Shown: piece by piece, positions 1-51,757 of the stretch
Layout of the letters: every line of letters begins with the position of its first letter
How positions within the stretch are numbered: position 1 is the stretch's first letter
DNA from: Magnetococcales bacterium DCbin4
GTDB lineage: Bacteria; Pseudomonadota; Magnetococcia; Magnetococcales; UBA8363
Reading direction: 5' to 3'
NCBI GenBank assembly: GCA_002753735.1
Contig: PEAN01000027.1
Span: forward strand, 1-51,757
DNA: 51,757 nucleotides
Position numbers and translations under genes: made by a program
The notes under the pieces: model-generated
Database searches by the model: none
What the model saw: the letters and a program-made list of their open reading frames with translations, nothing else
What the model was told of the DNA's origin: nothing

Positions 1-78
1 GAAGGCCGGATATATGGGTGCAACTCTTCCTTCACTATCGATGAAATTTCCTCTTGCATCGCGGGGCGGACCATATAT

Positions 79-107
79 GGGGGATTGCCCCCAGGGTTTT
101 GATTTTA
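79..107. repeat. Half copy of dispersed inverted-repeat element
   Basis: This carries the hairpin arm (five G, ATTG, five C) followed by AGGGTTTTGATTTT, matching the left arm of the full elements near 11.8, 25.0, 27.3 and 51.6 kb. No right arm is seen nearby. It lies about 75 bases beyond the stop of the minus-strand glycosyltransferase gene, where it could help end transcription. Positions 1-181 hold no other recognisable feature. Confidence 0.6.
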
Positions 108-181
108 GATTCTAACGCGCATGTTGATCCGATGCGGTTCCCCGCGTGGTTATTGCGGGGAACCGCGATGGCAAACATGCC

Positions 182-1393
182 CTAAGCTTCCAGAATATTC
201 AATATTTTTTGCATATTGGTTTCCCAATGATAATGGGTGCGGACAAACTGTCGTCCCATCTGGCCATATTCCGCCGCGCGGGATTTGCCATCGGTGGGGT
301 CGAGCAGTTTGAGGGCGTAATGGGCAAACAGTTCCGGCTTGTCGGTGACCCAATGGTGCAACGGTGAATGGAAGCGGATCCCCTCCATCGCCTGGGGGGT
401 GGCGATGACCGGTCGGGCCATCGCCATCGCCTCCAATACCTTGTTTTGCACCCCGCGGGCAATCAACAGGGGGGCGACCGCCACCCGGGCATGCGCAAGA
501 TAGGGGCGGATGTCGGGGACGGCTCCGATGACTTCGATTCCATCCTGGCGCGCCAGTCGTCGGACCGTTCGCGTTGGCCGCGCACCGACGATGGCAAAAC
601 GGGTTTGCGGTGATTTCGGGCGGATGAGGCTGAAGACCCGTTCGGCAAACCAAGCGACCGCCTGGACGTTGGGGGGATAGTCCATGGCACCGGTGAAGAC
701 CAATGTTTCACCAGGACCATAAGGGTTGGGGAACGAATGTTGCGGATCGAAGAACTCGCTGTCAACACCATTCTCCCAAAAATGGATCCGCTCCGAGGAT
801 TCCGGGGCCAGATGTTGAAATAATTCCGCTTCTTCCTGACTGACGAACAGCGAGGCGTCGAAGGTGCGGGCGATGGCCTGTTCCGCTTCCAGCAAGGTAC
901 GGGCTTCACGGGCATGGAGGTAATGCATGATTCCGCGGCTGTTCTGGGCATATTGCCGCCATTTTTCTGAATCCACATCGACGAAATCAATGACCCGCCG
1001 GGGGTGGTGTGGCCATTCCTTGAGAACGAAACGACTGGGGGCTGCGGAATAGACCAGAATCCGTCGTATCTCAAGACGGCTCACCAGATCATCGACCCAT
1101 CGTTGCATGCCGGCGTGGGCATAATAATGAAAGGTGAGTGCCTGTGGACCCAACAAACCGCGCAGTGCATGAAATTTGGCTGTCTTTGGATGCAGTTTTG
1201 CCCAGTAGGTTTCCCCGGCACACCATTGTTGCACCGTCTCACAGTGCGCCAGGTCCGCCGGATCATCGATGAAAGCACCCAGGTGAACCCGGTAATGTCG
1301 CTCCAGGAACCGCAGTAAATGATAAGACCGGACCTTGTCCCCCTTGTTGGGGGGATAGGGGATGCGGTGACAAAGGAACAGAAGGTCTTCCAT
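182..1393 (-). CDS. Glycosyltransferase, exosortase/EpsH-associated (TIGR03087-like)
   Basis: This is probably a GT4-type cytoplasmic glycosyltransferase that adds a sugar to an exopolysaccharide or protein-linked glycan. The N-terminus reads LFLCHRIPYPPNKGDK, the entry motif of the TIGR03087 family found in PEP-CTERM/exosortase polysaccharide clusters. The C-terminal half has the GT-B nucleotide-sugar part, with LVFTGAMDYPPN and, near the end, GVQNKVLEAMAMARPVIAT. It is 403 residues long, normal for the family. A longer reading from a TTG at 1429 adds 12 residues, but conservation starts at the ATG at 1393. No exosortase or other polysaccharide gene is in the window, so the glycan is unknown. 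The neighbour trpB diverges from it. Confidence 0.8.
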   Translation of the reverse strand: MEDLLFLCHRIPYPPNKGDKVRSYHLLRFLERHYRVHLGAFIDDPADLAHCETVQQWCAGETYWAKLHPKTAKFHALRGLLGPQALTFHYYAHAGMQRWVDDLVSRLEIRRILVYSAAPSRFVLKEWPHHPRRVIDFVDVDSEKWRQYAQNSRGIMHYLHAREARTLLEAEQAIARTFDASLFVSQEEAELFQHLAPESSERIHFWENGVDSEFFDPQHSFPNPYGPGETLVFTGAMDYPPNVQAVAWFAERVFSLIRPKSPQTRFAIVGARPTRTVRRLARQDGIEVIGAVPDIRPYLAHARVAVAPLLIARGVQNKVLEAMAMARPVIATPQAMEGIRFHSPLHHWVTDKPELFAHYALKLLDPTDGKSRAAEYGQMGRQFVRTHYHWETNMQKILNILEA

Positions 1394-1425
1394 GGGACGG
1401 GATGCTTCTCGGGTAGAGGATAAAT

Positions 1426-1484
1426 CCAAAAATAAGAATCGAAATCAGAATCTTGGGAGAAGTCCCAAAAGGCTGTTTTTTTTC
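1426..1484. repeat. Decayed right arm of dispersed element with hairpin and T-run
   Basis: Between the diverging glycosyltransferase and trpB genes, an AAATCAGAATC stretch is followed by TTGGGA-GAAG-TCCCAA and a run of T at about 1475-1482. The order (AATC/GTC-rich stretch, G/C hairpin, T-run) matches the right arm of the dispersed element, with many substitutions. It could also be an unrelated small terminator-like hairpin. Confidence 0.35.
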
Positions 1485-1573
1485 TTGTTCATTCTTCCAG
1501 GCTTGCTTTTTCCCTGGTGTCGTGCGAAGGCTATAGTAACATTTTTCAAGACCACTCTTCCCAGGGATCGACG

Positions 1574-2800
1574 ATGAAAAAAGGATATTTTGGCACCTTT
1601 GGCGGGGCGTACATACCGGAAATCCTGCACGAAACCTTTCGCCGTCTCACCCAAGCCTATGAAGATGCACGCCAGGATCCCCAATTTTGGCGGGAATATC
1701 TCGAGGTCATGGAAAATTATTCCGGTCGCCCCACCCCCCTGACCTTCGCCGAAAATCTGACGCGCCACTTTGGCAGGAAGATCTATATCAAACGCGAGGA
1801 TTTGAATCAAACCGGCGCCCACAAGGCCAACAATGTCATGGGGCAGGGATTGCTGGTCCGGCGGATGGGTAAAAAGAGGGTCATCGCTGAAACGGGTGCT
1901 GGTCAGCACGGGGTCGCGACGGCCACCATGGCCGCACGCATGGGATTTGAATGTGTCATCTACATGGGGGCCAAGGATGTCGAACGACAACGCCCCAACG
2001 TCTTCTGGATGCAGCAGTTGGGGGCGACCGTCGTCCCGGTGAATTCAGGTTCATGTACCCTCAAGGATGCCATCAATGAGGCCATGCGCGATTGGGTCGG
2101 CAGCATGGATGAAACCCACTATGTCCTGGGAACCGCCTGCGGTGCCCACCCTTTCCCTGAAATGGTCTCCTGGTTTCAATCCATCATCGGCATTGAAGCC
2201 CGGAAACAGATCCTCGATCAGGCGGGGTGTCTGCCGTATCGGGTGTATGCCTGCGTCGGGGGTGGTTCCAATGCCATGGGGATTTTTCAGGGATTCATCA
2301 ATGATTCCCAGGTGGAATTGATCGGGGTGGAGGCGGGCGGCGAAGGAATCGCTTCGGGAAAACATGCCTCCCGTTTGGCTTCGGGCGCCGGTCAGATGGG
2401 GGTGGCCCATGGCTATAAAACCTTGTTCCTCCAGGATGGGGACGGGCAGATGCGTGAAACCCATTCGGTGGCGGCCGGACTCGATTATGTCGGGGTTTCT
2501 CCCATTCTGGCCCACCTGCATGCCACCGGTCGGGTCCGTTTTGCCTCGGCGGATAATCGGGAGGTGGTGGATGCCTTGAAAAAACTCATGCGTTACGAAG
2601 GGTTGATCGGTGCCCTGGAATCGATGCACGGCGTGGCCCGGGCCTTTGCCGAAATGCCTTCCATGCCTGAAGATTCGGTGGTGATCATCAATCTGTCGGG
2701 ACGGGGTGACAAGGATATCTTTACCATCGCCGATGCCCTCGATGACCCGGGATGGCGGGAGTTCATCCTCCAGAAGGCCCGGCAATACCAGAACCGTTGA
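1574..2800 (+). CDS. trpB: Tryptophan synthase beta chain
   Basis: This PLP enzyme joins indole and L-serine to make tryptophan in the last step of the pathway. It is 408 residues, the usual length for the classical TrpB1 class. Visible family marks are the N-terminal FGTFGGAYIPEIL, the PLP-lysine motif GAHKANN, the ETGAGQHG motif with the catalytic glutamate, the phosphate-binding GGGSNAMG, and the late GRGDKDIF. The ATG at 1574 is chosen because conservation starts there and an AGGGA Shine-Dalgarno sits 8 bases upstream; a longer in-frame reading from 1517 is not supported. trpA follows on the same strand after 54 bases. No other trp gene is present. Confidence 0.95.
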   Translation: MKKGYFGTFGGAYIPEILHETFRRLTQAYEDARQDPQFWREYLEVMENYSGRPTPLTFAENLTRHFGRKIYIKREDLNQTGAHKANNVMGQGLLVRRMGKKRVIAETGAGQHGVATATMAARMGFECVIYMGAKDVERQRPNVFWMQQLGATVVPVNSGSCTLKDAINEAMRDWVGSMDETHYVLGTACGAHPFPEMVSWFQSIIGIEARKQILDQAGCLPYRVYACVGGGSNAMGIFQGFINDSQVELIGVEAGGEGIASGKHASRLASGAGQMGVAHGYKTLFLQDGDGQMRETHSVAAGLDYVGVSPILAHLHATGRVRFASADNREVVDALKKLMRYEGLIGALESMHGVARAFAEMPSMPEDSVVIINLSGRGDKDIFTIADALDDPGWREFILQKARQYQNR

Positions 2801-2854
2801 ATGGATGCCTCGCCAGAATGTTGTTCACGTGAAAATTTTCGATCAGGATTTCCG

Positions 2855-3652
2855 ATGATGCATGCCGACACCTCCAGTCGCCTCCAACAGCAGATCCGTG
2901 CCTGTCGCGATCCCATCCAAATCATGTCCCATATCGTATTGGGCTATCCTTCCCTGGAAGAAAATCGTCTGGTGATGGATCAGATGGTGGCGGCCGGGGT
3001 TCATGTGATCGAACTGCAAATCCCCTTTTCCGAACCGATTGCCGATGGTCCCGTGATCGCCTATGCCAATCAGGAATCGCTCCGACGGGGATTTCGCGTC
3101 GAAGAGGGATTGAACTTTATCGCCGAAAGTGTTCGGCGTTATCCCATTCCCATTTTGATCATGACCTACGTCAATATTCTCATGGCTCGGGGGGTGGAAT
3201 CGTTTATCCAACAGAGCGCAACCATGGGTGTCCGTGGTTTGATCGTCCCCGATCTGCCGTTGGAAGAGGCGGGATCCGCCATGGAATGGTGCCGGTTGCA
3301 TGGCAAGGGTGGATTGGATTGGATTCATCTGTTCACCCCCACTTCCGGGATGGATCGCCTGGAAGCGTTGGGTCGGCATGCCTCCGGCATGGTCTATTGC
3401 GTTGCAAGACGTGGGGTGACGGGACAGCGGACCGATTTCGATCCTGCGCTCATGGATTTCCTCAACCGATGCCGTGCCGCAACCACGGTCCCTCTGGCGC
3501 TTGGATTCGGTGTCCGTTCCCATACCGATGTGCAACAGTTGATCGGCAAGGTTGAACTGGCGGTCGTGGGGACTGCCGCCATTGAAGTTCATCTTTCCCA
3601 GGGGGTTGAGGCGGTGGGACGGTTCTTCTCCGGGTTGAAGCAGGCTGTGTAA
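2855..3652 (+). CDS. trpA: Tryptophan synthase alpha chain, divergent
   Basis: The alpha subunit splits indole-3-glycerol phosphate into indole and glyceraldehyde 3-phosphate and passes indole to TrpB. Both catalytic acids are visible in IELQIPFSEPIADGP: the Glu of IEL and the Asp of ADGP. The late motif GFGVRSHTDVQ corresponds to the usual GFGIS phosphate loop. Departures from common TrpA are SEP for SDP and RRGVTGQR for SRAGVTG. The product is 265 residues, normal length. An in-frame ATG follows the trpB stop directly at 2801, but AGGAT just before the ATG pair at 2855/2858, and the start of similarity, favour 2855. It is almost certainly co-transcribed with trpB. Confidence 0.9.
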   Translation: MMHADTSSRLQQQIRACRDPIQIMSHIVLGYPSLEENRLVMDQMVAAGVHVIELQIPFSEPIADGPVIAYANQESLRRGFRVEEGLNFIAESVRRYPIPILIMTYVNILMARGVESFIQQSATMGVRGLIVPDLPLEEAGSAMEWCRLHGKGGLDWIHLFTPTSGMDRLEALGRHASGMVYCVARRGVTGQRTDFDPALMDFLNRCRAATTVPLALGFGVRSHTDVQQLIGKVELAVVGTAAIEVHLSQGVEAVGRFFSGLKQAV

Positions 3653-3865
3653 GTGGTTTATTTATCGTCGTATTTAGTTCTGTTTGACACGTTCATTAAT
3701 TGGAGATGATACCTGATCGTTCACAGATCATTGAATAAATCATTGTAAGAATAAATGGGGTCTGGGGGTCGTGCTTATGACTCTTTATATTATTAAAATC
3801 ATTTTTCATGCCATTGGTCCCTGATGGATGAATGTGACAAAGCATATTCTAAGGACGGTGAGGAT
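3653..3865. other. AT-rich intergenic stretch
   Basis: This stretch between trpA and the methyltransferase gene is visibly more AT-rich than its surroundings. I see no gene, clear hairpin terminator or repeat arm, apart from a short GGGGTCTGGGGG at about 3756-3768 that recalls the outer edge of the dispersed element's arm. Confidence 0.4.
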
Positions 3866-4678
3866 ATGAATTTAAAGAAAAGTTCACCCATGAGGATCTC
3901 TGTGCCTGACCAGAATCTATTTGCTTACAATGACGCAAATGTTACCACTGCCTACGAAAGGCATGACATATTGCATCGCGAGGAGATCATTATTTTTTTA
4001 CGGTTCCGTGATGCTTTTCTTGGCAAGAATGTTTTGGATATTGGATGCGGAGGAGGGAGAACGACAGGATTCTTGCTGCCCTTTTGTGCAAAATATACGG
4101 GAATCGATTATTCGTCAGCAATGGTTCAATTGTGCCGGAAACGATTTCATGGTGTCGATTTTCATGAATGTGATGTTCGCGATATGGGCATGTTTCCTGA
4201 AAATTGTTTTGATTTTATCCTTTTTTCTTTCAATGGCATCGATTACGTCTCGCATGAGGATCGATTGCAAGGATTCAATGAGATTCACCGGGTATTGAAA
4301 CACGGTGGGTTTTTTATTTTTTCATCGCACAATAGAATGTATATGAAAAATAGAAAATTTCCAACCAAGCCATGGCTTGAACGCTCGTTCAACCCGTTGA
4401 AAATGTTCGCTAATATTAAGAAATTTCTCAAGAGAAGGGAAAATTATTCAAAGACAGAAGTCTATTTTCGTAATGAAGCTGAGTATGCCATTATTAATGA
4501 TGGTGCCCATGATTTTTCGTTGGCAACTTACTACATTGATATGGAAAATCAAATCAAACAAATAAGGGATGCAAATTTTTCCGTGGAAGCGGTCTATAAC
4601 AAACAGGGAATCTGCTTGGATTTTAATACCAAGGATGAACTGAGTGGATCATTTTACTATGTAACAAAGAAAATATGA
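3866..4678 (+). CDS. Class I SAM-dependent methyltransferase, substrate unknown
   Basis: The protein has the Rossmann methyltransferase core: motif I VLDIGCGGGRTT, an acidic motif II in YTGIDYSSAMV, and a motif IV-like region FDFILFSFNGIDY, followed by a helix ending in HRVLKHGG. This is a Methyltransf_11/25 pattern typical of small-molecule or glycan methyltransferases. The ATG at 3866 follows AAGGACGGTGAGG; a longer in-frame ATG at 3824 lacks a ribosome site. The product is 270 residues. Codon use is clearly AT-richer than in the flanking genes, with many AAA, AAT, ATT and TTT codons, which points to recent acquisition. Glycan or lipid methylation is possible, but nothing nearby fixes the substrate. 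Confidence 0.75.
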   Translation: MNLKKSSPMRISVPDQNLFAYNDANVTTAYERHDILHREEIIIFLRFRDAFLGKNVLDIGCGGGRTTGFLLPFCAKYTGIDYSSAMVQLCRKRFHGVDFHECDVRDMGMFPENCFDFILFSFNGIDYVSHEDRLQGFNEIHRVLKHGGFFIFSSHNRMYMKNRKFPTKPWLERSFNPLKMFANIKKFLKRRENYSKTEVYFRNEAEYAIINDGAHDFSLATYYIDMENQIKQIRDANFSVEAVYNKQGICLDFNTKDELSGSFYYVTKKI

Positions 4679-4803
4679 CGTTTTTCGATCTCCCTGCGCT
4701 GGGTGACCAGATTGATGTAAGCGAAATCGGCCAATCCTTAACGATCAGCCAGTTGGCCAGTCTGGCTGGAAACCTAACTGTCCACTTTCATTTCGATTCC
4801 TGA
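4675..4803 (+). CDS. Possible 42-residue small ORF overlapping methyltransferase stop
   Basis: An ATG overlaps the methyltransferase stop as ATGA and opens a 42-codon frame, translationally coupled in layout. The peptide has no motif I recognise and no signal or membrane segment. It may be spurious. The rest of the gap to 4904 shows nothing else. Confidence 0.2.
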   Translation: MTFFDLPALGDQIDVSEIGQSLTISQLASLAGNLTVHFHFDS

Positions 4804-4904
4804 AACAGAGGTCGTTGGTCTCCCTGGAACGATTTCTCAATATCGTCGATGATCATGGCGCGTGACATGGACTATTCCCAAACGGATTCCAATGATAGAT
4901 AGAA

Positions 4905-6182
4905 TTATTTTTTCTTGGCAGTCTCCTCGGAGCTTTCACCCTTGCCCAGCTCCTTGGAAAGTTTTTCCCGAGCCGATACCTTGGAGGCATTGGGATCTTC
5001 GCCTAGAACCTCCTTGACGATCTGGTTGTAGCGGGCACGGGCCTCCTTGGTGGCGGCGTTGACTTCATCCTGGAATTTGGAAATTTTGAAGAAAGAGCTG
5101 CCCAACAGCCGCAGGGCCTTCAAACCGCCAAGTTTTTTGTGCAACCCCACAGCGACAATCTTTTGCCCCATGGGATGGCTGGAGATGCGGGGAAATGCTT
5201 TTTCCATTTCGGCACCGTCGCCCAGATCGACGATTCCCATGGCAAGAATTTTCCCCGCCATCGAATCACCCTTGACGAAACGGGCCGCCTTGGCCAACAG
5301 CTTGGTGCGTCCCCGTTCGATCATGCTGCGAAACACCAGACGCGAAATGATGATTTCTCCAGCGGCGGTGCCGTCGGAAATATATTTCTCCAACAAAGTC
5401 ACCAGCGAGTTCAAATCGGCCTGCCGGGTCAACTCCACCGACAGGATGGCGGAAGCCTTGGGGTTGTCCTTGCAGGAGGTCAGGGCACGGACCAGGGGTT
5501 CAATGGCCACTTCCTTGCGATTGACCAGGCCGGTTGCCAGGATGACGGATCCCGGGGACTTGGCGTTGAGCAGGTTGAGGGCTTCCAGGATTTGTTCCAT
5601 GGTCCCTTTGCCGATCACCTCCATGGCCCAGATGATTTCCGCCTCGGGTTGATCGCTGGGGGCGGTGGCGATGGCGCGGATGATGTGGTTGATCGTCCCC
5701 TGCTCGGCAATCCCCTTGGCCAGCGATTTGATGGCGGGAGGGCTGATTTCGGCGTGGCGCAAGGCGTCGATCAGGGGGTTGACCCCCTTGCGCGAGGTGA
5801 TCCCCTGGACCAGGGATTCAACCAACTCTTTGTCGCCGGGAACCTTGCTCATCGCTTCCACGAGGTGGAACGCCTTGACCTCCTTGTGTCCGATGATGGC
5901 GGCGACCATGGAGCGGCGCTCCGCAGGGTTGTCCTTGACATCGGCAAGTGCGGCGAGCATTTTTTTCAGGTTGCCATCCTCCAGGACACTGGCGACGTCA
6001 ACGTGGGCTTTTTCTTCCTTGTTTTTCTTCTGTTTCTCGCCATCGGCCGGGTCTTCCGTCTTGGCGGCGAAGCGGGTGTCAAGATTTTCCAGGGCATGGG
6101 TTTTGACTTCGCCGAGGTTTTCCTGGAGCGTGGCCCTGATTTTGGCCAATTGTTCCGCGGTGTAAAGATCGCGTTCCGACAT
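4905..6182 (-). CDS. Uncharacterised helical-repeat protein
   Basis: I do not recognise this family. From the ATG at 6182 (GGAAGG seven bases upstream) it is 425 residues with no signal peptide or membrane segment. A charged, lysine-rich N-terminal part, about residues 40-65, precedes some 300 residues of short amphipathic helices recurring every 35-40 residues, with phrases such as LVEAMSKVPGDKELVESLVQGI, PLIDALRHAEI and ILEALNLLNAKSPGS. This resembles HEAT/ARM-type scaffolds. The C-terminus is lysine- and glutamate-rich and ends in KKK. It is probably a cytoplasmic scaffold or adaptor protein. It stands alone, diverging from the RNase D gene. Confidence 0.6.
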   Translation of the reverse strand: MSERDLYTAEQLAKIRATLQENLGEVKTHALENLDTRFAAKTEDPADGEKQKKNKEEKAHVDVASVLEDGNLKKMLAALADVKDNPAERRSMVAAIIGHKEVKAFHLVEAMSKVPGDKELVESLVQGITSRKGVNPLIDALRHAEISPPAIKSLAKGIAEQGTINHIIRAIATAPSDQPEAEIIWAMEVIGKGTMEQILEALNLLNAKSPGSVILATGLVNRKEVAIEPLVRALTSCKDNPKASAILSVELTRQADLNSLVTLLEKYISDGTAAGEIIISRLVFRSMIERGRTKLLAKAARFVKGDSMAGKILAMGIVDLGDGAEMEKAFPRISSHPMGQKIVAVGLHKKLGGLKALRLLGSSFFKISKFQDEVNAATKEARARYNQIVKEVLGEDPNASKVSAREKLSKELGKGESSEETAKKK

Positions 6183-6615
6183 GACGAACCCTTCCTTCCA
6201 GCCTACACTTTGGACCGGATGTGTGCGTGACGACATCCGGTTCGAGAAAATTAATGAATGTTTCCGACGTCGACCATCCATTTCACATGATCCATGTTCG
6301 CCTCATGATTCCAAATCATGCGGCCATGATCATGCGGAATCGGAACCAACCTTTTCAAGCGCTACCCTGACCCTTTATATTGCAGGGGTTGAATGCAATC
6401 AGTCTTTGAGACAAGGAAGATGTGGACTGGTTGCATTTATCGGTTGTCCCGGATTCAAGATAAAGTCCTACTCTGTAGTATGCCAGAGTTTCAAGGTTAA
6501 TACCAAGTCACCTGATTTCATTCCCCAAGGGGGGCGAGCCGATTCCTTTCACTCCCGGGGCTGATGGGTGACGCATGTTTTTTCAATGAACGTCGATTGA
6601 TAAAGGGGTATTCCG
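6183..6615. other. Intergenic region between divergent genes
   Basis: About 430 bases lie between the helical-repeat gene and the RNase D gene. It must hold promoters for both directions, but I cannot assign one with confidence. No RNA gene, repeat arm or convincing ORF is seen. Confidence 0.5.
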
Positions 6616-7251
6616 ATGGCCAGTGTTCCAAGTTCGCCGACCGTGTTTGAAAATGACCTGGATGATCGGCAACGGCAACGGTATCTGGAGAGCCGCTATC
6701 TTGCCGTCGATACCGAAACGTTGGGACTTTTGACCCGACGGGACCGTCTGTGTGTCGTTCAGATGTGCAACGAAGAGGGGGTGATCTCCGTGGTTCAAAC
6801 CAAAAATTATGACGCTCCCAGGCTCAAAGAGGTTCTGGAATCGCCACGGGTGGAAAAAATATTTCATTTCGCCCGTTTTGACATGGCGGCGTTGTACCAT
6901 TGGCTGGGATGCCGGGTGCAACCGGTCTATTGCACCAAAATCGCCTCAAAGCTGACCCGTACCTATACGTCCAATCATGGATTGAAGCACCTGGTGCGGG
7001 AACTCCTGGGGGTGGAGATGGACAAGGAGCAGCAGTCCTCGGATTGGGGGGCGGATGTGTTGTCGGAACAGCAGTTGGCGTATACCGCGGGCGATGTCCG
7101 GTATCTGGTGGCGATCAAGGAGCGGTTGGATGCCATTCTCAAACGGGAAAACCGGGTGGAACTGGCCCGGGATGTGATGGCGGCATTGCCGATGCGGGTC
7201 AACCTGGATCTGGCAGGCTGGGAAAACGAAGATATTTTTTCTCATTCTTGA
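6616..7251 (+). CDS. rnd: Ribonuclease D-type 3'-5' exonuclease, short form
   Basis: This is a DEDDy-family exonuclease that trims 3' ends of structured RNAs such as tRNA precursors. The exonuclease motifs are in order: Exo I VDTETLG (D32, E34), Exo II HFARFD (D89) and Exo III YTAGD (Y156, D160), together supplying the four metal-binding acids and the tyrosine. At 211 residues it has only the catalytic domain and no HRDC domains, the short form common in Alphaproteobacteria. It is followed after 13 bases by the pteridine reductase-like gene, so it may lead that operon. A general DNA/RNA exonuclease role cannot be excluded. Confidence 0.88.
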   Translation: MASVPSSPTVFENDLDDRQRQRYLESRYLAVDTETLGLLTRRDRLCVVQMCNEEGVISVVQTKNYDAPRLKEVLESPRVEKIFHFARFDMAALYHWLGCRVQPVYCTKIASKLTRTYTSNHGLKHLVRELLGVEMDKEQQSSDWGADVLSEQQLAYTAGDVRYLVAIKERLDAILKRENRVELARDVMAALPMRVNLDLAGWENEDIFSHS

Positions 7252-7264
7252 GCATGGAGGTGGC

Positions 7265-7993
7265 ATGGATCTTCAAGGACAACTGGCCCTGGTCACCGGA
7301 GGAGGGCGGCGTATCGGGGCCGCCTGTGTCCGTGCCCTGAGTGTCGCGGGTGCCCGGGTGGTGGTCCATTGCCACCGTTCGACCGAAGCGGCCCAACGCC
7401 TGTGCCAGGAACTTCAGGCAACCGGGGGGATGGCCTGGACGGTGATGGCGGACCTGGCGGATGAACAGGCGGTGGAGGCATTGATCGGGCGTGTGGGGAC
7501 GGAGTGGGGGCCGGTGACCATTCTGGTCAACAATGCCGCCATCTTTGAACCTGCTACGGTCATCGACACTTCCCGGGATCACTGGAACCGGCACCTTGCC
7601 ATCAACCTGACCGCCCCCTTCTTTCTCATGAGCCGGTTTGCCCGGCAGCTGCCAGACGAAGCGGTCGGCAAGGTCATCAATATCATCGACCAGCGGGTGT
7701 TGCGTCCAGCCCCGGGTCATGTTGCCTATACCGCTGCCAAAAGTGCCCTTTGGGCGCTGACCCGCCTGGCGGCTCGGGAACTGGCACCGCGGATCCAGGT
7801 CAATGCCATCGGACCCGGGGCGATTCTCCCAGCCGCTGGAGACGACGAAACGGTGTTTGATCGGTTGGCCCGTTCGGTCCCCATGGGCCGGGCCGGTCGT
7901 CTGGAAGAGGTGACCGAAGCGCTTTTGTTTCTTCTGCGGCATGATTATGTCACCGGGGAAATGTTGTGTGTCGATGGGGGTCAGCACCTTTGA
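7265..7993 (+). CDS. Short-chain reductase, PTR1/FolM-like pteridine reductase
   Basis: This is an NADPH-dependent SDR fold enzyme likely to reduce a pterin. Motifs are TGGGRRIG (residues 11-18), HCHRS (35-39), NNAA (89-92) and YTAAK (Y155, K159). The usual catalytic Ser is replaced by Asp142, exactly 13 residues before the Tyr. That Asp/Tyr/Lys arrangement and the HxHRS cofactor motif characterise protozoan PTR1 and bacterial FolM (dihydromonapterin reductase) rather than general SDRs. folB and folK follow, which fits a tetrahydropterin or folate role. A GGAGG site lies five bases before the ATG. The exact substrate is inferred. Confidence 0.75.
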   Translation: MDLQGQLALVTGGGRRIGAACVRALSVAGARVVVHCHRSTEAAQRLCQELQATGGMAWTVMADLADEQAVEALIGRVGTEWGPVTILVNNAAIFEPATVIDTSRDHWNRHLAINLTAPFFLMSRFARQLPDEAVGKVINIIDQRVLRPAPGHVAYTAAKSALWALTRLAARELAPRIQVNAIGPGAILPAAGDDETVFDRLARSVPMGRAGRLEEVTEALLFLLRHDYVTGEMLCVDGGQHL

Positions 7994-8081
7994 ATCGTAT
8001 CCATTGGGCCACCTCGTTCATGGTCACGGGATCGCCATGTCGGGGAGAGGGGGTTGCATGAATTCGCCGGGGGAGGGGAGA

Positions 8082-8453
8082 ATGGACCAAATCATCATTC
8101 GTGATCTACACGTCCGATGTATCATCGGCATTCAGGAATGGGAACGCAATGCCCTTCAGGATGTGATGATTTCCCTGACCCTCTTCACCGATCTGGGGCC
8201 GGCGGGAATGACCGATCACATCGATGCGACGGTCAACTATAAAACCTTGACCAAAACCATCATCCAACGGGTCGAACGTTCTTCCTTTCAACTGATTGAA
8301 GCCCTGGCGGCGGAGATTGCCCGCATGGCGCTTGCCGATCCCCGGGTCGTTCGGGTCCGGGTGATGGTGGATAAACCTGGTGCGTTGCGGTTTGCCCGCA
8401 GTGTCGGGGTTGACATTGAACGTGACCGGCAATGGTTGGCCAGCCTGTCCTGA
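8082..8453 (+). CDS. folB: Dihydroneopterin aldolase
   Basis: FolB cleaves 7,8-dihydroneopterin to 6-hydroxymethyl-7,8-dihydropterin and glycolaldehyde in folate synthesis. The protein begins MDQIIIRDLHVRCIIGIQEWER, the typical FolB opening with the substrate-binding Glu. It also has VNYKTL and ends with the conserved Lys motif VDKPGALRFA. It is 123 residues, normal size. The ATG at 8082 is chosen because it sits directly after GGGAGGGGAGA and matches the family start; longer in-frame starts (8058, 7941) overlap the previous gene or lack a site. Its last 22 bases overlap folK. Confidence 0.92.
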   Translation: MDQIIIRDLHVRCIIGIQEWERNALQDVMISLTLFTDLGPAGMTDHIDATVNYKTLTKTIIQRVERSSFQLIEALAAEIARMALADPRVVRVRVMVDKPGALRFARSVGVDIERDRQWLASLS

Positions 8454-9001
8454 TCGCCTTTGGCTCCAACATCGATCCCGTGGAAAATTTGCACCGGGGT
8501 TTGAATTTGTTGCACCAAAGAATCGGTATCCGGCAGGTTTCGACCGTTTGGCGAACGCAACCCTTGCCCGATCCCGATCATCCAGGAATGGGGGATCAGG
8601 GCTCCGAATATTGCAATGGGGTCGTTTTGCTGCATGAAAACGCCAATCTCCGGCCCCCCCTGCAATTGCGTCATTGTCTGCGGGAGATTGAACATCAGTG
8701 TGGCCGTGTGCGTGGTCCCCTGCGTTATGCGCCCCGTCCCTTGGATCTGGATATCATCCTGATGGGTTCCCTGGTTTTTGCCGCAGAAGGATGCCTCCTT
8801 CCCGATCCCGATCTTCTACAACGCCCCTTCGTTGCCGTTCCTTGTGCCGAACTGCTTCCTGATCTGATCCATCCCTCCCTGGGGCTCCCCCTGCTTGCTT
8901 TGGCACAGCGATTTCCGATCACCTCCGATACCATGCGTCCCGATCCTGAAACAACCCGCAGGCTGTCCTCCATTGCGCAACAGATGGTTGGCGTCCCTTG
9001 A
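8432..9001 (+). CDS. folK: 2-amino-4-hydroxy-6-hydroxymethyldihydropteridine diphosphokinase
   Basis: FolK (HPPK) transfers pyrophosphate from ATP to 6-hydroxymethyl-7,8-dihydropterin, the step after FolB. Visible marks are the opening LIAFGSNIDP and the active-site segment RYAPRPLDLDIILMG with the Arg residues and metal-binding Asp pair. It is 189 residues, about 30 longer than enteric HPPK because of a longer middle loop and C-terminal tail. The start overlaps folB by 22 bases and has no strong ribosome site, suggesting translational coupling. Dihydropteroate synthase (folP) is not in the window. Confidence 0.93.
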   Translation: MVGQPVLIAFGSNIDPVENLHRGLNLLHQRIGIRQVSTVWRTQPLPDPDHPGMGDQGSEYCNGVVLLHENANLRPPLQLRHCLREIEHQCGRVRGPLRYAPRPLDLDIILMGSLVFAAEGCLLPDPDLLQRPFVAVPCAELLPDLIHPSLGLPLLALAQRFPITSDTMRPDPETTRRLSSIAQQMVGVP

Positions 9002-9045
9002 GACCGGGATCCCTTTTGGGCTACCCTGCCACATCATGGTTTCGA

Positions 9046-9112
9046 ATGATCAAGAAAAAAATGGGGTTCCCGTCTTTGCGGGAGGGATCGGGGGGCCCAG
9101 GGCTTTGCTTTT
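9046..9112. repeat. Decayed left arm of dispersed element
   Basis: GATCAAGAAAAAAATGGGG followed by a G-rich stretch and CCCAGGGCTTTGCTTTT resembles the left arm of the dispersed inverted-repeat element (compare 11771 onward). No right arm follows. It sits between folK and dapA. Confidence 0.4.
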
Positions 9113-9172
9113 CGATTTTTTGCCCAAAGGTCCGTTTGTATTTCGCAGGCCATCAATCTGAGGTTGCCGACC

Positions 9173-10069
9173 ATGTTCAAAGGGGTTTATACCGCCCTGA
9201 TCACGCCGTTCAAGGAGGGGGGCATCGATTGGGATGCGTTGGGGCGGTTGTTGGAGGATCAGGTGGCGGCTGGAATCGCCGGTGTGGTCCCCTGTGGAAC
9301 CACCGGGGAATCGGCTACCTTGAGCCATGACGAACACCGGTCGGTCATCCGCTTTTGTGTCGAGCGGATACGGAAACGGATCCAGGTCATCGCCGGAACC
9401 GGTTCGAATGCAACCCGGGAATCGATCGAACTGACCCGTTTTGCCCGTGATGCGGGTGCCGATGGCGCTTTGGTCATCACACCCTACTATAATAAACCAG
9501 GGCAGGAGGGCTTGGTCCGGCATTACACCCAAATCGCCGAAGCGGTCGATCTGCCGGTCATCCTTTACAATGTTCCCGGACGTACCGCCGTCGACATGAC
9601 GGCTGATACCGTGATTCGTCTTGCCCGGGTCAAGGGAATCGTCGCCATCAAGGAGGCGACCGGTAACATGGAACGGGCTGCGGTCATTCATCAGCGTTGT
9701 GGTTCCCGCATGGCCTTGATTTCCGGTGATGATGCAACCTTCCTTCCTTTTCTGGCGGTCGGTGGCCAGGGGGTGATCTCCGTGTCTGCGAATATCGCAC
9801 CCCGCCATGTCAATGGCGTATGGCTTGCCTGGCAACAGGGGGATACCGTTCTGGCCCGCAAACGCCATGAGGAACTTTTGGACCTCAATCGTTACCTATT
9901 CTGTGAAACCAACCCCATCCCCGTCAAAGCGGCTGCAGCCATGCTGGGGATCTGTTCTCCGGAGATCCGTCTTCCCCTGACCGAGCTTTCCAGTGAACAT
10001 CGGCAGATCGTTCGCGGAGCCATGGACGCTTTGGGACTGTCGGGTGCGCAGCGGGGCCATCAGGGATGA
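9173..10069 (+). CDS. dapA: 4-hydroxy-tetrahydrodipicolinate synthase
   Basis: DapA condenses pyruvate with L-aspartate semialdehyde, the first committed step of lysine and diaminopimelate synthesis. It is a class I TIM-barrel aldolase. Visible are the loop PCGTTGES, the proton-relay Tyr in ILYNVPGRT, the Schiff-base Lys in VAIKEATG, and NPIPVKAA. It is 298 residues, normal length. The ATG at 9173 is preceded by TGAGG nine bases upstream; an in-frame TTG at 9164 is less likely. It appears to stand as its own unit after folK. Confidence 0.95.
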   Translation: MFKGVYTALITPFKEGGIDWDALGRLLEDQVAAGIAGVVPCGTTGESATLSHDEHRSVIRFCVERIRKRIQVIAGTGSNATRESIELTRFARDAGADGALVITPYYNKPGQEGLVRHYTQIAEAVDLPVILYNVPGRTAVDMTADTVIRLARVKGIVAIKEATGNMERAAVIHQRCGSRMALISGDDATFLPFLAVGGQGVISVSANIAPRHVNGVWLAWQQGDTVLARKRHEELLDLNRYLFCETNPIPVKAAAAMLGICSPEIRLPLTELSSEHRQIVRGAMDALGLSGAQRGHQG

Positions 10070-10200
10070 ATACCCGCTGTCGTCGGGTCCGTATGTGGTA
10101 AAGATTTTGTTATGCACGATAAGGAATATGTTGCCAAATGCAGTGAAGCGGTGTCTAATACGGCACCAGTCAATCCCACTTTTCCAATTAAGGTGAACTC

Positions 10201-10608
10201 ATGAAAAAAACGGTTCTTTTCCTGTCCGCGGCGGTTCTTTCACTCTCTTTGGCCAGTGCATCCGCATGGGCCGCCGACGCCGAGGCTGGCAAGAAATTGG
10301 CTGAGCAAAAATGCACCACCTGCCATGCATTTGGCAAAGCCATCGCCAAGGCGGGCAAGATCGGTCCTTCCCTTGAAGCGGGGATTGCGGGTAAACCGGC
10401 GGGCAAGACTGCTGGATTCGCTTACTCTCCGGCAATGACCAAAATGGCGGGTGAAGGATTGACCTGGACCGATGAAAACCTCGACAAGTTCCTGACCTCC
10501 CCCAAGGGATTCATGCAAGGGACCAAGATGATGGCGTTCCCGGGACTTCCCAATGAGGCGGAACGGGCGGATGTGATTGCGTTCTTGAAGACCCTTCCGA
10601 CCCCTTGA
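10201..10608 (+). CDS. Periplasmic class I cytochrome c
   Basis: This is a soluble mono-haem electron carrier. A cleavable signal peptide (Lys-Lys, then an Ala/Leu/Ser-rich core ending AWA-AD near residue 25) is followed by the haem motif CTTCH (C38, C41, H42) and a methionine axial ligand in GTKMM (M110). The spacing fits cytochrome c2/c552-type proteins with PAM-like loops such as the GFAYSPAM segment. AAGGTGA lies six bases before the ATG, and a strong terminator follows at 10641, so it may be a single-gene unit. The next gene encodes a membrane-anchored relative. The partner oxidoreductase is not in the window. Confidence 0.88.
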   Translation: MKKTVLFLSAAVLSLSLASASAWAADAEAGKKLAEQKCTTCHAFGKAIAKAGKIGPSLEAGIAGKPAGKTAGFAYSPAMTKMAGEGLTWTDENLDKFLTSPKGFMQGTKMMAFPGLPNEAERADVIAFLKTLPTP

Positions 10609-10640
10609 TTTTTTGTCGGAGCATCACTGAAGATGATTCA

Positions 10641-10666
10641 GGGCGGCTTCGTGCCGCCCTTTTTTC
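10641..10666 (+). terminator. Intrinsic terminator after cytochrome c gene
   Basis: A GGGCGGC stem, TTCGT loop and GCCGCCC stem are followed at once by a run of six T. This is a classic Rho-independent terminator 33 bases after the cytochrome stop. Confidence 0.9.
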
Positions 10667-10758
10667 TCATCCGGTACATACTTCCAACGCCTTGGTTTGC
10701 TGTCGAATGCTGACTTATATGTTCCATGTTTTCCTCCCGACGACAGGAGGTTTGAAAG

Positions 10759-11250
10759 ATGGATGGCAACAAGGATATTCTGACGGTGGTGCTGACGGTT
10801 GTTGGTGTTGCGGTATTCGTTGGCGTGTTACATTTCTTTGGTGATGAACTTGGGATTCATTCCGCCAGTGATCCAAATGCCGCCGTATCATCGGATCCGG
10901 TGGATCAGGGAAGGCGTCTGGCGCGCAACTGCATTCCATGCCATGATCTGACTTCTGCGCGTCGGCTGACACGGGTGGGTCCTCCTCTGTGGGGCGTCGT
11001 GGGGCAGCGGGTTGCGTCGGTGCCGGGATACCAATATTCCCGTGCCCAGATCCGGGCGGGTCAGGAAGGTGTGGTCTGGGACGAACCTTCTCTGGATCGA
11101 TATCTCGCCAATCCCAAGGAATTCATTCCCGGGAACAAAATGGCCTTCTCTGGACTGCGTGAAGCATCCCATCGCCGCTTCCTGATTGAATTTTTAAAAA
11201 CATTGCAGGATCATGGGGATGGACGCATGGGTCTCGGACCGGTCAAATGA
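10759..11250 (+). CDS. Membrane-anchored cytochrome c
   Basis: This is a second class I cytochrome c of the same family as the gene before it. An uncleaved N-terminal membrane segment (about residues 8-26, Val/Leu-rich) anchors it, then a short linker leads to the haem motif CIPCH (C58, C61, H62). The axial Met is in GNKMAF (M128). The segment YQYSRAQIRAG aligns with FAYSPAMTKMAG of the soluble protein, so the pair looks like an anchored/soluble duplicate. It likely moves electrons between a membrane complex and the soluble carrier. AGGAGG lies close upstream of the ATG. Confidence 0.88.
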   Translation: MDGNKDILTVVLTVVGVAVFVGVLHFFGDELGIHSASDPNAAVSSDPVDQGRRLARNCIPCHDLTSARRLTRVGPPLWGVVGQRVASVPGYQYSRAQIRAGQEGVVWDEPSLDRYLANPKEFIPGNKMAFSGLREASHRRFLIEFLKTLQDHGDGRMGLGPVK

Positions 11251-11295
11251 TTGTATCGTCGGTATGGACTTTTTTCTTTTTTGTATGTGAGCGCC

Positions 11296-11751
11296 ATGGG
11301 CATCAAGATCATCAGCGATAATCGCAAGGCCCACTTTAATTATGAAATCCTTGAAAAATTGGAGGTGGGTGTCGTCTTGACCGGAACCGAGGTCAAATCC
11401 TTGCGTGCCGGAAAACTCAACATGGGCGAATCCTATGCGACCGTGATGCGCGACGAGTTGTTTTGGCTCCGGGCGAACATTCCGGTCTACAGCCATGGCA
11501 ACCAGTTCAATCATGATCCGGTTCGCATTCGCAAACTTCTGGTACATAAAAAAGAATTAAATCGGTTCATCGGTTTGATCCAGGAAAAGGGGCTGACGTT
11601 GGTGCCCATCAAAGCCTATTGGAAGGATGGACGGGTCAAGTTGGAATTGGGGGTGGGGCGGGGGAAAAAATTGTATGACAAGCGCAAAACCGTCAAGGAG
11701 CGCGATTGGAATCGGGATAAGGGGCGGATTCTCAAAGGGGGGGGGCGATGA
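11296..11751 (+). CDS. smpB: SsrA-binding protein
   Basis: SmpB binds tmRNA and brings it to stalled ribosomes for trans-translation. The sequence has the SmpB core: DNRKAHFNYEI, EAGV/LTGTEVKSLR-type motif (here VVLTGTEVKSLRAGK), VRIRKLLVHKKEL, and the basic C-terminal tail GKKLYDKRKTVKERD, which mimics a codon-anticodon pair. It is 151 residues. The ATG at 11296 gives the family start MGIKIISDN; a longer frame opens at a TTG right after the cytochrome stop but is not conserved. The tmRNA gene ssrA was not seen here. Confidence 0.95.
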   Translation: MGIKIISDNRKAHFNYEILEKLEVGVVLTGTEVKSLRAGKLNMGESYATVMRDELFWLRANIPVYSHGNQFNHDPVRIRKLLVHKKELNRFIGLIQEKGLTLVPIKAYWKDGRVKLELGVGRGKKLYDKRKTVKERDWNRDKGRILKGGGR

Positions 11752-11770
11752 GGGGTGCGGTCAGAAAAAT

Positions 11771-11932
11771 GATCAAGAAAAAAAGGATCTTAAGGGATAG
11801 CACCCAGGGTGTTGATTTTAAAAACAAAGTCAAAAGCTAAAGCATGGAAACCTTTTTGTTTAAGGTCAAAATCAAAGTCAAAACCCTGGGGGCAATCCCC
11901 CAGACCCCTTTTTTCTTTCAATAATTTTTTGA
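11771..11932. repeat. Dispersed inverted-repeat element, full copy A
   Basis: It runs from GATCAAGAAAAAAAGG to the poly-T after CAGACCCC. The right arm is intact (CTGGGGGCAATCCCCCAG, then CCCC and a T-run) and the left arm is partly decayed. The core carries the conserved AAAGTCAAAAGCTAAAGC and CATGGAAACC words. It lies between the convergent genes smpB and bioA, where a terminator reading both ways would be expected. Confidence 0.85.
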
Positions 11933-11945
11933 ATGTCAATACCTC

Positions 11946-13271
11946 TTAGACTACAGTGTTCAGGGCATCGGCAATGGCATCCCAGGCGATATTGAGTTCT
12001 TCCCGGGTCAGGCAGTAGGGGGGAAGGAGATAGATGACCTCTCCCAAGGGGCGGATGAGAAGGCCGCGGGTGAGAAAGAATGGTTTCAATGATTGACCGA
12101 TGGCTGCGGTATAACCGCTGTGTCCCGGGATGACCATGTTCAGGGCGGCGATGACGCCGGTCACCCGTGGTTTGGCGACCCGGGGGTGGGTTGAGAGTTC
12201 CTGGAGGCGTTCGCGATGCAGGGCTTCAAGGGTGGCGCACTGGTTTAACGGTTCACCGGTGTCGAAAAGATCCAGGGATGCCAGGGCGGCGGCGCAACCC
12301 AGGGGGTTGGCGGTGAATGAATGACCGTGCGCCAAGGCGCGGTCGAAGGTGTCACCCAGAAAAGCTGCGTGAAGTTCCTGTCGACAGACCGTGACCGCCA
12401 TTGGCATGAATCCCCCGGTCAACCCTTTGGACAGACAGATGATGTCCGGGGTGACCCCAGCCTTTTCACAGGCGAAGAGGGTTCCCGTGCGCCCAAAACC
12501 GGTCATGACTTCATCGAAAATGATCAATCCCCCGGTCTGGCGTATTCGATGTGCCAAAGCCTGCAAAAAAACGGGCCGGCACATGCGCATCCCCGAAGCC
12601 CCCTGAACCAGGGGTTCCAGGATGATGGCCGCCAATTCAGAGCCATGGGCCTCCAGGTGTCGATCCAAAGCTGCCAATGCCGCTTTTTCTTTTTCTTCAA
12701 CCGAATCGTCTCCGTCCCAGGTTGCTGGAAACGGGAGGGTGTCCACCTGGAACAGATAATCGGTGAAGGTGTTGAAAAAACCGGAGGAACGCCCGACTGC
12801 CATCGCCCCCATGGTATCCCCATGATATCCCCCATCGAGAATGGCGATGCGGTGTCGTTCTCCTCCCTGATTGCGATGATATTGGATGGCAATTTTCAGT
12901 GCCACTTCGACGGAAGTGGATCCGTTATCAGAAAAGAAAACCCGGGAAAGACCCGCAGGGAGTTGGTGGGACAATCGTTGCGCCAGTCGAACCGCCGGTT
13001 CATGGGTGAACCCGGCGAAGATGACCTGTTCGAGTTCATGGGCTTGTCGGGCAATGGCATTGGCAATCACCGGGTGGCCATGGCCGTGGACACTGACCCA
13101 CCAGGAGGAAATCAGATCCAGGTAGCGCCGGCCATCGGCTCCGTACAACCAAGCGCCACGGGCGGAAACAATGGGAATGGGTGGAGGGGCTGTGGCTTCC
13201 TGAGTAAAGGGATGCCAAACGTGGGTTCGATCCAGTTGAATCAGCTCTTGCGTCAACGGGTGTTGGGTCAT
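11946..13271 (-). CDS. bioA: Adenosylmethionine-8-amino-7-oxononanoate aminotransferase
   Basis: BioA converts 7-keto-8-aminopelargonate to 7,8-diaminopelargonate using S-adenosylmethionine as amino donor, the third step of biotin ring assembly. It is a fold-type I PLP aminotransferase of 441 residues, slightly longer than average. HVWHPFTQ and SSWWVSVHGHGHP are BioA-specific N-terminal marks; IIFDEVMTGFGRTG carries the PLP-binding Asp and CLSKGLTGG the PLP Lys (K282). Its ATG overlaps the cheV stop as ATGA, so it is co-transcribed with cheV and separate from the main bio operon beginning at 19.4 kb. Its stop is next to element copy A. Confidence 0.94.
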   Translation of the reverse strand: MTQHPLTQELIQLDRTHVWHPFTQEATAPPPIPIVSARGAWLYGADGRRYLDLISSWWVSVHGHGHPVIANAIARQAHELEQVIFAGFTHEPAVRLAQRLSHQLPAGLSRVFFSDNGSTSVEVALKIAIQYHRNQGGERHRIAILDGGYHGDTMGAMAVGRSSGFFNTFTDYLFQVDTLPFPATWDGDDSVEEKEKAALAALDRHLEAHGSELAAIILEPLVQGASGMRMCRPVFLQALAHRIRQTGGLIIFDEVMTGFGRTGTLFACEKAGVTPDIICLSKGLTGGFMPMAVTVCRQELHAAFLGDTFDRALAHGHSFTANPLGCAAALASLDLFDTGEPLNQCATLEALHRERLQELSTHPRVAKPRVTGVIAALNMVIPGHSGYTAAIGQSLKPFFLTRGLLIRPLGEVIYLLPPYCLTREELNIAWDAIADALNTVV

Positions 13272-14224
13272 GCCGGTTCCGTATGTTGCGCCTGTTCTGC
13301 CTTTTCAATCTGTCGAATGACCAGATTGCAAATATTGTCCGGGGTGAACTTGGGGATGAAATCGTTGGCACCAGCGCTGGCCGCCTTTTCTTCATTCGAC
13401 TTGTTGCTCAACGAACTATGGACCGAAAGAAAAATTTTGGCAAGCTGAGGGTCCGACTTGACCTTGCGGGTAAAGGTGAAGCCATCCATGATCGGCATTT
13501 CAATGTCGGTGAAGATCAGGGTATAGGGGCTGTGGCCATTGGCATCCAGGGAACTCTTCAAAAGATCCAATGCCTTGGGAGCACTGTTGACCACTGTATG
13601 GGCAATTCCCATCTGGGACAGTACCAGACGGGTCAGTTCGCACGCCGCTTTGGAATCATCGACCGCCAGGATGTGATGCTTGATGGTATCCAGGCTTTTG
13701 ACCCGGGCAATGGCGGCATCGGAAATTTTGGTTTCGATGCCGACGATGTCACTGAGAATCTTTTCAACATCCAACAGTTGAATCGGGTCTCCCTGATGCC
13801 AGGTCATGGCGGTCAGGCAGCTGGATTCATAAATTTCCCCTTCGGGTTTGATGATGTCATCCCAATTTTTGGTGATCAGGATGTTGGGTTGTTTGACCAT
13901 CAATCCCTGAGTGGTATTGCTGTATTCACAGACCAGGACATAACTGATGGCGTGTTCATAGTCGATGGGGGCCATTCCCAGATATTCACCGATATCAATG
14001 AGGGTGATGGGGCGGCCACGGAAATCGATCTCACCTTTGACGTTGGGGTGCGAATGGGGAACCTTGGTAATCAATTTCGGTGTTTCTATTATCTCTATTA
14101 TTTTAAAAACGTTGAGGCCATAGGTCTGATCATCTGAAAGGAGGAAGGTGAGCATTTCAAACTCGTTGCTCATTGCCAAGTTGCTGCGTTGGTCAATTTC
14201 CTGGAAAAGTGTATCCTGACCCAT
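13268..14224 (-). CDS. cheV: Chemotaxis protein CheV (CheW-REC)
   Basis: CheV is a coupling protein that links chemoreceptors to CheA and carries a phosphorylatable receiver. Residues about 20-165 form a CheW-like domain (FEMLTFLLSDDQTYGLNVFKI, then GEIDFRGRPITLIDIGEYLG). Residues about 183-315 form a response-regulator receiver with acidic pocket AVDDS, phospho-acceptor D240 in FTDIEMPIMDG and the conserved Lys in FIPKFTP. It is 318 residues from the ATG at 14224, which has GGGGAGAG just upstream; a further ATG at 14239 has no ribosome site. It overlaps bioA by four bases. A chemoreceptor lies at 22.8 kb, but no cheA, cheB or cheR is in the window. Confidence 0.92.
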   Translation of the reverse strand: MGQDTLFQEIDQRSNLAMSNEFEMLTFLLSDDQTYGLNVFKIIEIIETPKLITKVPHSHPNVKGEIDFRGRPITLIDIGEYLGMAPIDYEHAISYVLVCEYSNTTQGLMVKQPNILITKNWDDIIKPEGEIYESSCLTAMTWHQGDPIQLLDVEKILSDIVGIETKISDAAIARVKSLDTIKHHILAVDDSKAACELTRLVLSQMGIAHTVVNSAPKALDLLKSSLDANGHSPYTLIFTDIEMPIMDGFTFTRKVKSDPQLAKIFLSVHSSLSNKSNEEKAASAGANDFIPKFTPDNICNLVIRQIEKAEQAQHTEPA

Positions 14225-14341
14225 GGTCTCTCCCCTCATGGAAAATTAAGTAAATCTTGAGGGGTGATCTTAACATTAATGAGAATCTATTGCCATTCAA
14301 ATCCCTATGAGATTAAAATTGGTGCAACCGTGTGAAATATT

Positions 14342-14947
14342 TTAGATTATTTCACTGAGTGCATCCGCATTCAACGGGTTGAGCGGGGGGATGTGGGCCA
14401 GAATGTCGACATGGCCATATGTGGCAATCGCTTCTCGGTTGGCGGGATTGTCCGGTCCGTTCAAAATGACGCCCAGTATGGGGATATGGCGCTGTCGCAA
14501 GGCTGCCAGACTGAGCAGTGTATGATTGATGGTTCCCAGGGTGGTGCGGGCAACGAGAATGGCCGGCAGGGACAGATGAACGATCAGATCAATCATGAAT
14601 GCCTGTGGGTTCAGTGGAACCAACAGTCCACCCGCCCCTTCGACCACCAGGGGGTTGGGGGTTGAGGGCAGAACAAAATCGCGCAGGTGGAGTGTGATGC
14701 CGTCACGCCGGGCCGCTTCATGGGGGGAAAGCGGTTGGGTCAGGGTATGGGTCGAAGGATGAATGCGTTGCGCATCAAGCCGGGCGAGCCTTTGGATCAC
14801 CTGGGCATCGGTTTCTCCATCCATTCCTGATTGAACCGGCTTCCAATAATCGGCATCCATGCGCTGGACCAGCCATGCCGAAACGACACTCTTGCCGACC
14901 CCGGTATCGGTCCCGGTGATGAAACAGTGCTGTCGGGTCCAGTTCAT
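14342..14947 (-). CDS. bioD: Dethiobiotin synthetase
   Basis: BioD closes the ureido ring of dethiobiotin from 7,8-diaminopelargonate, CO2 and ATP. The 201-residue protein has the P-loop GTDTGVGKS, the substrate Lys in WKPVQSG and the VVEGAGGLLVP motif, all BioD signatures. Its start overlaps the stop of the upstream lipoprotein gene as ATGA. It is the last gene of the minus-strand bio operon; about 100 AT-rich bases separate it from cheV. Confidence 0.94.
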   Translation of the reverse strand: MNWTRQHCFITGTDTGVGKSVVSAWLVQRMDADYWKPVQSGMDGETDAQVIQRLARLDAQRIHPSTHTLTQPLSPHEAARRDGITLHLRDFVLPSTPNPLVVEGAGGLLVPLNPQAFMIDLIVHLSLPAILVARTTLGTINHTLLSLAALRQRHIPILGVILNGPDNPANREAIATYGHVDILAHIPPLNPLNADALSEII

Positions 14948-15618
14948 GGATTGGGGTTGACCTTCATGGCCTCGCGCAGACGTTCTTCCCGGCGTTGGAT
15001 GATTTCCAACATTTCGGTCGAATGAATCTGAGGTGCAGTGGTCTTGGGTGGATCAGGGACCACTGGGGCAACGGTTGGGGTGTCGCTGTGGGATTTGGTT
15101 TGTGCCAAGGTATGTGCCGCCATACCGGTGGCAGGGGCTGAAGGGGCGGATGGGTCGGTGTTGGTATTTTTCTCCTTGGTTGCGGCCATGGCTTCGAGTT
15201 CGGCGATCCGTTCATCGGAAAGGCCAAAACGCCGCCCAATTTCCCGGATGCTTTTCTTGTCGGCCAGGGGATCCTGGTTCAAATGTATTCCAGCCGCATT
15301 GGCGCTTTGTTGAATTTGTTTTGCTTTTTCCTTCAGTTGATCACGGTCATATCGTTTCAGTTTTTCCGCGGGGATCTCCTGGCGCAGAATATCGGCGGCC
15401 AGGGGTTCATGTTGGAACAGGTCTTCACCCAACGGAATGAAGTCGAGATAGGACAAGAAAAACTTTTTCAAGGAACTCTGGAAGTCCTCATCGGCATGGT
15501 CCAGGGAGTTCATTGAAGATGCGGAAGATTTTTCCCAGGATTCGTCACCCGACTTTGAACAACCCGCAGCCAGGACCATCAATGTGGCCGCCATGATCCG
15601 TGTTATCAGGGATGGCAT
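14944..15618 (-). CDS. Predicted lipoprotein inside bio operon, unknown function
   Basis: I do not recognise this family. From the ATG at 15618 (AAGGAG six bases upstream) it is 224 residues. The N-terminus has a short positive stretch and a hydrophobic core ending in a lipobox, LAAGC, near residue 20. The body is charged and helical, with two acidic/lysine-rich helical segments, a Pro/Thr/Ala-rich linker about residues 150-195, and a C-terminal helix, EIIQRREERLREAM. It sits between bioB and bioD and overlaps bioD by ATGA. A perfect TATAAT lies about 37 bases upstream, so it can probably also be transcribed alone with bioD. No known biotin enzyme has this form. Confidence 0.7.
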   Translation of the reverse strand: MPSLITRIMAATLMVLAAGCSKSGDESWEKSSASSMNSLDHADEDFQSSLKKFFLSYLDFIPLGEDLFQHEPLAADILRQEIPAEKLKRYDRDQLKEKAKQIQQSANAAGIHLNQDPLADKKSIREIGRRFGLSDERIAELEAMAATKEKNTNTDPSAPSAPATGMAAHTLAQTKSHSDTPTVAPVVPDPPKTTAPQIHSTEMLEIIQRREERLREAMKVNPNP

Positions 15619-15654
15619 GGTGTTCTCCTTGAGTGCAGCAGGACCGATTGATCT

Positions 15655-15684
15655 ATTATATATCGTTCCTCTCCCGGGAAAACA
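15655..15684 (-). promoter_or_regulatory. Candidate internal promoter upstream of lipoprotein-bioD
   Basis: On the minus strand a perfect -10 TATAAT (positions 15660-15655) lies in the 91-base gap between bioB and the lipoprotein gene. A weak -35 (TTTTCC or TTGTTT) lies 16-19 bases further up. Transcription from here would start about 30 bases before the lipoprotein ATG. Confidence 0.5.
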
Positions 15685-15709
15685 AAATGATATTTTCCAA
15701 TGAAGGGCA

Positions 15710-16741
15710 TCAATCCGATTGTTCCACACGTTCGACAAAGAATCCGGCATCTTCGATCATGGATTTCGTTTTATCGATCCCATGGCCTCCGACATTGAGA
15801 TAACCTTCGCTGAACAAGGAGTTGGCCGGGAACAGCGCCAGGGATTCCATGGAGCGCAGATTGGCTTCGCGACCACCGGCGGCGCGAATTTCAGCATCGG
15901 GATTGATAAACCGGAACAGTGCCAAGGCACGCAGACACCGTTGCGGGGTCAAATCGTTGCGTGCCCCCAGCTTTGAACCGGGAACGTGGACATAGAAGTT
16001 GACCGGGATGGAACGGGCATTCAATTCCCTGAGCTTCAAGGCGACCGTGACGATTTCATCATCGCTTTCGCCCATGCCGATGATGATGCCGCTGCATATT
16101 TCCAACCCTTCTCCCCGGGCCGCCTCAAGGGTTTTGATCCGTTCGGCATAGGAATGGGTGGTACAGATGCTGCCGTAGTGGGATTCGGCGGTATTGAGGT
16201 TGTGGTTATAGCGATCCAGTCCCGCCTCCTTGAGGATGCGGGCGGTTCCCTGGTCGAGGAATCCCGCCGACAGGCAGACCTCCACCGGCCAGGATGACTT
16301 GATTTTACGCACCAGGCCCGCCATGTGTTCCACCCGTGCCGCCGCTGGTTGGCGGCCCGACAGGACAATGCAATAGCGCCAGGCCCCGCTTTTAAAGGAG
16401 GCTTCTGCGCCCTGAAGAATTTCTTCGTCTGACTTGAGGGAGTATTTTTCGATGGGGGCTTTGCTGCTGGCCGCCTGGGCGCAATAGTTACAGTCTTCGG
16501 GACAATAACCATTTTGCACATTGTTGAGGATGTGAATCCGGACCCCCAGGCCGAAATGATGATGGCGCACTTTGAAGGCCCCTTGAAGAATGGGCAGCAG
16601 TTCCAGGGAGGGATCGGTGAGGATGCGCAACGCCTGTTCGGGAGACGGGAGTTTTCCCTGCAAGGCATCACGGGCCAGGGTATCGATGAACGGATGGTCG
16701 GAGATGAATGGTTGATTCACGGCTTCAGGCTCTTTGGTCAA
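15710..16741 (-). CDS. bioB: Biotin synthase
   Basis: BioB is the radical SAM enzyme that inserts sulfur into dethiobiotin. The cysteine motif CPEDCNYC (C80, C84, C87) binds the 4Fe-4S cluster; the second-cluster ligands are expected in the later Cys residues (RYCIVLSGR, EVCLSAG, GLEICSG). The ending AGGREANLRSMESLALFPANSLFSEGYLNVGG is typical. It is 343 residues. The ATG overlaps the bioC stop as ATGA. After its stop there are 91 bases, with a candidate promoter, before the lipoprotein gene. Confidence 0.96.
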   Translation of the reverse strand: MTKEPEAVNQPFISDHPFIDTLARDALQGKLPSPEQALRILTDPSLELLPILQGAFKVRHHHFGLGVRIHILNNVQNGYCPEDCNYCAQAASSKAPIEKYSLKSDEEILQGAEASFKSGAWRYCIVLSGRQPAAARVEHMAGLVRKIKSSWPVEVCLSAGFLDQGTARILKEAGLDRYNHNLNTAESHYGSICTTHSYAERIKTLEAARGEGLEICSGIIIGMGESDDEIVTVALKLRELNARSIPVNFYVHVPGSKLGARNDLTPQRCLRALALFRFINPDAEIRAAGGREANLRSMESLALFPANSLFSEGYLNVGGHGIDKTKSMIEDAGFFVERVEQSD

Positions 16742-17556
16742 GTGTTGTGAATGGGTTGGGGTCGTTTGATGAACGTGCCGAAATAGAGATGATGGGTGAC
16801 TGGGAACAGGGATGGGGAACCCTTCGGGTTGGCCAGGATGCGGCGTAATTTTCCTGCCGGTGCCGGTGTATGGTTGGCAATCGGGGTGTCGGCCCCGATG
16901 GCTTTCAATCGTTGCAGGAATGCCATGGGTGAAGGGAAGGATTCCTCGATGTGTTCTTCGGTCAGTTCCAGTTCAATGTGATGCTGGGCCGCCAGGTCGA
17001 GCCAAAAGTTTTTTTCCGGATAGCGATGGAGACCGCAGGGTAGTTCCGTCGTGGCACACAGGGTGCGCCATTCCTTGAAGGTATCAGGCCCCAGTGTGGC
17101 AAACAGGAGTCGTCCTCCCGGGGCGAGCAGATCGAGGAGGTTCGTGATACTGGTGGCGGGATGACGGAACCATTGAAAAACCATGGAGGCGGCAATCAGG
17201 TCGAACGGGGTGCGGAAGGAGGGGGCTTCGGCATCCATGACGATGAAGGATTTTCTGGCTTCTGGAAATGCGCGCAGATTTTCCCGGGTACGGGTCACCA
17301 TGGCGGGGGCGATATCGGTGAGGAACAGATGGGTCTGCGGCAGTCGTTCGAGCCATAACCGGCTGAGAAAACCGGTGCCACAGCCCAGTTCAAGTCCGAA
17401 GAGGGGGAGGTGTGACGGGGGATTGACCGGAAGTGATTGCCGGTAGAGGTCAAAGCCGTGCGCCAATTGTTGGGCAATCCGTGCCTGGATCCGGGCTTGC
17501 TGGTCATAGTTGTGGGCGCGATTGAACGCGGTGCGGACGGGACTTGGGGTGTTCAT
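16738..17556 (-). CDS. bioC: Malonyl-ACP O-methyltransferase
   Basis: BioC methylates the free carboxyl of malonyl-ACP so that two rounds of fatty-acid elongation can build pimeloyl-ACP. The SAM site is LELGCGTGFLSR, followed by FLTDIAPAMV; the later WFRHPATSITNLLDLLAPGGRLLFATLGPDTFKEW is characteristic of BioC. It is 272 residues from the ATG at 17556, which overlaps the previous gene's end by four bases. A TTG two codons upstream is less likely. The ATGA overlaps on both sides show tight translational coupling with the bioH-like gene and bioB. Confidence 0.92.
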   Translation of the reverse strand: MNTPSPVRTAFNRAHNYDQQARIQARIAQQLAHGFDLYRQSLPVNPPSHLPLFGLELGCGTGFLSRLWLERLPQTHLFLTDIAPAMVTRTRENLRAFPEARKSFIVMDAEAPSFRTPFDLIAASMVFQWFRHPATSITNLLDLLAPGGRLLFATLGPDTFKEWRTLCATTELPCGLHRYPEKNFWLDLAAQHHIELELTEEHIEESFPSPMAFLQRLKAIGADTPIANHTPAPAGKLRRILANPKGSPSLFPVTHHLYFGTFIKRPQPIHNT

Positions 17557-18260
17557 GACCAATGGTGCCCAAGAAACGTGTTGATGAGGGTGGCGAAGGG
17601 ATCGGGATCGATGATGAGTGGCAGGAAATGTCCGCCCCGGGGAAACCAGTGCAATCCTCCGACCGCGCCCCGGGGTGCCAGATTGCCAAAACAGTCCCGT
17701 GTCATTTTTTCATTGACGATCCCGTCATCTTGCAGTGCCAGGGCCAGCCAGGGTCGATTCCATCCCTGCAACGCCGGGCGTTCATCCCAGGTGGCCAGCC
17801 AGTTCAATCCCTGGGCCAGGGCATATTCATCCCCTTGTGCCCGCAACCCTGACAAAGGACGGTCTACGCCACCCATGGCCATGAACCGGTCCAATACCTG
17901 GTTGGAATCATGGGTCAGCTCCGCGGTCATTTTGTTCAGGATGCGGCGATCCACCCCATGGGGGAAGTCGGGGCCCCGGACAAATCGGGAAAATCCCATG
18001 AGCGAGACGAGACCCACACAGTGTGATTTCATGGGTTCCTGATGTAACTGGTTGAGAATCCACATGAAGCCGGTGGAATGACCGATGGCGACCCATGGTC
18101 CCGATTGCGGAAGTTCCAGACGGGGGGGGCCGAAAAAGCCAAGGTCGAGTCGTTGTGTTTCCCAATCGCCCAGGGCGCGGATCAGCGGACGCCAGAAACC
18201 AGGACCAAAGCCCCATCCATGGACCAAAAGCAGTTTGGGACGGCGGTTCATGGTGATCAT
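17553..18260 (-). CDS. Alpha/beta hydrolase, probable pimeloyl-ACP methyl ester esterase (BioH-like)
   Basis: It likely removes the methyl group that BioC added, releasing pimeloyl-ACP for BioF. The alpha/beta hydrolase triad is visible: S62 in GHSTG, an Asp at 178/179 in LQDDG, and H211 in GGHFLPL, with the oxyanion motif LVHGWG near the start. It is 235 residues. Position between bioF and bioC is where organisms place their BioH/BioG/BioJ-type 'gatekeeper' esterase. It does not look like BioG. The ATG at 18260 overlaps the bioF stop as ATGA; an internal ATG at 18251 is the alternative. The function rests on context plus triad, not close similarity. Confidence 0.75.
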   Translation of the reverse strand: MITMNRRPKLLLVHGWGFGPGFWRPLIRALGDWETQRLDLGFFGPPRLELPQSGPWVAIGHSTGFMWILNQLHQEPMKSHCVGLVSLMGFSRFVRGPDFPHGVDRRILNKMTAELTHDSNQVLDRFMAMGGVDRPLSGLRAQGDEYALAQGLNWLATWDERPALQGWNRPWLALALQDDGIVNEKMTRDCFGNLAPRGAVGGLHWFPRGGHFLPLIIDPDPFATLINTFLGHHWS

Positions 18261-19429
18261 CCCGGCCAAAGTTGCACCGCTTCGAACAGTCGTTCGATGT
18301 CGGGGCCGTCATGCGCGGCGGTCAGGGAGAAACGGATGCGGCTTGAACCGGCGGGAACGGTCGGAGGGCGTACCGCAATGGCCATGATTGCCGCTTCGGT
18401 CTCCAGGTGGTTTGACGTTGACAGGGTTCGGTGTTCCGCTCCGAGGATGACCGGGATGATCTGGGTGGTCGAGGTGCCGGTGTCCAGGCCGATGGACTGG
18501 AGGCGTTGCCGCAGGTCGTGGCTGTGTTGCAAAAGCCGTTGGCGTTGGGGTTGAAGGGTGGGCAACAATTCCAGGGCGGCATCCATCGCCCCCAGGACGG
18601 CAGGGGGGAGCGCGGTGGCGTAGATGAAACCGGAACAATGGTTGATCAGGAAGTCGCGCAGTCGGCGGGTACAGACGGCATAGGCGCCAAAACCACCCAA
18701 AGCCTTGCTGAAGGTTCCCATGACCAGATCCGCGGCACCGGGAAAATCGGCAGCCAGGCCGAACCCATCCTTGCCCAGGATGCCGACGGCGTGGGCTTCA
18801 TCAAGATAGAGGAAGGCATGGTGGCGTTGTTTGAGTTCGATCAGTCCCGCCACATCGGCGCGATCACCGTCCATGCTGAACACGGTTTCGGAAAGGATGA
18901 ATTTTGGATTCGGGGCGGACCGGTGTTGCTCCAGCAGGTGTTCGAGATGATTGAGGTCATTGTGGCGGTACCGGATCTGCCTGACCCCGGCGGCCCGGAT
19001 GCCATGATGCATGGAAGCATGATTGAGGCGGTCGGAAAATACCAGGGGGGGGTGTTTGAGGATCGAAGGATCCAGCAAAGCGGCCAGCAGGGAGCTGTTG
19101 GCCTGGAAGCCGGAATTGAACACCAGGGCCGATTCATACCCTTTGCCTTGAGCCAGCTTATGTTCGACCTGGTCGAACAGTTCCATGTTGCCGCAGACCA
19201 GGCGCGAGGCGGTGGCGCCGGTTCCCCAGAGGGCGCTCCACGCCCGGGCGCGGGCGATGAGGGTGGGATGATCCGCCAGTCCCATATAATTGTTGGAGGA
19301 AAAATTGAGCAGTTGGCGCGCACCCATCCGGGTGCGGCCCGAACTGCTGGGACCCATGGCGCGCAGTTGGCGCAAACAGTGGGTATCGCGGCGGGTGGCG
19401 AGAAAGCGGTCGTAGGCGGAATGGGGCAT
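18257..19429 (-). CDS. bioF: 8-amino-7-oxononanoate synthase
   Basis: BioF condenses pimeloyl-ACP with L-alanine, decarboxylating it, to give 7-keto-8-aminopelargonate. It is an alpha-oxoamine synthase family PLP enzyme of 390 residues. Marks include NFSSNNYMGLADHP, GTGATASRLVCGN, the PLP-binding LDEAHAVG, and the Schiff-base Lys K242 in GTFSKALGG. It is the first gene of the minus-strand bio operon, and its start lies 21 bases from a BirA-type operator, so repression by biotinyl-AMP-loaded BirA is likely. Confidence 0.95.
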   Translation of the reverse strand: MPHSAYDRFLATRRDTHCLRQLRAMGPSSSGRTRMGARQLLNFSSNNYMGLADHPTLIARARAWSALWGTGATASRLVCGNMELFDQVEHKLAQGKGYESALVFNSGFQANSSLLAALLDPSILKHPPLVFSDRLNHASMHHGIRAAGVRQIRYRHNDLNHLEHLLEQHRSAPNPKFILSETVFSMDGDRADVAGLIELKQRHHAFLYLDEAHAVGILGKDGFGLAADFPGAADLVMGTFSKALGGFGAYAVCTRRLRDFLINHCSGFIYATALPPAVLGAMDAALELLPTLQPQRQRLLQHSHDLRQRLQSIGLDTGTSTTQIIPVILGAEHRTLSTSNHLETEAAIMAIAVRPPTVPAGSSRIRFSLTAAHDGPDIERLFEAVQLWPG

Positions 19430-19450
19430 GATGCGGACAGAATGAAGTTA

Positions 19451-19484
19451 TGGTAAACCAGAATGACGGTGCCGTGGTTGACAA
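19451..19484 (-). promoter_or_regulatory. BirA (BioR-unrelated) operator over bioF promoter
   Basis: On the minus strand TTGTCAACC, 16 bases, GGTTTACCA. This is one mismatch per half from the widely conserved BirA palindrome TTGTAAACC-N14-16-GGTTTACAA. It lies just upstream of bioF, where bound BirA would block transcription. It implies that the genome's BirA keeps its helix-turn-helix domain; birA itself is not in the window. Confidence 0.8.
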
Positions 19485-19583
19485 TACTATCAGGATCCTT
19501 TTGCACCTCGTCAATGAAAAATGTGCCTGTCAGGGTGTGTTGACGGGATCCATGAAAAATGGGGTCTCAAGGATCATCCACCA

Positions 19584-20354
19584 TCATGACGGCGAAGATG
19601 GGAACCCCATTGTCATGGGATCATTTTTTTCAATTAAGGAAAAGGGTTGCCACCGTTGCATCTTGTGGACCTCCAAGGGTTGGAAACGGGATTTATAGGA
19701 CATTTTGCGACAATTTCTGATCCAATAACCCAGATAGAGCCATTCAAGTTGTTGTTCGATGGCATATTGCACTTGCCAAAGGATGGCGAGGGTGCCCGGG
19801 CTGCGTGCATGTTCATCGGGATCGAAGAAGGTGTACACCGCCGAAAGGGAATGGGGGAGGAGATCGACGACCGCCACCGCCAACAGTCGATGGTCACGGC
19901 GGAATTCGACAAACAGGGTCATCCCCCAGTGTGAAAGGAGAAAGTCGGAAAAATCTTCGGGTTTTGGGTTGGCCATGGTGCCATCAGCGTGCCGGTTTTG
20001 GAGATAACGCTGATACAGTTTGAATCGCTCATCGGTATAGCCGGCGGGATGCAGCGATACCGAAAGATCTTTGTTTTTCTCAATGACCCGTTTCAAACTG
20101 CGTTGCGGATGAAACTGTCGGACCGACAGGCGGATCGGCAGGCATTCGTTGCACGCCGAACAGTAGGGACGATAGACGTGGGAACCGCTGCGGCGGAATC
20201 CACGTTGGAGGAGCCATTCGTACAGGAGGGGATTCATGGGCCAGGTGGTTTCCACAAACAAGGTGGCGGCATCGGAGACGGGCAGGTAGCCGCAGGAATG
20301 GGGTGGACTGAGGTGGAGGAGGGGGGGGGTCAATGGATGGACGGTCTGATTCAT
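19584..20354 (-). CDS. bpt: Aspartate/glutamate leucyl- or arginyl-tRNA-protein transferase
   Basis: Transfers an amino acid (leucine in characterised bacterial Bpt) from tRNA to N-terminal Asp or Glu of proteins, marking them for ClpAP through ClpS. Marks in order: HSCGYLP, the cysteine-rich [36 protein letters not shown] and [16 protein letters not shown]. At 256 residues it is normal for the bacterial ATE family. Start choice is uncertain: the ATG at 20354 gives a family-like MNQT start, and an in-frame ATG at 20366 is also possible. It diverges from hslV, with which it shares about 95 bases of upstream DNA. Confidence 0.88.
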
Positions 20355-20450
20355 AAAGCATTCCATGTGTGTTTCCCGCCTTGCATTTTGTTGGCAAAGC
20401 ACGCACCATCGAAGCGGGTTGGCGGGGGTGTGAAGGTAAAGGAAAAATTC

Positions 20451-20978
20451 ATGTTTGAAGGAACCACTATTTTATCGGTACGGCGTGGCCGGTCGGTCGT
20501 CATGGGTGGCGATGGACAGGTGACGCTGGGTAATCTGGTCGTCAAGGCCAATGCGCGCAAGGTTCGGACCATGGCGGATGGCTCGGTATTGGCCGGGTTT
20601 GCGGGTGCAACGGCGGATGCCTTTACCTTGTTTGAACGGTTCGAGGGTAAATTGAGCAAACATGGCGGCAATCTTACCCGGTCAGCGGTGGAGTTGGCCA
20701 AGGATTGGCGCACGGATCGTATTCTGCGACGCCTGGAGGCGATGCTGGTGGTGGTGGACCGTAATACCAGCCTGCTGATCTCGGGAACTGGCGATGTCCT
20801 GGAGCCGGAAGATGGACTCATCGCCATCGGTTCCGGAGGCCCCTATGCCCAGTCGGCGGCCCGTGCGTTGCTCGACCATACCGACCTGACGGCACGACAA
20901 ATCACCGAGGCATCCCTCAATATTGCTGCCAATCTGTGTGTTTATACCAACAACCATCTGATCATTGAAGAGCTGTAA
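20451..20978 (+). CDS. hslV: ATP-dependent protease subunit HslV
   Basis: HslV (ClpQ) forms the two-ring proteolytic core that degrades proteins unfolded by HslU. The catalytic N-terminal threonine is T5, in [10 protein letters not shown], so a four-residue propeptide MFEG must be removed; enteric HslV has only Met. Other marks are [34 protein letters not shown] and [15 protein letters not shown]. It is 175 residues. AAAGGA lies eight bases before the ATG. The stop is directly followed by the hslU ATG with no gap. Confidence 0.96.
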
Positions 20979-22376
20979 ATGCCCGAATTCACCCCTCGTG
21001 AAATCGTTTCCGAACTCGACCGCTACATCATCGGTCAGAACGACGCCAAAAGGGCGGTCGCCATTGCGTTGCGCAACCGTTGGCGGCGGCAACAACTGGA
21101 GCCGGTCATGCGGGAGGAGGTTTATCCCAAAAACATCCTCATGATCGGCCCCACCGGGGTCGGGAAAACCGAAATCGCCCGGCGCCTGGCCAAATTGTCC
21201 GATGCCCCGTTCATCAAGGTGGAAGCCACCAAATTCACCGAGGTCGGCTATGTGGGGCGTGATGTGGAATCGATCATTCGTGACCTGATGGACATGGCGG
21301 TCAAGATGATCACCGAACGCTCCAAGTCCCAGATGCGCAGGCAGGCGGAAGACATGGCCGAAGAACGGATTCTTAATATTTTGTTGCCGCCGCCCCAATC
21401 CCAGAATGGACCGGTCAATCCTCTGGGGGTGTTGCTCGGGGGGGGGGGCGATACCGACGATCCCTCCCACAAGCGTACCAGTGCTGAAGATTCCCTTACC
21501 CGGCAGAAATTCAGGAAAATGCTGCGGGAAGGGCGGTTGGATGATCGTGAAATCGATGTGGAACTCAAGGAGCTTCGGAATCCCGGTCCCACACTGGAGG
21601 TTTTTACACCCCAAGGGATGGAGGGGATCAATCTTCAGGAAATGTTGGGCGGATTGTTGGGCGGTGGTCGGGCGCGTAGTCGCAAGGTCACCGTCAAGGA
21701 AGCCTTGGCATTGTTGACCGATGAGGAGGCTTCCAAGCTGGTGGATCGGGATCGCTGTCGCCGTGAAGCACTGGAGCGGGTTGAGCAGTCGGGGATCGTG
21801 TTTCTGGACGAATTGGACAAGGTGTGCAGCCGGGGCTCCGAAATGCGTGGAGGTGATGTCTCCCGTGAGGGGGTTCAGCGCGACCTGTTGCCGCTGGTCG
21901 AAGGGACCACGGTATCGACCAAACATGGCATGGTGAAAACCGATCATATTCTGTTCATCGCTTCGGGGGCGTTCCAACTGGCGAAACCTTCCGACCTGCT
22001 GCCGGAACTGCAAGGTCGTCTTCCCATCCGGGTGGAACTCGACAGCCTGGGGGTGGAAGAGTTCATCCGCATCCTGACCGAGCCGGAAAACGCCTTGACC
22101 CGGCAATATACCGCCCTGCTCGCCACCGAAGGGGTGACGCTCGATTTTTCGACCGAATCGATCCGTGCCATTGCCGAAATCGCAGCTCATGTCAATGTCA
22201 CCACCGAAAACATCGGTGCCCGCCGTCTGCACACCGTTTTGGAAAAGCTTCTCGATGACTTATCGTTCACCTCCCCGGACCGCCGTGGTGAGCAGGTCGA
22301 AATCACTGCGGATTATGTCAGGCAGCAATTGAAAGACTTATCGGAAAATGAAGATTTGAGCCGGTTTATTTTATAG
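20979..22376 (+). CDS. hslU: ATP-dependent unfoldase HslU
   Basis: HslU (ClpY) is the AAA+ ring that unfolds substrates and feeds them to HslV. Walker A is GPTGVGKT (residues 57-64), followed by [20 protein letters not shown], which contains the pore loop GYVG; Walker B is [10 protein letters not shown], and the C-terminal part has sensor-2 in IGARRLHTV. The I domain between about 110 and 240 is full, with a glycine-rich stretch at about residues 148-157. It is 465 residues. The C-terminal LSRFIL is the tail that inserts into HslV. The gene starts immediately after hslV. Confidence 0.97.
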
Positions 22377-22832
22377 AATTTCATGGACGTTTCTTGTAAT
22401 GTGTAATTCCCTTTGCCTCAGATTGCTGACAAAGACCGGACTGCGCTTGAGAAATCCACCATGTAAATGGTGAACAGATGGTATTTTTCGGGATTGTTGG
22501 CAGGGCTTTGTTCTTTCAGAACACAGCCCTCATTGCCCTGAAGGGGGGAGGTTCCGGTCCATGGGGCTTGTCCGTGGATTGAAGCCCTCTGACTGGTTGA
22601 TCTTCACATGGTGATCGACTGGAAAGAACGTTTCGATACCGTGGCAAGCGTCGAAAGTCATAAGCGGTCTGGCAGCCCAACATGTCAGTTAAGAAGGAGG
22701 TCTCTGGCGCGTGTTTGAATATGGGTTGTTCGATATCGTTGTTTTCTGGAGTGGCGATGTGTTTTACCAACGACTGAGCGTTTGTTCCCATAATTTGGTA
22801 ATTTTTTGATGATCGCTATTGGAGGGGAGTTT
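22377..22832. other. Intergenic region before chemoreceptor gene
   Basis: About 450 bases without a convincing gene. A good hairpin lies at 22502-22530 (AGGGCTTTGTTCT, TTC, AGAACACAGCCCT, with one internal mismatch). It has no T-run, so it is not an obvious terminator. I could not assign a promoter; no sigma-28 or sigma-54 consensus stands out. Confidence 0.45.
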
Positions 22833-24896
22833 ATGAAAGATTTAAAGTTAGGTTATAAGTTAGGATTAGGGTTTGGATTGGTTTTGTTTCTGACGGTTGT
22901 GGTGGCCATCATCGGCTGGAACAGCATGTCGGGTGTCGAAAAAAGGGTGACCAACGTCGGGGACATGCACTTTTTGATCGAACAGATCGGTGAAGGATTG
23001 CGTGCCGAACGAAATTTCCTGGCCGACAAGAATCCAGCGCTGAAGGATGAAGGGTTGAAGGCGATGGATGAGATTCGTCGTCAGGCAGCCGATTCCCGGG
23101 ACAATAAATTTCACGATTCCCTCAATAAAAAGCAGATGGATGATGTAATCGCTGCCGCCGATCTTTATGGCAAGGAATTTAGCGATTTCATCGATCTTGA
23201 CAAGGGGGTGATCGAAGCGGTTAAGCGGATTCGCGCGGCGGCGGAGACCTTGAGGGAACAGGCCGCAGCATTGGAAGAAAATCAGATTTCCAAGTTGGAT
23301 GAGGAACTGGCCCGTGTCAAGGAGGGGATGGCGGCGGCGGATGCTGAGCAGGCTCGTGCCAAGATCAAGGATCGGGTGAACAAATACCAGGGTGCGGTCG
23401 GGATTCAGCGTGCGTTTCGTGACGCCCGTATCGGTGAAAAGGAAATCCTGATCACCCGGGGTTCGGATGAAACGCAGATCAAACGTGTTCATGATGGCAT
23501 TGCGGCTGCCCGCAAGATTGCGGATGAATTGTTGCCGCAGTTCAAGGCCCAGGCCAACATCGACCAGGTCAAGAAGGTGATTTCGGCCCTGGATGAGTAC
23601 AAGAAAGAGATTGATGGTGTGATCAAGGCGCTCGGTGCCCAGGAGGCAGCGGAAGCCCAGATGATCGAGGCGCGCAAAAAGGCGGACGGGGTGATCGACG
23701 CTGCTGTTTCGGATCAGAAAACGAAGATGCAAAATGAAATGACTTCTGCCACGACTTTCATTGCTTCGGGCAGTGTGGCGGCGGTGGTGCTGGGCATTTT
23801 GATTGCGTTTTTCCTGACGCAGGCGATTGTCAGTGCTTTGACTCAGGGGATTACCTTTGCCAAAACCCTGGCCAATGGTGATTTGACGGCGAGTGTCGCC
23901 ATCAATCAGAAGGATGAGGTGGGACAGTTGGCGGAAGCTTTGCGTGGCATGGTGGTCAAGTTGCGTGAGGTGGTGGAAAATGTACGCAACTCCGCCGACA
24001 GTGTGACGGCGGGCAGTCAGGAATTGAGCGATTCCGCTTCCAAGATGTCCCAGGGGGCGACGGAGCAGGCGGCCTCGGTGGAGGAGACCTCTTCGGCCAT
24101 GGAAGAGATGGCTTCCAACATTGCCCAGAACAACGACAATGCCACGACCACCAAGACCATTGCTTCGAAGGCGGCCAAGGATGCCGAGGAGGGGGGCAAG
24201 GCGGTGCAGGAGGCGGTGACGGCGATGAAGCAGATTGCCGAAAAGATCGGGGTGATCGAAGAGATCGCCCGTCAGACCAATTTGCTGGCCCTCAATGCCG
24301 CCATCGAAGCGGCGCGTGCCGGGGAACACGGCAAGGGGTTTGCGGTCGTGGCGGCCGAGGTGCGCAAGTTGGCGGAGCGCAGTCAATCTTCCGCTGGCGA
24401 GATTACCCAATTGTCCGCTTCCAGTGTGTCGGTGGCGGAAAAGGCGGGGTCCATCATCAATCAACTGGTTCCCGACATTCAGAAGACCGATGAACTGATT
24501 GCCGAGATCGCCGCCAGTGGTCAGGAGATGAATTCGGGGGCCAACCAGATCAATCTGGCCATTCAACAGCTCGATCAGGTGATTCAACAGAATGCCGGGG
24601 CCTCGGAAGAGATGGCGGCGACGGCGGAAGAGTTGTCGGCGCAAGCGGAAATCATGCAGCAGACCATCAGCTTTTTCCATACTGGCAGCAGTTCGTCGGC
24701 GGTACGTGCCAAACCGACCGTCAAGAAACCATCCGCTCCCGTTGGGGCCAAACCGGTTGCCAAGAGTCGGCCGGTTGCACCTGCCCCCAAACGCTCGTTG
24801 CCGCCGCCGGTCAAGAGCAAGGCTTCGGGGCAGGGGGGGGCCTTGCTGGATATGGGTGAGGGTGGGGCTTCGGATGATGAGTTTGAAAAGTTTTGA
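22833..24896 (+). CDS. Methyl-accepting chemotaxis protein with C-terminal pentapeptide
   Basis: This is a transmembrane chemoreceptor. From the ATG at 22833 (GGAGGGGAG four bases upstream) it is 687 residues. TM1 is about residues 10-28, then a helical, charged periplasmic sensor of about 280 residues resembling the helical bimodular (HBM) type, TM2 about 308-333, a HAMP domain about 334-390, and the methyl-accepting domain with the tip [27 protein letters not shown] about 476-502. A Pro/Lys/Ala linker (about 620-670) leads to the last five residues EFEKF, which fit the x-aromatic-x-x-aromatic tether consensus for CheR/CheB. The ligand is unknown. cheV at 13.3 kb may be a partner. Confidence 0.93.
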
Positions 24897-24907
24897 TCCA
24901 GACTGGA

Positions 24908-24930
24908 GGGGGGCGTTCGCCCCCCCTTGA
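24908..24930 (+). terminator. Hairpin after chemoreceptor gene
   Basis: GGGGGGCG, TT, CGCCCCCC begins 11 bases after the stop. The following bases are TTGATATTATT, only a weak T-tract, so termination may rely also on element copy B just downstream. Confidence 0.55.
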
Positions 24931-24934
24931 TATT

Positions 24935-25085
24935 ATTAAGAAAAAAAAGGGGTCTGGGGGATTGCCCCCAGGGTTTTGACTTTAGAAACAAAGTCAAAAG
25001 CTAAAGCATGGAAACCTTTTATTTTTAATTCAAAAACAAGATCAACACCCTGGGGGCAATCCCCCAGACCCCTTTTTTCTTTTAA
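24935..25085. repeat. Dispersed inverted-repeat element, full copy B
   Basis: Best preserved copy. The left arm (A-run, GGGGTCTGGGGGATTGCCC, CCAGGG, TTTTGACTTT) and right arm (CACCCTGGGGGCAATCCCCC, AGACCCC, T-run) pair over about 35 bases with very few mismatches. The core between them has the conserved words AAAGTCAAAAGCTAAAGC and CATGGAAACC. It lies between the convergent chemoreceptor and DnaJ-related genes and reaches the stop codon of the latter. Confidence 0.9.
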
Positions 25086-25687
25086 TATTTTTTCATAAGG
25101 ATTTCTGCGGCTTCCGCAACCTTGCGAAATTCGATGGGATCGCCTCCGGTGTCGGGGTGATGTTTTTTGGCCAGTTGTCGATATCTGGCACGGATGGCAC
25201 CCTCATCAGCCTCTCCCGGCAGACCGAATAGTTCCAGTGCCGCCCCTCTTCGTTCATACCGCCCCCATTGTCGCCAAAATGAATCGATCATGGTTTCGAC
25301 TTCGGTACGGGTTGTTTTTTCCAGATGGGTCAGATCCAGATAATAATCCTGTAACGGATCGAATGGGGTGACCATTCCCTCGCTTAACGGGTGAGGCCAG
25401 GGTTTGAGCCGAATCTTGAGGCAATGGATTTCCATGTCGCCCTCCCGGTTTTGCATCCGGCGTGCTTTGAGCAGATACAGCAGATGAAACAATAAAAAAT
25501 GGATTTGGAACAATTCCAGGTGATCGCTCAGGTTGCTTTGAGCAAAGGGATCGATTCGTTCCTGCTTTAAAATGCGATACAAGGCGTGTTCCTTGATGCC
25601 CATCGGGTGCAGCGACAGGATGGCGGCCAAGCGGTCCAGCAGTTGTTCTTTGAGGGGATCGGGGCAGAGGGGCGATTTCGTGTTCAT
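25082..25687 (-). CDS. DnaJ-related protein with C-terminal J domain
   Basis: This is probably a J-protein co-chaperone for DnaK. The C-terminal 45 residues form a J domain with the HPD motif in KKHHPDTGGD. The N-terminal 140 residues match the DNA-J related pattern (PF12339-like): an early helix, FQIHFLLFHLLYLL, then IRLKPWPHP and DYYLDLTHLE. From the ATG at 25687 it is 201 residues, normal for this group. The start is not supported by a clear ribosome site; a longer in-frame reading overlaps the diverging adaptor gene. Having the J domain at the C-terminus is typical here, unlike DnaJ itself. The client is unknown. Confidence 0.78.
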   Translation of the reverse strand: MNTKSPLCPDPLKEQLLDRLAAILSLHPMGIKEHALYRILKQERIDPFAQSNLSDHLELFQIHFLLFHLLYLLKARRMQNREGDMEIHCLKIRLKPWPHPLSEGMVTPFDPLQDYYLDLTHLEKTTRTEVETMIDSFWRQWGRYERRGAALELFGLPGEADEGAIRARYRQLAKKHHPDTGGDPIEFRKVAEAAEILMKKY

Positions 25688-25780
25688 GGGATCAATTGAG
25701 ACTGCATGGGAAAAACGCCATCCATGATAGAATGATTGATGGAGTGACCGAAGGGACACAGGGGTTGAGAGGCACAGGCC

Positions 25781-27157
25781 ATGACGGTACAGACCCATCA
25801 TGAGACACCGGAGTTGCTGCAACGTCAGGTTCATGGTTTGACGACATTATTGACGTTGCAGGAGGAGGCCCGCAAGGCGAGCCGGTTCGACGAATTGGCG
25901 TTTGTTGTGGTCAACAGTACATTGCGATTGGTTTCCTATGCCCAGGCCATCTTCTGGCGGCGGTCCCGGTCGGGAATACCGACGCTTGCCGGGGTTTCCG
26001 GTGTCACCCGATTCGATCATAATGCACCTCAAATGGTCTGGTACCGCAAGGCGGTCATCCATTTGGCGGGATTGCCGGGAATGGCAGCAATCCAGGAGGT
26101 GACATGGGATCGGTTACCCCCCGCATTGGCGGCGGAGGCGGAATCCTGGAGCCATTCCCATGGCATATGGCTTCCCATGAACCATCCCCGGACCGGGGAA
26201 CTGATGGGTGGACTGTGGTTGACCCGCGACCGTCCCTGGGAAGAGGGGGAACGGTTATTGTTGGAGCACCTGGTGCAGGGGTATGCCGGATCGGTGGCGT
26301 TATGGCAGGGGGGTTCCTTCTGGGGCAGGGTGCGTGCGGGATGGGTACGGATGGGTTGGGTGGTATTGGTGTTGGCGGCGTTTTTTTCCACCTTTTTGAT
26401 CGAGGTGCGGCAGACCGTTCTGGCCCCTGCGCGGGTGACGGCGGTGGATCCATCGATGGTGACCGCACCCATGGATGGCATGGTGGCCCGTTTTTTTGTT
26501 GCGCCAAATGCCGAGGTCAAAAAAGGTGACCCCCTGTTTGCGCTCGATGATACCGAATTGAATCATCGCTACCAACTGGCGCGGGAAGAACTGGCCCTGG
26601 CCCAGACGCAATTACACAAGGTGGGACAGTTGGCTTTTTCGGAACGGGAGCGGGTGGCGGAACTGGCGACCAACCGTAATCTGGTGCGTGAAGCGAGTGC
26701 CAAAGTCGATTTTGCCGCCCAATTGGTGCAACGATCCCGGGTCCATGCGGCCATCGATGGGGTGGCGGTCTTCAGCGATCCTCATGCCTGGTTGGGACGG
26801 CCGGTCCGCCTGGGGGAGCGGGTTTTGGAAATCGCCTCTCCCCAACGGGTTGAGGTGACCATCGAACTGCCCGTTGCGGAAGCGATGCCGTTGGTCATGG
26901 ATGCCGAGTTAAAATTATTTTTAGATATTGATCCATTACATCCCCTGTCCGGAAGGTTGCACTTTGCCGCTTATGAGGCAACCCCGACGCCCGAGGGGAC
27001 GTTGGTCTATCTGTTGAAGGGGGGATTCGATCGAGGAACTGTGTTGCCACGCCTGGGGTTGAAGGGGACCGCCAAGGTATACGGACTTGAGGTTTCCTTG
27101 TTTCATGTCTTGTTTCATCGTCCCATTGCCGCCGTACGCCGATGGGTGGTTTTGTGA
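25781..27157 (+). CDS. GAF-like domain, membrane-anchored HlyD-type adaptor
   Basis: The protein joins a cytoplasmic sensor-like domain to a periplasmic adaptor. Residues about 35-185 resemble a GAF domain (FVVVNSTLRLVSYAQAIFWRR, then GIWLPM and GELMGGLWLTRD). A membrane segment follows at about 192-212 (VVLVLAAFFSTFLIEV), then a biotinyl-lipoyl/HlyD region from about 215: VTAPMDGMVARFFVAPNAEVKKGDPLFALDD, a short coiled coil, and a beta-barrel part. It is 458 residues. GAGAGG lies nine bases before the ATG. The next coding gene on the strand is an M50 protease with its own HlyD part, so the two probably form one envelope complex. No ATPase or TolC gene is nearby. Confidence 0.75.
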   Translation: MTVQTHHETPELLQRQVHGLTTLLTLQEEARKASRFDELAFVVVNSTLRLVSYAQAIFWRRSRSGIPTLAGVSGVTRFDHNAPQMVWYRKAVIHLAGLPGMAAIQEVTWDRLPPALAAEAESWSHSHGIWLPMNHPRTGELMGGLWLTRDRPWEEGERLLLEHLVQGYAGSVALWQGGSFWGRVRAGWVRMGWVVLVLAAFFSTFLIEVRQTVLAPARVTAVDPSMVTAPMDGMVARFFVAPNAEVKKGDPLFALDDTELNHRYQLAREELALAQTQLHKVGQLAFSERERVAELATNRNLVREASAKVDFAAQLVQRSRVHAAIDGVAVFSDPHAWLGRPVRLGERVLEIASPQRVEVTIELPVAEAMPLVMDAELKLFLDIDPLHPLSGRLHFAAYEATPTPEGTLVYLLKGGFDRGTVLPRLGLKGTAKVYGLEVSLFHVLFHRPIAAVRRWVVL

Positions 27158-27201
27158 CCGGCCAGATGCAACGTAGCCGTTATGGCGTATTGGCATTTAT
27201 T

Positions 27202-27399
27202 ATTAAGAAAAAAAAGGGGGCTTAAGGGATTGCCCCCAGGGTTTTGACTTTAAATTGAAAGCTCCAATTTTTGCTTTTGATTTTGTTTTCGACTTTAAAA
27301 ACAAAGTCAAAAGCAGCGTATGGAACCCTTTTTGTTTAAATTCAAAAACAAAGTCAACACCCTGGGGGCAATCCCCCAGACCCCTTTTTTTTCTCAATA
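27202..27399. repeat. Dispersed inverted-repeat element, full copy C (expanded core)
   Basis: Left arm AGGGATTGCCCCCAGGG with TTTTGACTTT and right arm CACCCTGGGGGCAATCCCCC with AGACCCC and a T-run bracket a core about 50 bases longer than in copies A and B. The extra core DNA is AT-rich (GAAAGCTCCAATTTTTGC and following). The conserved AAAGTCAAAAGC word is still present. It lies between two same-strand genes of the adaptor/protease pair. Confidence 0.85.
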
Positions 27400-27459
27400 A
27401 TTTCAATGCAAACGGGGTGCTGAATAGTTACCTTTTTTTATGGTTTTGATCGATCCTTT

Positions 27460-27515
27460 GAAGTCAAAACCCTGGGGGCAATCCTTTAAGACCCCTTTTT
27501 TCTTTTGATCGTTTC
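27460..27515. repeat. Dispersed element, isolated right arm D
   Basis: GAAGTCAAAACCCTGGGGGC, AATCCTTTAAG, ACCCC, T-run, TTTTGATC. It is a single right arm whose inner hairpin is partly lost. It ends about 20 bases before the M50 protease gene. Together with copy C it fills the 377-base gap between the two genes. Confidence 0.7.
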
Positions 27516-27534
27516 CAAAATCAGGGGAATCTGA

Positions 27535-29634
27535 ATGGTCACGATGCAACTGCCCCTGCTGCGCCAGGATTTGCGTCTGCTGCCAGGGGGGACGGGACCG
27601 GGTGGGGCACCGACTTGGTTGTTATGGGATCAGCCGCGCAATCTTTTTTTCCGCCTGGGTTGGGTCGAATTTGAACTGATCTCACGCTGGACCCGTGTGC
27701 ACGAACCCCAAGCGTTGATCGATGCGGTCAACCGTGAAACCACCCTGAAGCTGACCTTGAATCATCTGGAAACCCTGGTTCGGTTCCTGTCATCCCAGGG
27801 GTTGATCCACGCGCAGGGTCGATCCTCCGCGCAGCACTTGCCGCCTCCGCCAAGTTTGATGACCCGGTTATTGCATCACTATCTGTTTTTCAGGATTCCC
27901 CTGGTCCGCCCCGATTCCTTCCTGGAGGCGATGCTGCCGTTGGTGACACCCTCATTGCACCGGCTGATGATGTTTTTGACCGGTCTTGCCTTTCTTCTGG
28001 GGAGCTATGTGACGTTGCGGCAGTGGGATACGTTTACCGCCTCGTTGACTCAATGGACCACGCCCACTGGTTTGGCAATTTTGTTCATGACGGTGCTGGT
28101 GGCCAAACTGGTGCATGAACTGGGACATGCGGTGACAGCAAAGCGGTTGGGATGCCGGGTTCCGGTCATGGGGATCGCCTTTCTCGTCCTTTGGCCGTTT
28201 TTCTACACCGATACCAATGAAACCTGGCGCCTGACCCGCAAGGAAGATCGCCTGGCGGTTGCTGCTGCCGGGATCATGGCGGAGTCGGTCTTGGCGGCGT
28301 GGGGATTGTTGGCCTGGGCCATGGTGGATGATGGTCCATGGCGGGGGGCGCTTTTTTCGTTGGTGGCGGTCATCTGGACCAGTACCCTGCTTTTGAATGC
28401 CAATCCGTTCATGCGGTTTGATGGTTATTTCATCCTGTCGGATGCCCTGGACCTGCCCAATCTGCATGAACGGGCGTTTGCCATGGGGAAATGGTTCATC
28501 CGGACCCGTCTTTTGGGGGCATCGTTGCCTCCTCCCGAACCCTGGTCTTCGGGAATGCGTGTTTTTTTAATCGCATTTGCCCTGGGGACCTGGATCTATC
28601 GCCTGGTGTTGTATCTGGGGATTGCACTTTTGGTTTATCATTTGTTTTTCAAGCTGTTGGGCGCATTTCTCATGGGGGTGGAATTGTATTGGTTCCTCTT
28701 GCGTCCCATGGGTCATGAGGTGGCTTGGTGGTGGCGCAATCGCAGGGAAATGGCGGCGGGCCATGTCCGATTGTGGATGCTGCTGATTTTGCTGGGGGGG
28801 ATGGTGTTGTTCCTGCCGTGGCAGATTCCGGTGCGGATGCCAGCGGTATTGCGGTCATCGGTCTATGCCGAGGTGTATCCGCCAGAGGGGGGACGCCTTG
28901 CGGTGGTATCGGTCCATCCGGGTCAGTGGGTGCGACAGGGTGAGGTATTGTTGCCATTGGAGGCCCCTGAACTGGAAGGTGCCCTGGTTCAGGCCCGCCT
29001 GGAAGTGTTGCGCTTGCAGGGGGAGTTGGCGTTATTGGGGCCGAATTTCGTTGCGGATCGTTTGGTGACGGAACAAAAATTATCGGCGGCCCGGGTATTG
29101 GTGGTTGGTTTGTTGGCCCGGAAGGATCGGTTGACGATCCGTGCCCCTGTTTCCGGGACGGTAACCCTGCTGCGCGAAGGGTTGGCGGATGGTCTGTGGG
29201 TGGGCAAGGAGGATCTTCTTCTGGAGATCCGGGCGTTGGGTTCAGAACGGATCATCGCCTATGTGGCGGAAAAGGAGCGCGATCTGCTTGAGCCTGGAAT
29301 GCGCGGGGTGTTTTATCCCAATCATGCCGGTTTTCCAGTTATCGACTGTGACTGGGTGGATGCCGATCCGTTTGCGGTGTCCCGGCTGGAAGATTTGCCA
29401 CTGGCGTCGGTGTATGGGGGACCGCTTGAGGTTGAGCGTATGGAGGGCGGAGGGGTGCGTCCCCTCCAGCCCCGGTTCATGATCCGCTTCCAGGGGCGTG
29501 ATCTGGCGGCGTTGCCGAAAATGGTTGCACAGGCGATTCCGGGAATGGTCATTTTGCCTGGCCGACCCGACTCCCTGGCGGGAAGGATTGGCAAACGGAT
29601 TGCAGCCCTCTGGGTACGGGAAATGGGTTGGTAA
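27535..29634 (+). CDS. PqqD-like / M50 site-2 protease / HlyD fusion protein
   Basis: This is a multi-pass membrane zinc protease with adaptor parts. Residues about 28-92 look like a PqqD/RRE-type winged-helix domain (hydrophobic pattern ending FLSSQGLI). Membrane helices surround the M50 active site: HELGH (H194, E195, H198) and NPFMRFDG (290-297) supplying the third zinc ligand. Further helices run to about 435; from about 445 a HlyD/biotinyl-lipoyl region follows (GGRLAVVSVHPGQWVRQGEVLLPLEAPELE, then IRAPVSGTV). It is 699 residues. AGGGGA lies six bases before the ATG at 27535. With the preceding GAF-HlyD gene it likely matures and/or exports a peptide or protein; PqqD-like domains often bind ribosomal-peptide leaders. 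No precursor peptide or radical SAM gene was seen. Confidence 0.75.
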   Translation: MVTMQLPLLRQDLRLLPGGTGPGGAPTWLLWDQPRNLFFRLGWVEFELISRWTRVHEPQALIDAVNRETTLKLTLNHLETLVRFLSSQGLIHAQGRSSAQHLPPPPSLMTRLLHHYLFFRIPLVRPDSFLEAMLPLVTPSLHRLMMFLTGLAFLLGSYVTLRQWDTFTASLTQWTTPTGLAILFMTVLVAKLVHELGHAVTAKRLGCRVPVMGIAFLVLWPFFYTDTNETWRLTRKEDRLAVAAAGIMAESVLAAWGLLAWAMVDDGPWRGALFSLVAVIWTSTLLLNANPFMRFDGYFILSDALDLPNLHERAFAMGKWFIRTRLLGASLPPPEPWSSGMRVFLIAFALGTWIYRLVLYLGIALLVYHLFFKLLGAFLMGVELYWFLLRPMGHEVAWWWRNRREMAAGHVRLWMLLILLGGMVLFLPWQIPVRMPAVLRSSVYAEVYPPEGGRLAVVSVHPGQWVRQGEVLLPLEAPELEGALVQARLEVLRLQGELALLGPNFVADRLVTEQKLSAARVLVVGLLARKDRLTIRAPVSGTVTLLREGLADGLWVGKEDLLLEIRALGSERIIAYVAEKERDLLEPGMRGVFYPNHAGFPVIDCDWVDADPFAVSRLEDLPLASVYGGPLEVERMEGGGVRPLQPRFMIRFQGRDLAALPKMVAQAIPGMVILPGRPDSLAGRIGKRIAALWVREMGW

Positions 29635-29635
29635 A

Positions 29636-29682
29636 CGATCAAGAAACAAGGTTTCCGCCGCGACAGACCTCAGGGTTGAATT
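29636..29682. repeat. Possible decayed left arm at edge of defence island
   Basis: GATCAAGAAACAAGG, then a diverged middle and CAGGGTTGAATTC resemble the start and inner edge of the dispersed element's left arm. It sits between the M50 gene stop and the stop of the SIR2 gene. Similarity is weak. Confidence 0.3.
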
Positions 29683-29688
29683 CCGAAG

Positions 29689-32600
29689 CTACTGGGAGTC
29701 AGCGTCGCCAGTCGACCCATTTTTCTTCAAGACATATTCTTCAACAGCGTTACGCACTTCTGCCATTGGATCATTTGAAGCATTGTCCAGCCACTGTTTA
29801 ATGGACTCGGCCTTCATGTATGATGCATTTTGACTCATGATCAGGGAGAGTTTTACACATTGATATCTGAGAAGTGGCAAATCATCGGTCACTGGCTGAC
29901 GATCAAATCTATCGTAGGAAGTTTCATCCAGCAGGAATCTTAATCCGTGGATGCAATCGCCAGCCAGTTGAGTCCTCCATTCTTCAGGACCATCCTGGAA
30001 AATCCATATGGCGAAGGTGATTGCAGGAAGTATGGTCGCTCTTCTCCGCACCCGAATGATTGCGCCAACTTCACGGATCAGATCGAGTGGTGGTGATGGC
30101 AAGCCATCGGGAAAATACTTGACACTTCGACTCCACTGAAAAAGAACATTGGTGGCAATATAGGCTTGCCTCTCTGAATCAGACGCCATGAGCTGCGTAA
30201 GTGAGAATTGTGCCAGCTGAACCTGCTCAGGAATGGATCGTACCAAACCGGGGAACAGATAGAACACCTCCGGAAAGTCCTGGATTCTTGGTTGAACAAT
30301 ATTCAGCAATTCCAGTGCGGTTTCTTCAGGAAGTGTGAATGCGGAAATGAGGGATCCAATGGCTATAAGGTCCTTTCTCATTTGCACAATCTTATCGCCG
30401 ACCATCAATCCATCCGATGATGGGAACTCAAGACCAGTGGAGACCCAGCGTCTGATTAGTGCATGAATGAAGATCTCATCCTCTTGCGACAATCTGAAGG
30501 ACCGTTCCGGTTTCTGCTCCAGGCCAACTGCTCTGCCCAACATTGCAAGATTATTTTGAATCGCTCTTGATGTCTCGGGTTCGGTTTCCAGGTACGCTGT
30601 CCTGAATATTTTTTCTGCATGACCATTTTCCGGCTCAGGTAGTCTTAGAAAAACCCACTCGTCAATCGAGGTATGCCCGGGCATCCCGTTTATTTTGCTG
30701 AACTGCTTGTTCCAAAGAGCCTCAGCGAATTTCTGCTGCTGTTGCGATGACAGCACGCCAAGCATATAAAGCTTAATCAATCTCCGGGCCGCCCGTTTGC
30801 GCGTGGCAGATTCGGTCATGGCGGACAGGAGTTCCTCAACCGGCTTTTCGATTTCCCCGTGGGGTGTCGTTGGAACCGGAAGGGGTGGCGTTTCTGGCCA
30901 TGAATCAAAAGGATCTGGCCACTGATTTTCATGGGCCACCATGAACAGGCAACGCCCCGGGATGGGCAACGCGGCCAAGGTTGGAACATGCCGAAAACGC
31001 TCTGATACCGGGAGGGCTTTGAGGACTCGTTTAAAAAGATGGCCCAATTCGGTTGTTAACCCGGGATGCTGACGAAACAGCTCTGATTTGTAGTATTCAC
31101 AAGCCCGCTCAAATAGAGCATTGATGATTCCGACTTGCAATCGCGGGGTAAGCATTGAGAGCAGTTCAACGGCAACACGCAGACGTATAACCCAATAGTC
31201 CTGATTGCGGCCATCTTGACAACCGCATCTTACCCATGAATAGCCAGTAAGCTTCTGTAAATAATCTACCATGAATCGAACAAAATTGCCATCTAACCTG
31301 GCGATGGTCGTTCGAGTGAATAGCTTTTTGAAGTACTTATTATTGTAAGAGCTCGCCAGACGCCACCCAAGAAGAGCTGCAGTTGCTGGATGTTGCTTGA
31401 CAAGCCGCAGAGCGCAAAGATTCAGTCCTTGCTCATCAATGATTACTGAAGGTAACCCTGCCAATTCCGTCAGGCGCTTCATCTGATAAGCTGAGAGCAA
31501 GCCTGACTCCTTAAATCCCCAATAAACAAACTGACGCCATAGACGTATCTCCCCAAGGTCAAACATTCGTTCTTCAACCGGACCATCGGTGGGTGGGGGA
31601 GGAGGATCCTTTTCCAATTCACCAAGTAAAGCATAAAAGTCTGCGTAGGCGTCACAGTGATGAACCGCCAACTCTTTCCATCTTTGACGGATGGCCTCTC
31701 CATGCTCATGTTGAGCCAAGTCGTTTTCTCTATTCTGAAAATCCATTGACAACGACGTCAATCTCATAAGAGGGAAAAGGGCCCATCCCTCACGGGAAAG
31801 ATTTGGCAGGTCAACATCGCCCTTCCTTGTGTTGCGGCGGATTGACTGGATGGATGAACGTACAAGAGCCAGCGCTTGATCAACATGGTTGGTCTCTGCC
31901 AACAAGGCAGCTTTACGGACACCCCAGAACGGATCACTTCGCCCGGTATTCCACCCTCCAAGCAGCTTTTCCAACTCCGCGTGGTCCAATCTACTCAATG
32001 CGACCAGGCAACGTTCGTAGAGCACTTTGTTGCCAAACTCAGGGTCGTCACCGACAAATGGGGCCAATTTGTCAAGCCAGTCTGAAGCGGTGTTCAGATC
32101 TGCATCATCACGGGAAGAGCGCACCACGGCCAATGCCAATTCCCGCCAGCAATGGCGCGCACGGGTCCAATCCGGATTGGGCCATTCAACCGTTGAACCT
32201 TGGGAGTCAAGGCAAACTTGGCTCTGGACATCGACTGATTCCAGGATGGAAACAATTTCCCGCACGACTTTACCAAATATCGGCGCTAATGCTATTTCCA
32301 TGCGCCAGACCAACGCCTCAAGTGCAAAAAGCCGATCCCATGGCATCATGCCCGGGTGAGGGTGAGCCACCTCCAGGATCCACTGTTCAGTATGAAGCCA
32401 GACGGTACGGCGCACGTGTCCAGGGGCTATGAGCCAACCGGGGTAACAGGAACGATTGTGGGCCCATACATCAATCATTTCCTTCACTGCCGTAAGGCGT
32501 GGTTCACCCTTAAGAGGAGGCATTTCAGGTTGTAACGCTTCCTTCATGGGGCGAGACGTTGCAGAAGAAGTTGGAATTTTCAAGTATGAAGGTGGTTGGG

Positions 32601-33534
32601 GTGGCGGGTCTCCTTGTCCGGGCCAAAAATACGGCGGTAACGGCCTCCCCTGGTGCAGCATATGGAGAAACCATTCTGTCGCATACCGATGACGGTTGTC
32701 AGATGGCCAATGTTCACTGCCCGGGAGATGGGCCAGATCGATGGGAACCACATGGCGTTCTTCAAGCATACGCCGACGATGTGGGGAGAGGTCCAACCAG
32801 CCCACCAGAAATATTTTCTGGCTCAATACGTTCAGATGATCTCGAACCCACCCTGACCAATGAAGGAAATTTGGATCATCCCCAGAAAAACCAATCAGGC
32901 AGAAAACGTTCTCCATCATGGATTGGCGGACGAGGTTCACGAATGGGGCGAACCTTGATGGGTATGTACGGTAGTCCTCTTCAGTAAAGATGAAAGGATC
33001 GTTGGCGGGCAACGTCCCATGCAATTTGACAATACGTGGGCGCTTGCTCCCCGGGATTTCAGAAAGCGTTCTCACGACGTGGTAGTTGCGATTGAATACA
33101 TCCAACCGGCCCTGTTCAAGGAGGGTGTCCCAGTTGGTGGTCAATACCTCGGCCCAAGGCAGGTTGAGCAATAGCTGGTGCAAATCTCCAGGGACGTATT
33201 CCTCGTTGGGTACAATGCCACGAATCATTCCATTCAAAGCGGTTCGTCCGAAAGCGGCTTCGAACTCCTGGGCCAATCTCAGGAACCCGCTGGTCGCGCC
33301 AGCCTCTTTCATCGCGCGGTCATGCTGGTCACATTGTTCGGGCTTGACGTAAAGACGATCAGCCATTTCGCGGGCGGTATCCGCCCAGGTTGGCATTTGG
33401 CGACTGCTGCCTGAAACCGGATGTGCATTCCGGCTGAATCCAGCACCAACCATGACTGCGGCATTGCCAAACGGCGCATCCCGCCACAACGCCTCTCGAA
33501 GGCGTGTCACATGGGCCATGTCGGGAAACGACAT
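29689..33534 (-). CDS. Large SIR2-domain protein, candidate anti-phage NADase
   Basis: This 1281-residue protein has an N-terminal SIR2-like domain (about residues 20-260): MVGAGFSRNA nucleotide loop, TTNWD (N134), VKLHG (H172), and IGFSGDDPNF. The Asn and His are the residues that catalyse NAD+ cleavage in defence sirtuins such as ThsA and DSR2, and their spacing is similar. The remaining thousand residues are mostly helical with Trp- and Leu-rich segments, no obvious transmembrane part, and no ATPase motif; they may form the sensor. Base use is more AT-rich than the neighbours. The ATG at 33534 has GGAGG five bases upstream; another ATG at 33546 does not. A type I restriction remnant lies upstream. 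Defence role is inferred. Confidence 0.8.
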   Translation of the reverse strand: MSFPDMAHVTRLREALWRDAPFGNAAVMVGAGFSRNAHPVSGSSRQMPTWADTAREMADRLYVKPEQCDQHDRAMKEAGATSGFLRLAQEFEAAFGRTALNGMIRGIVPNEEYVPGDLHQLLLNLPWAEVLTTNWDTLLEQGRLDVFNRNYHVVRTLSEIPGSKRPRIVKLHGTLPANDPFIFTEEDYRTYPSRFAPFVNLVRQSMMENVFCLIGFSGDDPNFLHWSGWVRDHLNVLSQKIFLVGWLDLSPHRRRMLEERHVVPIDLAHLPGSEHWPSDNRHRYATEWFLHMLHQGRPLPPYFWPGQGDPPPQPPSYLKIPTSSATSRPMKEALQPEMPPLKGEPRLTAVKEMIDVWAHNRSCYPGWLIAPGHVRRTVWLHTEQWILEVAHPHPGMMPWDRLFALEALVWRMEIALAPIFGKVVREIVSILESVDVQSQVCLDSQGSTVEWPNPDWTRARHCWRELALAVVRSSRDDADLNTASDWLDKLAPFVGDDPEFGNKVLYERCLVALSRLDHAELEKLLGGWNTGRSDPFWGVRKAALLAETNHVDQALALVRSSIQSIRRNTRKGDVDLPNLSREGWALFPLMRLTSLSMDFQNRENDLAQHEHGEAIRQRWKELAVHHCDAYADFYALLGELEKDPPPPPTDGPVEERMFDLGEIRLWRQFVYWGFKESGLLSAYQMKRLTELAGLPSVIIDEQGLNLCALRLVKQHPATAALLGWRLASSYNNKYFKKLFTRTTIARLDGNFVRFMVDYLQKLTGYSWVRCGCQDGRNQDYWVIRLRVAVELLSMLTPRLQVGIINALFERACEYYKSELFRQHPGLTTELGHLFKRVLKALPVSERFRHVPTLAALPIPGRCLFMVAHENQWPDPFDSWPETPPLPVPTTPHGEIEKPVEELLSAMTESATRKRAARRLIKLYMLGVLSSQQQQKFAEALWNKQFSKINGMPGHTSIDEWVFLRLPEPENGHAEKIFRTAYLETEPETSRAIQNNLAMLGRAVGLEQKPERSFRLSQEDEIFIHALIRRWVSTGLEFPSSDGLMVGDKIVQMRKDLIAIGSLISAFTLPEETALELLNIVQPRIQDFPEVFYLFPGLVRSIPEQVQLAQFSLTQLMASDSERQAYIATNVLFQWSRSVKYFPDGLPSPPLDLIREVGAIIRVRRRATILPAITFAIWIFQDGPEEWRTQLAGDCIHGLRFLLDETSYDRFDRQPVTDDLPLLRYQCVKLSLIMSQNASYMKAESIKQWLDNASNDPMAEVRNAVEEYVLKKNGSTGDADSQ

Positions 33535-33563
33535 CAGATCCTCCATTCATGACAACAAATTCA

Positions 33564-33728
33564 TCAGTAGAACTCCCGGAGATGCCCATATGCCCGGTCG
33601 AACCACTCCTGCTCCTTGTGGCGCTTGTTCTTCAAGAGGATTTTGCGCAGTGCTTTCCGGATGGCGCTGAGGGATTGCCGGTCGGGGAAGCGGGCCATGA
33701 GGACGATCTCGTCGATGTCGCTGACAAT
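33564..33728 (-). pseudogene. hsdR: 3' remnant of type I restriction endonuclease gene hsdR
   Basis: On the minus strand, 54 codons ending in a stop read IVSDIDEIVLMARF, then AIRKALRKILLKNK, HKEQEWFDRAYGHLREFY. This matches the usual HsdR C-terminus (a DIDEIV segment, KALRKTLLKYKLH, QELFDRAYGYIRQYY). A stop or frameshift precedes it and the rest of the gene is missing. It ends 30 bases before the SIR2 start, on the same strand. Confidence 0.7.
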
Positions 33729-34080
33729 GCGCCCCGGTTCTGCTCCTCTTCAGGCATACGATAGCATACCAAGACAGCATGACATATGATTTTCAGCGTA
33801 ATCATCCCCTGTCCAGCGTCACCGTATGGAATACCGGATGGAAGGGTGATCTTCCAATTCGCATTTTGCTGGACTGGGCGTTCCGGGGCGATCCGTCGAA
33901 CCTGCCGCACTGGGTAGCATGGGCCAGCAGGGTCAAAAGGGACGGGCATGTCGGTTGGTCAGATCCTGTTTGTGGCAGGCTGGCAGGCGTTCGCTGGGAA
34001 AAAAGGGATGGATCAATTCCGTAAGGTTGCGACTGTCGTCCAGGCCGAACTGAAACCCCTCTTCGGGCAGTTGCTTCTGA
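33729..34080. other. Gap between hsdR remnant and phoU
   Basis: Several overlapping open frames occur on both strands but none is recognisable or has a clear ribosome site. It may be decayed mobile or restriction-system DNA. Confidence 0.4.
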
Positions 34081-34833
34081 TCAAGGCGTCCCGGTGGTTT
34101 GGTTCGGATCGGAGGCGACATGGTGTGTGGTGACCATACAGGTTTTGTCCCCTTTGGGTCGGTCCATGGTCGGTTTTTCGCCATTGATCCGGTAATAAAG
34201 ATCTTCAGCGATGTTGGTGATGTGATCGCCGATCCGTTCCAGGTTTTTGGCGATGAACAGCAGATGGATGCAGGAACTGATGTTGCGGGGGGATTCGATC
34301 ATGTGGGTCAGGAGTTCGCGAAACATGCCGTCATAGAGGGTGTCCAAGGCTTCGTCACCCTGCCAGACCGCCATGGCGAGTTCGGTTTTTTCCTCGATCC
34401 AGGCTTGACGCATGTGTTCCAACTGTTCCAATACCATGGATCCCATGACCCGCAGCCCACCCGCCGCAGTGGGGAGGGGGTGTTGTGCCAGGACCGCGAC
34501 CCGTTTGCCAATGTTCTTGCTGAAATCGCCCATCCGCTCCAACTCGGAGGAGGCTTTCTGGATGGCGATGACCCAACGCAGATCGTCCGCCAAAGGGCTG
34601 CGCAGGGCGAGAATTTTGATGGAATCCTCTTCGATGGCCAAGTCCAGATTGTCCACCTCGGTATCCCTCTGGATCACTTTTTGGGCGAGGTTGGTGTCGA
34701 AGCGGGAGACTGCGGTGATGGCATCCAGAATCATGCCATGCACCAGCTCGAATTGGCGGATGAGCAGTTCATCCAGACGGTTGAGTTCCTGGTCAAACGC
34801 GGCCACGGTGTGGGGCTGGAAACTTTTGGGCAT
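34081..34833 (-). CDS. phoU: Phosphate transport system regulatory protein
   Basis: PhoU is the negative regulator that links the Pst transporter to the PhoR kinase and limits phosphate uptake. It has two PhoU helical bundles, each with the metal-binding acidic pattern: ASSELERMGDFSKNIGKR and IAKNLERIGDHITNIAEDLYY. It is 250 residues; the last 25 beyond the fold are variable. It is the last gene of pstC-pstA-pstB-phoU, 39 bases after pstB. phoB and phoR are not in the window. Confidence 0.95.
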   Translation of the reverse strand: MPKSFQPHTVAAFDQELNRLDELLIRQFELVHGMILDAITAVSRFDTNLAQKVIQRDTEVDNLDLAIEEDSIKILALRSPLADDLRWVIAIQKASSELERMGDFSKNIGKRVAVLAQHPLPTAAGGLRVMGSMVLEQLEHMRQAWIEEKTELAMAVWQGDEALDTLYDGMFRELLTHMIESPRNISSCIHLLFIAKNLERIGDHITNIAEDLYYRINGEKPTMDRPKGDKTCMVTTHHVASDPNQTTGTP

Positions 34834-34872
34834 GGGGGGGAATCCTGTCTGTGGCGTGGACTTTAAGTGATA

Positions 34873-35712
34873 TCAACCGAAACGGCCGGTGACATAACCT
34901 TTGGTGCGTTCCTGTTTGGGGTTGGTGAAGATGATTCCCGTTTGATTGAATTCCACCAACTCTCCCAGATGAAAAAAGGCGGTATAATGGGATACCCGTG
35001 CCGCCTGTTGCATGGAATGGGTGACGATGACAATCGTGTAATTGTGGGACAGATCGTCGATCAATTCCTCGATGCGGGCGGTGGCGATGGGATCGAGGGC
35101 GGAACAGGGTTCATCCATGAGGACCACCTCGGGATTGACCGCAATGGCCCTGGCGATGCATAACCGTTGTTGCTGCCCCCCCGAAAGACTGGTCCCCGGT
35201 TCTTTCAATCGATCCTTGACCTCGTTCCACAATCCCGCCTTGGCCAGGCTGGTTTCGACCACCCGATCCATTTCAGTTTTGTTGCGGGTCATGCCGTGGA
35301 TGCGTGGTCCATAGGCGATGTTGTCATAGATCGACTTGGGAAACGGATTCGGTTTTTGAAACACCATTCCAACCCGTGCGCGCAATTGTACCACATCGAC
35401 GGCGGGACCATAAATATCTTCGGTGTCCAGGGTGATTGCGCCATTGACGCGGCAACCGGGAACGGTGTCGTTCATTCGGTTCAAACATTTGAGATACGTG
35501 CTCTTCCCACAACCCGATGGGCCGATGAGGGCGGTGACCCGGTGTTGACGGATGGGGAGGGAGACATCGACGAGCGCCTGTTTGTCGCCATAATAGACAC
35601 TGACATTCCTGGAATCCATTTTGACCGGTTCCGTTGCCGGGGCAAGGGTTCCAGGGGTGGCTGTAATTTTGCCGGAAGCTTTCAAGGTAAAGGAATTCTT
35701 CACGTGGACCAT
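34873..35712 (-). CDS. pstB: Phosphate ABC transporter ATP-binding protein
   Basis: PstB powers phosphate import through PstC and PstA. Walker [11 protein letters not shown]-loop [11 protein letters not shown], signature [10 protein letters not shown] and Walker [14 protein letters not shown] are all present. From the ATG at 35712, one base after the pstA stop, it is 279 residues with a 30-residue N-terminal extension; an internal ATG at 35619 ([11 protein letters not shown]) would give the minimal form. It sits between pstA and phoU. Confidence 0.95.
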
Positions 35713-35713
35713 C

Positions 35714-37000
35714 CTACCAGCGTCGTTCGACACGATTGCGGATATAGACTGCCAAGGCATTCATGGCAATCAGAAAGACCAAAAGGATCAGGGTGGCACC
35801 TGCGGTTTTTTCAAGGAATGCCCGTTCGGGGCTGTCGGCCCAGAGAAAGATTTGTACGGGAAGGACGGTGGCGGGATCCATGACCCCTTCAGGGAGGTCC
35901 ATGATGAAGGCCACCATGCCGATCATGAGCAGGGGGGCGGTTTCACCCAGGGCGCGGGCCATGCTGATGATGGTGCCGGTGAGCATGCCGGGGGCGGCCA
36001 GGGGGAGGACATGGTGCAGGACAACCTGCAGGGGGCTGGCACCCAGGGCGCGGGCACCGTCGCGAATGGCATCGGGGACCGATTTCAAGGAGGCGCGCGT
36101 GGCGATGACCAGGGTTGGCAGGGTCATCATCGCCAGGGTCAGACCACCCACCAGGGGGGCGGAGCGGGGCAGATGCATCAGGTTGAGATAGAGTGCCAGT
36201 CCCAGAAGGCCGAACACGATGGAGGGGACCGCGGCCAGGTTGTTGATGTTCACTTCGATGACATCGGCCCAGCGACCTTTGCTGGCGAATTCTTCCAGAT
36301 AGACCGCCGAGGCGACTCCGAGGGGAAAGGAGACCAGAAAGGTGATCAACAGGGTCAGGGTCGAACCCTTGATGGCACCGAGGATCCCTGCCAGTTCGGG
36401 ATTACGTGAATCGCCGTTGAGGAAGAAGGATTGATTGAATTGTTGACGCAGACGGTCATTCTTTTCAAGCCAGTCGATCCATTGCGCCTGTTTGTCGGAA
36501 ATGTGCCGTGCCGCCTCGGGTTGGTTGCGTGGCACTTCTCCCTTGATCCACATGTCCACTTCGTCGGCCGCGATCAGCCACACCCCTTGGGTGGAGGACA
36601 ACCATTCGGGATGTGTCTTGAGAAGGATTTGCAATTGGAAGGGTGCGCCGTCACTCAAAAGCTTGTGCAGTTTTTGTTGATGGTTGCGTTCCCGGACCTC
36701 GGGAAAGGTTTGGTTCAAGGCTTTTTTCAGGACAGCGCGATAATCACCCCGGTCGAGGGAGGCGGGGGAACGGTTGCCCTCGGGATCGAGCAGGGATGGG
36801 TCGAAGGGGATGTCGAGCAGGATCCGGGTCTGAAAGAATGCATTGTAGCCCTTGAAGACCATGGTTCCCAGGAGCAGCAGCAACATGGACAGGGCGATGC
36901 CCAGCCCGATGATGCCATACCGGCGGAAACGGCGGCTGGCGCGGTGGCGGCGCGCGAGGTGTTGTTGTTGTTCCGGCGTGATTTGGTGAAATGGGCTCAT
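35714..37000 (-). CDS. pstA: Phosphate ABC transporter permease PstA, long form
   Basis: This is one of two inner-membrane permease subunits for phosphate. At 428 residues it is over 100 longer than enteric PstA because of an N-terminal DUF3333-like region: one membrane helix at about 29-50, then a periplasmic part to about 205. The permease core follows with [25 protein letters not shown], the EAA loop, and ALGETAPLL. Its ATG overlaps the pstC stop as ATGA. Confidence 0.93.
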
Positions 37001-38364
37001 TGTTTTTCGTGGTAACGTTTGACCACCCCCAGGGCAATGACGTTGAGGATCAGGGTGACGAAGAACAAAGTCAATCCCAGGGCAAAGGCGGCCAGTGTTT
37101 TGGGGCTGTCGAACTCCTGGTCGCCGACGAGGAGGGTGACGATCTGCACGGTAACGGTGGTCATGGCCTGAAGGGGGTTGGCGGTGAGATTGGCTGCCAG
37201 TCCCGCTGCCATGACCACGATCATGGTTTCCCCCACGGCCCGGGAAATCGCCAGCAGCAATGCCCCGACGATGCCCGGAAGGGCTGCCGGGAGGACCACC
37301 TGGCGGATGGTTTCCGCTTCGGTTGCACCCATCGCCAAAGAGCCATCGCGGATGGCCTGGGGGACGGCATTGATGACATCGTCCGACAGGGAGGAGACGA
37401 AGGGGATGATCATGATCCCCATGACCAGACCGGCGGCCAGGGCGCTTTCCGAGGCAACCTCCAACCCCAGATCGCTTCCCAGGGAGGCGATGGCGGGGGC
37501 GACGCTGAGGGCGGCGAACAATCCGTACACGACGGTCGGGACCCCGGCCAGAATCTCAAGGGCCGGTTTGACCCAACGGCGTACCCGGGGTGAAGCGAAT
37601 TCCGACAGATAGATGGCGCAGAACAATCCGACCGGGGCCGCTACCAGAATGGAGATGCCGGTGATCATCAGTGTTCCGGCGAACAGTGGTATGGCACCGA
37701 ACGAACCGGTTCCTCCCACCTGATCGGCGCGGATGGCGGTTTGCGGACTCCATTTCAGGCCGAAGATGAACTCGGTTACGGGAATACTGGAGAAAAAACG
37801 CAACGTTTCAAAAATCAGGGAGAGGATGATTCCCAGGGTGATGAACAGGGAGATGGAAGAGGCGGCGATCAGGAGGATTCCCACGATCCGTTCCACGGCT
37901 TGGCGGGCACGGAATGCGACATTGATTTTTTTCCATGAATGCCACCACCCCAATACACCCATTCCCAGTGTCAGGAGCGTGACCAGGAAATCGGCGATGC
38001 GGTTGAGGTGGCGCATGGTGTCCACGCTTGCCATGGAAATGCCCAATTCATCCTTGAATGGGGTCCGTCCCTCGGCGACGAGGATGATTTTATTGAGCTG
38101 GATGGATTGCACCATTGGATCGGACGGGGTTCCTGGGAGGTCATGCAATACCAGGGTATGGATGGTTTGGGCGGAGAACATGGCAAACAAGGCGATCACC
38201 ACCAATCCGGGGAGGAGGATCCAAAGCGCCACGAACATGCCATGGTATCGTGGTCGCGAGTGCAGACGGTCATTGCGGGCCAGAATCTGACTTTTGCGGG
38301 TACCCATGACAAAACCGACAATGGCCAGAATGGTCAGGCAGATTCCTGTCAATTGGAGTCCCAT
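36997..38364 (-). CDS. pstC: Phosphate ABC transporter permease PstC, long form
   Basis: This is the other permease subunit. At 455 residues it is longer than enteric PstC; the extra N-terminal part has two membrane segments (about 5-22 and 44-66) and a periplasmic loop. The core has ILAGVPTVVYGLFA, the EAA-type loop AMGATEAETIRQVVLPAALPGIVGA and SRAVGETMIVVMAAG. It is the first gene of the operon. No pstS is next to it, so the phosphate-binding protein must be encoded elsewhere. Confidence 0.93.
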   Translation of the reverse strand: MGLQLTGICLTILAIVGFVMGTRKSQILARNDRLHSRPRYHGMFVALWILLPGLVVIALFAMFSAQTIHTLVLHDLPGTPSDPMVQSIQLNKIILVAEGRTPFKDELGISMASVDTMRHLNRIADFLVTLLTLGMGVLGWWHSWKKINVAFRARQAVERIVGILLIAASSISLFITLGIILSLIFETLRFFSSIPVTEFIFGLKWSPQTAIRADQVGGTGSFGAIPLFAGTLMITGISILVAAPVGLFCAIYLSEFASPRVRRWVKPALEILAGVPTVVYGLFAALSVAPAIASLGSDLGLEVASESALAAGLVMGIMIIPFVSSLSDDVINAVPQAIRDGSLAMGATEAETIRQVVLPAALPGIVGALLLAISRAVGETMIVVMAAGLAANLTANPLQAMTTVTVQIVTLLVGDQEFDSPKTLAAFALGLTLFFVTLILNVIALGVVKRYHEKQ

Positions 38365-38846
38365 GATTTCCTTTTGTGTTGTTTGGGTGGTGCTCTTCTT
38401 TACGGTATGGCTTTGGAGATGAAGTGGTCTTGGTGGCGACTGTCATCAAGTTTCATGCCATGGCAGGGCATTCCTGCGTCCGGCGGGTGCAGCGGGTGTG
38501 CAATGGATTGAATCTTTGAGACAAACATTTTTCTTGATGGATCGGTGGGTTAATGAAACTCATCCGGGTTGTGGTTTAAATTTTGGAAGAATTCTTCAAC
38601 ATTGGAACGATTTTTTTATTGGCTGTCTCCGTGCAAAAGTCAATGGTCAGCCTTCTGGCCGTGCAGCCAACGAATTCCGTTCAAGAAAGTTCTGCGAAAA
38701 ATGTACCGACAATTTTTTGCATGTTTTGATGATTTCGCTTGATTCCTGCCCGGAGGGTTTATCATAATACCAATCTATATGGTACATCATCAGAACAGTT
38801 TATTGCCGGATTCGGTTTTCTTTTGGCTTGGGAGGGGGAGGAGACT
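38365..38846. other. Intergenic region between pstC and giant lipoprotein gene
   Basis: About 480 bases separate two diverging genes and should hold both promoters. I see no gene. CTGTCAT at 38440 followed by GTTTCAT at 38450 faintly recalls a Pho box but is weak and points away from pstC. Confidence 0.45.
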
Positions 38847-41800
38847 GTGAAATCGAAAAAGTGGGTTGGTCTTTGTGCGGCGGCGGCATTTTCCTTGTTT
38901 GCGGCGGGTTGTGGCGGTGGAGGCGGTGGAGACAGTACCTCGAGCAGCACTGGCGCAACCGGTACTGGAGCAACGACCGGCGGCGGAGCAACGACCAGTG
39001 GTGGAACAACGACCAATGCCAGCGGTCTTTCCGGCACGGTGGCGGATGGTTTGGCGATGGCAAATGCCAAGGTGACGGTCCAATCGGCGACCGGGACCAC
39101 GGTTGAGGTTGGGACGACCGATGCCAATGGGCAATATGCGGGATTTTCCTTTCCGGCAGGGTTCGCCTTTCCGGCGATGATGAGCGTCACCCGGTCCAAC
39201 GGCAAGGATGTGTTGCGTTCCATCATCCCCAGTCAACCCGGCACGACCGGCACCACCAACATCAATCCCATCACCCAGACCATCACCTCGCAAATGCTGC
39301 CGACCGGGAGTTCGCTGGCCAATCTGGATGTGAGTGACGGTGACAATGGCTTTGCCAAAAAGGCCAAGACCGTCGTCCAGACCGCCTTCGGCAGTGCCAT
39401 CGACTATGACACGTTTGCGGGCAAACCGTTCAAGGCCAGAACCGCCAGCGATCCCAAGGCGGGCGGGTTGGCCGATACTTTGATCGATACCCTGGCGGGG
39501 ATGGATCCGACCCGCAAACCGGAAGACCTGCTGGCCAGCGCCACCGATACCAAGGATCCTTCCGTTGCCAAAAACCTGATGTCGAGTCCTGCGTTTCAGG
39601 CGCGGCTTGCGGGGGAATTGGTTTCCCAGGGGCGCCCCGCCGGGGAGGTCAAAACCTTGATCCAGGCGGAAGCGGCTTCCGGGGTGGATACCTCGGCGAT
39701 CCTGGCCAATACTGAAACCTATGCCAAAACCTTCGAGGAGGTCTTCACCAGCGCCAACAGCGAGTTGACCGGCTCCGACAGCCAAAAGCGGGCCTCTTTG
39801 GAGGCCATCGTGGACTCTGCGGCGGCGACGGTGGCCAAGATTGTCGAGAAAAAAGGGGTGACCGGGGGGGATGCCCTGACCAACGTGTTGAGCAACAGCA
39901 TGGCACTGGTCAAGGCACCGTTGATTGCCATCGGCAAGACCGATCAGGGTGGGGCGAACCTGGCCCTGATTCTGGCCGCCACCCGGGAACAAATGACGGA
40001 TCTGATCAATACTTCGACGGTGGACCTGACGCAATCGCAATCGGGGGCGAACATCGCCACCCTGGGAACCCAGGTGAAAAACTTTGGCGAGATCGTCTCT
40101 TCAGCGGTCTCCAATTCGTTGAACTCGGGCAAGGACAAGAGCAAGCTGGATGACAAGGAAAAACTGCTCGTCGCCACCAACATGAGCAAGGGGATCGCCA
40201 GTTCCCTGACCACCTACATGAGTGATCTGGCGGTGGATCGTTCCGCCATGACCGACGCGCAGAAGGCATCGTTGGCCAAGGCTCAAAATGCCGCCCAAAA
40301 CACGGCGACCGCCCTGGATTCGGCCCTGGTGGAGATGGCGGCGGACCAGGATGCGGATACCATGGACAACGACGTGTTGAATTCCATGGCGGGAGCCTTG
40401 GTGACTCAGGCGGCCCAAACCTTCAAAAACTATGACCTGACGGTGGACGCCTCCGCTTTTTCGGGGGCGGCGGTCAAATCTTTGACCAACATGGCCAGGC
40501 TGGTGGTGGACAACACCGCAATCCTTCATTCCCAGGCGGCCACGCTTGACCCGGACAAGCAGGCGGCGCTGGCGGAAGCGATGGCGGGACAGTTGTTCGA
40601 TGAGCTGAAAAATGTCGATCTGACGGGCGACGATCTGCCCGAGAGCGCCATGAACGTTGCCAACAATCTGGCCCGGGCGGTGGGACCGGCGTTGGTGGAA
40701 AAGGTGGGACAATCATCTGATTATCAGGGGAGCAATCTTCAAATCCTGGCCGCCAACGCCGCTGCCAGCGCCATCACCGAACTGAAAAAAACGGCCACCC
40801 TGACCGGGGCCATCGATTCCGAAACCCTGGCCCGGTTGCAACAGGAGGCATCTTCTGCGGCGGAAACCTCCCGGACCAACCTGGAGGCCTCGTTCAAGAC
40901 CATCGAGGGACAGGGGATTTCGCTGGCGGAAATCACCGAGGGGTTGGCTGAGGCGGGTTTGGATGGTGCGGCGATGGATGTGGTCATGTATCAGGTGCAA
41001 AGCACCCTGGCTTCGGGTGGCAATGTCATGATGGACGCCGCCCGGGACATTGCCGAAACCGCTGCCTTCATGGCCAATGCCGTGCTGCAAAACGGGGGGA
41101 GCCTGACCCAGGTGCGCGATACCATTGCCGCCCCCATGGCGGCGATGGCCCAGGTCGCCCAGGGGCGGGAGGGACAGAGTTCCGAGCAGATTCTGGCCTC
41201 CATTCGCAACAGCGCCAACACCATGGAACAGACGGCTCAGGTCATGGCGGCCTCCCGTGATGTATCGTTGGAAAATTTCATTCTGACGACCGGCAACATC
41301 GCCGCGGTTGTCGGTACCCGATTGAGCGGGGATGCGGCGGATGCCTTGTTGGACAGTGTGCGTGGCAATGTCGCAACGGGTGGGGAGATGACCCTGGGGA
41401 CGTTGGCGGGTCAACTGGCCCAATTCAATGGCGATATTTTGACCCAGGCGACGGCGCAACAGGCGGCGATCCAGGAGCAGGCGACGGTGATGTTGCGGGC
41501 GGTCAACCGCCTTCCCGAATTCATCCCGTTCACGGAAAATCTGCATGTCGAGGTGGGAACGACCTACACCGGGCGGTTGCCCATCCGGGATGAGGAAGGG
41601 GAGACCAATCTCACCTTCCGGATCGTCACCAATGGTGAGAAGGGGACCGCCACCATCACCGATCCCCGGACCGGGGCGTTTACCTATCAACCCAGGCCGG
41701 GATTTGTCGGACCCGACACCTTTACGTTTGTCATCAACGATGGCATCGGCGAAACAGCTCCGACCTCCGTGACCATGCATGTGGTCAACAAACTGCCCGA

Positions 41801-43280
41801 ATTCTTGCCCCCCGCCGAAAACATCATCGCCCAGGTGGGCCAACCGATCCAGGGAGTTCTTCCCATCAAACCGGATCAAACGGGAGAGACGCTGACCTTC
41901 AGGATTGTGACCCAGGGGAGCAAAGGGACAATTACTCTGGATAATCCCACGACCGGTGCTTTTACCTATCGCTCCAACCCCGGTACCTTCGGACCCGATA
42001 CCTTCACCTTTGCCGTCAGTGATGGGGCGGGAGAAACCGATCCTCTTCCCATGACCATCCATGTGGAAAACCGGTTGCCCGAATTTTTGCCGCCAGCGGA
42101 AAACATCGTCGCCCAGGTGGGCAGTCAGGCAATTCAGGGTGTTCTCCCCATCAAACCGGATCAAACGGGTGAGACGCTGACCTTCAGGATCGTGACCCCG
42201 CCGACCAAAGGGACACTGACGTTGACCAATGTCGCCACGGGGACGTTCACCTACCAACCGTTTCCGGGCACTTCGGGTCCCGATACCTTCACCTTTGCCG
42301 TCAGTGACGGGGCGGGGGAGACGGCGCCCATGCCCATGACCATTCATGTGGAAAACCGCTTGCCCGAATTTTTGCCGCCGACCGAGAATATCGTCGCCCA
42401 GGTGGGCAGTCAGGCGATACAGGGCCTTCTCCCCATCAAACCGGATCAAACGGGAGAGACGCTGACGTTCAGAATCGTGACTCAGCCGACCAAAGGGACC
42501 CTGACCTTGACCAATGCCACCACGGGTGCGTTTACCTACCAACCGTTCCCTGGTACTTCGGGTCCCGATACCTTTTCGTTCAGTGTCAGCGATGGGTCCG
42601 GCGAAACTGCGCCCATGCCCATGACCATTCATGTGGAAAACAAACTGCCTGAATTCGTTCCCTTGACCGAATCGATCTTTGTGGATGCGGGCCAGGTGTT
42701 CAACGGCCTTCTGCCGATCAAGAATGATCAGACGGGTGAAACTCTGACCTTTCGGATCGTCACGAACGGCACCAAGGGTACCGCCACCATCACCAATACG
42801 GCGACCGGGGCATTTTCCTACCAACCCAATCCAGGAACGACCGGGCCGGATACCTTTTCCTTTGCCATCAGTGATGGTGTGGGTGAAACCCAGCCCATCA
42901 CCATGACCCTCAACATCGTCAATAACCGTCCACAACCGGTGGCCGGTACCCTGACCGTGACTGCGGGTCAGAGTGTGACCGGGACTTTTTCCATCCCCAA
43001 TCCAGATGGAGATATCCTGACCTATCGGATCGTCACCCAGGGGTTGAAGGGAACCGCCACCATCACCGATCCGGCGACGGGGACATTCTCTTTTGCTGCC
43101 TTGTCAACGGCCAGTGGCGCGGATTTCTTCACCTTCGTCGTCAATGACGGCGTGGGGGATTCCGACCCGGTTCCCATCAACATCACCATCAATCCTGCCT
43201 CGGGGACTGGGACCAATACGGCCAGCAGCCAGTGGGGAACGCTGATCTGGGGTCAGAACAACTGGAGCTCGGGCAACTGA
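38847..43280 (+). CDS. Giant surface lipoprotein with six cadherin-like repeats
   Basis: This is a predicted envelope or surface protein. The GTG at 38847 has GGAGGGGGAGGAG directly upstream and gives a lipoprotein signal with lipobox FAAGC (Cys at 22); longer in-frame starts would bury the signal. Order: Gly- and Ser/Thr-rich linker (23-58), a CarboxypepD-like beta domain (about 60-115), an Ala-rich helical region of over 700 residues, then six repeats of 94-95 residues from residue 887, each with FRIVT, GTFTYQP, GPDTFTFAVSDG. They resemble bacterial cadherin-like (Big_9) domains. The tail has spaced Trp (WGTLIWGQNNW). It is 1477 residues. Adhesion or matrix function is inferred. Confidence 0.8.
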   Translation: MKSKKWVGLCAAAAFSLFAAGCGGGGGGDSTSSSTGATGTGATTGGGATTSGGTTTNASGLSGTVADGLAMANAKVTVQSATGTTVEVGTTDANGQYAGFSFPAGFAFPAMMSVTRSNGKDVLRSIIPSQPGTTGTTNINPITQTITSQMLPTGSSLANLDVSDGDNGFAKKAKTVVQTAFGSAIDYDTFAGKPFKARTASDPKAGGLADTLIDTLAGMDPTRKPEDLLASATDTKDPSVAKNLMSSPAFQARLAGELVSQGRPAGEVKTLIQAEAASGVDTSAILANTETYAKTFEEVFTSANSELTGSDSQKRASLEAIVDSAAATVAKIVEKKGVTGGDALTNVLSNSMALVKAPLIAIGKTDQGGANLALILAATREQMTDLINTSTVDLTQSQSGANIATLGTQVKNFGEIVSSAVSNSLNSGKDKSKLDDKEKLLVATNMSKGIASSLTTYMSDLAVDRSAMTDAQKASLAKAQNAAQNTATALDSALVEMAADQDADTMDNDVLNSMAGALVTQAAQTFKNYDLTVDASAFSGAAVKSLTNMARLVVDNTAILHSQAATLDPDKQAALAEAMAGQLFDELKNVDLTGDDLPESAMNVANNLARAVGPALVEKVGQSSDYQGSNLQILAANAAASAITELKKTATLTGAIDSETLARLQQEASSAAETSRTNLEASFKTIEGQGISLAEITEGLAEAGLDGAAMDVVMYQVQSTLASGGNVMMDAARDIAETAAFMANAVLQNGGSLTQVRDTIAAPMAAMAQVAQGREGQSSEQILASIRNSANTMEQTAQVMAASRDVSLENFILTTGNIAAVVGTRLSGDAADALLDSVRGNVATGGEMTLGTLAGQLAQFNGDILTQATAQQAAIQEQATVMLRAVNRLPEFIPFTENLHVEVGTTYTGRLPIRDEEGETNLTFRIVTNGEKGTATITDPRTGAFTYQPRPGFVGPDTFTFVINDGIGETAPTSVTMHVVNKLPEFLPPAENIIAQVGQPIQGVLPIKPDQTGETLTFRIVTQGSKGTITLDNPTTGAFTYRSNPGTFGPDTFTFAVSDGAGETDPLPMTIHVENRLPEFLPPAENIVAQVGSQAIQGVLPIKPDQTGETLTFRIVTPPTKGTLTLTNVATGTFTYQPFPGTSGPDTFTFAVSDGAGETAPMPMTIHVENRLPEFLPPTENIVAQVGSQAIQGLLPIKPDQTGETLTFRIVTQPTKGTLTLTNATTGAFTYQPFPGTSGPDTFSFSVSDGSGETAPMPMTIHVENKLPEFVPLTESIFVDAGQVFNGLLPIKNDQTGETLTFRIVTNGTKGTATITNTATGAFSYQPNPGTTGPDTFSFAISDGVGETQPITMTLNIVNNRPQPVAGTLTVTAGQSVTGTFSIPNPDGDILTYRIVTQGLKGTATITDPATGTFSFAALSTASGADFFTFVVNDGVGDSDPVPINITINPASGTGTNTASSQWGTLIWGQNNWSSGN
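41505..43190 (+). repeat. Six tandem protein-coding repeats (282-285 bp)
   Basis: Units begin at 41505, 41787, 42069, 42354, 42639 and about 42924, each starting with a coding AAC for the N-[RK]-LPEF motif except the last (NNRP). Units 2-4 are nearly identical over long stretches, suggesting recent expansion or gene conversion; units 1, 5 and 6 are more diverged. Confidence 0.9.
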
Positions 43281-43322
43281 TTTTTTCCCATGCGTCATTG
43301 AAAAAACGCCGGGGGGGAGGCT

Positions 43323-43350
43323 CGGGAGGAGGGGGTTGATCCTCCTCCCG
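43323..43350. terminator. Hairpin after giant lipoprotein gene
   Basis: CGGGAGGAGG, an 8-base loop, CCTCCTCCCG. It is a strong stem but no T-run follows on either side, so it may terminate weakly or protect the mRNA end. Confidence 0.4.
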
Positions 43351-43411
43351 GTAATGGCGGCAATGCATTCCCTCCATGGCTTGGCTACGACGGTTGACGA
43401 GAAGATCATCC

Positions 43412-45145
43412 ATGGTGCAATCCTTTTTGACCCGATCCTTTGAATTGCTCCTGATATTGTTTTTTCTGGTGGTGATTCAGCTTCCCATTCCGGGTGAAGG
43501 CGGCGGGCCCATTGTCCCGATGGCCTCCCATCTCCATTGGATGATCCTGTCGATCATCATCCTGCTTGGCGTGTTGCAGGTTGCCTGGAGGGGCGTTCTG
43601 CTGATTTCAAGCTTTTTGAAATATGTTTTCTTATTTATTTTCTCAATTCTTTTGGCGGCATGGTTTCAGCCGCCGGTGAGCATGCATGCCTTCGTATTTC
43701 AGACGGCAGGATTGGTCGGTGGACTGTTGTTCCTGGTCGCCCTGCATCAGTTTCCCCTGGATGAACAACCAAGGAAACGGTTGCTTGCCGTGATCCTGAT
43801 CGCAGGGGTCATGCAGGCCGCCATGGCATTGACCCAGCTTCAGACTGAAGATGAGGCGGGAATTTCGGGCGCATTGGTAAACAAAAATATTTTGGCAACG
43901 TTCCTTGCGACCGGACTGATCATTGCCCTGTTGTTTTTACTCAGGCATTCCCTGGGACGTGGAACCATCGTGCTGCTGTTTTTGGCGGTCGCCCTCTCCT
44001 TGACGACCTTGATCCTGGCCAGTTCCCGAGCAGGACTGGTGGGCTTGGTTTTGGGGTGTACGACATTGATTATTGCCCGGTGGCAGGCATTCCATCAGGT
44101 TTGGAAACGGGTCCTGGCCGTTTGGGGTATGGCCTTGGTGGTGGCGCTTCTGGCCGTATCGTTGAGCGGGCAGCAAAAACGGGTCGAGGAGATGACTGGC
44201 AAGATGGCTGATCTGCCGACGTTCGTGGCCGAATCGGTGGGGGGACGAGACGGAAATCAATACAAGGTTGGCAGACCGCTTCATTTCGAGGCCGCCTGGT
44301 CTTTGTTTTTGGAACGTCCGTTATGGGGTCAGGGGGTGGGTGGGTATTCCAGTCGCTATCGTGACCTGGTACGGACCCGCTATCCCGAAGTGAACCTGAA
44401 TACCAACGATCATGCCTATCAACCTTACAATGAATTGTTGCGGCGGTTGGCGGAATCGGGGATTGGCGCGGGGGTGGGGCTGTTGCTCATGGCCGGGGGG
44501 ATGCTGGCTTTGTTGTATCGCCAAGGGAGAGAAGAAGGGGGGACGTTGCTCGCCCTGATGATGCCGATTGCGTTCGATCTTCAGGTCGAGGGATTGTTTT
44601 ATGACACGGTCGCCTTGTGGGCCACGCTTCTGGTCCTTGTCAGTCTGGCTACGGCATACAAACTCACCCGGGTCAACCTGCTCCACCGTGGACTTCGGGC
44701 TGGATTGGCCACCCTGGGGATGGGGGTGTTTGTCGGTGTTTCCATGTTCTTGTTCAACACTGCCCGGGCGCAATGGGACATGACCCGATATCTGTATCTG
44801 TTGCGTACCACCCGTATCAGCCGGGGTGAACTGTTGCAACCGGCGCTCGACAACCTGTATTTGCGCCAGATGGCGACACGATTGTTCATGGATGTCCGGT
44901 TGCGCATCGCCCTGTTGCGTCAGGACCGGGAAGTCATCGGGCAATTTTTGCAATGGTCACGGAAAGAACGGGCGTTGTGGCCCAATCATGTCATGTATCT
45001 CAATGAAAGCAGGGCACTGCATGCCCACGGCGATCATGAAGCCGCCCGGTCCCTGTTGATGGAAGGATTACGGCTTTTCCCCGGACAGCATGAATTGTCG
45101 CTGCTGCAAAAAGAACTATTTTCCCAATCGATGATCGATTATTGA
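43412..45145 (+). CDS. O-antigen ligase / PglL-like polytopic membrane protein
   Basis: It is a Wzy_C-superfamily protein, which moves lipid-linked glycans onto lipid A or onto proteins in the periplasm. There are about 11-12 membrane helices. The large periplasmic loop ends in LNTNDHAYQPYNELLRRLAESG, with the His and Glu pattern typical of O-antigen ligases and PglL-type O-oligosaccharyltransferases. The last 130 residues are soluble and helical, possibly TPR-like. It is 577 residues from the ATG at 43412 (GAGAAG upstream); an ATG at 43376 has no ribosome site. It lies between a Ser/Thr-rich lipoprotein and an exported protein, both possible acceptors. Confidence 0.75.
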   Translation: MVQSFLTRSFELLLILFFLVVIQLPIPGEGGGPIVPMASHLHWMILSIIILLGVLQVAWRGVLLISSFLKYVFLFIFSILLAAWFQPPVSMHAFVFQTAGLVGGLLFLVALHQFPLDEQPRKRLLAVILIAGVMQAAMALTQLQTEDEAGISGALVNKNILATFLATGLIIALLFLLRHSLGRGTIVLLFLAVALSLTTLILASSRAGLVGLVLGCTTLIIARWQAFHQVWKRVLAVWGMALVVALLAVSLSGQQKRVEEMTGKMADLPTFVAESVGGRDGNQYKVGRPLHFEAAWSLFLERPLWGQGVGGYSSRYRDLVRTRYPEVNLNTNDHAYQPYNELLRRLAESGIGAGVGLLLMAGGMLALLYRQGREEGGTLLALMMPIAFDLQVEGLFYDTVALWATLLVLVSLATAYKLTRVNLLHRGLRAGLATLGMGVFVGVSMFLFNTARAQWDMTRYLYLLRTTRISRGELLQPALDNLYLRQMATRLFMDVRLRIALLRQDREVIGQFLQWSRKERALWPNHVMYLNESRALHAHGDHEAARSLLMEGLRLFPGQHELSLLQKELFSQSMIDY

Positions 45146-45167
45146 CCAAGAAAGAGGAACCCGGATC

Positions 45168-46109
45168 ATGAAACAATTTTTTAAAAAATCAACCGAAACC
45201 ATTGCCGGCATGGTGGTGGGTGGCATTGCGGTATTGACCCTCTCTTCCGCGTTTGCCTTCACCCTCCCCTATACCTTCTCCAACGGCACCCCCGCCGACG
45301 CCACCCAGGTCAACGCCAATTTCAACGCCTTGAAAGACAATATGGCCTCCCCGACCCTGGTTTCCAACGGCACCGTCGAAATCGGTGCCCTGCTCGGGTT
45401 TCAGGGGTCCAGTTACAGCGGGATGACCAATCAGGGGTATCTGTTTCAGATCAATAATTCTGGAGCACTGACGACGATCACTGGGGCGGTTGTGCCCATA
45501 ACCTCCACAACCACATTACAATATCGGTGGAATACGGCGATTGATACCTATCGTCAGGTCTTGACGAACAGCCAGGGAACCAATCCTGTTTCTGGGTATA
45601 ATGATGGAACCCTCTACTTCGACAACGCATGTACGGTGACGACGGCGCCAACCTTGGGTACTCCGACCAACAGTCAGGAAAATACGCCTGGGAATTATGC
45701 CACGGTGCCATCGATTCCGGCACATCATGTGTACAAGATTCCAAATGACAACAATGTCTATATTTTTTCAGGAGATGAGCCGCAATTTAATGGGGTAGCC
45801 GAAAACTTTTCGTTCACCCCCTATTTTAAAGCAACGACGAATGGGACCGGAACTTCTTATTGTTTTCCATTTTCTAACGGAATGATGAGTTCTCTTGGAG
45901 CCTCTTCCAACCCGGTTTGTACAATGTGTTCTCTTCCTTGGGCTAACAATTCTATAGCTTGGTCCGGATCCCTTCCAGGAACGACCATCTCGACGTTGTT
46001 GAATGGCGGTCCCTACTTCCAAACCTATCCCACCAACGTCAACAACCAGGCAACCACCGGCATTCCCAACATCGGCTTTGCCGCGCCGATCTCCATTGAA
46101 ATGCGGTAG
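45168..46109 (+). CDS. Exported protein of unknown function
   Basis: I do not recognise the full family. A signal peptide (KKSTETIAG, hydrophobic core, ending SAFA-F near residue 31) precedes a mature start with PYTFSNGTPADATQVNANFNALKDN, a phrase seen at the front of many secreted and tail-fibre-like proteins. The rest is Thr/Asn/Ser-rich beta-type sequence with five Cys residues, three of them in CTMCSLP and CFPF. It is 313 residues. The middle is AT-richer than both ends. A terminator follows at 46136. The end of this gene, with its terminator, is repeated at 47747, so a paralogue was probably once located there. Confidence 0.65.
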   Translation: MKQFFKKSTETIAGMVVGGIAVLTLSSAFAFTLPYTFSNGTPADATQVNANFNALKDNMASPTLVSNGTVEIGALLGFQGSSYSGMTNQGYLFQINNSGALTTITGAVVPITSTTTLQYRWNTAIDTYRQVLTNSQGTNPVSGYNDGTLYFDNACTVTTAPTLGTPTNSQENTPGNYATVPSIPAHHVYKIPNDNNVYIFSGDEPQFNGVAENFSFTPYFKATTNGTGTSYCFPFSNGMMSSLGASSNPVCTMCSLPWANNSIAWSGSLPGTTISTLLNGGPYFQTYPTNVNNQATTGIPNIGFAAPISIEMR

Positions 46110-46175
46110 CGCATTCCCACTCCTTGACAACCTTGACGGACCCGGAAATGTGATGTTCCGGGTCCGTTTTCGTTT
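46103..46175. repeat. Direct repeat 1: exported-gene tail plus terminator
   Basis: GCGGTAGCGCATTCCCACTC, CTTGACAACC and the following terminator stem occur again at 47747-47820 with few changes. The first copy includes the true stop of the exported-protein gene. Confidence 0.85.
46136..46175 (+). terminator. Intrinsic terminator after exported-protein gene
   Basis: ACGGACCCGGAA, an 8-base loop, TTCCGGGTCCGT, then TTTCGTTT. This is a 12-base-pair perfect stem with a T-rich tail. Confidence 0.85.
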
Positions 46176-46319
46176 CACAAACCGTGGCGAAGGAACATTC
46201 ATGGCGGATGAGGGGTCTGAAGAGTTTGGTACGTACCGTACAACGGCTTCGTTGCTCTTCAAAGGTTGAGTGTGACAAAGTGGAAGTATCCAAACACCGG
46301 CATGAATATGGAGTTTCCG

Positions 46320-46931
46320 ATGTCAAGCACAACCACCTTTGATGATGTCTGGAAATTGTTCCAGGAAACCGACCGCATGGTCAAAGAGACCTCAGCCCAG
46401 ATGCGGGAAACCGACCGCAAGTTTCAGGAGACGGACCGCAAGTTTCAGGAGACGGACCGCAAGTTTCGGGAAACCGAGCGTCTGGTCAAGGATGTTTCCC
46501 GGCAGGTGGGAAATCTGACGGGCAAGTGGGGACAGTTTGTGGAAAACCTGGTGGCCCCTGGTTGCCGGACCCTGTTTGCCGAGCGGGGTATTCCGGTGCA
46601 TCAGGTGCATCAACGGATCAAGGCCAACCTGGATGATGGTCGCACCATGGAGATCGATATCCTGGTGGTCAATACCGATGCGGTGGTGCTGGTGGAGGTC
46701 AAGAGTACCCTGACGGTGGCCGATGTTCGGGATCACCTGGAACGCCTGGCACAATTCAAAGAATTTTTTCCCCGTTACGGAGATTGTCGGGTGATGGGAG
46801 CGGTGGCGGGGATTGTCACCGAGGAGGATGCGGAACGTTTTGCAAGAAATCAGGGGCTTTTCGTGATGGTCCAGTCAGGGGATGGGGTGACCCTGGCCAA
46901 TGAATCGGGGTTTGAACCGCGGGCCTGGTAG
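46320..46931 (+). CDS. Coiled-coil PD-(D/E)XK nuclease-like protein, copy 1
   Basis: The protein has a coiled coil and a restriction-endonuclease-like fold. Residues about 14-60 are heptads of the form QETDRKF, repeated with slight changes. Residues about 66-200 carry the catalytic pattern EID (D113) and EVK (E126, K128), as in DUF3782-type PD-(D/E)XK proteins. The ATG at 46320 has TGGAG eight bases upstream; longer in-frame starts exist at 46302 and 46308. It is 203 residues. A second copy follows at 47002, identical from the last heptads to the end. DNA cleavage, repair or transposition-linked roles are possible; none is shown. Confidence 0.7.
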   Translation: MSSTTTFDDVWKLFQETDRMVKETSAQMRETDRKFQETDRKFQETDRKFRETERLVKDVSRQVGNLTGKWGQFVENLVAPGCRTLFAERGIPVHQVHQRIKANLDDGRTMEIDILVVNTDAVVLVEVKSTLTVADVRDHLERLAQFKEFFPRYGDCRVMGAVAGIVTEEDAERFARNQGLFVMVQSGDGVTLANESGFEPRAW

Positions 46932-47001
46932 CGATCAGGCGCTCCATGAACGGGTAGGCGGTCCCCGGTATCCAAACATTTGCATGAATATGGAGTCTCC
47001 G

Positions 47002-47634
47002 ATGTCAGGTACAACCACCTTTGATGATGTCTGGAAATTGTTCCAGGAAACCGACCGCATGGTCAAAGAGACCTCTGTCCAGATGCGGGAAACCGACCGC
47101 ATGGTCAAAGAGAACGCCGCCCAGATGCGGGAAACCGATAGAAAATTTCAGGAGACGGACCGCAAGTTTCGGGAAACCGAGCGTCTGGTCAAGGATGTTT
47201 CCCGGCAGGTGGGAAATCTGACGGGCAAGTGGGGACAGTTTGTGGAAAACCTGGTGGCCCCTGGTTGCCGGACCCTGTTTGCCGAGCGGGGTATTCCGGT
47301 GCATCAGGTGCATCAACGGATCAAGGCCAACCTGGATGATGGTCGCACCATGGAGATCGATATCCTGGTGGTCAATACCGATGCGGTGGTGCTGGTGGAG
47401 GTCAAGAGTACCCTGACGGTGGCCGATGTTCGGGATCACCTGGAACGCCTGGCACAATTCAAAGAATTTTTTCCCCGTTACGGAGATTGTCGGGTGATGG
47501 GAGCGGTGGCGGGGATTGTCACCGAGGAGGATGCGGAACGTTTTGCAAGAAATCAGGGGCTTTTCGTGATGGTCCAGTCAGGGGATGGGGTGACCCTGGC
47601 CAATGAATCGGGGTTTGAACCGCGGGCCTGGTAG
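47002..47634 (+). CDS. Coiled-coil PD-(D/E)XK nuclease-like protein, copy 2
   Basis: This is a tandem duplicate of the preceding gene. It is 210 residues, one heptad longer: it has an extra METDRMVKENAAQMR-type unit and one fewer RKFQETD unit. From RKFRETERL to the C-terminal RAW the protein is identical to copy 1, and the DNA is too as far as I can compare, pointing to very recent duplication or ongoing conversion. The catalytic EID and EVK residues are intact, so both copies may be active. The ATG at 47002 has the same upstream TGGAG context. Confidence 0.7.
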   Translation: MSGTTTFDDVWKLFQETDRMVKETSVQMRETDRMVKENAAQMRETDRKFQETDRKFRETERLVKDVSRQVGNLTGKWGQFVENLVAPGCRTLFAERGIPVHQVHQRIKANLDDGRTMEIDILVVNTDAVVLVEVKSTLTVADVRDHLERLAQFKEFFPRYGDCRVMGAVAGIVTEEDAERFARNQGLFVMVQSGDGVTLANESGFEPRAW

Positions 47635-47704
47635 CGATCAGGCGCTCCATGATCGGGTAGGAGGTCCCCGGTATCCAAACATTTGCATGAATATGGCGTC
47701 TCCG

Positions 47705-47797
47705 ATGTCAGGTACAACGACCTTTGATGATGTCTGGAAACTGTTCGCGGTAGCGCATTCCCACTCCTTGACAACCATGACGGACCCGGAAGAGTGA
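47705..47797 (+). pseudogene. Truncated third nuclease copy fused to exported-gene tail
   Basis: The first 14 codons match copy 2 (MSGTTTFDDVWKLF), then at about 47747 the sequence switches to the end of the exported-protein gene and its terminator, read in another frame to a stop at 47797. The upstream region (from about 47635) also matches the DNA before copy 2. It looks like a deletion joint between a third nuclease copy and a lost exported-protein paralogue. Confidence 0.8.
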
Positions 47798-47820
47798 TAT
47801 TCCGGGTCCGTTGTCGTTTT
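47747..47820. repeat. Direct repeat 2: exported-gene tail plus terminator
   Basis: This is the second copy of the 46103-46175 block. It includes a terminator with the same 12-base stem at 47780-47811 and a new 8-base loop, followed by TGTCGTTTTT. Confidence 0.85.
47780..47820 (+). terminator. Duplicated intrinsic terminator
   Basis: ACGGACCCGGAA, loop GAGTGATA, TTCCGGGTCCGT and a T-rich tail. The stem is identical to the terminator at 46136 while the loop differs, so the stem is either recent or under selection. Confidence 0.85.
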
Positions 47821-47971
47821 TCAAGCCCGAAGGATGCCATCGTCGAAACTGTGTGGGGATCCTGTTTTTTTACTTTTATTAATTTGGAGGTGAGGCGTAC
47901 CATAAGGGCAACGTGGGGCGCGTTCATTGTGTCTGACCTCGGGCCAACCCTTGGAGATTAGGATTTGAACC

Positions 47972-49075
47972 ATGAAAAAATCAAAGGCTCAATTACTTGG
48001 GGTAGCAGCATTTTTTGTGATCATGGCAATGGGAATTGCCAAGTTTCCCATGGCGGGGGACAACAAGGAGCCTTCCTGGGTTTCCGTTCCAATGGAGGTG
48101 AAGGCAATCGAGGGAACATGGATCATGGATCCGCGGGACGGTTCGCAACCGGAGCCTGGAACCACGAAAGATCGGGCCGCAGTTGGTGATCGGATGGCCG
48201 CCAATCAACCGGGATCAGGAGGGATGACGGGGCGACCTCCGATGGCTGGTGGGATGGGGCCTCAGGGAACGATGCAAGGTGGTCCTGGAATGGGGAATGC
48301 TCCAGGAATGATGCATGGTCCGGGGATGGGGAATGCTCCAGGGATGATGCCTGGTCCGGGGATGGGGAAAGGTCCGGGGATGATGCAAGGTGGTCCGGGG
48401 ATGATGCAAGGTGGTCCGGGGATGATGCAAGGTGGTCCGGGGATGATGCAAGGTGGTCCGGGGATGATGCAAGGTGGTCCGGGGATGATGCAAGGTGGTC
48501 CGGGGATGATGCAAGGTGGTCCGGGGATGATGCAAGGTGGTCCTGGGATGATGCAAGGTGGTCCGGGGATGATGCAAGGTGGTCCGGGGATGGGGAATGG
48601 TCCGAAGGGTCCAAATGCTCCGGGGATGATGCAAGGTGGTCCAGGGATGGCAGGGATGGGGAATGATCCGAATGCTCCGGGGATGATGCAAGGTGGTCCA
48701 GGGATGGGGAACCGGATGGGGGGGATGTCGGGAGACTCCATGAATTTTACCCGTCTGGCCCCCGATATCGAGGCGGTCGAACGGTATCTCTATGACCAGA
48801 TGCAACGGATCAACATCACCAGCGCCCAGGAGAAGGCATGGAATTCCTTTGCCCAGGCGATCATGAACCAGATCACCAGCCAGATCAACACCATGAACAC
48901 CATGCGCAAGGCGATGAAAGAGAGTCCGATGGATCGTATTGAACAGCAGTTGACCGCCATGGAAGCGATGGTGAAACAACGTCGTGCACTGTTCCAGGAG
49001 TTCAGATCCTTGCATGAACAGCTCACCAGCGTGCAAAAACCGATGGCGGAACAACTGTATGCCGAGTTTCAGTAA
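47972..49075 (+). CDS. Exported Met-rich protein with Spy/CpxP-like LTxxQ domain
   Basis: This is a predicted periplasmic protein of 367 residues. An N-terminal signal or anchor (KKSKAQLLGVAAFFVIMAMG) is followed by a short linker and about 160 residues of Gly/Pro/Met repeats, including ten perfect GPGMMQG heptapeptides. The C-terminal 120 residues form a helical domain with two LTxxQ-type motifs, ITSAQEKAW and LTSVQKPM, as in Spy, CpxP and ZraP chaperones. Met clusters of this kind bind Cu(I). A CopA-type ATPase follows 16 bases later, so a role in periplasmic copper binding or protection is likely. AGGAT lies about ten bases before the ATG. The combination is unusual. Confidence 0.7.
   Translation: MKKSKAQLLGVAAFFVIMAMGIAKFPMAGDNKEPSWVSVPMEVKAIEGTWIMDPRDGSQPEPGTTKDRAAVGDRMAANQPGSGGMTGRPPMAGGMGPQGTMQGGPGMGNAPGMMHGPGMGNAPGMMPGPGMGKGPGMMQGGPGMMQGGPGMMQGGPGMMQGGPGMMQGGPGMMQGGPGMMQGGPGMMQGGPGMMQGGPGMMQGGPGMGNGPKGPNAPGMMQGGPGMAGMGNDPNAPGMMQGGPGMGNRMGGMSGDSMNFTRLAPDIEAVERYLYDQMQRINITSAQEKAWNSFAQAIMNQITSQINTMNTMRKAMKESPMDRIEQQLTAMEAMVKQRRALFQEFRSLHEQLTSVQKPMAEQLYAEFQ
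48371..48580 (+). repeat. Ten tandem 21-bp repeats encoding GPGMMQG
   Basis: The unit is GGTCCGGGGATGATGCAAGG plus T. Ten copies are almost identical in DNA (one has TCCTGGG), so the array is young or kept uniform and should vary in number between strains. Looser MMxGPGMG units flank it on both sides. It is protein-coding, not a CRISPR. Confidence 0.95.
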
Positions 49076-49084
49076 GGAATTGAA

Positions 49085-49108
49085 ATGAATCATGTCAACG
49101 CTTCTTGA
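49085..49108 (+). CDS. Possible 7-codon leader overlapping copA start
   Basis: ATG at 49085 opens a seven-codon frame (MNHVNAS) that overlaps the first codons of copA in another frame. The AAGGA at 49074 is six bases from this ATG but 13 from the copA ATG, so ribosomes may load here first. It may be chance. Confidence 0.25.
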
Positions 49109-51539
49109 TTCCACTTCCACAAACACGGTGATGCTGCCGGTCAGCGGCATGAAGTGCGCTTCCTGTTCAGGGCGTGTGGAGCGGTGTTTGAATGATCTGC
49201 CGGGGATTTCCAAGGCATCCGTCAACCTGGCCATGGCCCAGGTCTCGGTAACGGGTGCGGTGGCAGTGCCTGATCTGATGCGTGCGGTGGAACGCCTTGG
49301 GTTTCGGGTTCCGGTTACGACCGAGACGTTTCGTCTGGAAGGGATGATTTCGGAGGGGGATGAACGGAGGGTCGAACAGATATTGGCGGCGGTTGTAGGG
49401 GTGCGTGCGGTGACCTGCGATCAGGCCAGTGTCACCATCACCTACATTCCGGGGACCGTGACCCTGGAAAAGTTGCAGCAGGCGATCCAACCGGCAGGGG
49501 GTCGTCTGGTGCGGATCGAAGACCATCGGGAACAGGTGGATGTGCTTGAGGAGGAACGGGAGCGGGAATACCGGGCCATCCGCAATCGGCTGTGGCCCGG
49601 TGCGATCCTGGTGGCGGCCACGGTGGTCCTGGTTCATTGGGAGATGTGGGGGCTGGGGCGGATCCTTGAACTGTCCAGGACGACCAACCAATGGTTGCAG
49701 TTGTTGCTGATTTTCCCGGTACAGTTTTGGTCGGGGGGGTTGTTTCACGCCGATGCCCTGGCGACGGCACGGCACGGGGCGACCAACATGCACAGTCTGG
49801 TTTCCCTGGGGACGTTCAGTGCCTTCATCTATTCGGTATGTGTTCTTCTGGTTCCCGATTTTTTTGCCGTCCGGGGGGTGGTTGCCGAGGTTTATTTCGA
49901 GACTTCCGGCTCGATCATCGTGTTGATTTTGTTGGGTCGTTTTTTGGAGATTCGCGCCCGGGGACGGACGTCGATGGCGATTCGTTCCCTGATGGAACTG
50001 GCACCCAAAATCGCCCGGGTGGCGCGGGAGGGGGTCGAGATCGACATTCCCCTGGGGGAGGTGGTGGTGGGGGATCGGGTGATCGTCCGTCCCGGGGAGA
50101 AAATTCCCGTGGATGGGGTGGTGCTTCAGGGATCCTCGGCGGTGGATGAATCGATGTTGACCGGGGAATCGATGCCGGTGTTGCGGGGGGTGGGGGCAAC
50201 GGTGACCGGGGGTACGCTCAACACGACGGGATCCTTGACCTTCGAGGCGACCCGGGTTGGGCGGGAGACCGCTCTGGCCCGGATTGTGGACATGGTGGGA
50301 CGTGCCCAGGGGGCCAAACCGCCCATCGCCCGATTGGCGGATCGGATTGCCGCCATTTTTGTTCCGGCGGTTTTGGGGATTGCGGCACTTACTTTTTGTG
50401 CCTGGTGGTTTTGGGGTCCCGAGCCTGCGTTGACCTATGCGTTGCTCAATTTTGTTTCAGTGTTGATCATTGCCTGTCCGTGTGCCCTGGGTTTGGCGAC
50501 GCCGACCTCGATCATGGTGGGGACGGGACGGGGGGCGGAGCATGGAATCCTGGTCAAGGGGGGGGATGCCCTGGAGACGGCGCACAAGGTGGATGTGGTG
50601 GTCTTTGACAAAACGGGGACGTTGACTTGTGGCAAGCCGGTTGTGACCGATTGGACCGGCGATGATGGGCAATTGGCGATGGTGGCGGCGGCCGAGACCG
50701 GTTCAGAGCATCCCATCGCCCAGGCCATTGTCACTCTGGCCCGGGGGAGGAAGTTGGCGCTGCCCCGGGTCGATTCCTTTGAAGCTGTGGCCGGGTTTGG
50801 AGTCCGAGCCACGGTTGATGGCAAGGAGGTCCTGGTGGGGACGCGGGGCTTGATGCGACGGGAGGGGATGGATTGTTCTGCCGAAGAGGCTGCCCTTGAA
50901 CGATTGGAGCAGGCGGGCAAGACGGCGATGTTGGTGGCGGTGGCGGGGCGGATGGTGGGGATCATTGCGGTGGCTGATGTCCTCAAGCGGGAGAGTCCTG
51001 CCGCGGTTGCCAGGCTCAAGGCGTTGGGCCTGGAGGTGATCATGTTGACGGGGGATAATGCTCGGACGGCACGGGCGATTGCCGACGAGGCGGGGATCGA
51101 GCGGGTCGTGGCGGAGGTCTTGCCGGAGCATAAATCGGGGGAGATCGAACGGTTGCAGGGGCAGGGAAAGACGGTGGCCATGGTGGGGGATGGCATCAAC
51201 GATGCGCCGGCCTTGGCGCGGGCCGATGTCGGCATCGCTTTGGGGACGGGGACCGATGTGGCCATGGAGAGTGCTGCGATGACGTTGATTTCCGGGGATC
51301 CGCGAGGGGTGGCGGTGGCCATTGAGCTTTCGCGGGCGACCATGACCAACATTCGGCAAAATTTGTTTTGGGCGTTTGCCTATAATATCATTCTGATCCC
51401 TTTGGCGGCGGGGGTATGGTTCCCGTGGTTTGGGATTTTGCTTTCGCCGGTGTTTGCGGCGATGGCGATGGCACTTTCCAGTGTGACGGTGGTGACCAAT
51501 GCTTTGAGATTGCGCCGCTTCAAACCGCTATTGGTTTGA
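49092..51539 (+). CDS. copA: Cu(I)-exporting P-type ATPase
   Basis: CopA pumps Cu(I) out of the cytoplasm. One intact metal-binding domain carries GMKCASC (residues 19-25); a second domain-like stretch (about 80-145) has lost the CxxC (GMISEGD). Eight membrane helices follow. Visible are TGES of the actuator domain (about 357), CPC in [14 protein letters not shown] (about 461), DKTGT (about 505), the nucleotide-binding [17 protein letters not shown] (about 699), and the copper-class YN and MALSSV motifs in the last two helices. It is 815 residues. It follows the Met-rich protein gene by 16 bases, in one likely operon. No CueR or CopY box could be assigned. Confidence 0.94.
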
Positions 51540-51540
51540 A

Positions 51541-51685
51541 TGATCAAGAAGAAATTTGGCTTAAGGGATTTTCCCCAGGACTTTGATTTCATAAACCAAG
51601 TCAAAAGCGAAGCATGGAAGCCTTTTATTTTAAATTCAAAAACAAAATCAAAGTCCTGGGGGCAATCCCCCATATGCGTTAAATT
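51541..51685. repeat. Dispersed inverted-repeat element, full copy E
   Basis: It starts one base after the copA stop with GATCAAGAAGAAATTTGG, has the left arm AAGGGATTTTCCCCAGGAC with TTTGATTT, the conserved CAAGTCAAAAGCGAAGC core word, and the right arm AAAGTCCTGGGGGCAATCCC then CCATATG. Both arms carry matching substitutions (AGGACTTTG and CAAAGTCCT), so pairing is kept. The outer T-run is missing. The last 70 bases of the window show nothing further. Confidence 0.85.
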
Positions 51686-51757
51686 TCGCAAAGAAAGCGA
51701 ATGTCCTGTCGTTTTCTTGCTCTCGGTGTATCTGCAAGCATCTGTGTGATATTACGC

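Follow-up and report, generated by a model that had tools for sequence, protein, structure and literature searches.

Genes at the locus

The window, by which we mean the whole 51,757-nucleotide stretch of DNA that was analysed, contains a long gene for a protein with an N-terminal SIR2 domain and a helical C-terminal part, and the remnant of a type I restriction gene lies just upstream of it (Table 1). The initial annotation had called this reading frame, which is indeed real and runs on the minus strand from 33534 to 29689; the plus strand of 29689-33534 has stops throughout. The protein measures 1281 aa from its first listed ATG and 1285 aa from the alternative ATG four codons upstream.

Table 1. 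Features of the inserted segment and of the dsr2-like gene, in window coordinates.
Feature	Position	Strand	Evidence and remarks
Insert of ~4.5 kb with dsr2-like gene and hsdR remnant	29635..34130		Comparison with congener G043
HsdR remnant: the last 55 aa of a type I restriction protein	33567..33731	minus	~30 bp upstream of the dsr2-like gene; HsdR identity
dsr2-like gene, 1281-aa SIR2 protein	29689..33534	minus	Starts with ATG at 33534, or in the same frame with ATG at 33546; ORF, Dsr2 models, dN/dS 0.22
SIR2 domain (putative NADase), residues 1 to ~290, with N134 and H172; motifs GAGFS, TTNWD, KLHG, GFSGDDPNF	32665..33534	minus	Pfam SIR2_2, family alignment, DSR2 fold match
C-terminal alpha-helical solenoid, residues 290-1281, presumed phage sensor	29692..32667	minus	AlphaFold2, armadillo/HEAT matches, end-to-end family alignment

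Comparison with a congener (G043, locus L062) revealed the extent of the insert. Window positions 25139-29634 align with positions 403-4531 of the congener locus, and 34130-38265 with 4604-8755; these same flanks lie only 73 bp apart in the congener, where the window has 4.5 kb. Neither direct repeats nor a transposase were found at the ends of the insert. The C-terminal tail of PhoU (window 34081-34140) differs from the tails of the four congeners compared, since the 3' end of the PhoU gene is where the insert starts. The HsdR remnant, whose presence upstream had been noticed from the outset, is 71% identical to the C-termini of HsdR-type ORFs of ~970 aa from the same class (G030, G042, and G046), and 49% identical to a plasmid HsdR (E 2e-9). 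The stretch 33735-34075 yielded no plasmid match, and the 81-aa ORF at 33779 had no PHROG match.

The G+C content here is 51.9%, compared with 55.6% elsewhere in the window. The AT-richer composition described in the initial annotation is therefore present but modest, with 6.6% of equal-sized segments being as low. The term "defence island", which the same annotation applied, is too strong: the insert of ~4.5 kb sits amid housekeeping genes, and only the HsdR remnant accompanies the gene. Outside the insert the window holds housekeeping genes, so that strictly speaking this is not a defence island. The window instead displays a small insertion, in which a single intact defence gene stands beside a dead restriction gene.

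Several other features of the window deserve mention in their own right. Partly palindromic intergenic repeats of ~110-160 bp, 80-89% alike, occur at 11769-11929, 24932-25093, 27199-27403, and 51539-51672; the same repeat family is also found in congeners (L063 and L064), and it resembles REP or MITE-type elements. Two tandem, near-identical genes (46266-46931 and 46900-47634) share 779 bp at 95% identity, and their proteins combine repeated 'RETDRKFQETDRKF' heptad-like segments with a conserved C-terminal part. The protein encoded at 47972-49075, immediately upstream of the gene for a heavy-metal P-type ATPase, repeats a GPGMMQG-type unit ~15 times.

The SIR2 domain and the predicted structure

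All motifs on which the first description of the protein relied were found at the residues given there: GAGFS at 30-34, TTNWD at 132-136 (N134), and KLHG at 170-173 (H172), and these are followed by GFSGDDPN at 215-222. The catalytic motif is thus intact, and the likeness to DSR2 drawn from the Asn-His spacing holds, this being 38 residues both in the window protein and between N133 and H171 of Bacillus subtilis DSR2 (PMC11087589). A Pfam search of the window protein returned SIR2_2 alone (E 1.8e-16); neither the classic sirtuin family nor SLOG was matched.

The remaining ~1000 residues, which had been described as mostly helical, are almost wholly so in the AlphaFold2 model of residues 290-1281. 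This model, built from an alignment of 14 sequences, is a confidently predicted all-helical solenoid (pLDDT 81.4, pTM 0.82). A profile search with the solenoid produced weak armadillo/HEAT matches, and a fold search found generic HEAT-repeat/armadillo proteins with low TM-scores; nothing in a viral structure library matched the C-terminal part significantly. The fold and profile comparison with DSR2 that the initial annotation had proposed bears out the helical nature of the C-terminus, but B. subtilis DSR2 does not appear among its top 50 fold matches. For a model of residues 1-620 (pLDDT 80, pTM 0.58), B. subtilis DSR2 accounts for every one of the top 50 PDB matches (E 1e-11 to 4e-9), and chains comprising only the SIR2 domain of DSR2 fit the window model with TM 0.79-0.84 at 3-4 A.

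Assignment to the Dsr2 family

The window protein was first regarded as an undescribed effector whose C-terminal part fits no named system. This is incorrect, since two Dsr2 models match it end to end. The NCBIfam model NF041819 ("anti-phage defense-associated sirtuin Dsr2", 1215 positions) aligns with residues 23-1263 over positions 18-1214/1215 (615 bits, E 2.7e-184), and the PADLOC Dsr2 model PDLC02184 (1222 positions) gives a whole-length match at E 2.1e-179. The PADLOC Dsr1 model, in turn, returned no match at E values up to 1. The equivalog cut-off of NF041819 is set at 1400 bits, which the 615 bits of the window protein do not reach, so that the NCBI rule would not name it Dsr2. The cut-off is narrow, since no member found in the ~690 genomes searched attains it. 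Going by sequence, the window protein is best filed as a divergent Dsr2 homologue and not as an equivalog.

Relatives, conservation, and selection

Whole-length relatives are present in two other Magnetococcia genomes, at 76-77% and 56-57% identity, and the second of these carries an in-frame TAG. Others were found in Geotalea, in one Planctomycetia genome, in three other Pseudomonadota genomes, on plasmids of Methylorubrum, Ideonella, and Priestia, and in one phage record and 12 viral contigs. The 12 viral loci were detected with the family alignment; scanning the viral contigs with the single window protein gave no match. Identity amounts to 57-77% within Magnetococcia and 21-34% outside, and the range of the Dsr2 family now includes this class.

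The family alignment comprises 11 sequences, the window protein and 10 relatives, aligned end to end. T132, T133, N134, D136, K170, L171, H172, and G173 are invariant in it, as is most of the motif at 215-223. Comparison with the 76%-identical relative gives a dN/dS of ~0.22 overall, with ~0.12 for the SIR2 domain, 0.24 for the middle part, and 0.25 for the rest. The window gene is therefore far from a chance reading frame and is conserved as a protein under purifying selection, strongest in the SIR2 domain, while the presumed sensor drifts faster. Two homologues are broken close to the junction of SIR2 and sensor: one, on a Planctomycetia contig (L004:6362-10250), has overlapping separate frames there, and the other (L012:2866-6708, G003) has an in-frame TAG. 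These interruptions may represent decay, assembly errors, or split genes.

The distribution of the gene is patchy, as it occurs in three of 48 genomes of the class and in none of the seven congeners searched. Such patchy presence, together with the mobile context, the full-length match to a defence family, and the lack of a Pfam match to the classic sirtuin family, speaks against a sirtuin with a role outside defence, for instance a deacetylase or a metabolic regulator. SIR2 domains do also deacylate proteins, yet we consider this explanation very improbable.

Gene neighbourhoods of the relatives

The survey of gene neighbourhoods that the initial annotation had suggested was performed, and relatives do occur among defence genes. 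The 76%-identical relative (L002) belongs to a type I restriction cluster, where it immediately follows an intact hsdR, with hsdS, a TIR-like gene, and an FRG-domain candidate defence gene also upstream. Another relative (L042) is embedded in a type III restriction operon, with a DrmD-like helicase on one side and a type III methylase, a YhcG-type nuclease, and a type III restriction gene on the other. Two further relatives adjoin a HEPN/nucleotidyltransferase gene (L012) and the helicase of a candidate system (L043). The suggestion that the hsdR of L002 is the same gene as the window remnant was rejected, as there is no match between them and they fall into different subfamilies.

Association with mobile DNA is also evident. 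One relative resides on a plasmid, with a TIR gene and an integrase close by (L010), one on an integrative element with a relaxase (L003), and one beside a serine recombinase (L041), and some are located inside prophages. At one locus (L077:2240-16516), the dsr2-like cargo is situated between the prophage genes for the connector and the major head protein, beside two small reverse-strand genes.

Restriction genes next to some of these homologues raise the question of whether the gene forms a multi-gene system together with the type I restriction genes beside it, for instance as a back-up toxin upon restriction failure, and has been orphaned in the window. An hsdR C-terminus indeed lies ~30 bp upstream in the window, an intact hsdR is directly upstream in L002, and the L042 gene is placed between those for the DrmD-like helicase and the type III methylase. 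Nevertheless, the two hsdR genes are of different subfamilies, most relatives lack a neighbouring restriction gene, and the window gene has been preserved despite the deletion of hsdR. Such a partnership is accordingly improbable, and a protein acting as a one-gene system is the preferred reading.

Proposed function

We propose that the window gene encodes a single-gene defence protein of the Dsr2 family, a SIR2 NADase triggered by its own sensor that would bring about abortive infection, and we put the probability of this mechanism as a whole at roughly 0.88. NADase chemistry and sensing logic have been demonstrated for B. subtilis DSR2 (PMC10981675, PMC11087589, PMC11263360), and it is from this published protein and from the family name that we infer NADase activity, oligomerisation, phage sensing as the trigger, and abortive infection as the outcome. 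At rest, the SIR2 NADase domain would be kept inactive, probably in an oligomer. During infection, the C-terminal alpha-solenoid would bind a newly made phage protein and thereby release the SIR2 domain, which would hydrolyse NAD+ through N134 and H172, and the infected cell would stop growing or die before phage release.

NADase-driven abortive infection by the window protein is thus likely, and the single-gene abortive-infection system with a built-in sensor, as first envisaged, is well supported by family, architecture, mobility, and neighbourhood; the label "undescribed" has to be dropped. A review describes DSR1 as inhibiting phage while leaving the cell alive (PMC10952713), and given this precedent even the "abortive" step is put forward provisionally.

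Comparison with B. subtilis DSR2 and other known systems

The tail-tube mechanism was established on the 1005-aa DSR2 of B. subtilis 29R (WP_029317421; PDB 8k98 and others; PMC10981675, PMC11087589, PMC11263360, PMC10973363). DSR2 of this type is switched on by tail-tube protein, is inhibited by DSAD1, and forms a tetramer. The window protein resembles it in its SIR2 fold (TM about 0.8), in the equivalence of N134/H172 to N133/H171 at the same spacing, and in the helical solenoid of the C-terminus. It differs in length (1281 aa), its sensor being ~300 residues longer, and in sequence homology, which was found in the SIR2 domain only, while the sensor halves are without detectable relation. Indeed, the long-Dsr2 profile stops matching B. 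subtilis DSR2 at the end of the SIR2 domain, and hhalign of the two C-terminal halves, in which a single sequence represented the B. subtilis type, returned a probability of 3%. A sensor homologous to the H1-H4/HEAT-cavity sensor of B. subtilis DSR2 was not detected in the window protein by profile, by hhalign, or among the top 50 folds.

The B. subtilis-type lineage was represented by one proxy sequence (L078, from a Priestia megaterium plasmid) together with the PDB entries. This proxy is a close homologue of B. subtilis DSR2, with a full-length match to the PDB sequence of 1254 bits, and the Dsr2 models of NCBIfam and PADLOC both fail to match it. In a tree of SIR2 domains, it falls outside the long-Dsr2 group (support 87/88), on a long branch. 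A scan of viral contigs for B. subtilis-type relatives found none. As judged from these comparisons, the long proteins grouped in databases as "Dsr2" are distinct by sequence from the tail-tube-sensing lineage.

It could nonetheless be argued that the window protein works exactly like B. subtilis DSR2, with its solenoid recognising the phage tail-tube protein in monomeric form. DSR2 is the nearest fold for the SIR2 domain and for the beginning of the helical part, both proteins join SIR2 and a helical solenoid in one chain, and a short RKAxxLA.G helix motif, common to both C-terminal halves, aligns in the helix-bundle region of each. Set against this are the longer sensor of the window protein, the fact that neither profile comparison nor the top fold matches link the two sensor halves, and the SIR2 tree, in which the proxy, itself on a long branch, lies outside the long-Dsr2 clade. 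We regard an identical mode of action as unlikely.

Since the sensor halves lack detectable homology, the tail-tube trigger is not transferable by homology, and the trigger of the window protein cannot be assumed to be a tail-tube protein. The papers examined describe no trigger for the sensor half of long Dsr2. It may be, at somewhat less than even odds, that this sensor is of separate origin from that of B. subtilis and recognises a different phage component, in which case "Dsr2" in the databases would denote two systems under one name. The difference between the sensor halves implies that the tail-tube mechanism is not to be copied by default onto proteins annotated as Dsr2.

ThsA of Thoeris shares with the window protein a SIR2 NADase domain with the same motifs, to which the PADLOC ThsA match is confined. 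The window protein is unlike ThsA in having neither SLOG nor a ThsB partner, as no TIR gene was seen among the flanking genes scanned with Pfam, and its helical C-terminus is unrelated. With the proteins described by the Dsr2 models (NF041819 and PDLC02184), it has in common the match over the whole length, the order of domains, the N-terminal SIR2 domain with its Asn/His dyad, and the organisation as a one-gene system, and it is set apart from them by its score of 615 bits against the 1400-bit equivalog cut-off.

Follow-up and report, generated by a model that had tools for sequence, protein, structure and literature searches.

What does a protein that joins a methionine array to an LTXXQ domain do directly upstream of a copper exporter gene, and is the array its functional core? 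This question is raised by an open reading frame in a stretch of 51,757 nucleotides, here called the window, which is the whole of contig G000:C137 in a Magnetococcales assembly of 4.52 Mb that is 96% complete. The locus comprises the following features.

47777..47814, + strand: intrinsic-terminator-like hairpin of 15 pairs with a T run (terminator scan)
47867..47903, + strand: promoter-like element TTTTTRCTWTTRWTAA-N13/14-KTACSAT (alignment), kept upstream of the orthologue in 7/7 genomes
47972..49075, + strand: gene of the Met-array LTXXQ protein, 367 aa from ATG, frame open
47972..48064, + strand: N-terminal hydrophobic signal peptide or anchor (read from translations), similar in congeners
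48284..48370, + strand: looser upstream PGM/PGMM units (repeat scan and translation)
48371..48580, + strand: ten perfect 21-base units encoding GPGMMQG, residues 134 to 203
48581..48715, + strand: looser downstream PGM/PGMM units (repeat scan and translation)
48794..49057, + strand: LTXXQ domain (PF07813) with motifs ITSAQ and LTSVQ (Pfam scan)
49092..51539, + strand: CopA, a P1B-type Cu(I)-exporting ATPase (TIGR01511), with two N-terminal HMA stretches and a CPC motif

Layout of the protein and its copA neighbor

From its hydrophobic N terminus, the window protein runs through an arm of Gly, Pro, and Met into the C-terminal LTXXQ domain, and it is probably located in the envelope. The full-length protein has 58 Met and 0 Cys, so that Met is its sole soft sulfur ligand, and there is 1 His in residues 1 to 252. 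The original prediction described ten perfect GPGMMQG units between two looser blocks; the count is exactly 10, in register, and flanking PGM triplets start at residues 105, 111, 117, 123, and 129 on one side and at residues 205, 217, 224, 236, and 243 on the other. Tandem Repeats Finder reported a period of 21 with 16.6 copies, 83% matches, and a score of 462 for positions 48371 to 48706. At the DNA level, the ten perfect units comprise nine copies of one 21-mer and a single unit that is one synonymous base off, which suggests recent tandem duplication. Three open frames on the minus strand span the array (48215-49234, 48123-48614, and 48262-48741); such long antisense frames result from a 21-base repeat without stops and are not evidence of genes.

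Assignment of the C-terminal part to the LTXXQ (Spy/CpxP-type) proteins was borne out, as PF07813 scored 30.4 bits at residues 275 to 362 against a gathering cutoff of 24.3. Both predicted LTxxQ-type motifs are there, LTSVQ at residues 351 to 355 and ITSAQ at residues 282 to 286, the latter being an ITxxQ rather than an LTxxQ motif. Among 28 aligned relatives, Q31, W35, and L92 are invariant and Q100 is conserved in at least 90%. The earlier statement that no named family contains this fusion does not stand, since LTXXQ is itself a named Pfam family and Met-rich linkers are joined to this domain repeatedly in the order, so that the fusion is not unique. A structure model of the domain (112 aa), built from two sequences only, showed four helices at a mean pLDDT of 68.6, and a Foldseek search with this two-sequence model gave no match at an E value of 0.001. 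PDB sequence searches with the domain found no relevant match, the curated NCBIfam models for Spy or CpxP had no match in the window protein, and tblastn of the whole protein against plasmids had none either. The only other PF07813 match in the window genome (L071; G000:C77:25005-25283) has few Met residues, and no copA was found in its flank.

The downstream ATPase scored 614.7 bits against TIGR01511 (copper-translocating P-type ATPase; cutoff, 397), and the gap between the stop codon and the copA ATG is 16 bases, as predicted. On the upstream side, terminator-like sites numbered 2 versus 1.6 expected in shuffles, so that it is by stem length only that the hairpin is convincing as the putative end of an upstream transcription unit. 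The ORFs at positions 46266-46931 and 46900-47634 are near-identical and lie in tandem; both have a variable coiled-coil repeat and match NERD/DUF3782/PDDEXK weakly. With a truncated third copy (47603-47797) just 5' of the terminator, they form a local tandem duplication.

Conservation within the genus

A domain search found an orthologue in six of the seven other genomes of the genus, with 69 to 72% identity, and no match in the remaining one (G001, 75% complete). In all seven genomes having the orthologue (window included; eight genomes searched), copA follows directly in the same orientation. The window protein contains 20 PGM triplets and the six other orthologues contain 0, 0, 0, 0, 1, and 1, while the linker Met fraction is 0.20 in the window protein and 0.05 to 0.14 in the others. 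Genomes G002 to G006 have 5 to 10% linker Met with 0 to 1 PGM, G007 has 14% with no PGM, and all keep the adjacent copA. The exact GPGMMQG array is thus confined to the window genome, and the view of the perfect array as the functional heart of the protein finds no support in that form, as it is absent in 6/6 other orthologues of the genus that keep the domain, the promoter-like element, and copA. Of all parts of the locus, the array is conserved least; the domain, the N terminus, and copA are the genus constants. Judged from the sequences compared, the exact array looks like a recent, lineage-specific expansion of a Met-enriched linker.

Such an expansion may also have been neutral. A 21-base unit in a G/P/M-rich linker would then have grown by replication slippage, with the LTxxQ domain doing all the work, and both the near-identity of the DNA units and the lack of the array in the other orthologues agree with this. 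We nevertheless regard this explanation as somewhat unlikely, since other genera also have LTXXQ proteins with Met-rich arrays, built of different units, and the Met content follows copper context, as detailed below. Among 398 genomes, only the window genome and G026 matched a DNA pattern made for the 7-residue unit; this pattern is too strict, misses 6-residue units, and says little on the absence of Met arrays generally.

The most conserved upstream block is the promoter-like element, located in the window about 70 to 105 bases 5' of the ATG. Windows of 20 columns over this element contained up to 10 invariant positions versus 0 to 1 farther upstream. The pattern occurred exactly once in each of the seven locus-bearing genomes, and 0 times in G001 and in a reversed-pattern control; since it was derived from the same seven sites, the lesson is limited to no other site in these genomes sharing the element. 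We infer a sigma-70-like promoter (TTGATA/TTATTA, spacer of 16, TAC[GC]AT), which a promoter consensus scan of the window upstream region did not report at 47867..47903. A search for simple CueR-type operator patterns upstream of the gene found none. A second conserved block, TCGGGMCAAC-like, was seen by eye in 6/7 genus loci, 20 to 40 bases 5' of the ATG (about 47935 to 47955 in the window).

Gene context across the order and beyond

Of 48 Magnetococcales genomes, 35 had PF07813 matches, and the union of three domain searches yielded 50 LTXXQ loci with flanks. The best CopA match lay 14 to 1701 bases downstream on the same strand at 16 of these loci, versus about 0.01 expected by chance in rough arithmetic, and upstream or on the opposite strand at 0/50. 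A response regulator of the OmpR type and a HAMP sensor kinase form a divergent pair beside 14/50 loci, counted with one kinase/regulator pair as query and a regulator at least 57% identical (weaker pairs, for example G026c and G030b, were left out). The gene of a small HMA-domain protein directly follows the LTXXQ gene on its 3' side at 11/50 loci, and at least one of copA, the kinase pair, or the HMA protein is present at 25/50; the LTXXQ genes of G037 and G008 lie near a contig end, which cuts the neighborhood off. The predicted linkage of Met-rich LTXXQ genes to copper genes is hence non-random, with copA at 16/50 loci, a copper-type context at 25/50, and copA in 7/7 genomes of the genus. 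Judged from gene neighborhoods, the link to copper genes is real and extends past the window's genus.

Seen from copA, an LTXXQ gene lies upstream in 16 of 36 orthologous copA loci and is missing in 20, of which two (G034 and G040) have under 400 bases of upstream sequence; the 36 were taken from 39 CopA-like places scoring above 550 bits (left out: G029:C9, G025:C19:598445, and G018:C1:1232379). CopA can therefore do without the LTXXQ protein. Mapped on the CopA tree, linkage is clustered and requires 5 changes versus a mean of 11.9 in shuffles, and at least 3 of these are forced by supported branches, so linkage appears to be inherited, with repeated gain or loss. At three loci (L041, L049, and L069 in G028, G025, and G029), the recurrent kinase-regulator pair, the LTXXQ protein, the HMA protein, and a DUF2231 membrane protein form a cluster, and two of the three clusters also contain copA and cytochrome-like genes.

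The methionine content of the linker was compared between contexts after dropping three of the 50 loci, which have linkers under 20 aa and are all without copper context. The median Met fraction was 0.176 in 25 copper-type loci versus 0.055 in the remaining 22 (Mann-Whitney p 9e-5, relatedness uncorrected), and 0.175 in the 16 copA-linked loci versus 0.083 in 31 others (p 0.023, relatedness uncorrected). In genomes with both kinds of copy, the copy in copper context was clearly Met-richer in 4/5, G012 being mixed. Counter-examples exist: Met-array LTXXQ genes adjoin a thiol-peroxidase-like gene in G026 (locus G026a) and G011 (G011a) and other non-copper genes in G030, all neighbors being named by eye.

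A methionine array could also serve as a sink for hypochlorite or copper-driven oxidants that MsrP, the periplasmic methionine sulfoxide reductase, regenerates, following the logic of MrpX. MsrP is encoded in 4/8 genomes of the genus, among them the window genome (467 bits versus an NCBIfam cutoff of 207). It lies on another contig there, however, no MsrP match accompanies the orthologue in G004 and G006 (99% complete), and the neighbors of the gene are copper genes rather than msr genes, which makes this role very unlikely in our view.

The LTXXQ protein might instead act mainly as an accessory regulator of the CpxP/ZraP/CnrX kind that binds a sensor kinase and holds it off until metal or misfolded protein appears, its Met linker sensing the metal. 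The divergent kinase pair at 14/50 loci is the classical layout for such a regulator, and the periplasmic loops of several of the kinases have His/Met-rich stretches. In the window's genus, however, no homologue of the pair adjoins the gene in 7/7 locus-bearing genomes, yet the protein persists beside copA; the best kinase matches elsewhere in the eight genus genomes align over the kinase part only, with 32 to 37% identity. ZraP and CnrX are LTxxQ-type periplasmic metal-responsive accessory proteins for Zn or Ni/Co that use His ligands, whereas the window protein has Met and no sensor partner at its locus in the genus. An accessory regulator is accordingly an unlikely description of the window protein.

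The domain profile of the order matched 81/397 genomes of the phylum, order included. Among 60 outside-order loci fetched from 74 listed relatives, a CopA-like ATPase (over 300 bits) was found within the fetched flank at eight, and three or more PGM triplets at one. G059 repeats the window layout, with a Met-rich arm, an LTxxQ domain, and then CopA directly downstream. As far as these sequences tell, the copper link reaches beyond the order and PGM arrays mostly do not. Six of the eight CopA-linked outside loci (L123, L132, L133, L140, L143, and L149) come from one family, f23; at these six, the CopA-like ATPase gene lies 5' of the LTXXQ gene and in opposite orientation to it, which makes a second linkage of another arrangement.

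Proposed role and known relatives

We favor, with a probability of roughly 0.55, the reading that the gene serves envelope copper defense as a partner of copA, its product tethering a Met-rich, Cu(I)-buffering arm to an LTxxQ domain of holdase- or sensor-like type. The gene would be cotranscribed with copA from its own promoter, and the protein would be exported or membrane-anchored and face the periplasm. Chemistry and linkage suggest that the arm of Gly, Pro, and Met, putatively disordered and rich in thioether ligands, may act as a low-affinity, high-capacity buffer for Cu(I) pumped out by CopA; a Met-only arm would suit weak, fast-exchanging periplasmic Cu(I) binding. The LTxxQ domain, predicted to be helical, may protect or monitor envelope proteins like Spy/CpxP, going by its family. 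The kinase pair beside 14/50 order loci suggests that the gene belongs, or once belonged, to a regulated envelope response of the CpxP kind. The perfect 10-unit expansion would raise Met in one lineage and so tune capacity without defining function. Only tentatively would we extend this to a Magnetococcales copper-defense module in which a CopA-coupled LTxxQ protein carries a fast-evolving array, repeat number tunes buffering, and the genus promoter replaces the two-component sensor.

The combination belongs to known kinds, LTXXQ proteins and Met-rich copper buffers, and is not a new kind. To our knowledge, SilE has no LTxxQ domain. Like SilE and PcoE, the window protein would be a Met-containing periplasmic protein of a soft-metal export locus (PMC5008109 and, for PcoE, PMC7558416). 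SilE is disordered until metal is bound and relies on His and Met motifs (PMC5008109), unlike the window protein with its 1 His in residues 1 to 252. CopM of Synechocystis (copMRS) is a Met-rich periplasmic Cu(I)-binding protein needed for copper resistance that is encoded with a two-component system and has two DUF305 domains (PMC4335983); a Pfam scan found no DUF305 in the window protein. A role in weak periplasmic metal binding has been proposed for SilE, PcoE, and CopM (PMC5008109, PMC7558416, and PMC4335983), none of which is known to belong to the LTXXQ family.

With Spy/CpxP, the window protein shares a domain above the Pfam cutoff that is predicted to be helical and has two LTxxQ-type motifs; it differs in its long Met-rich arm, its putative operon partner copA, and the lack of a kinase pair at the locus. 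A disordered N-terminal part is also found in Escherichia coli Spy, where it aids client release (PMC9122904). The hits of a copper-evolution experiment in E. coli included CpxP, a protein with two LTXXQ motifs (PMC9219993). A literature search joining methionine-rich, LTXXQ, copper, and periplasmic found none; subscription papers were mostly outside this search, which makes it weak evidence of absence.

Knowledge of how periplasmic Cu(I) is handled right after its export by CopA is incomplete. The order-wide variation in arm length and composition offers a handle on whether one protein unites metal buffering with protection of envelope proteins.
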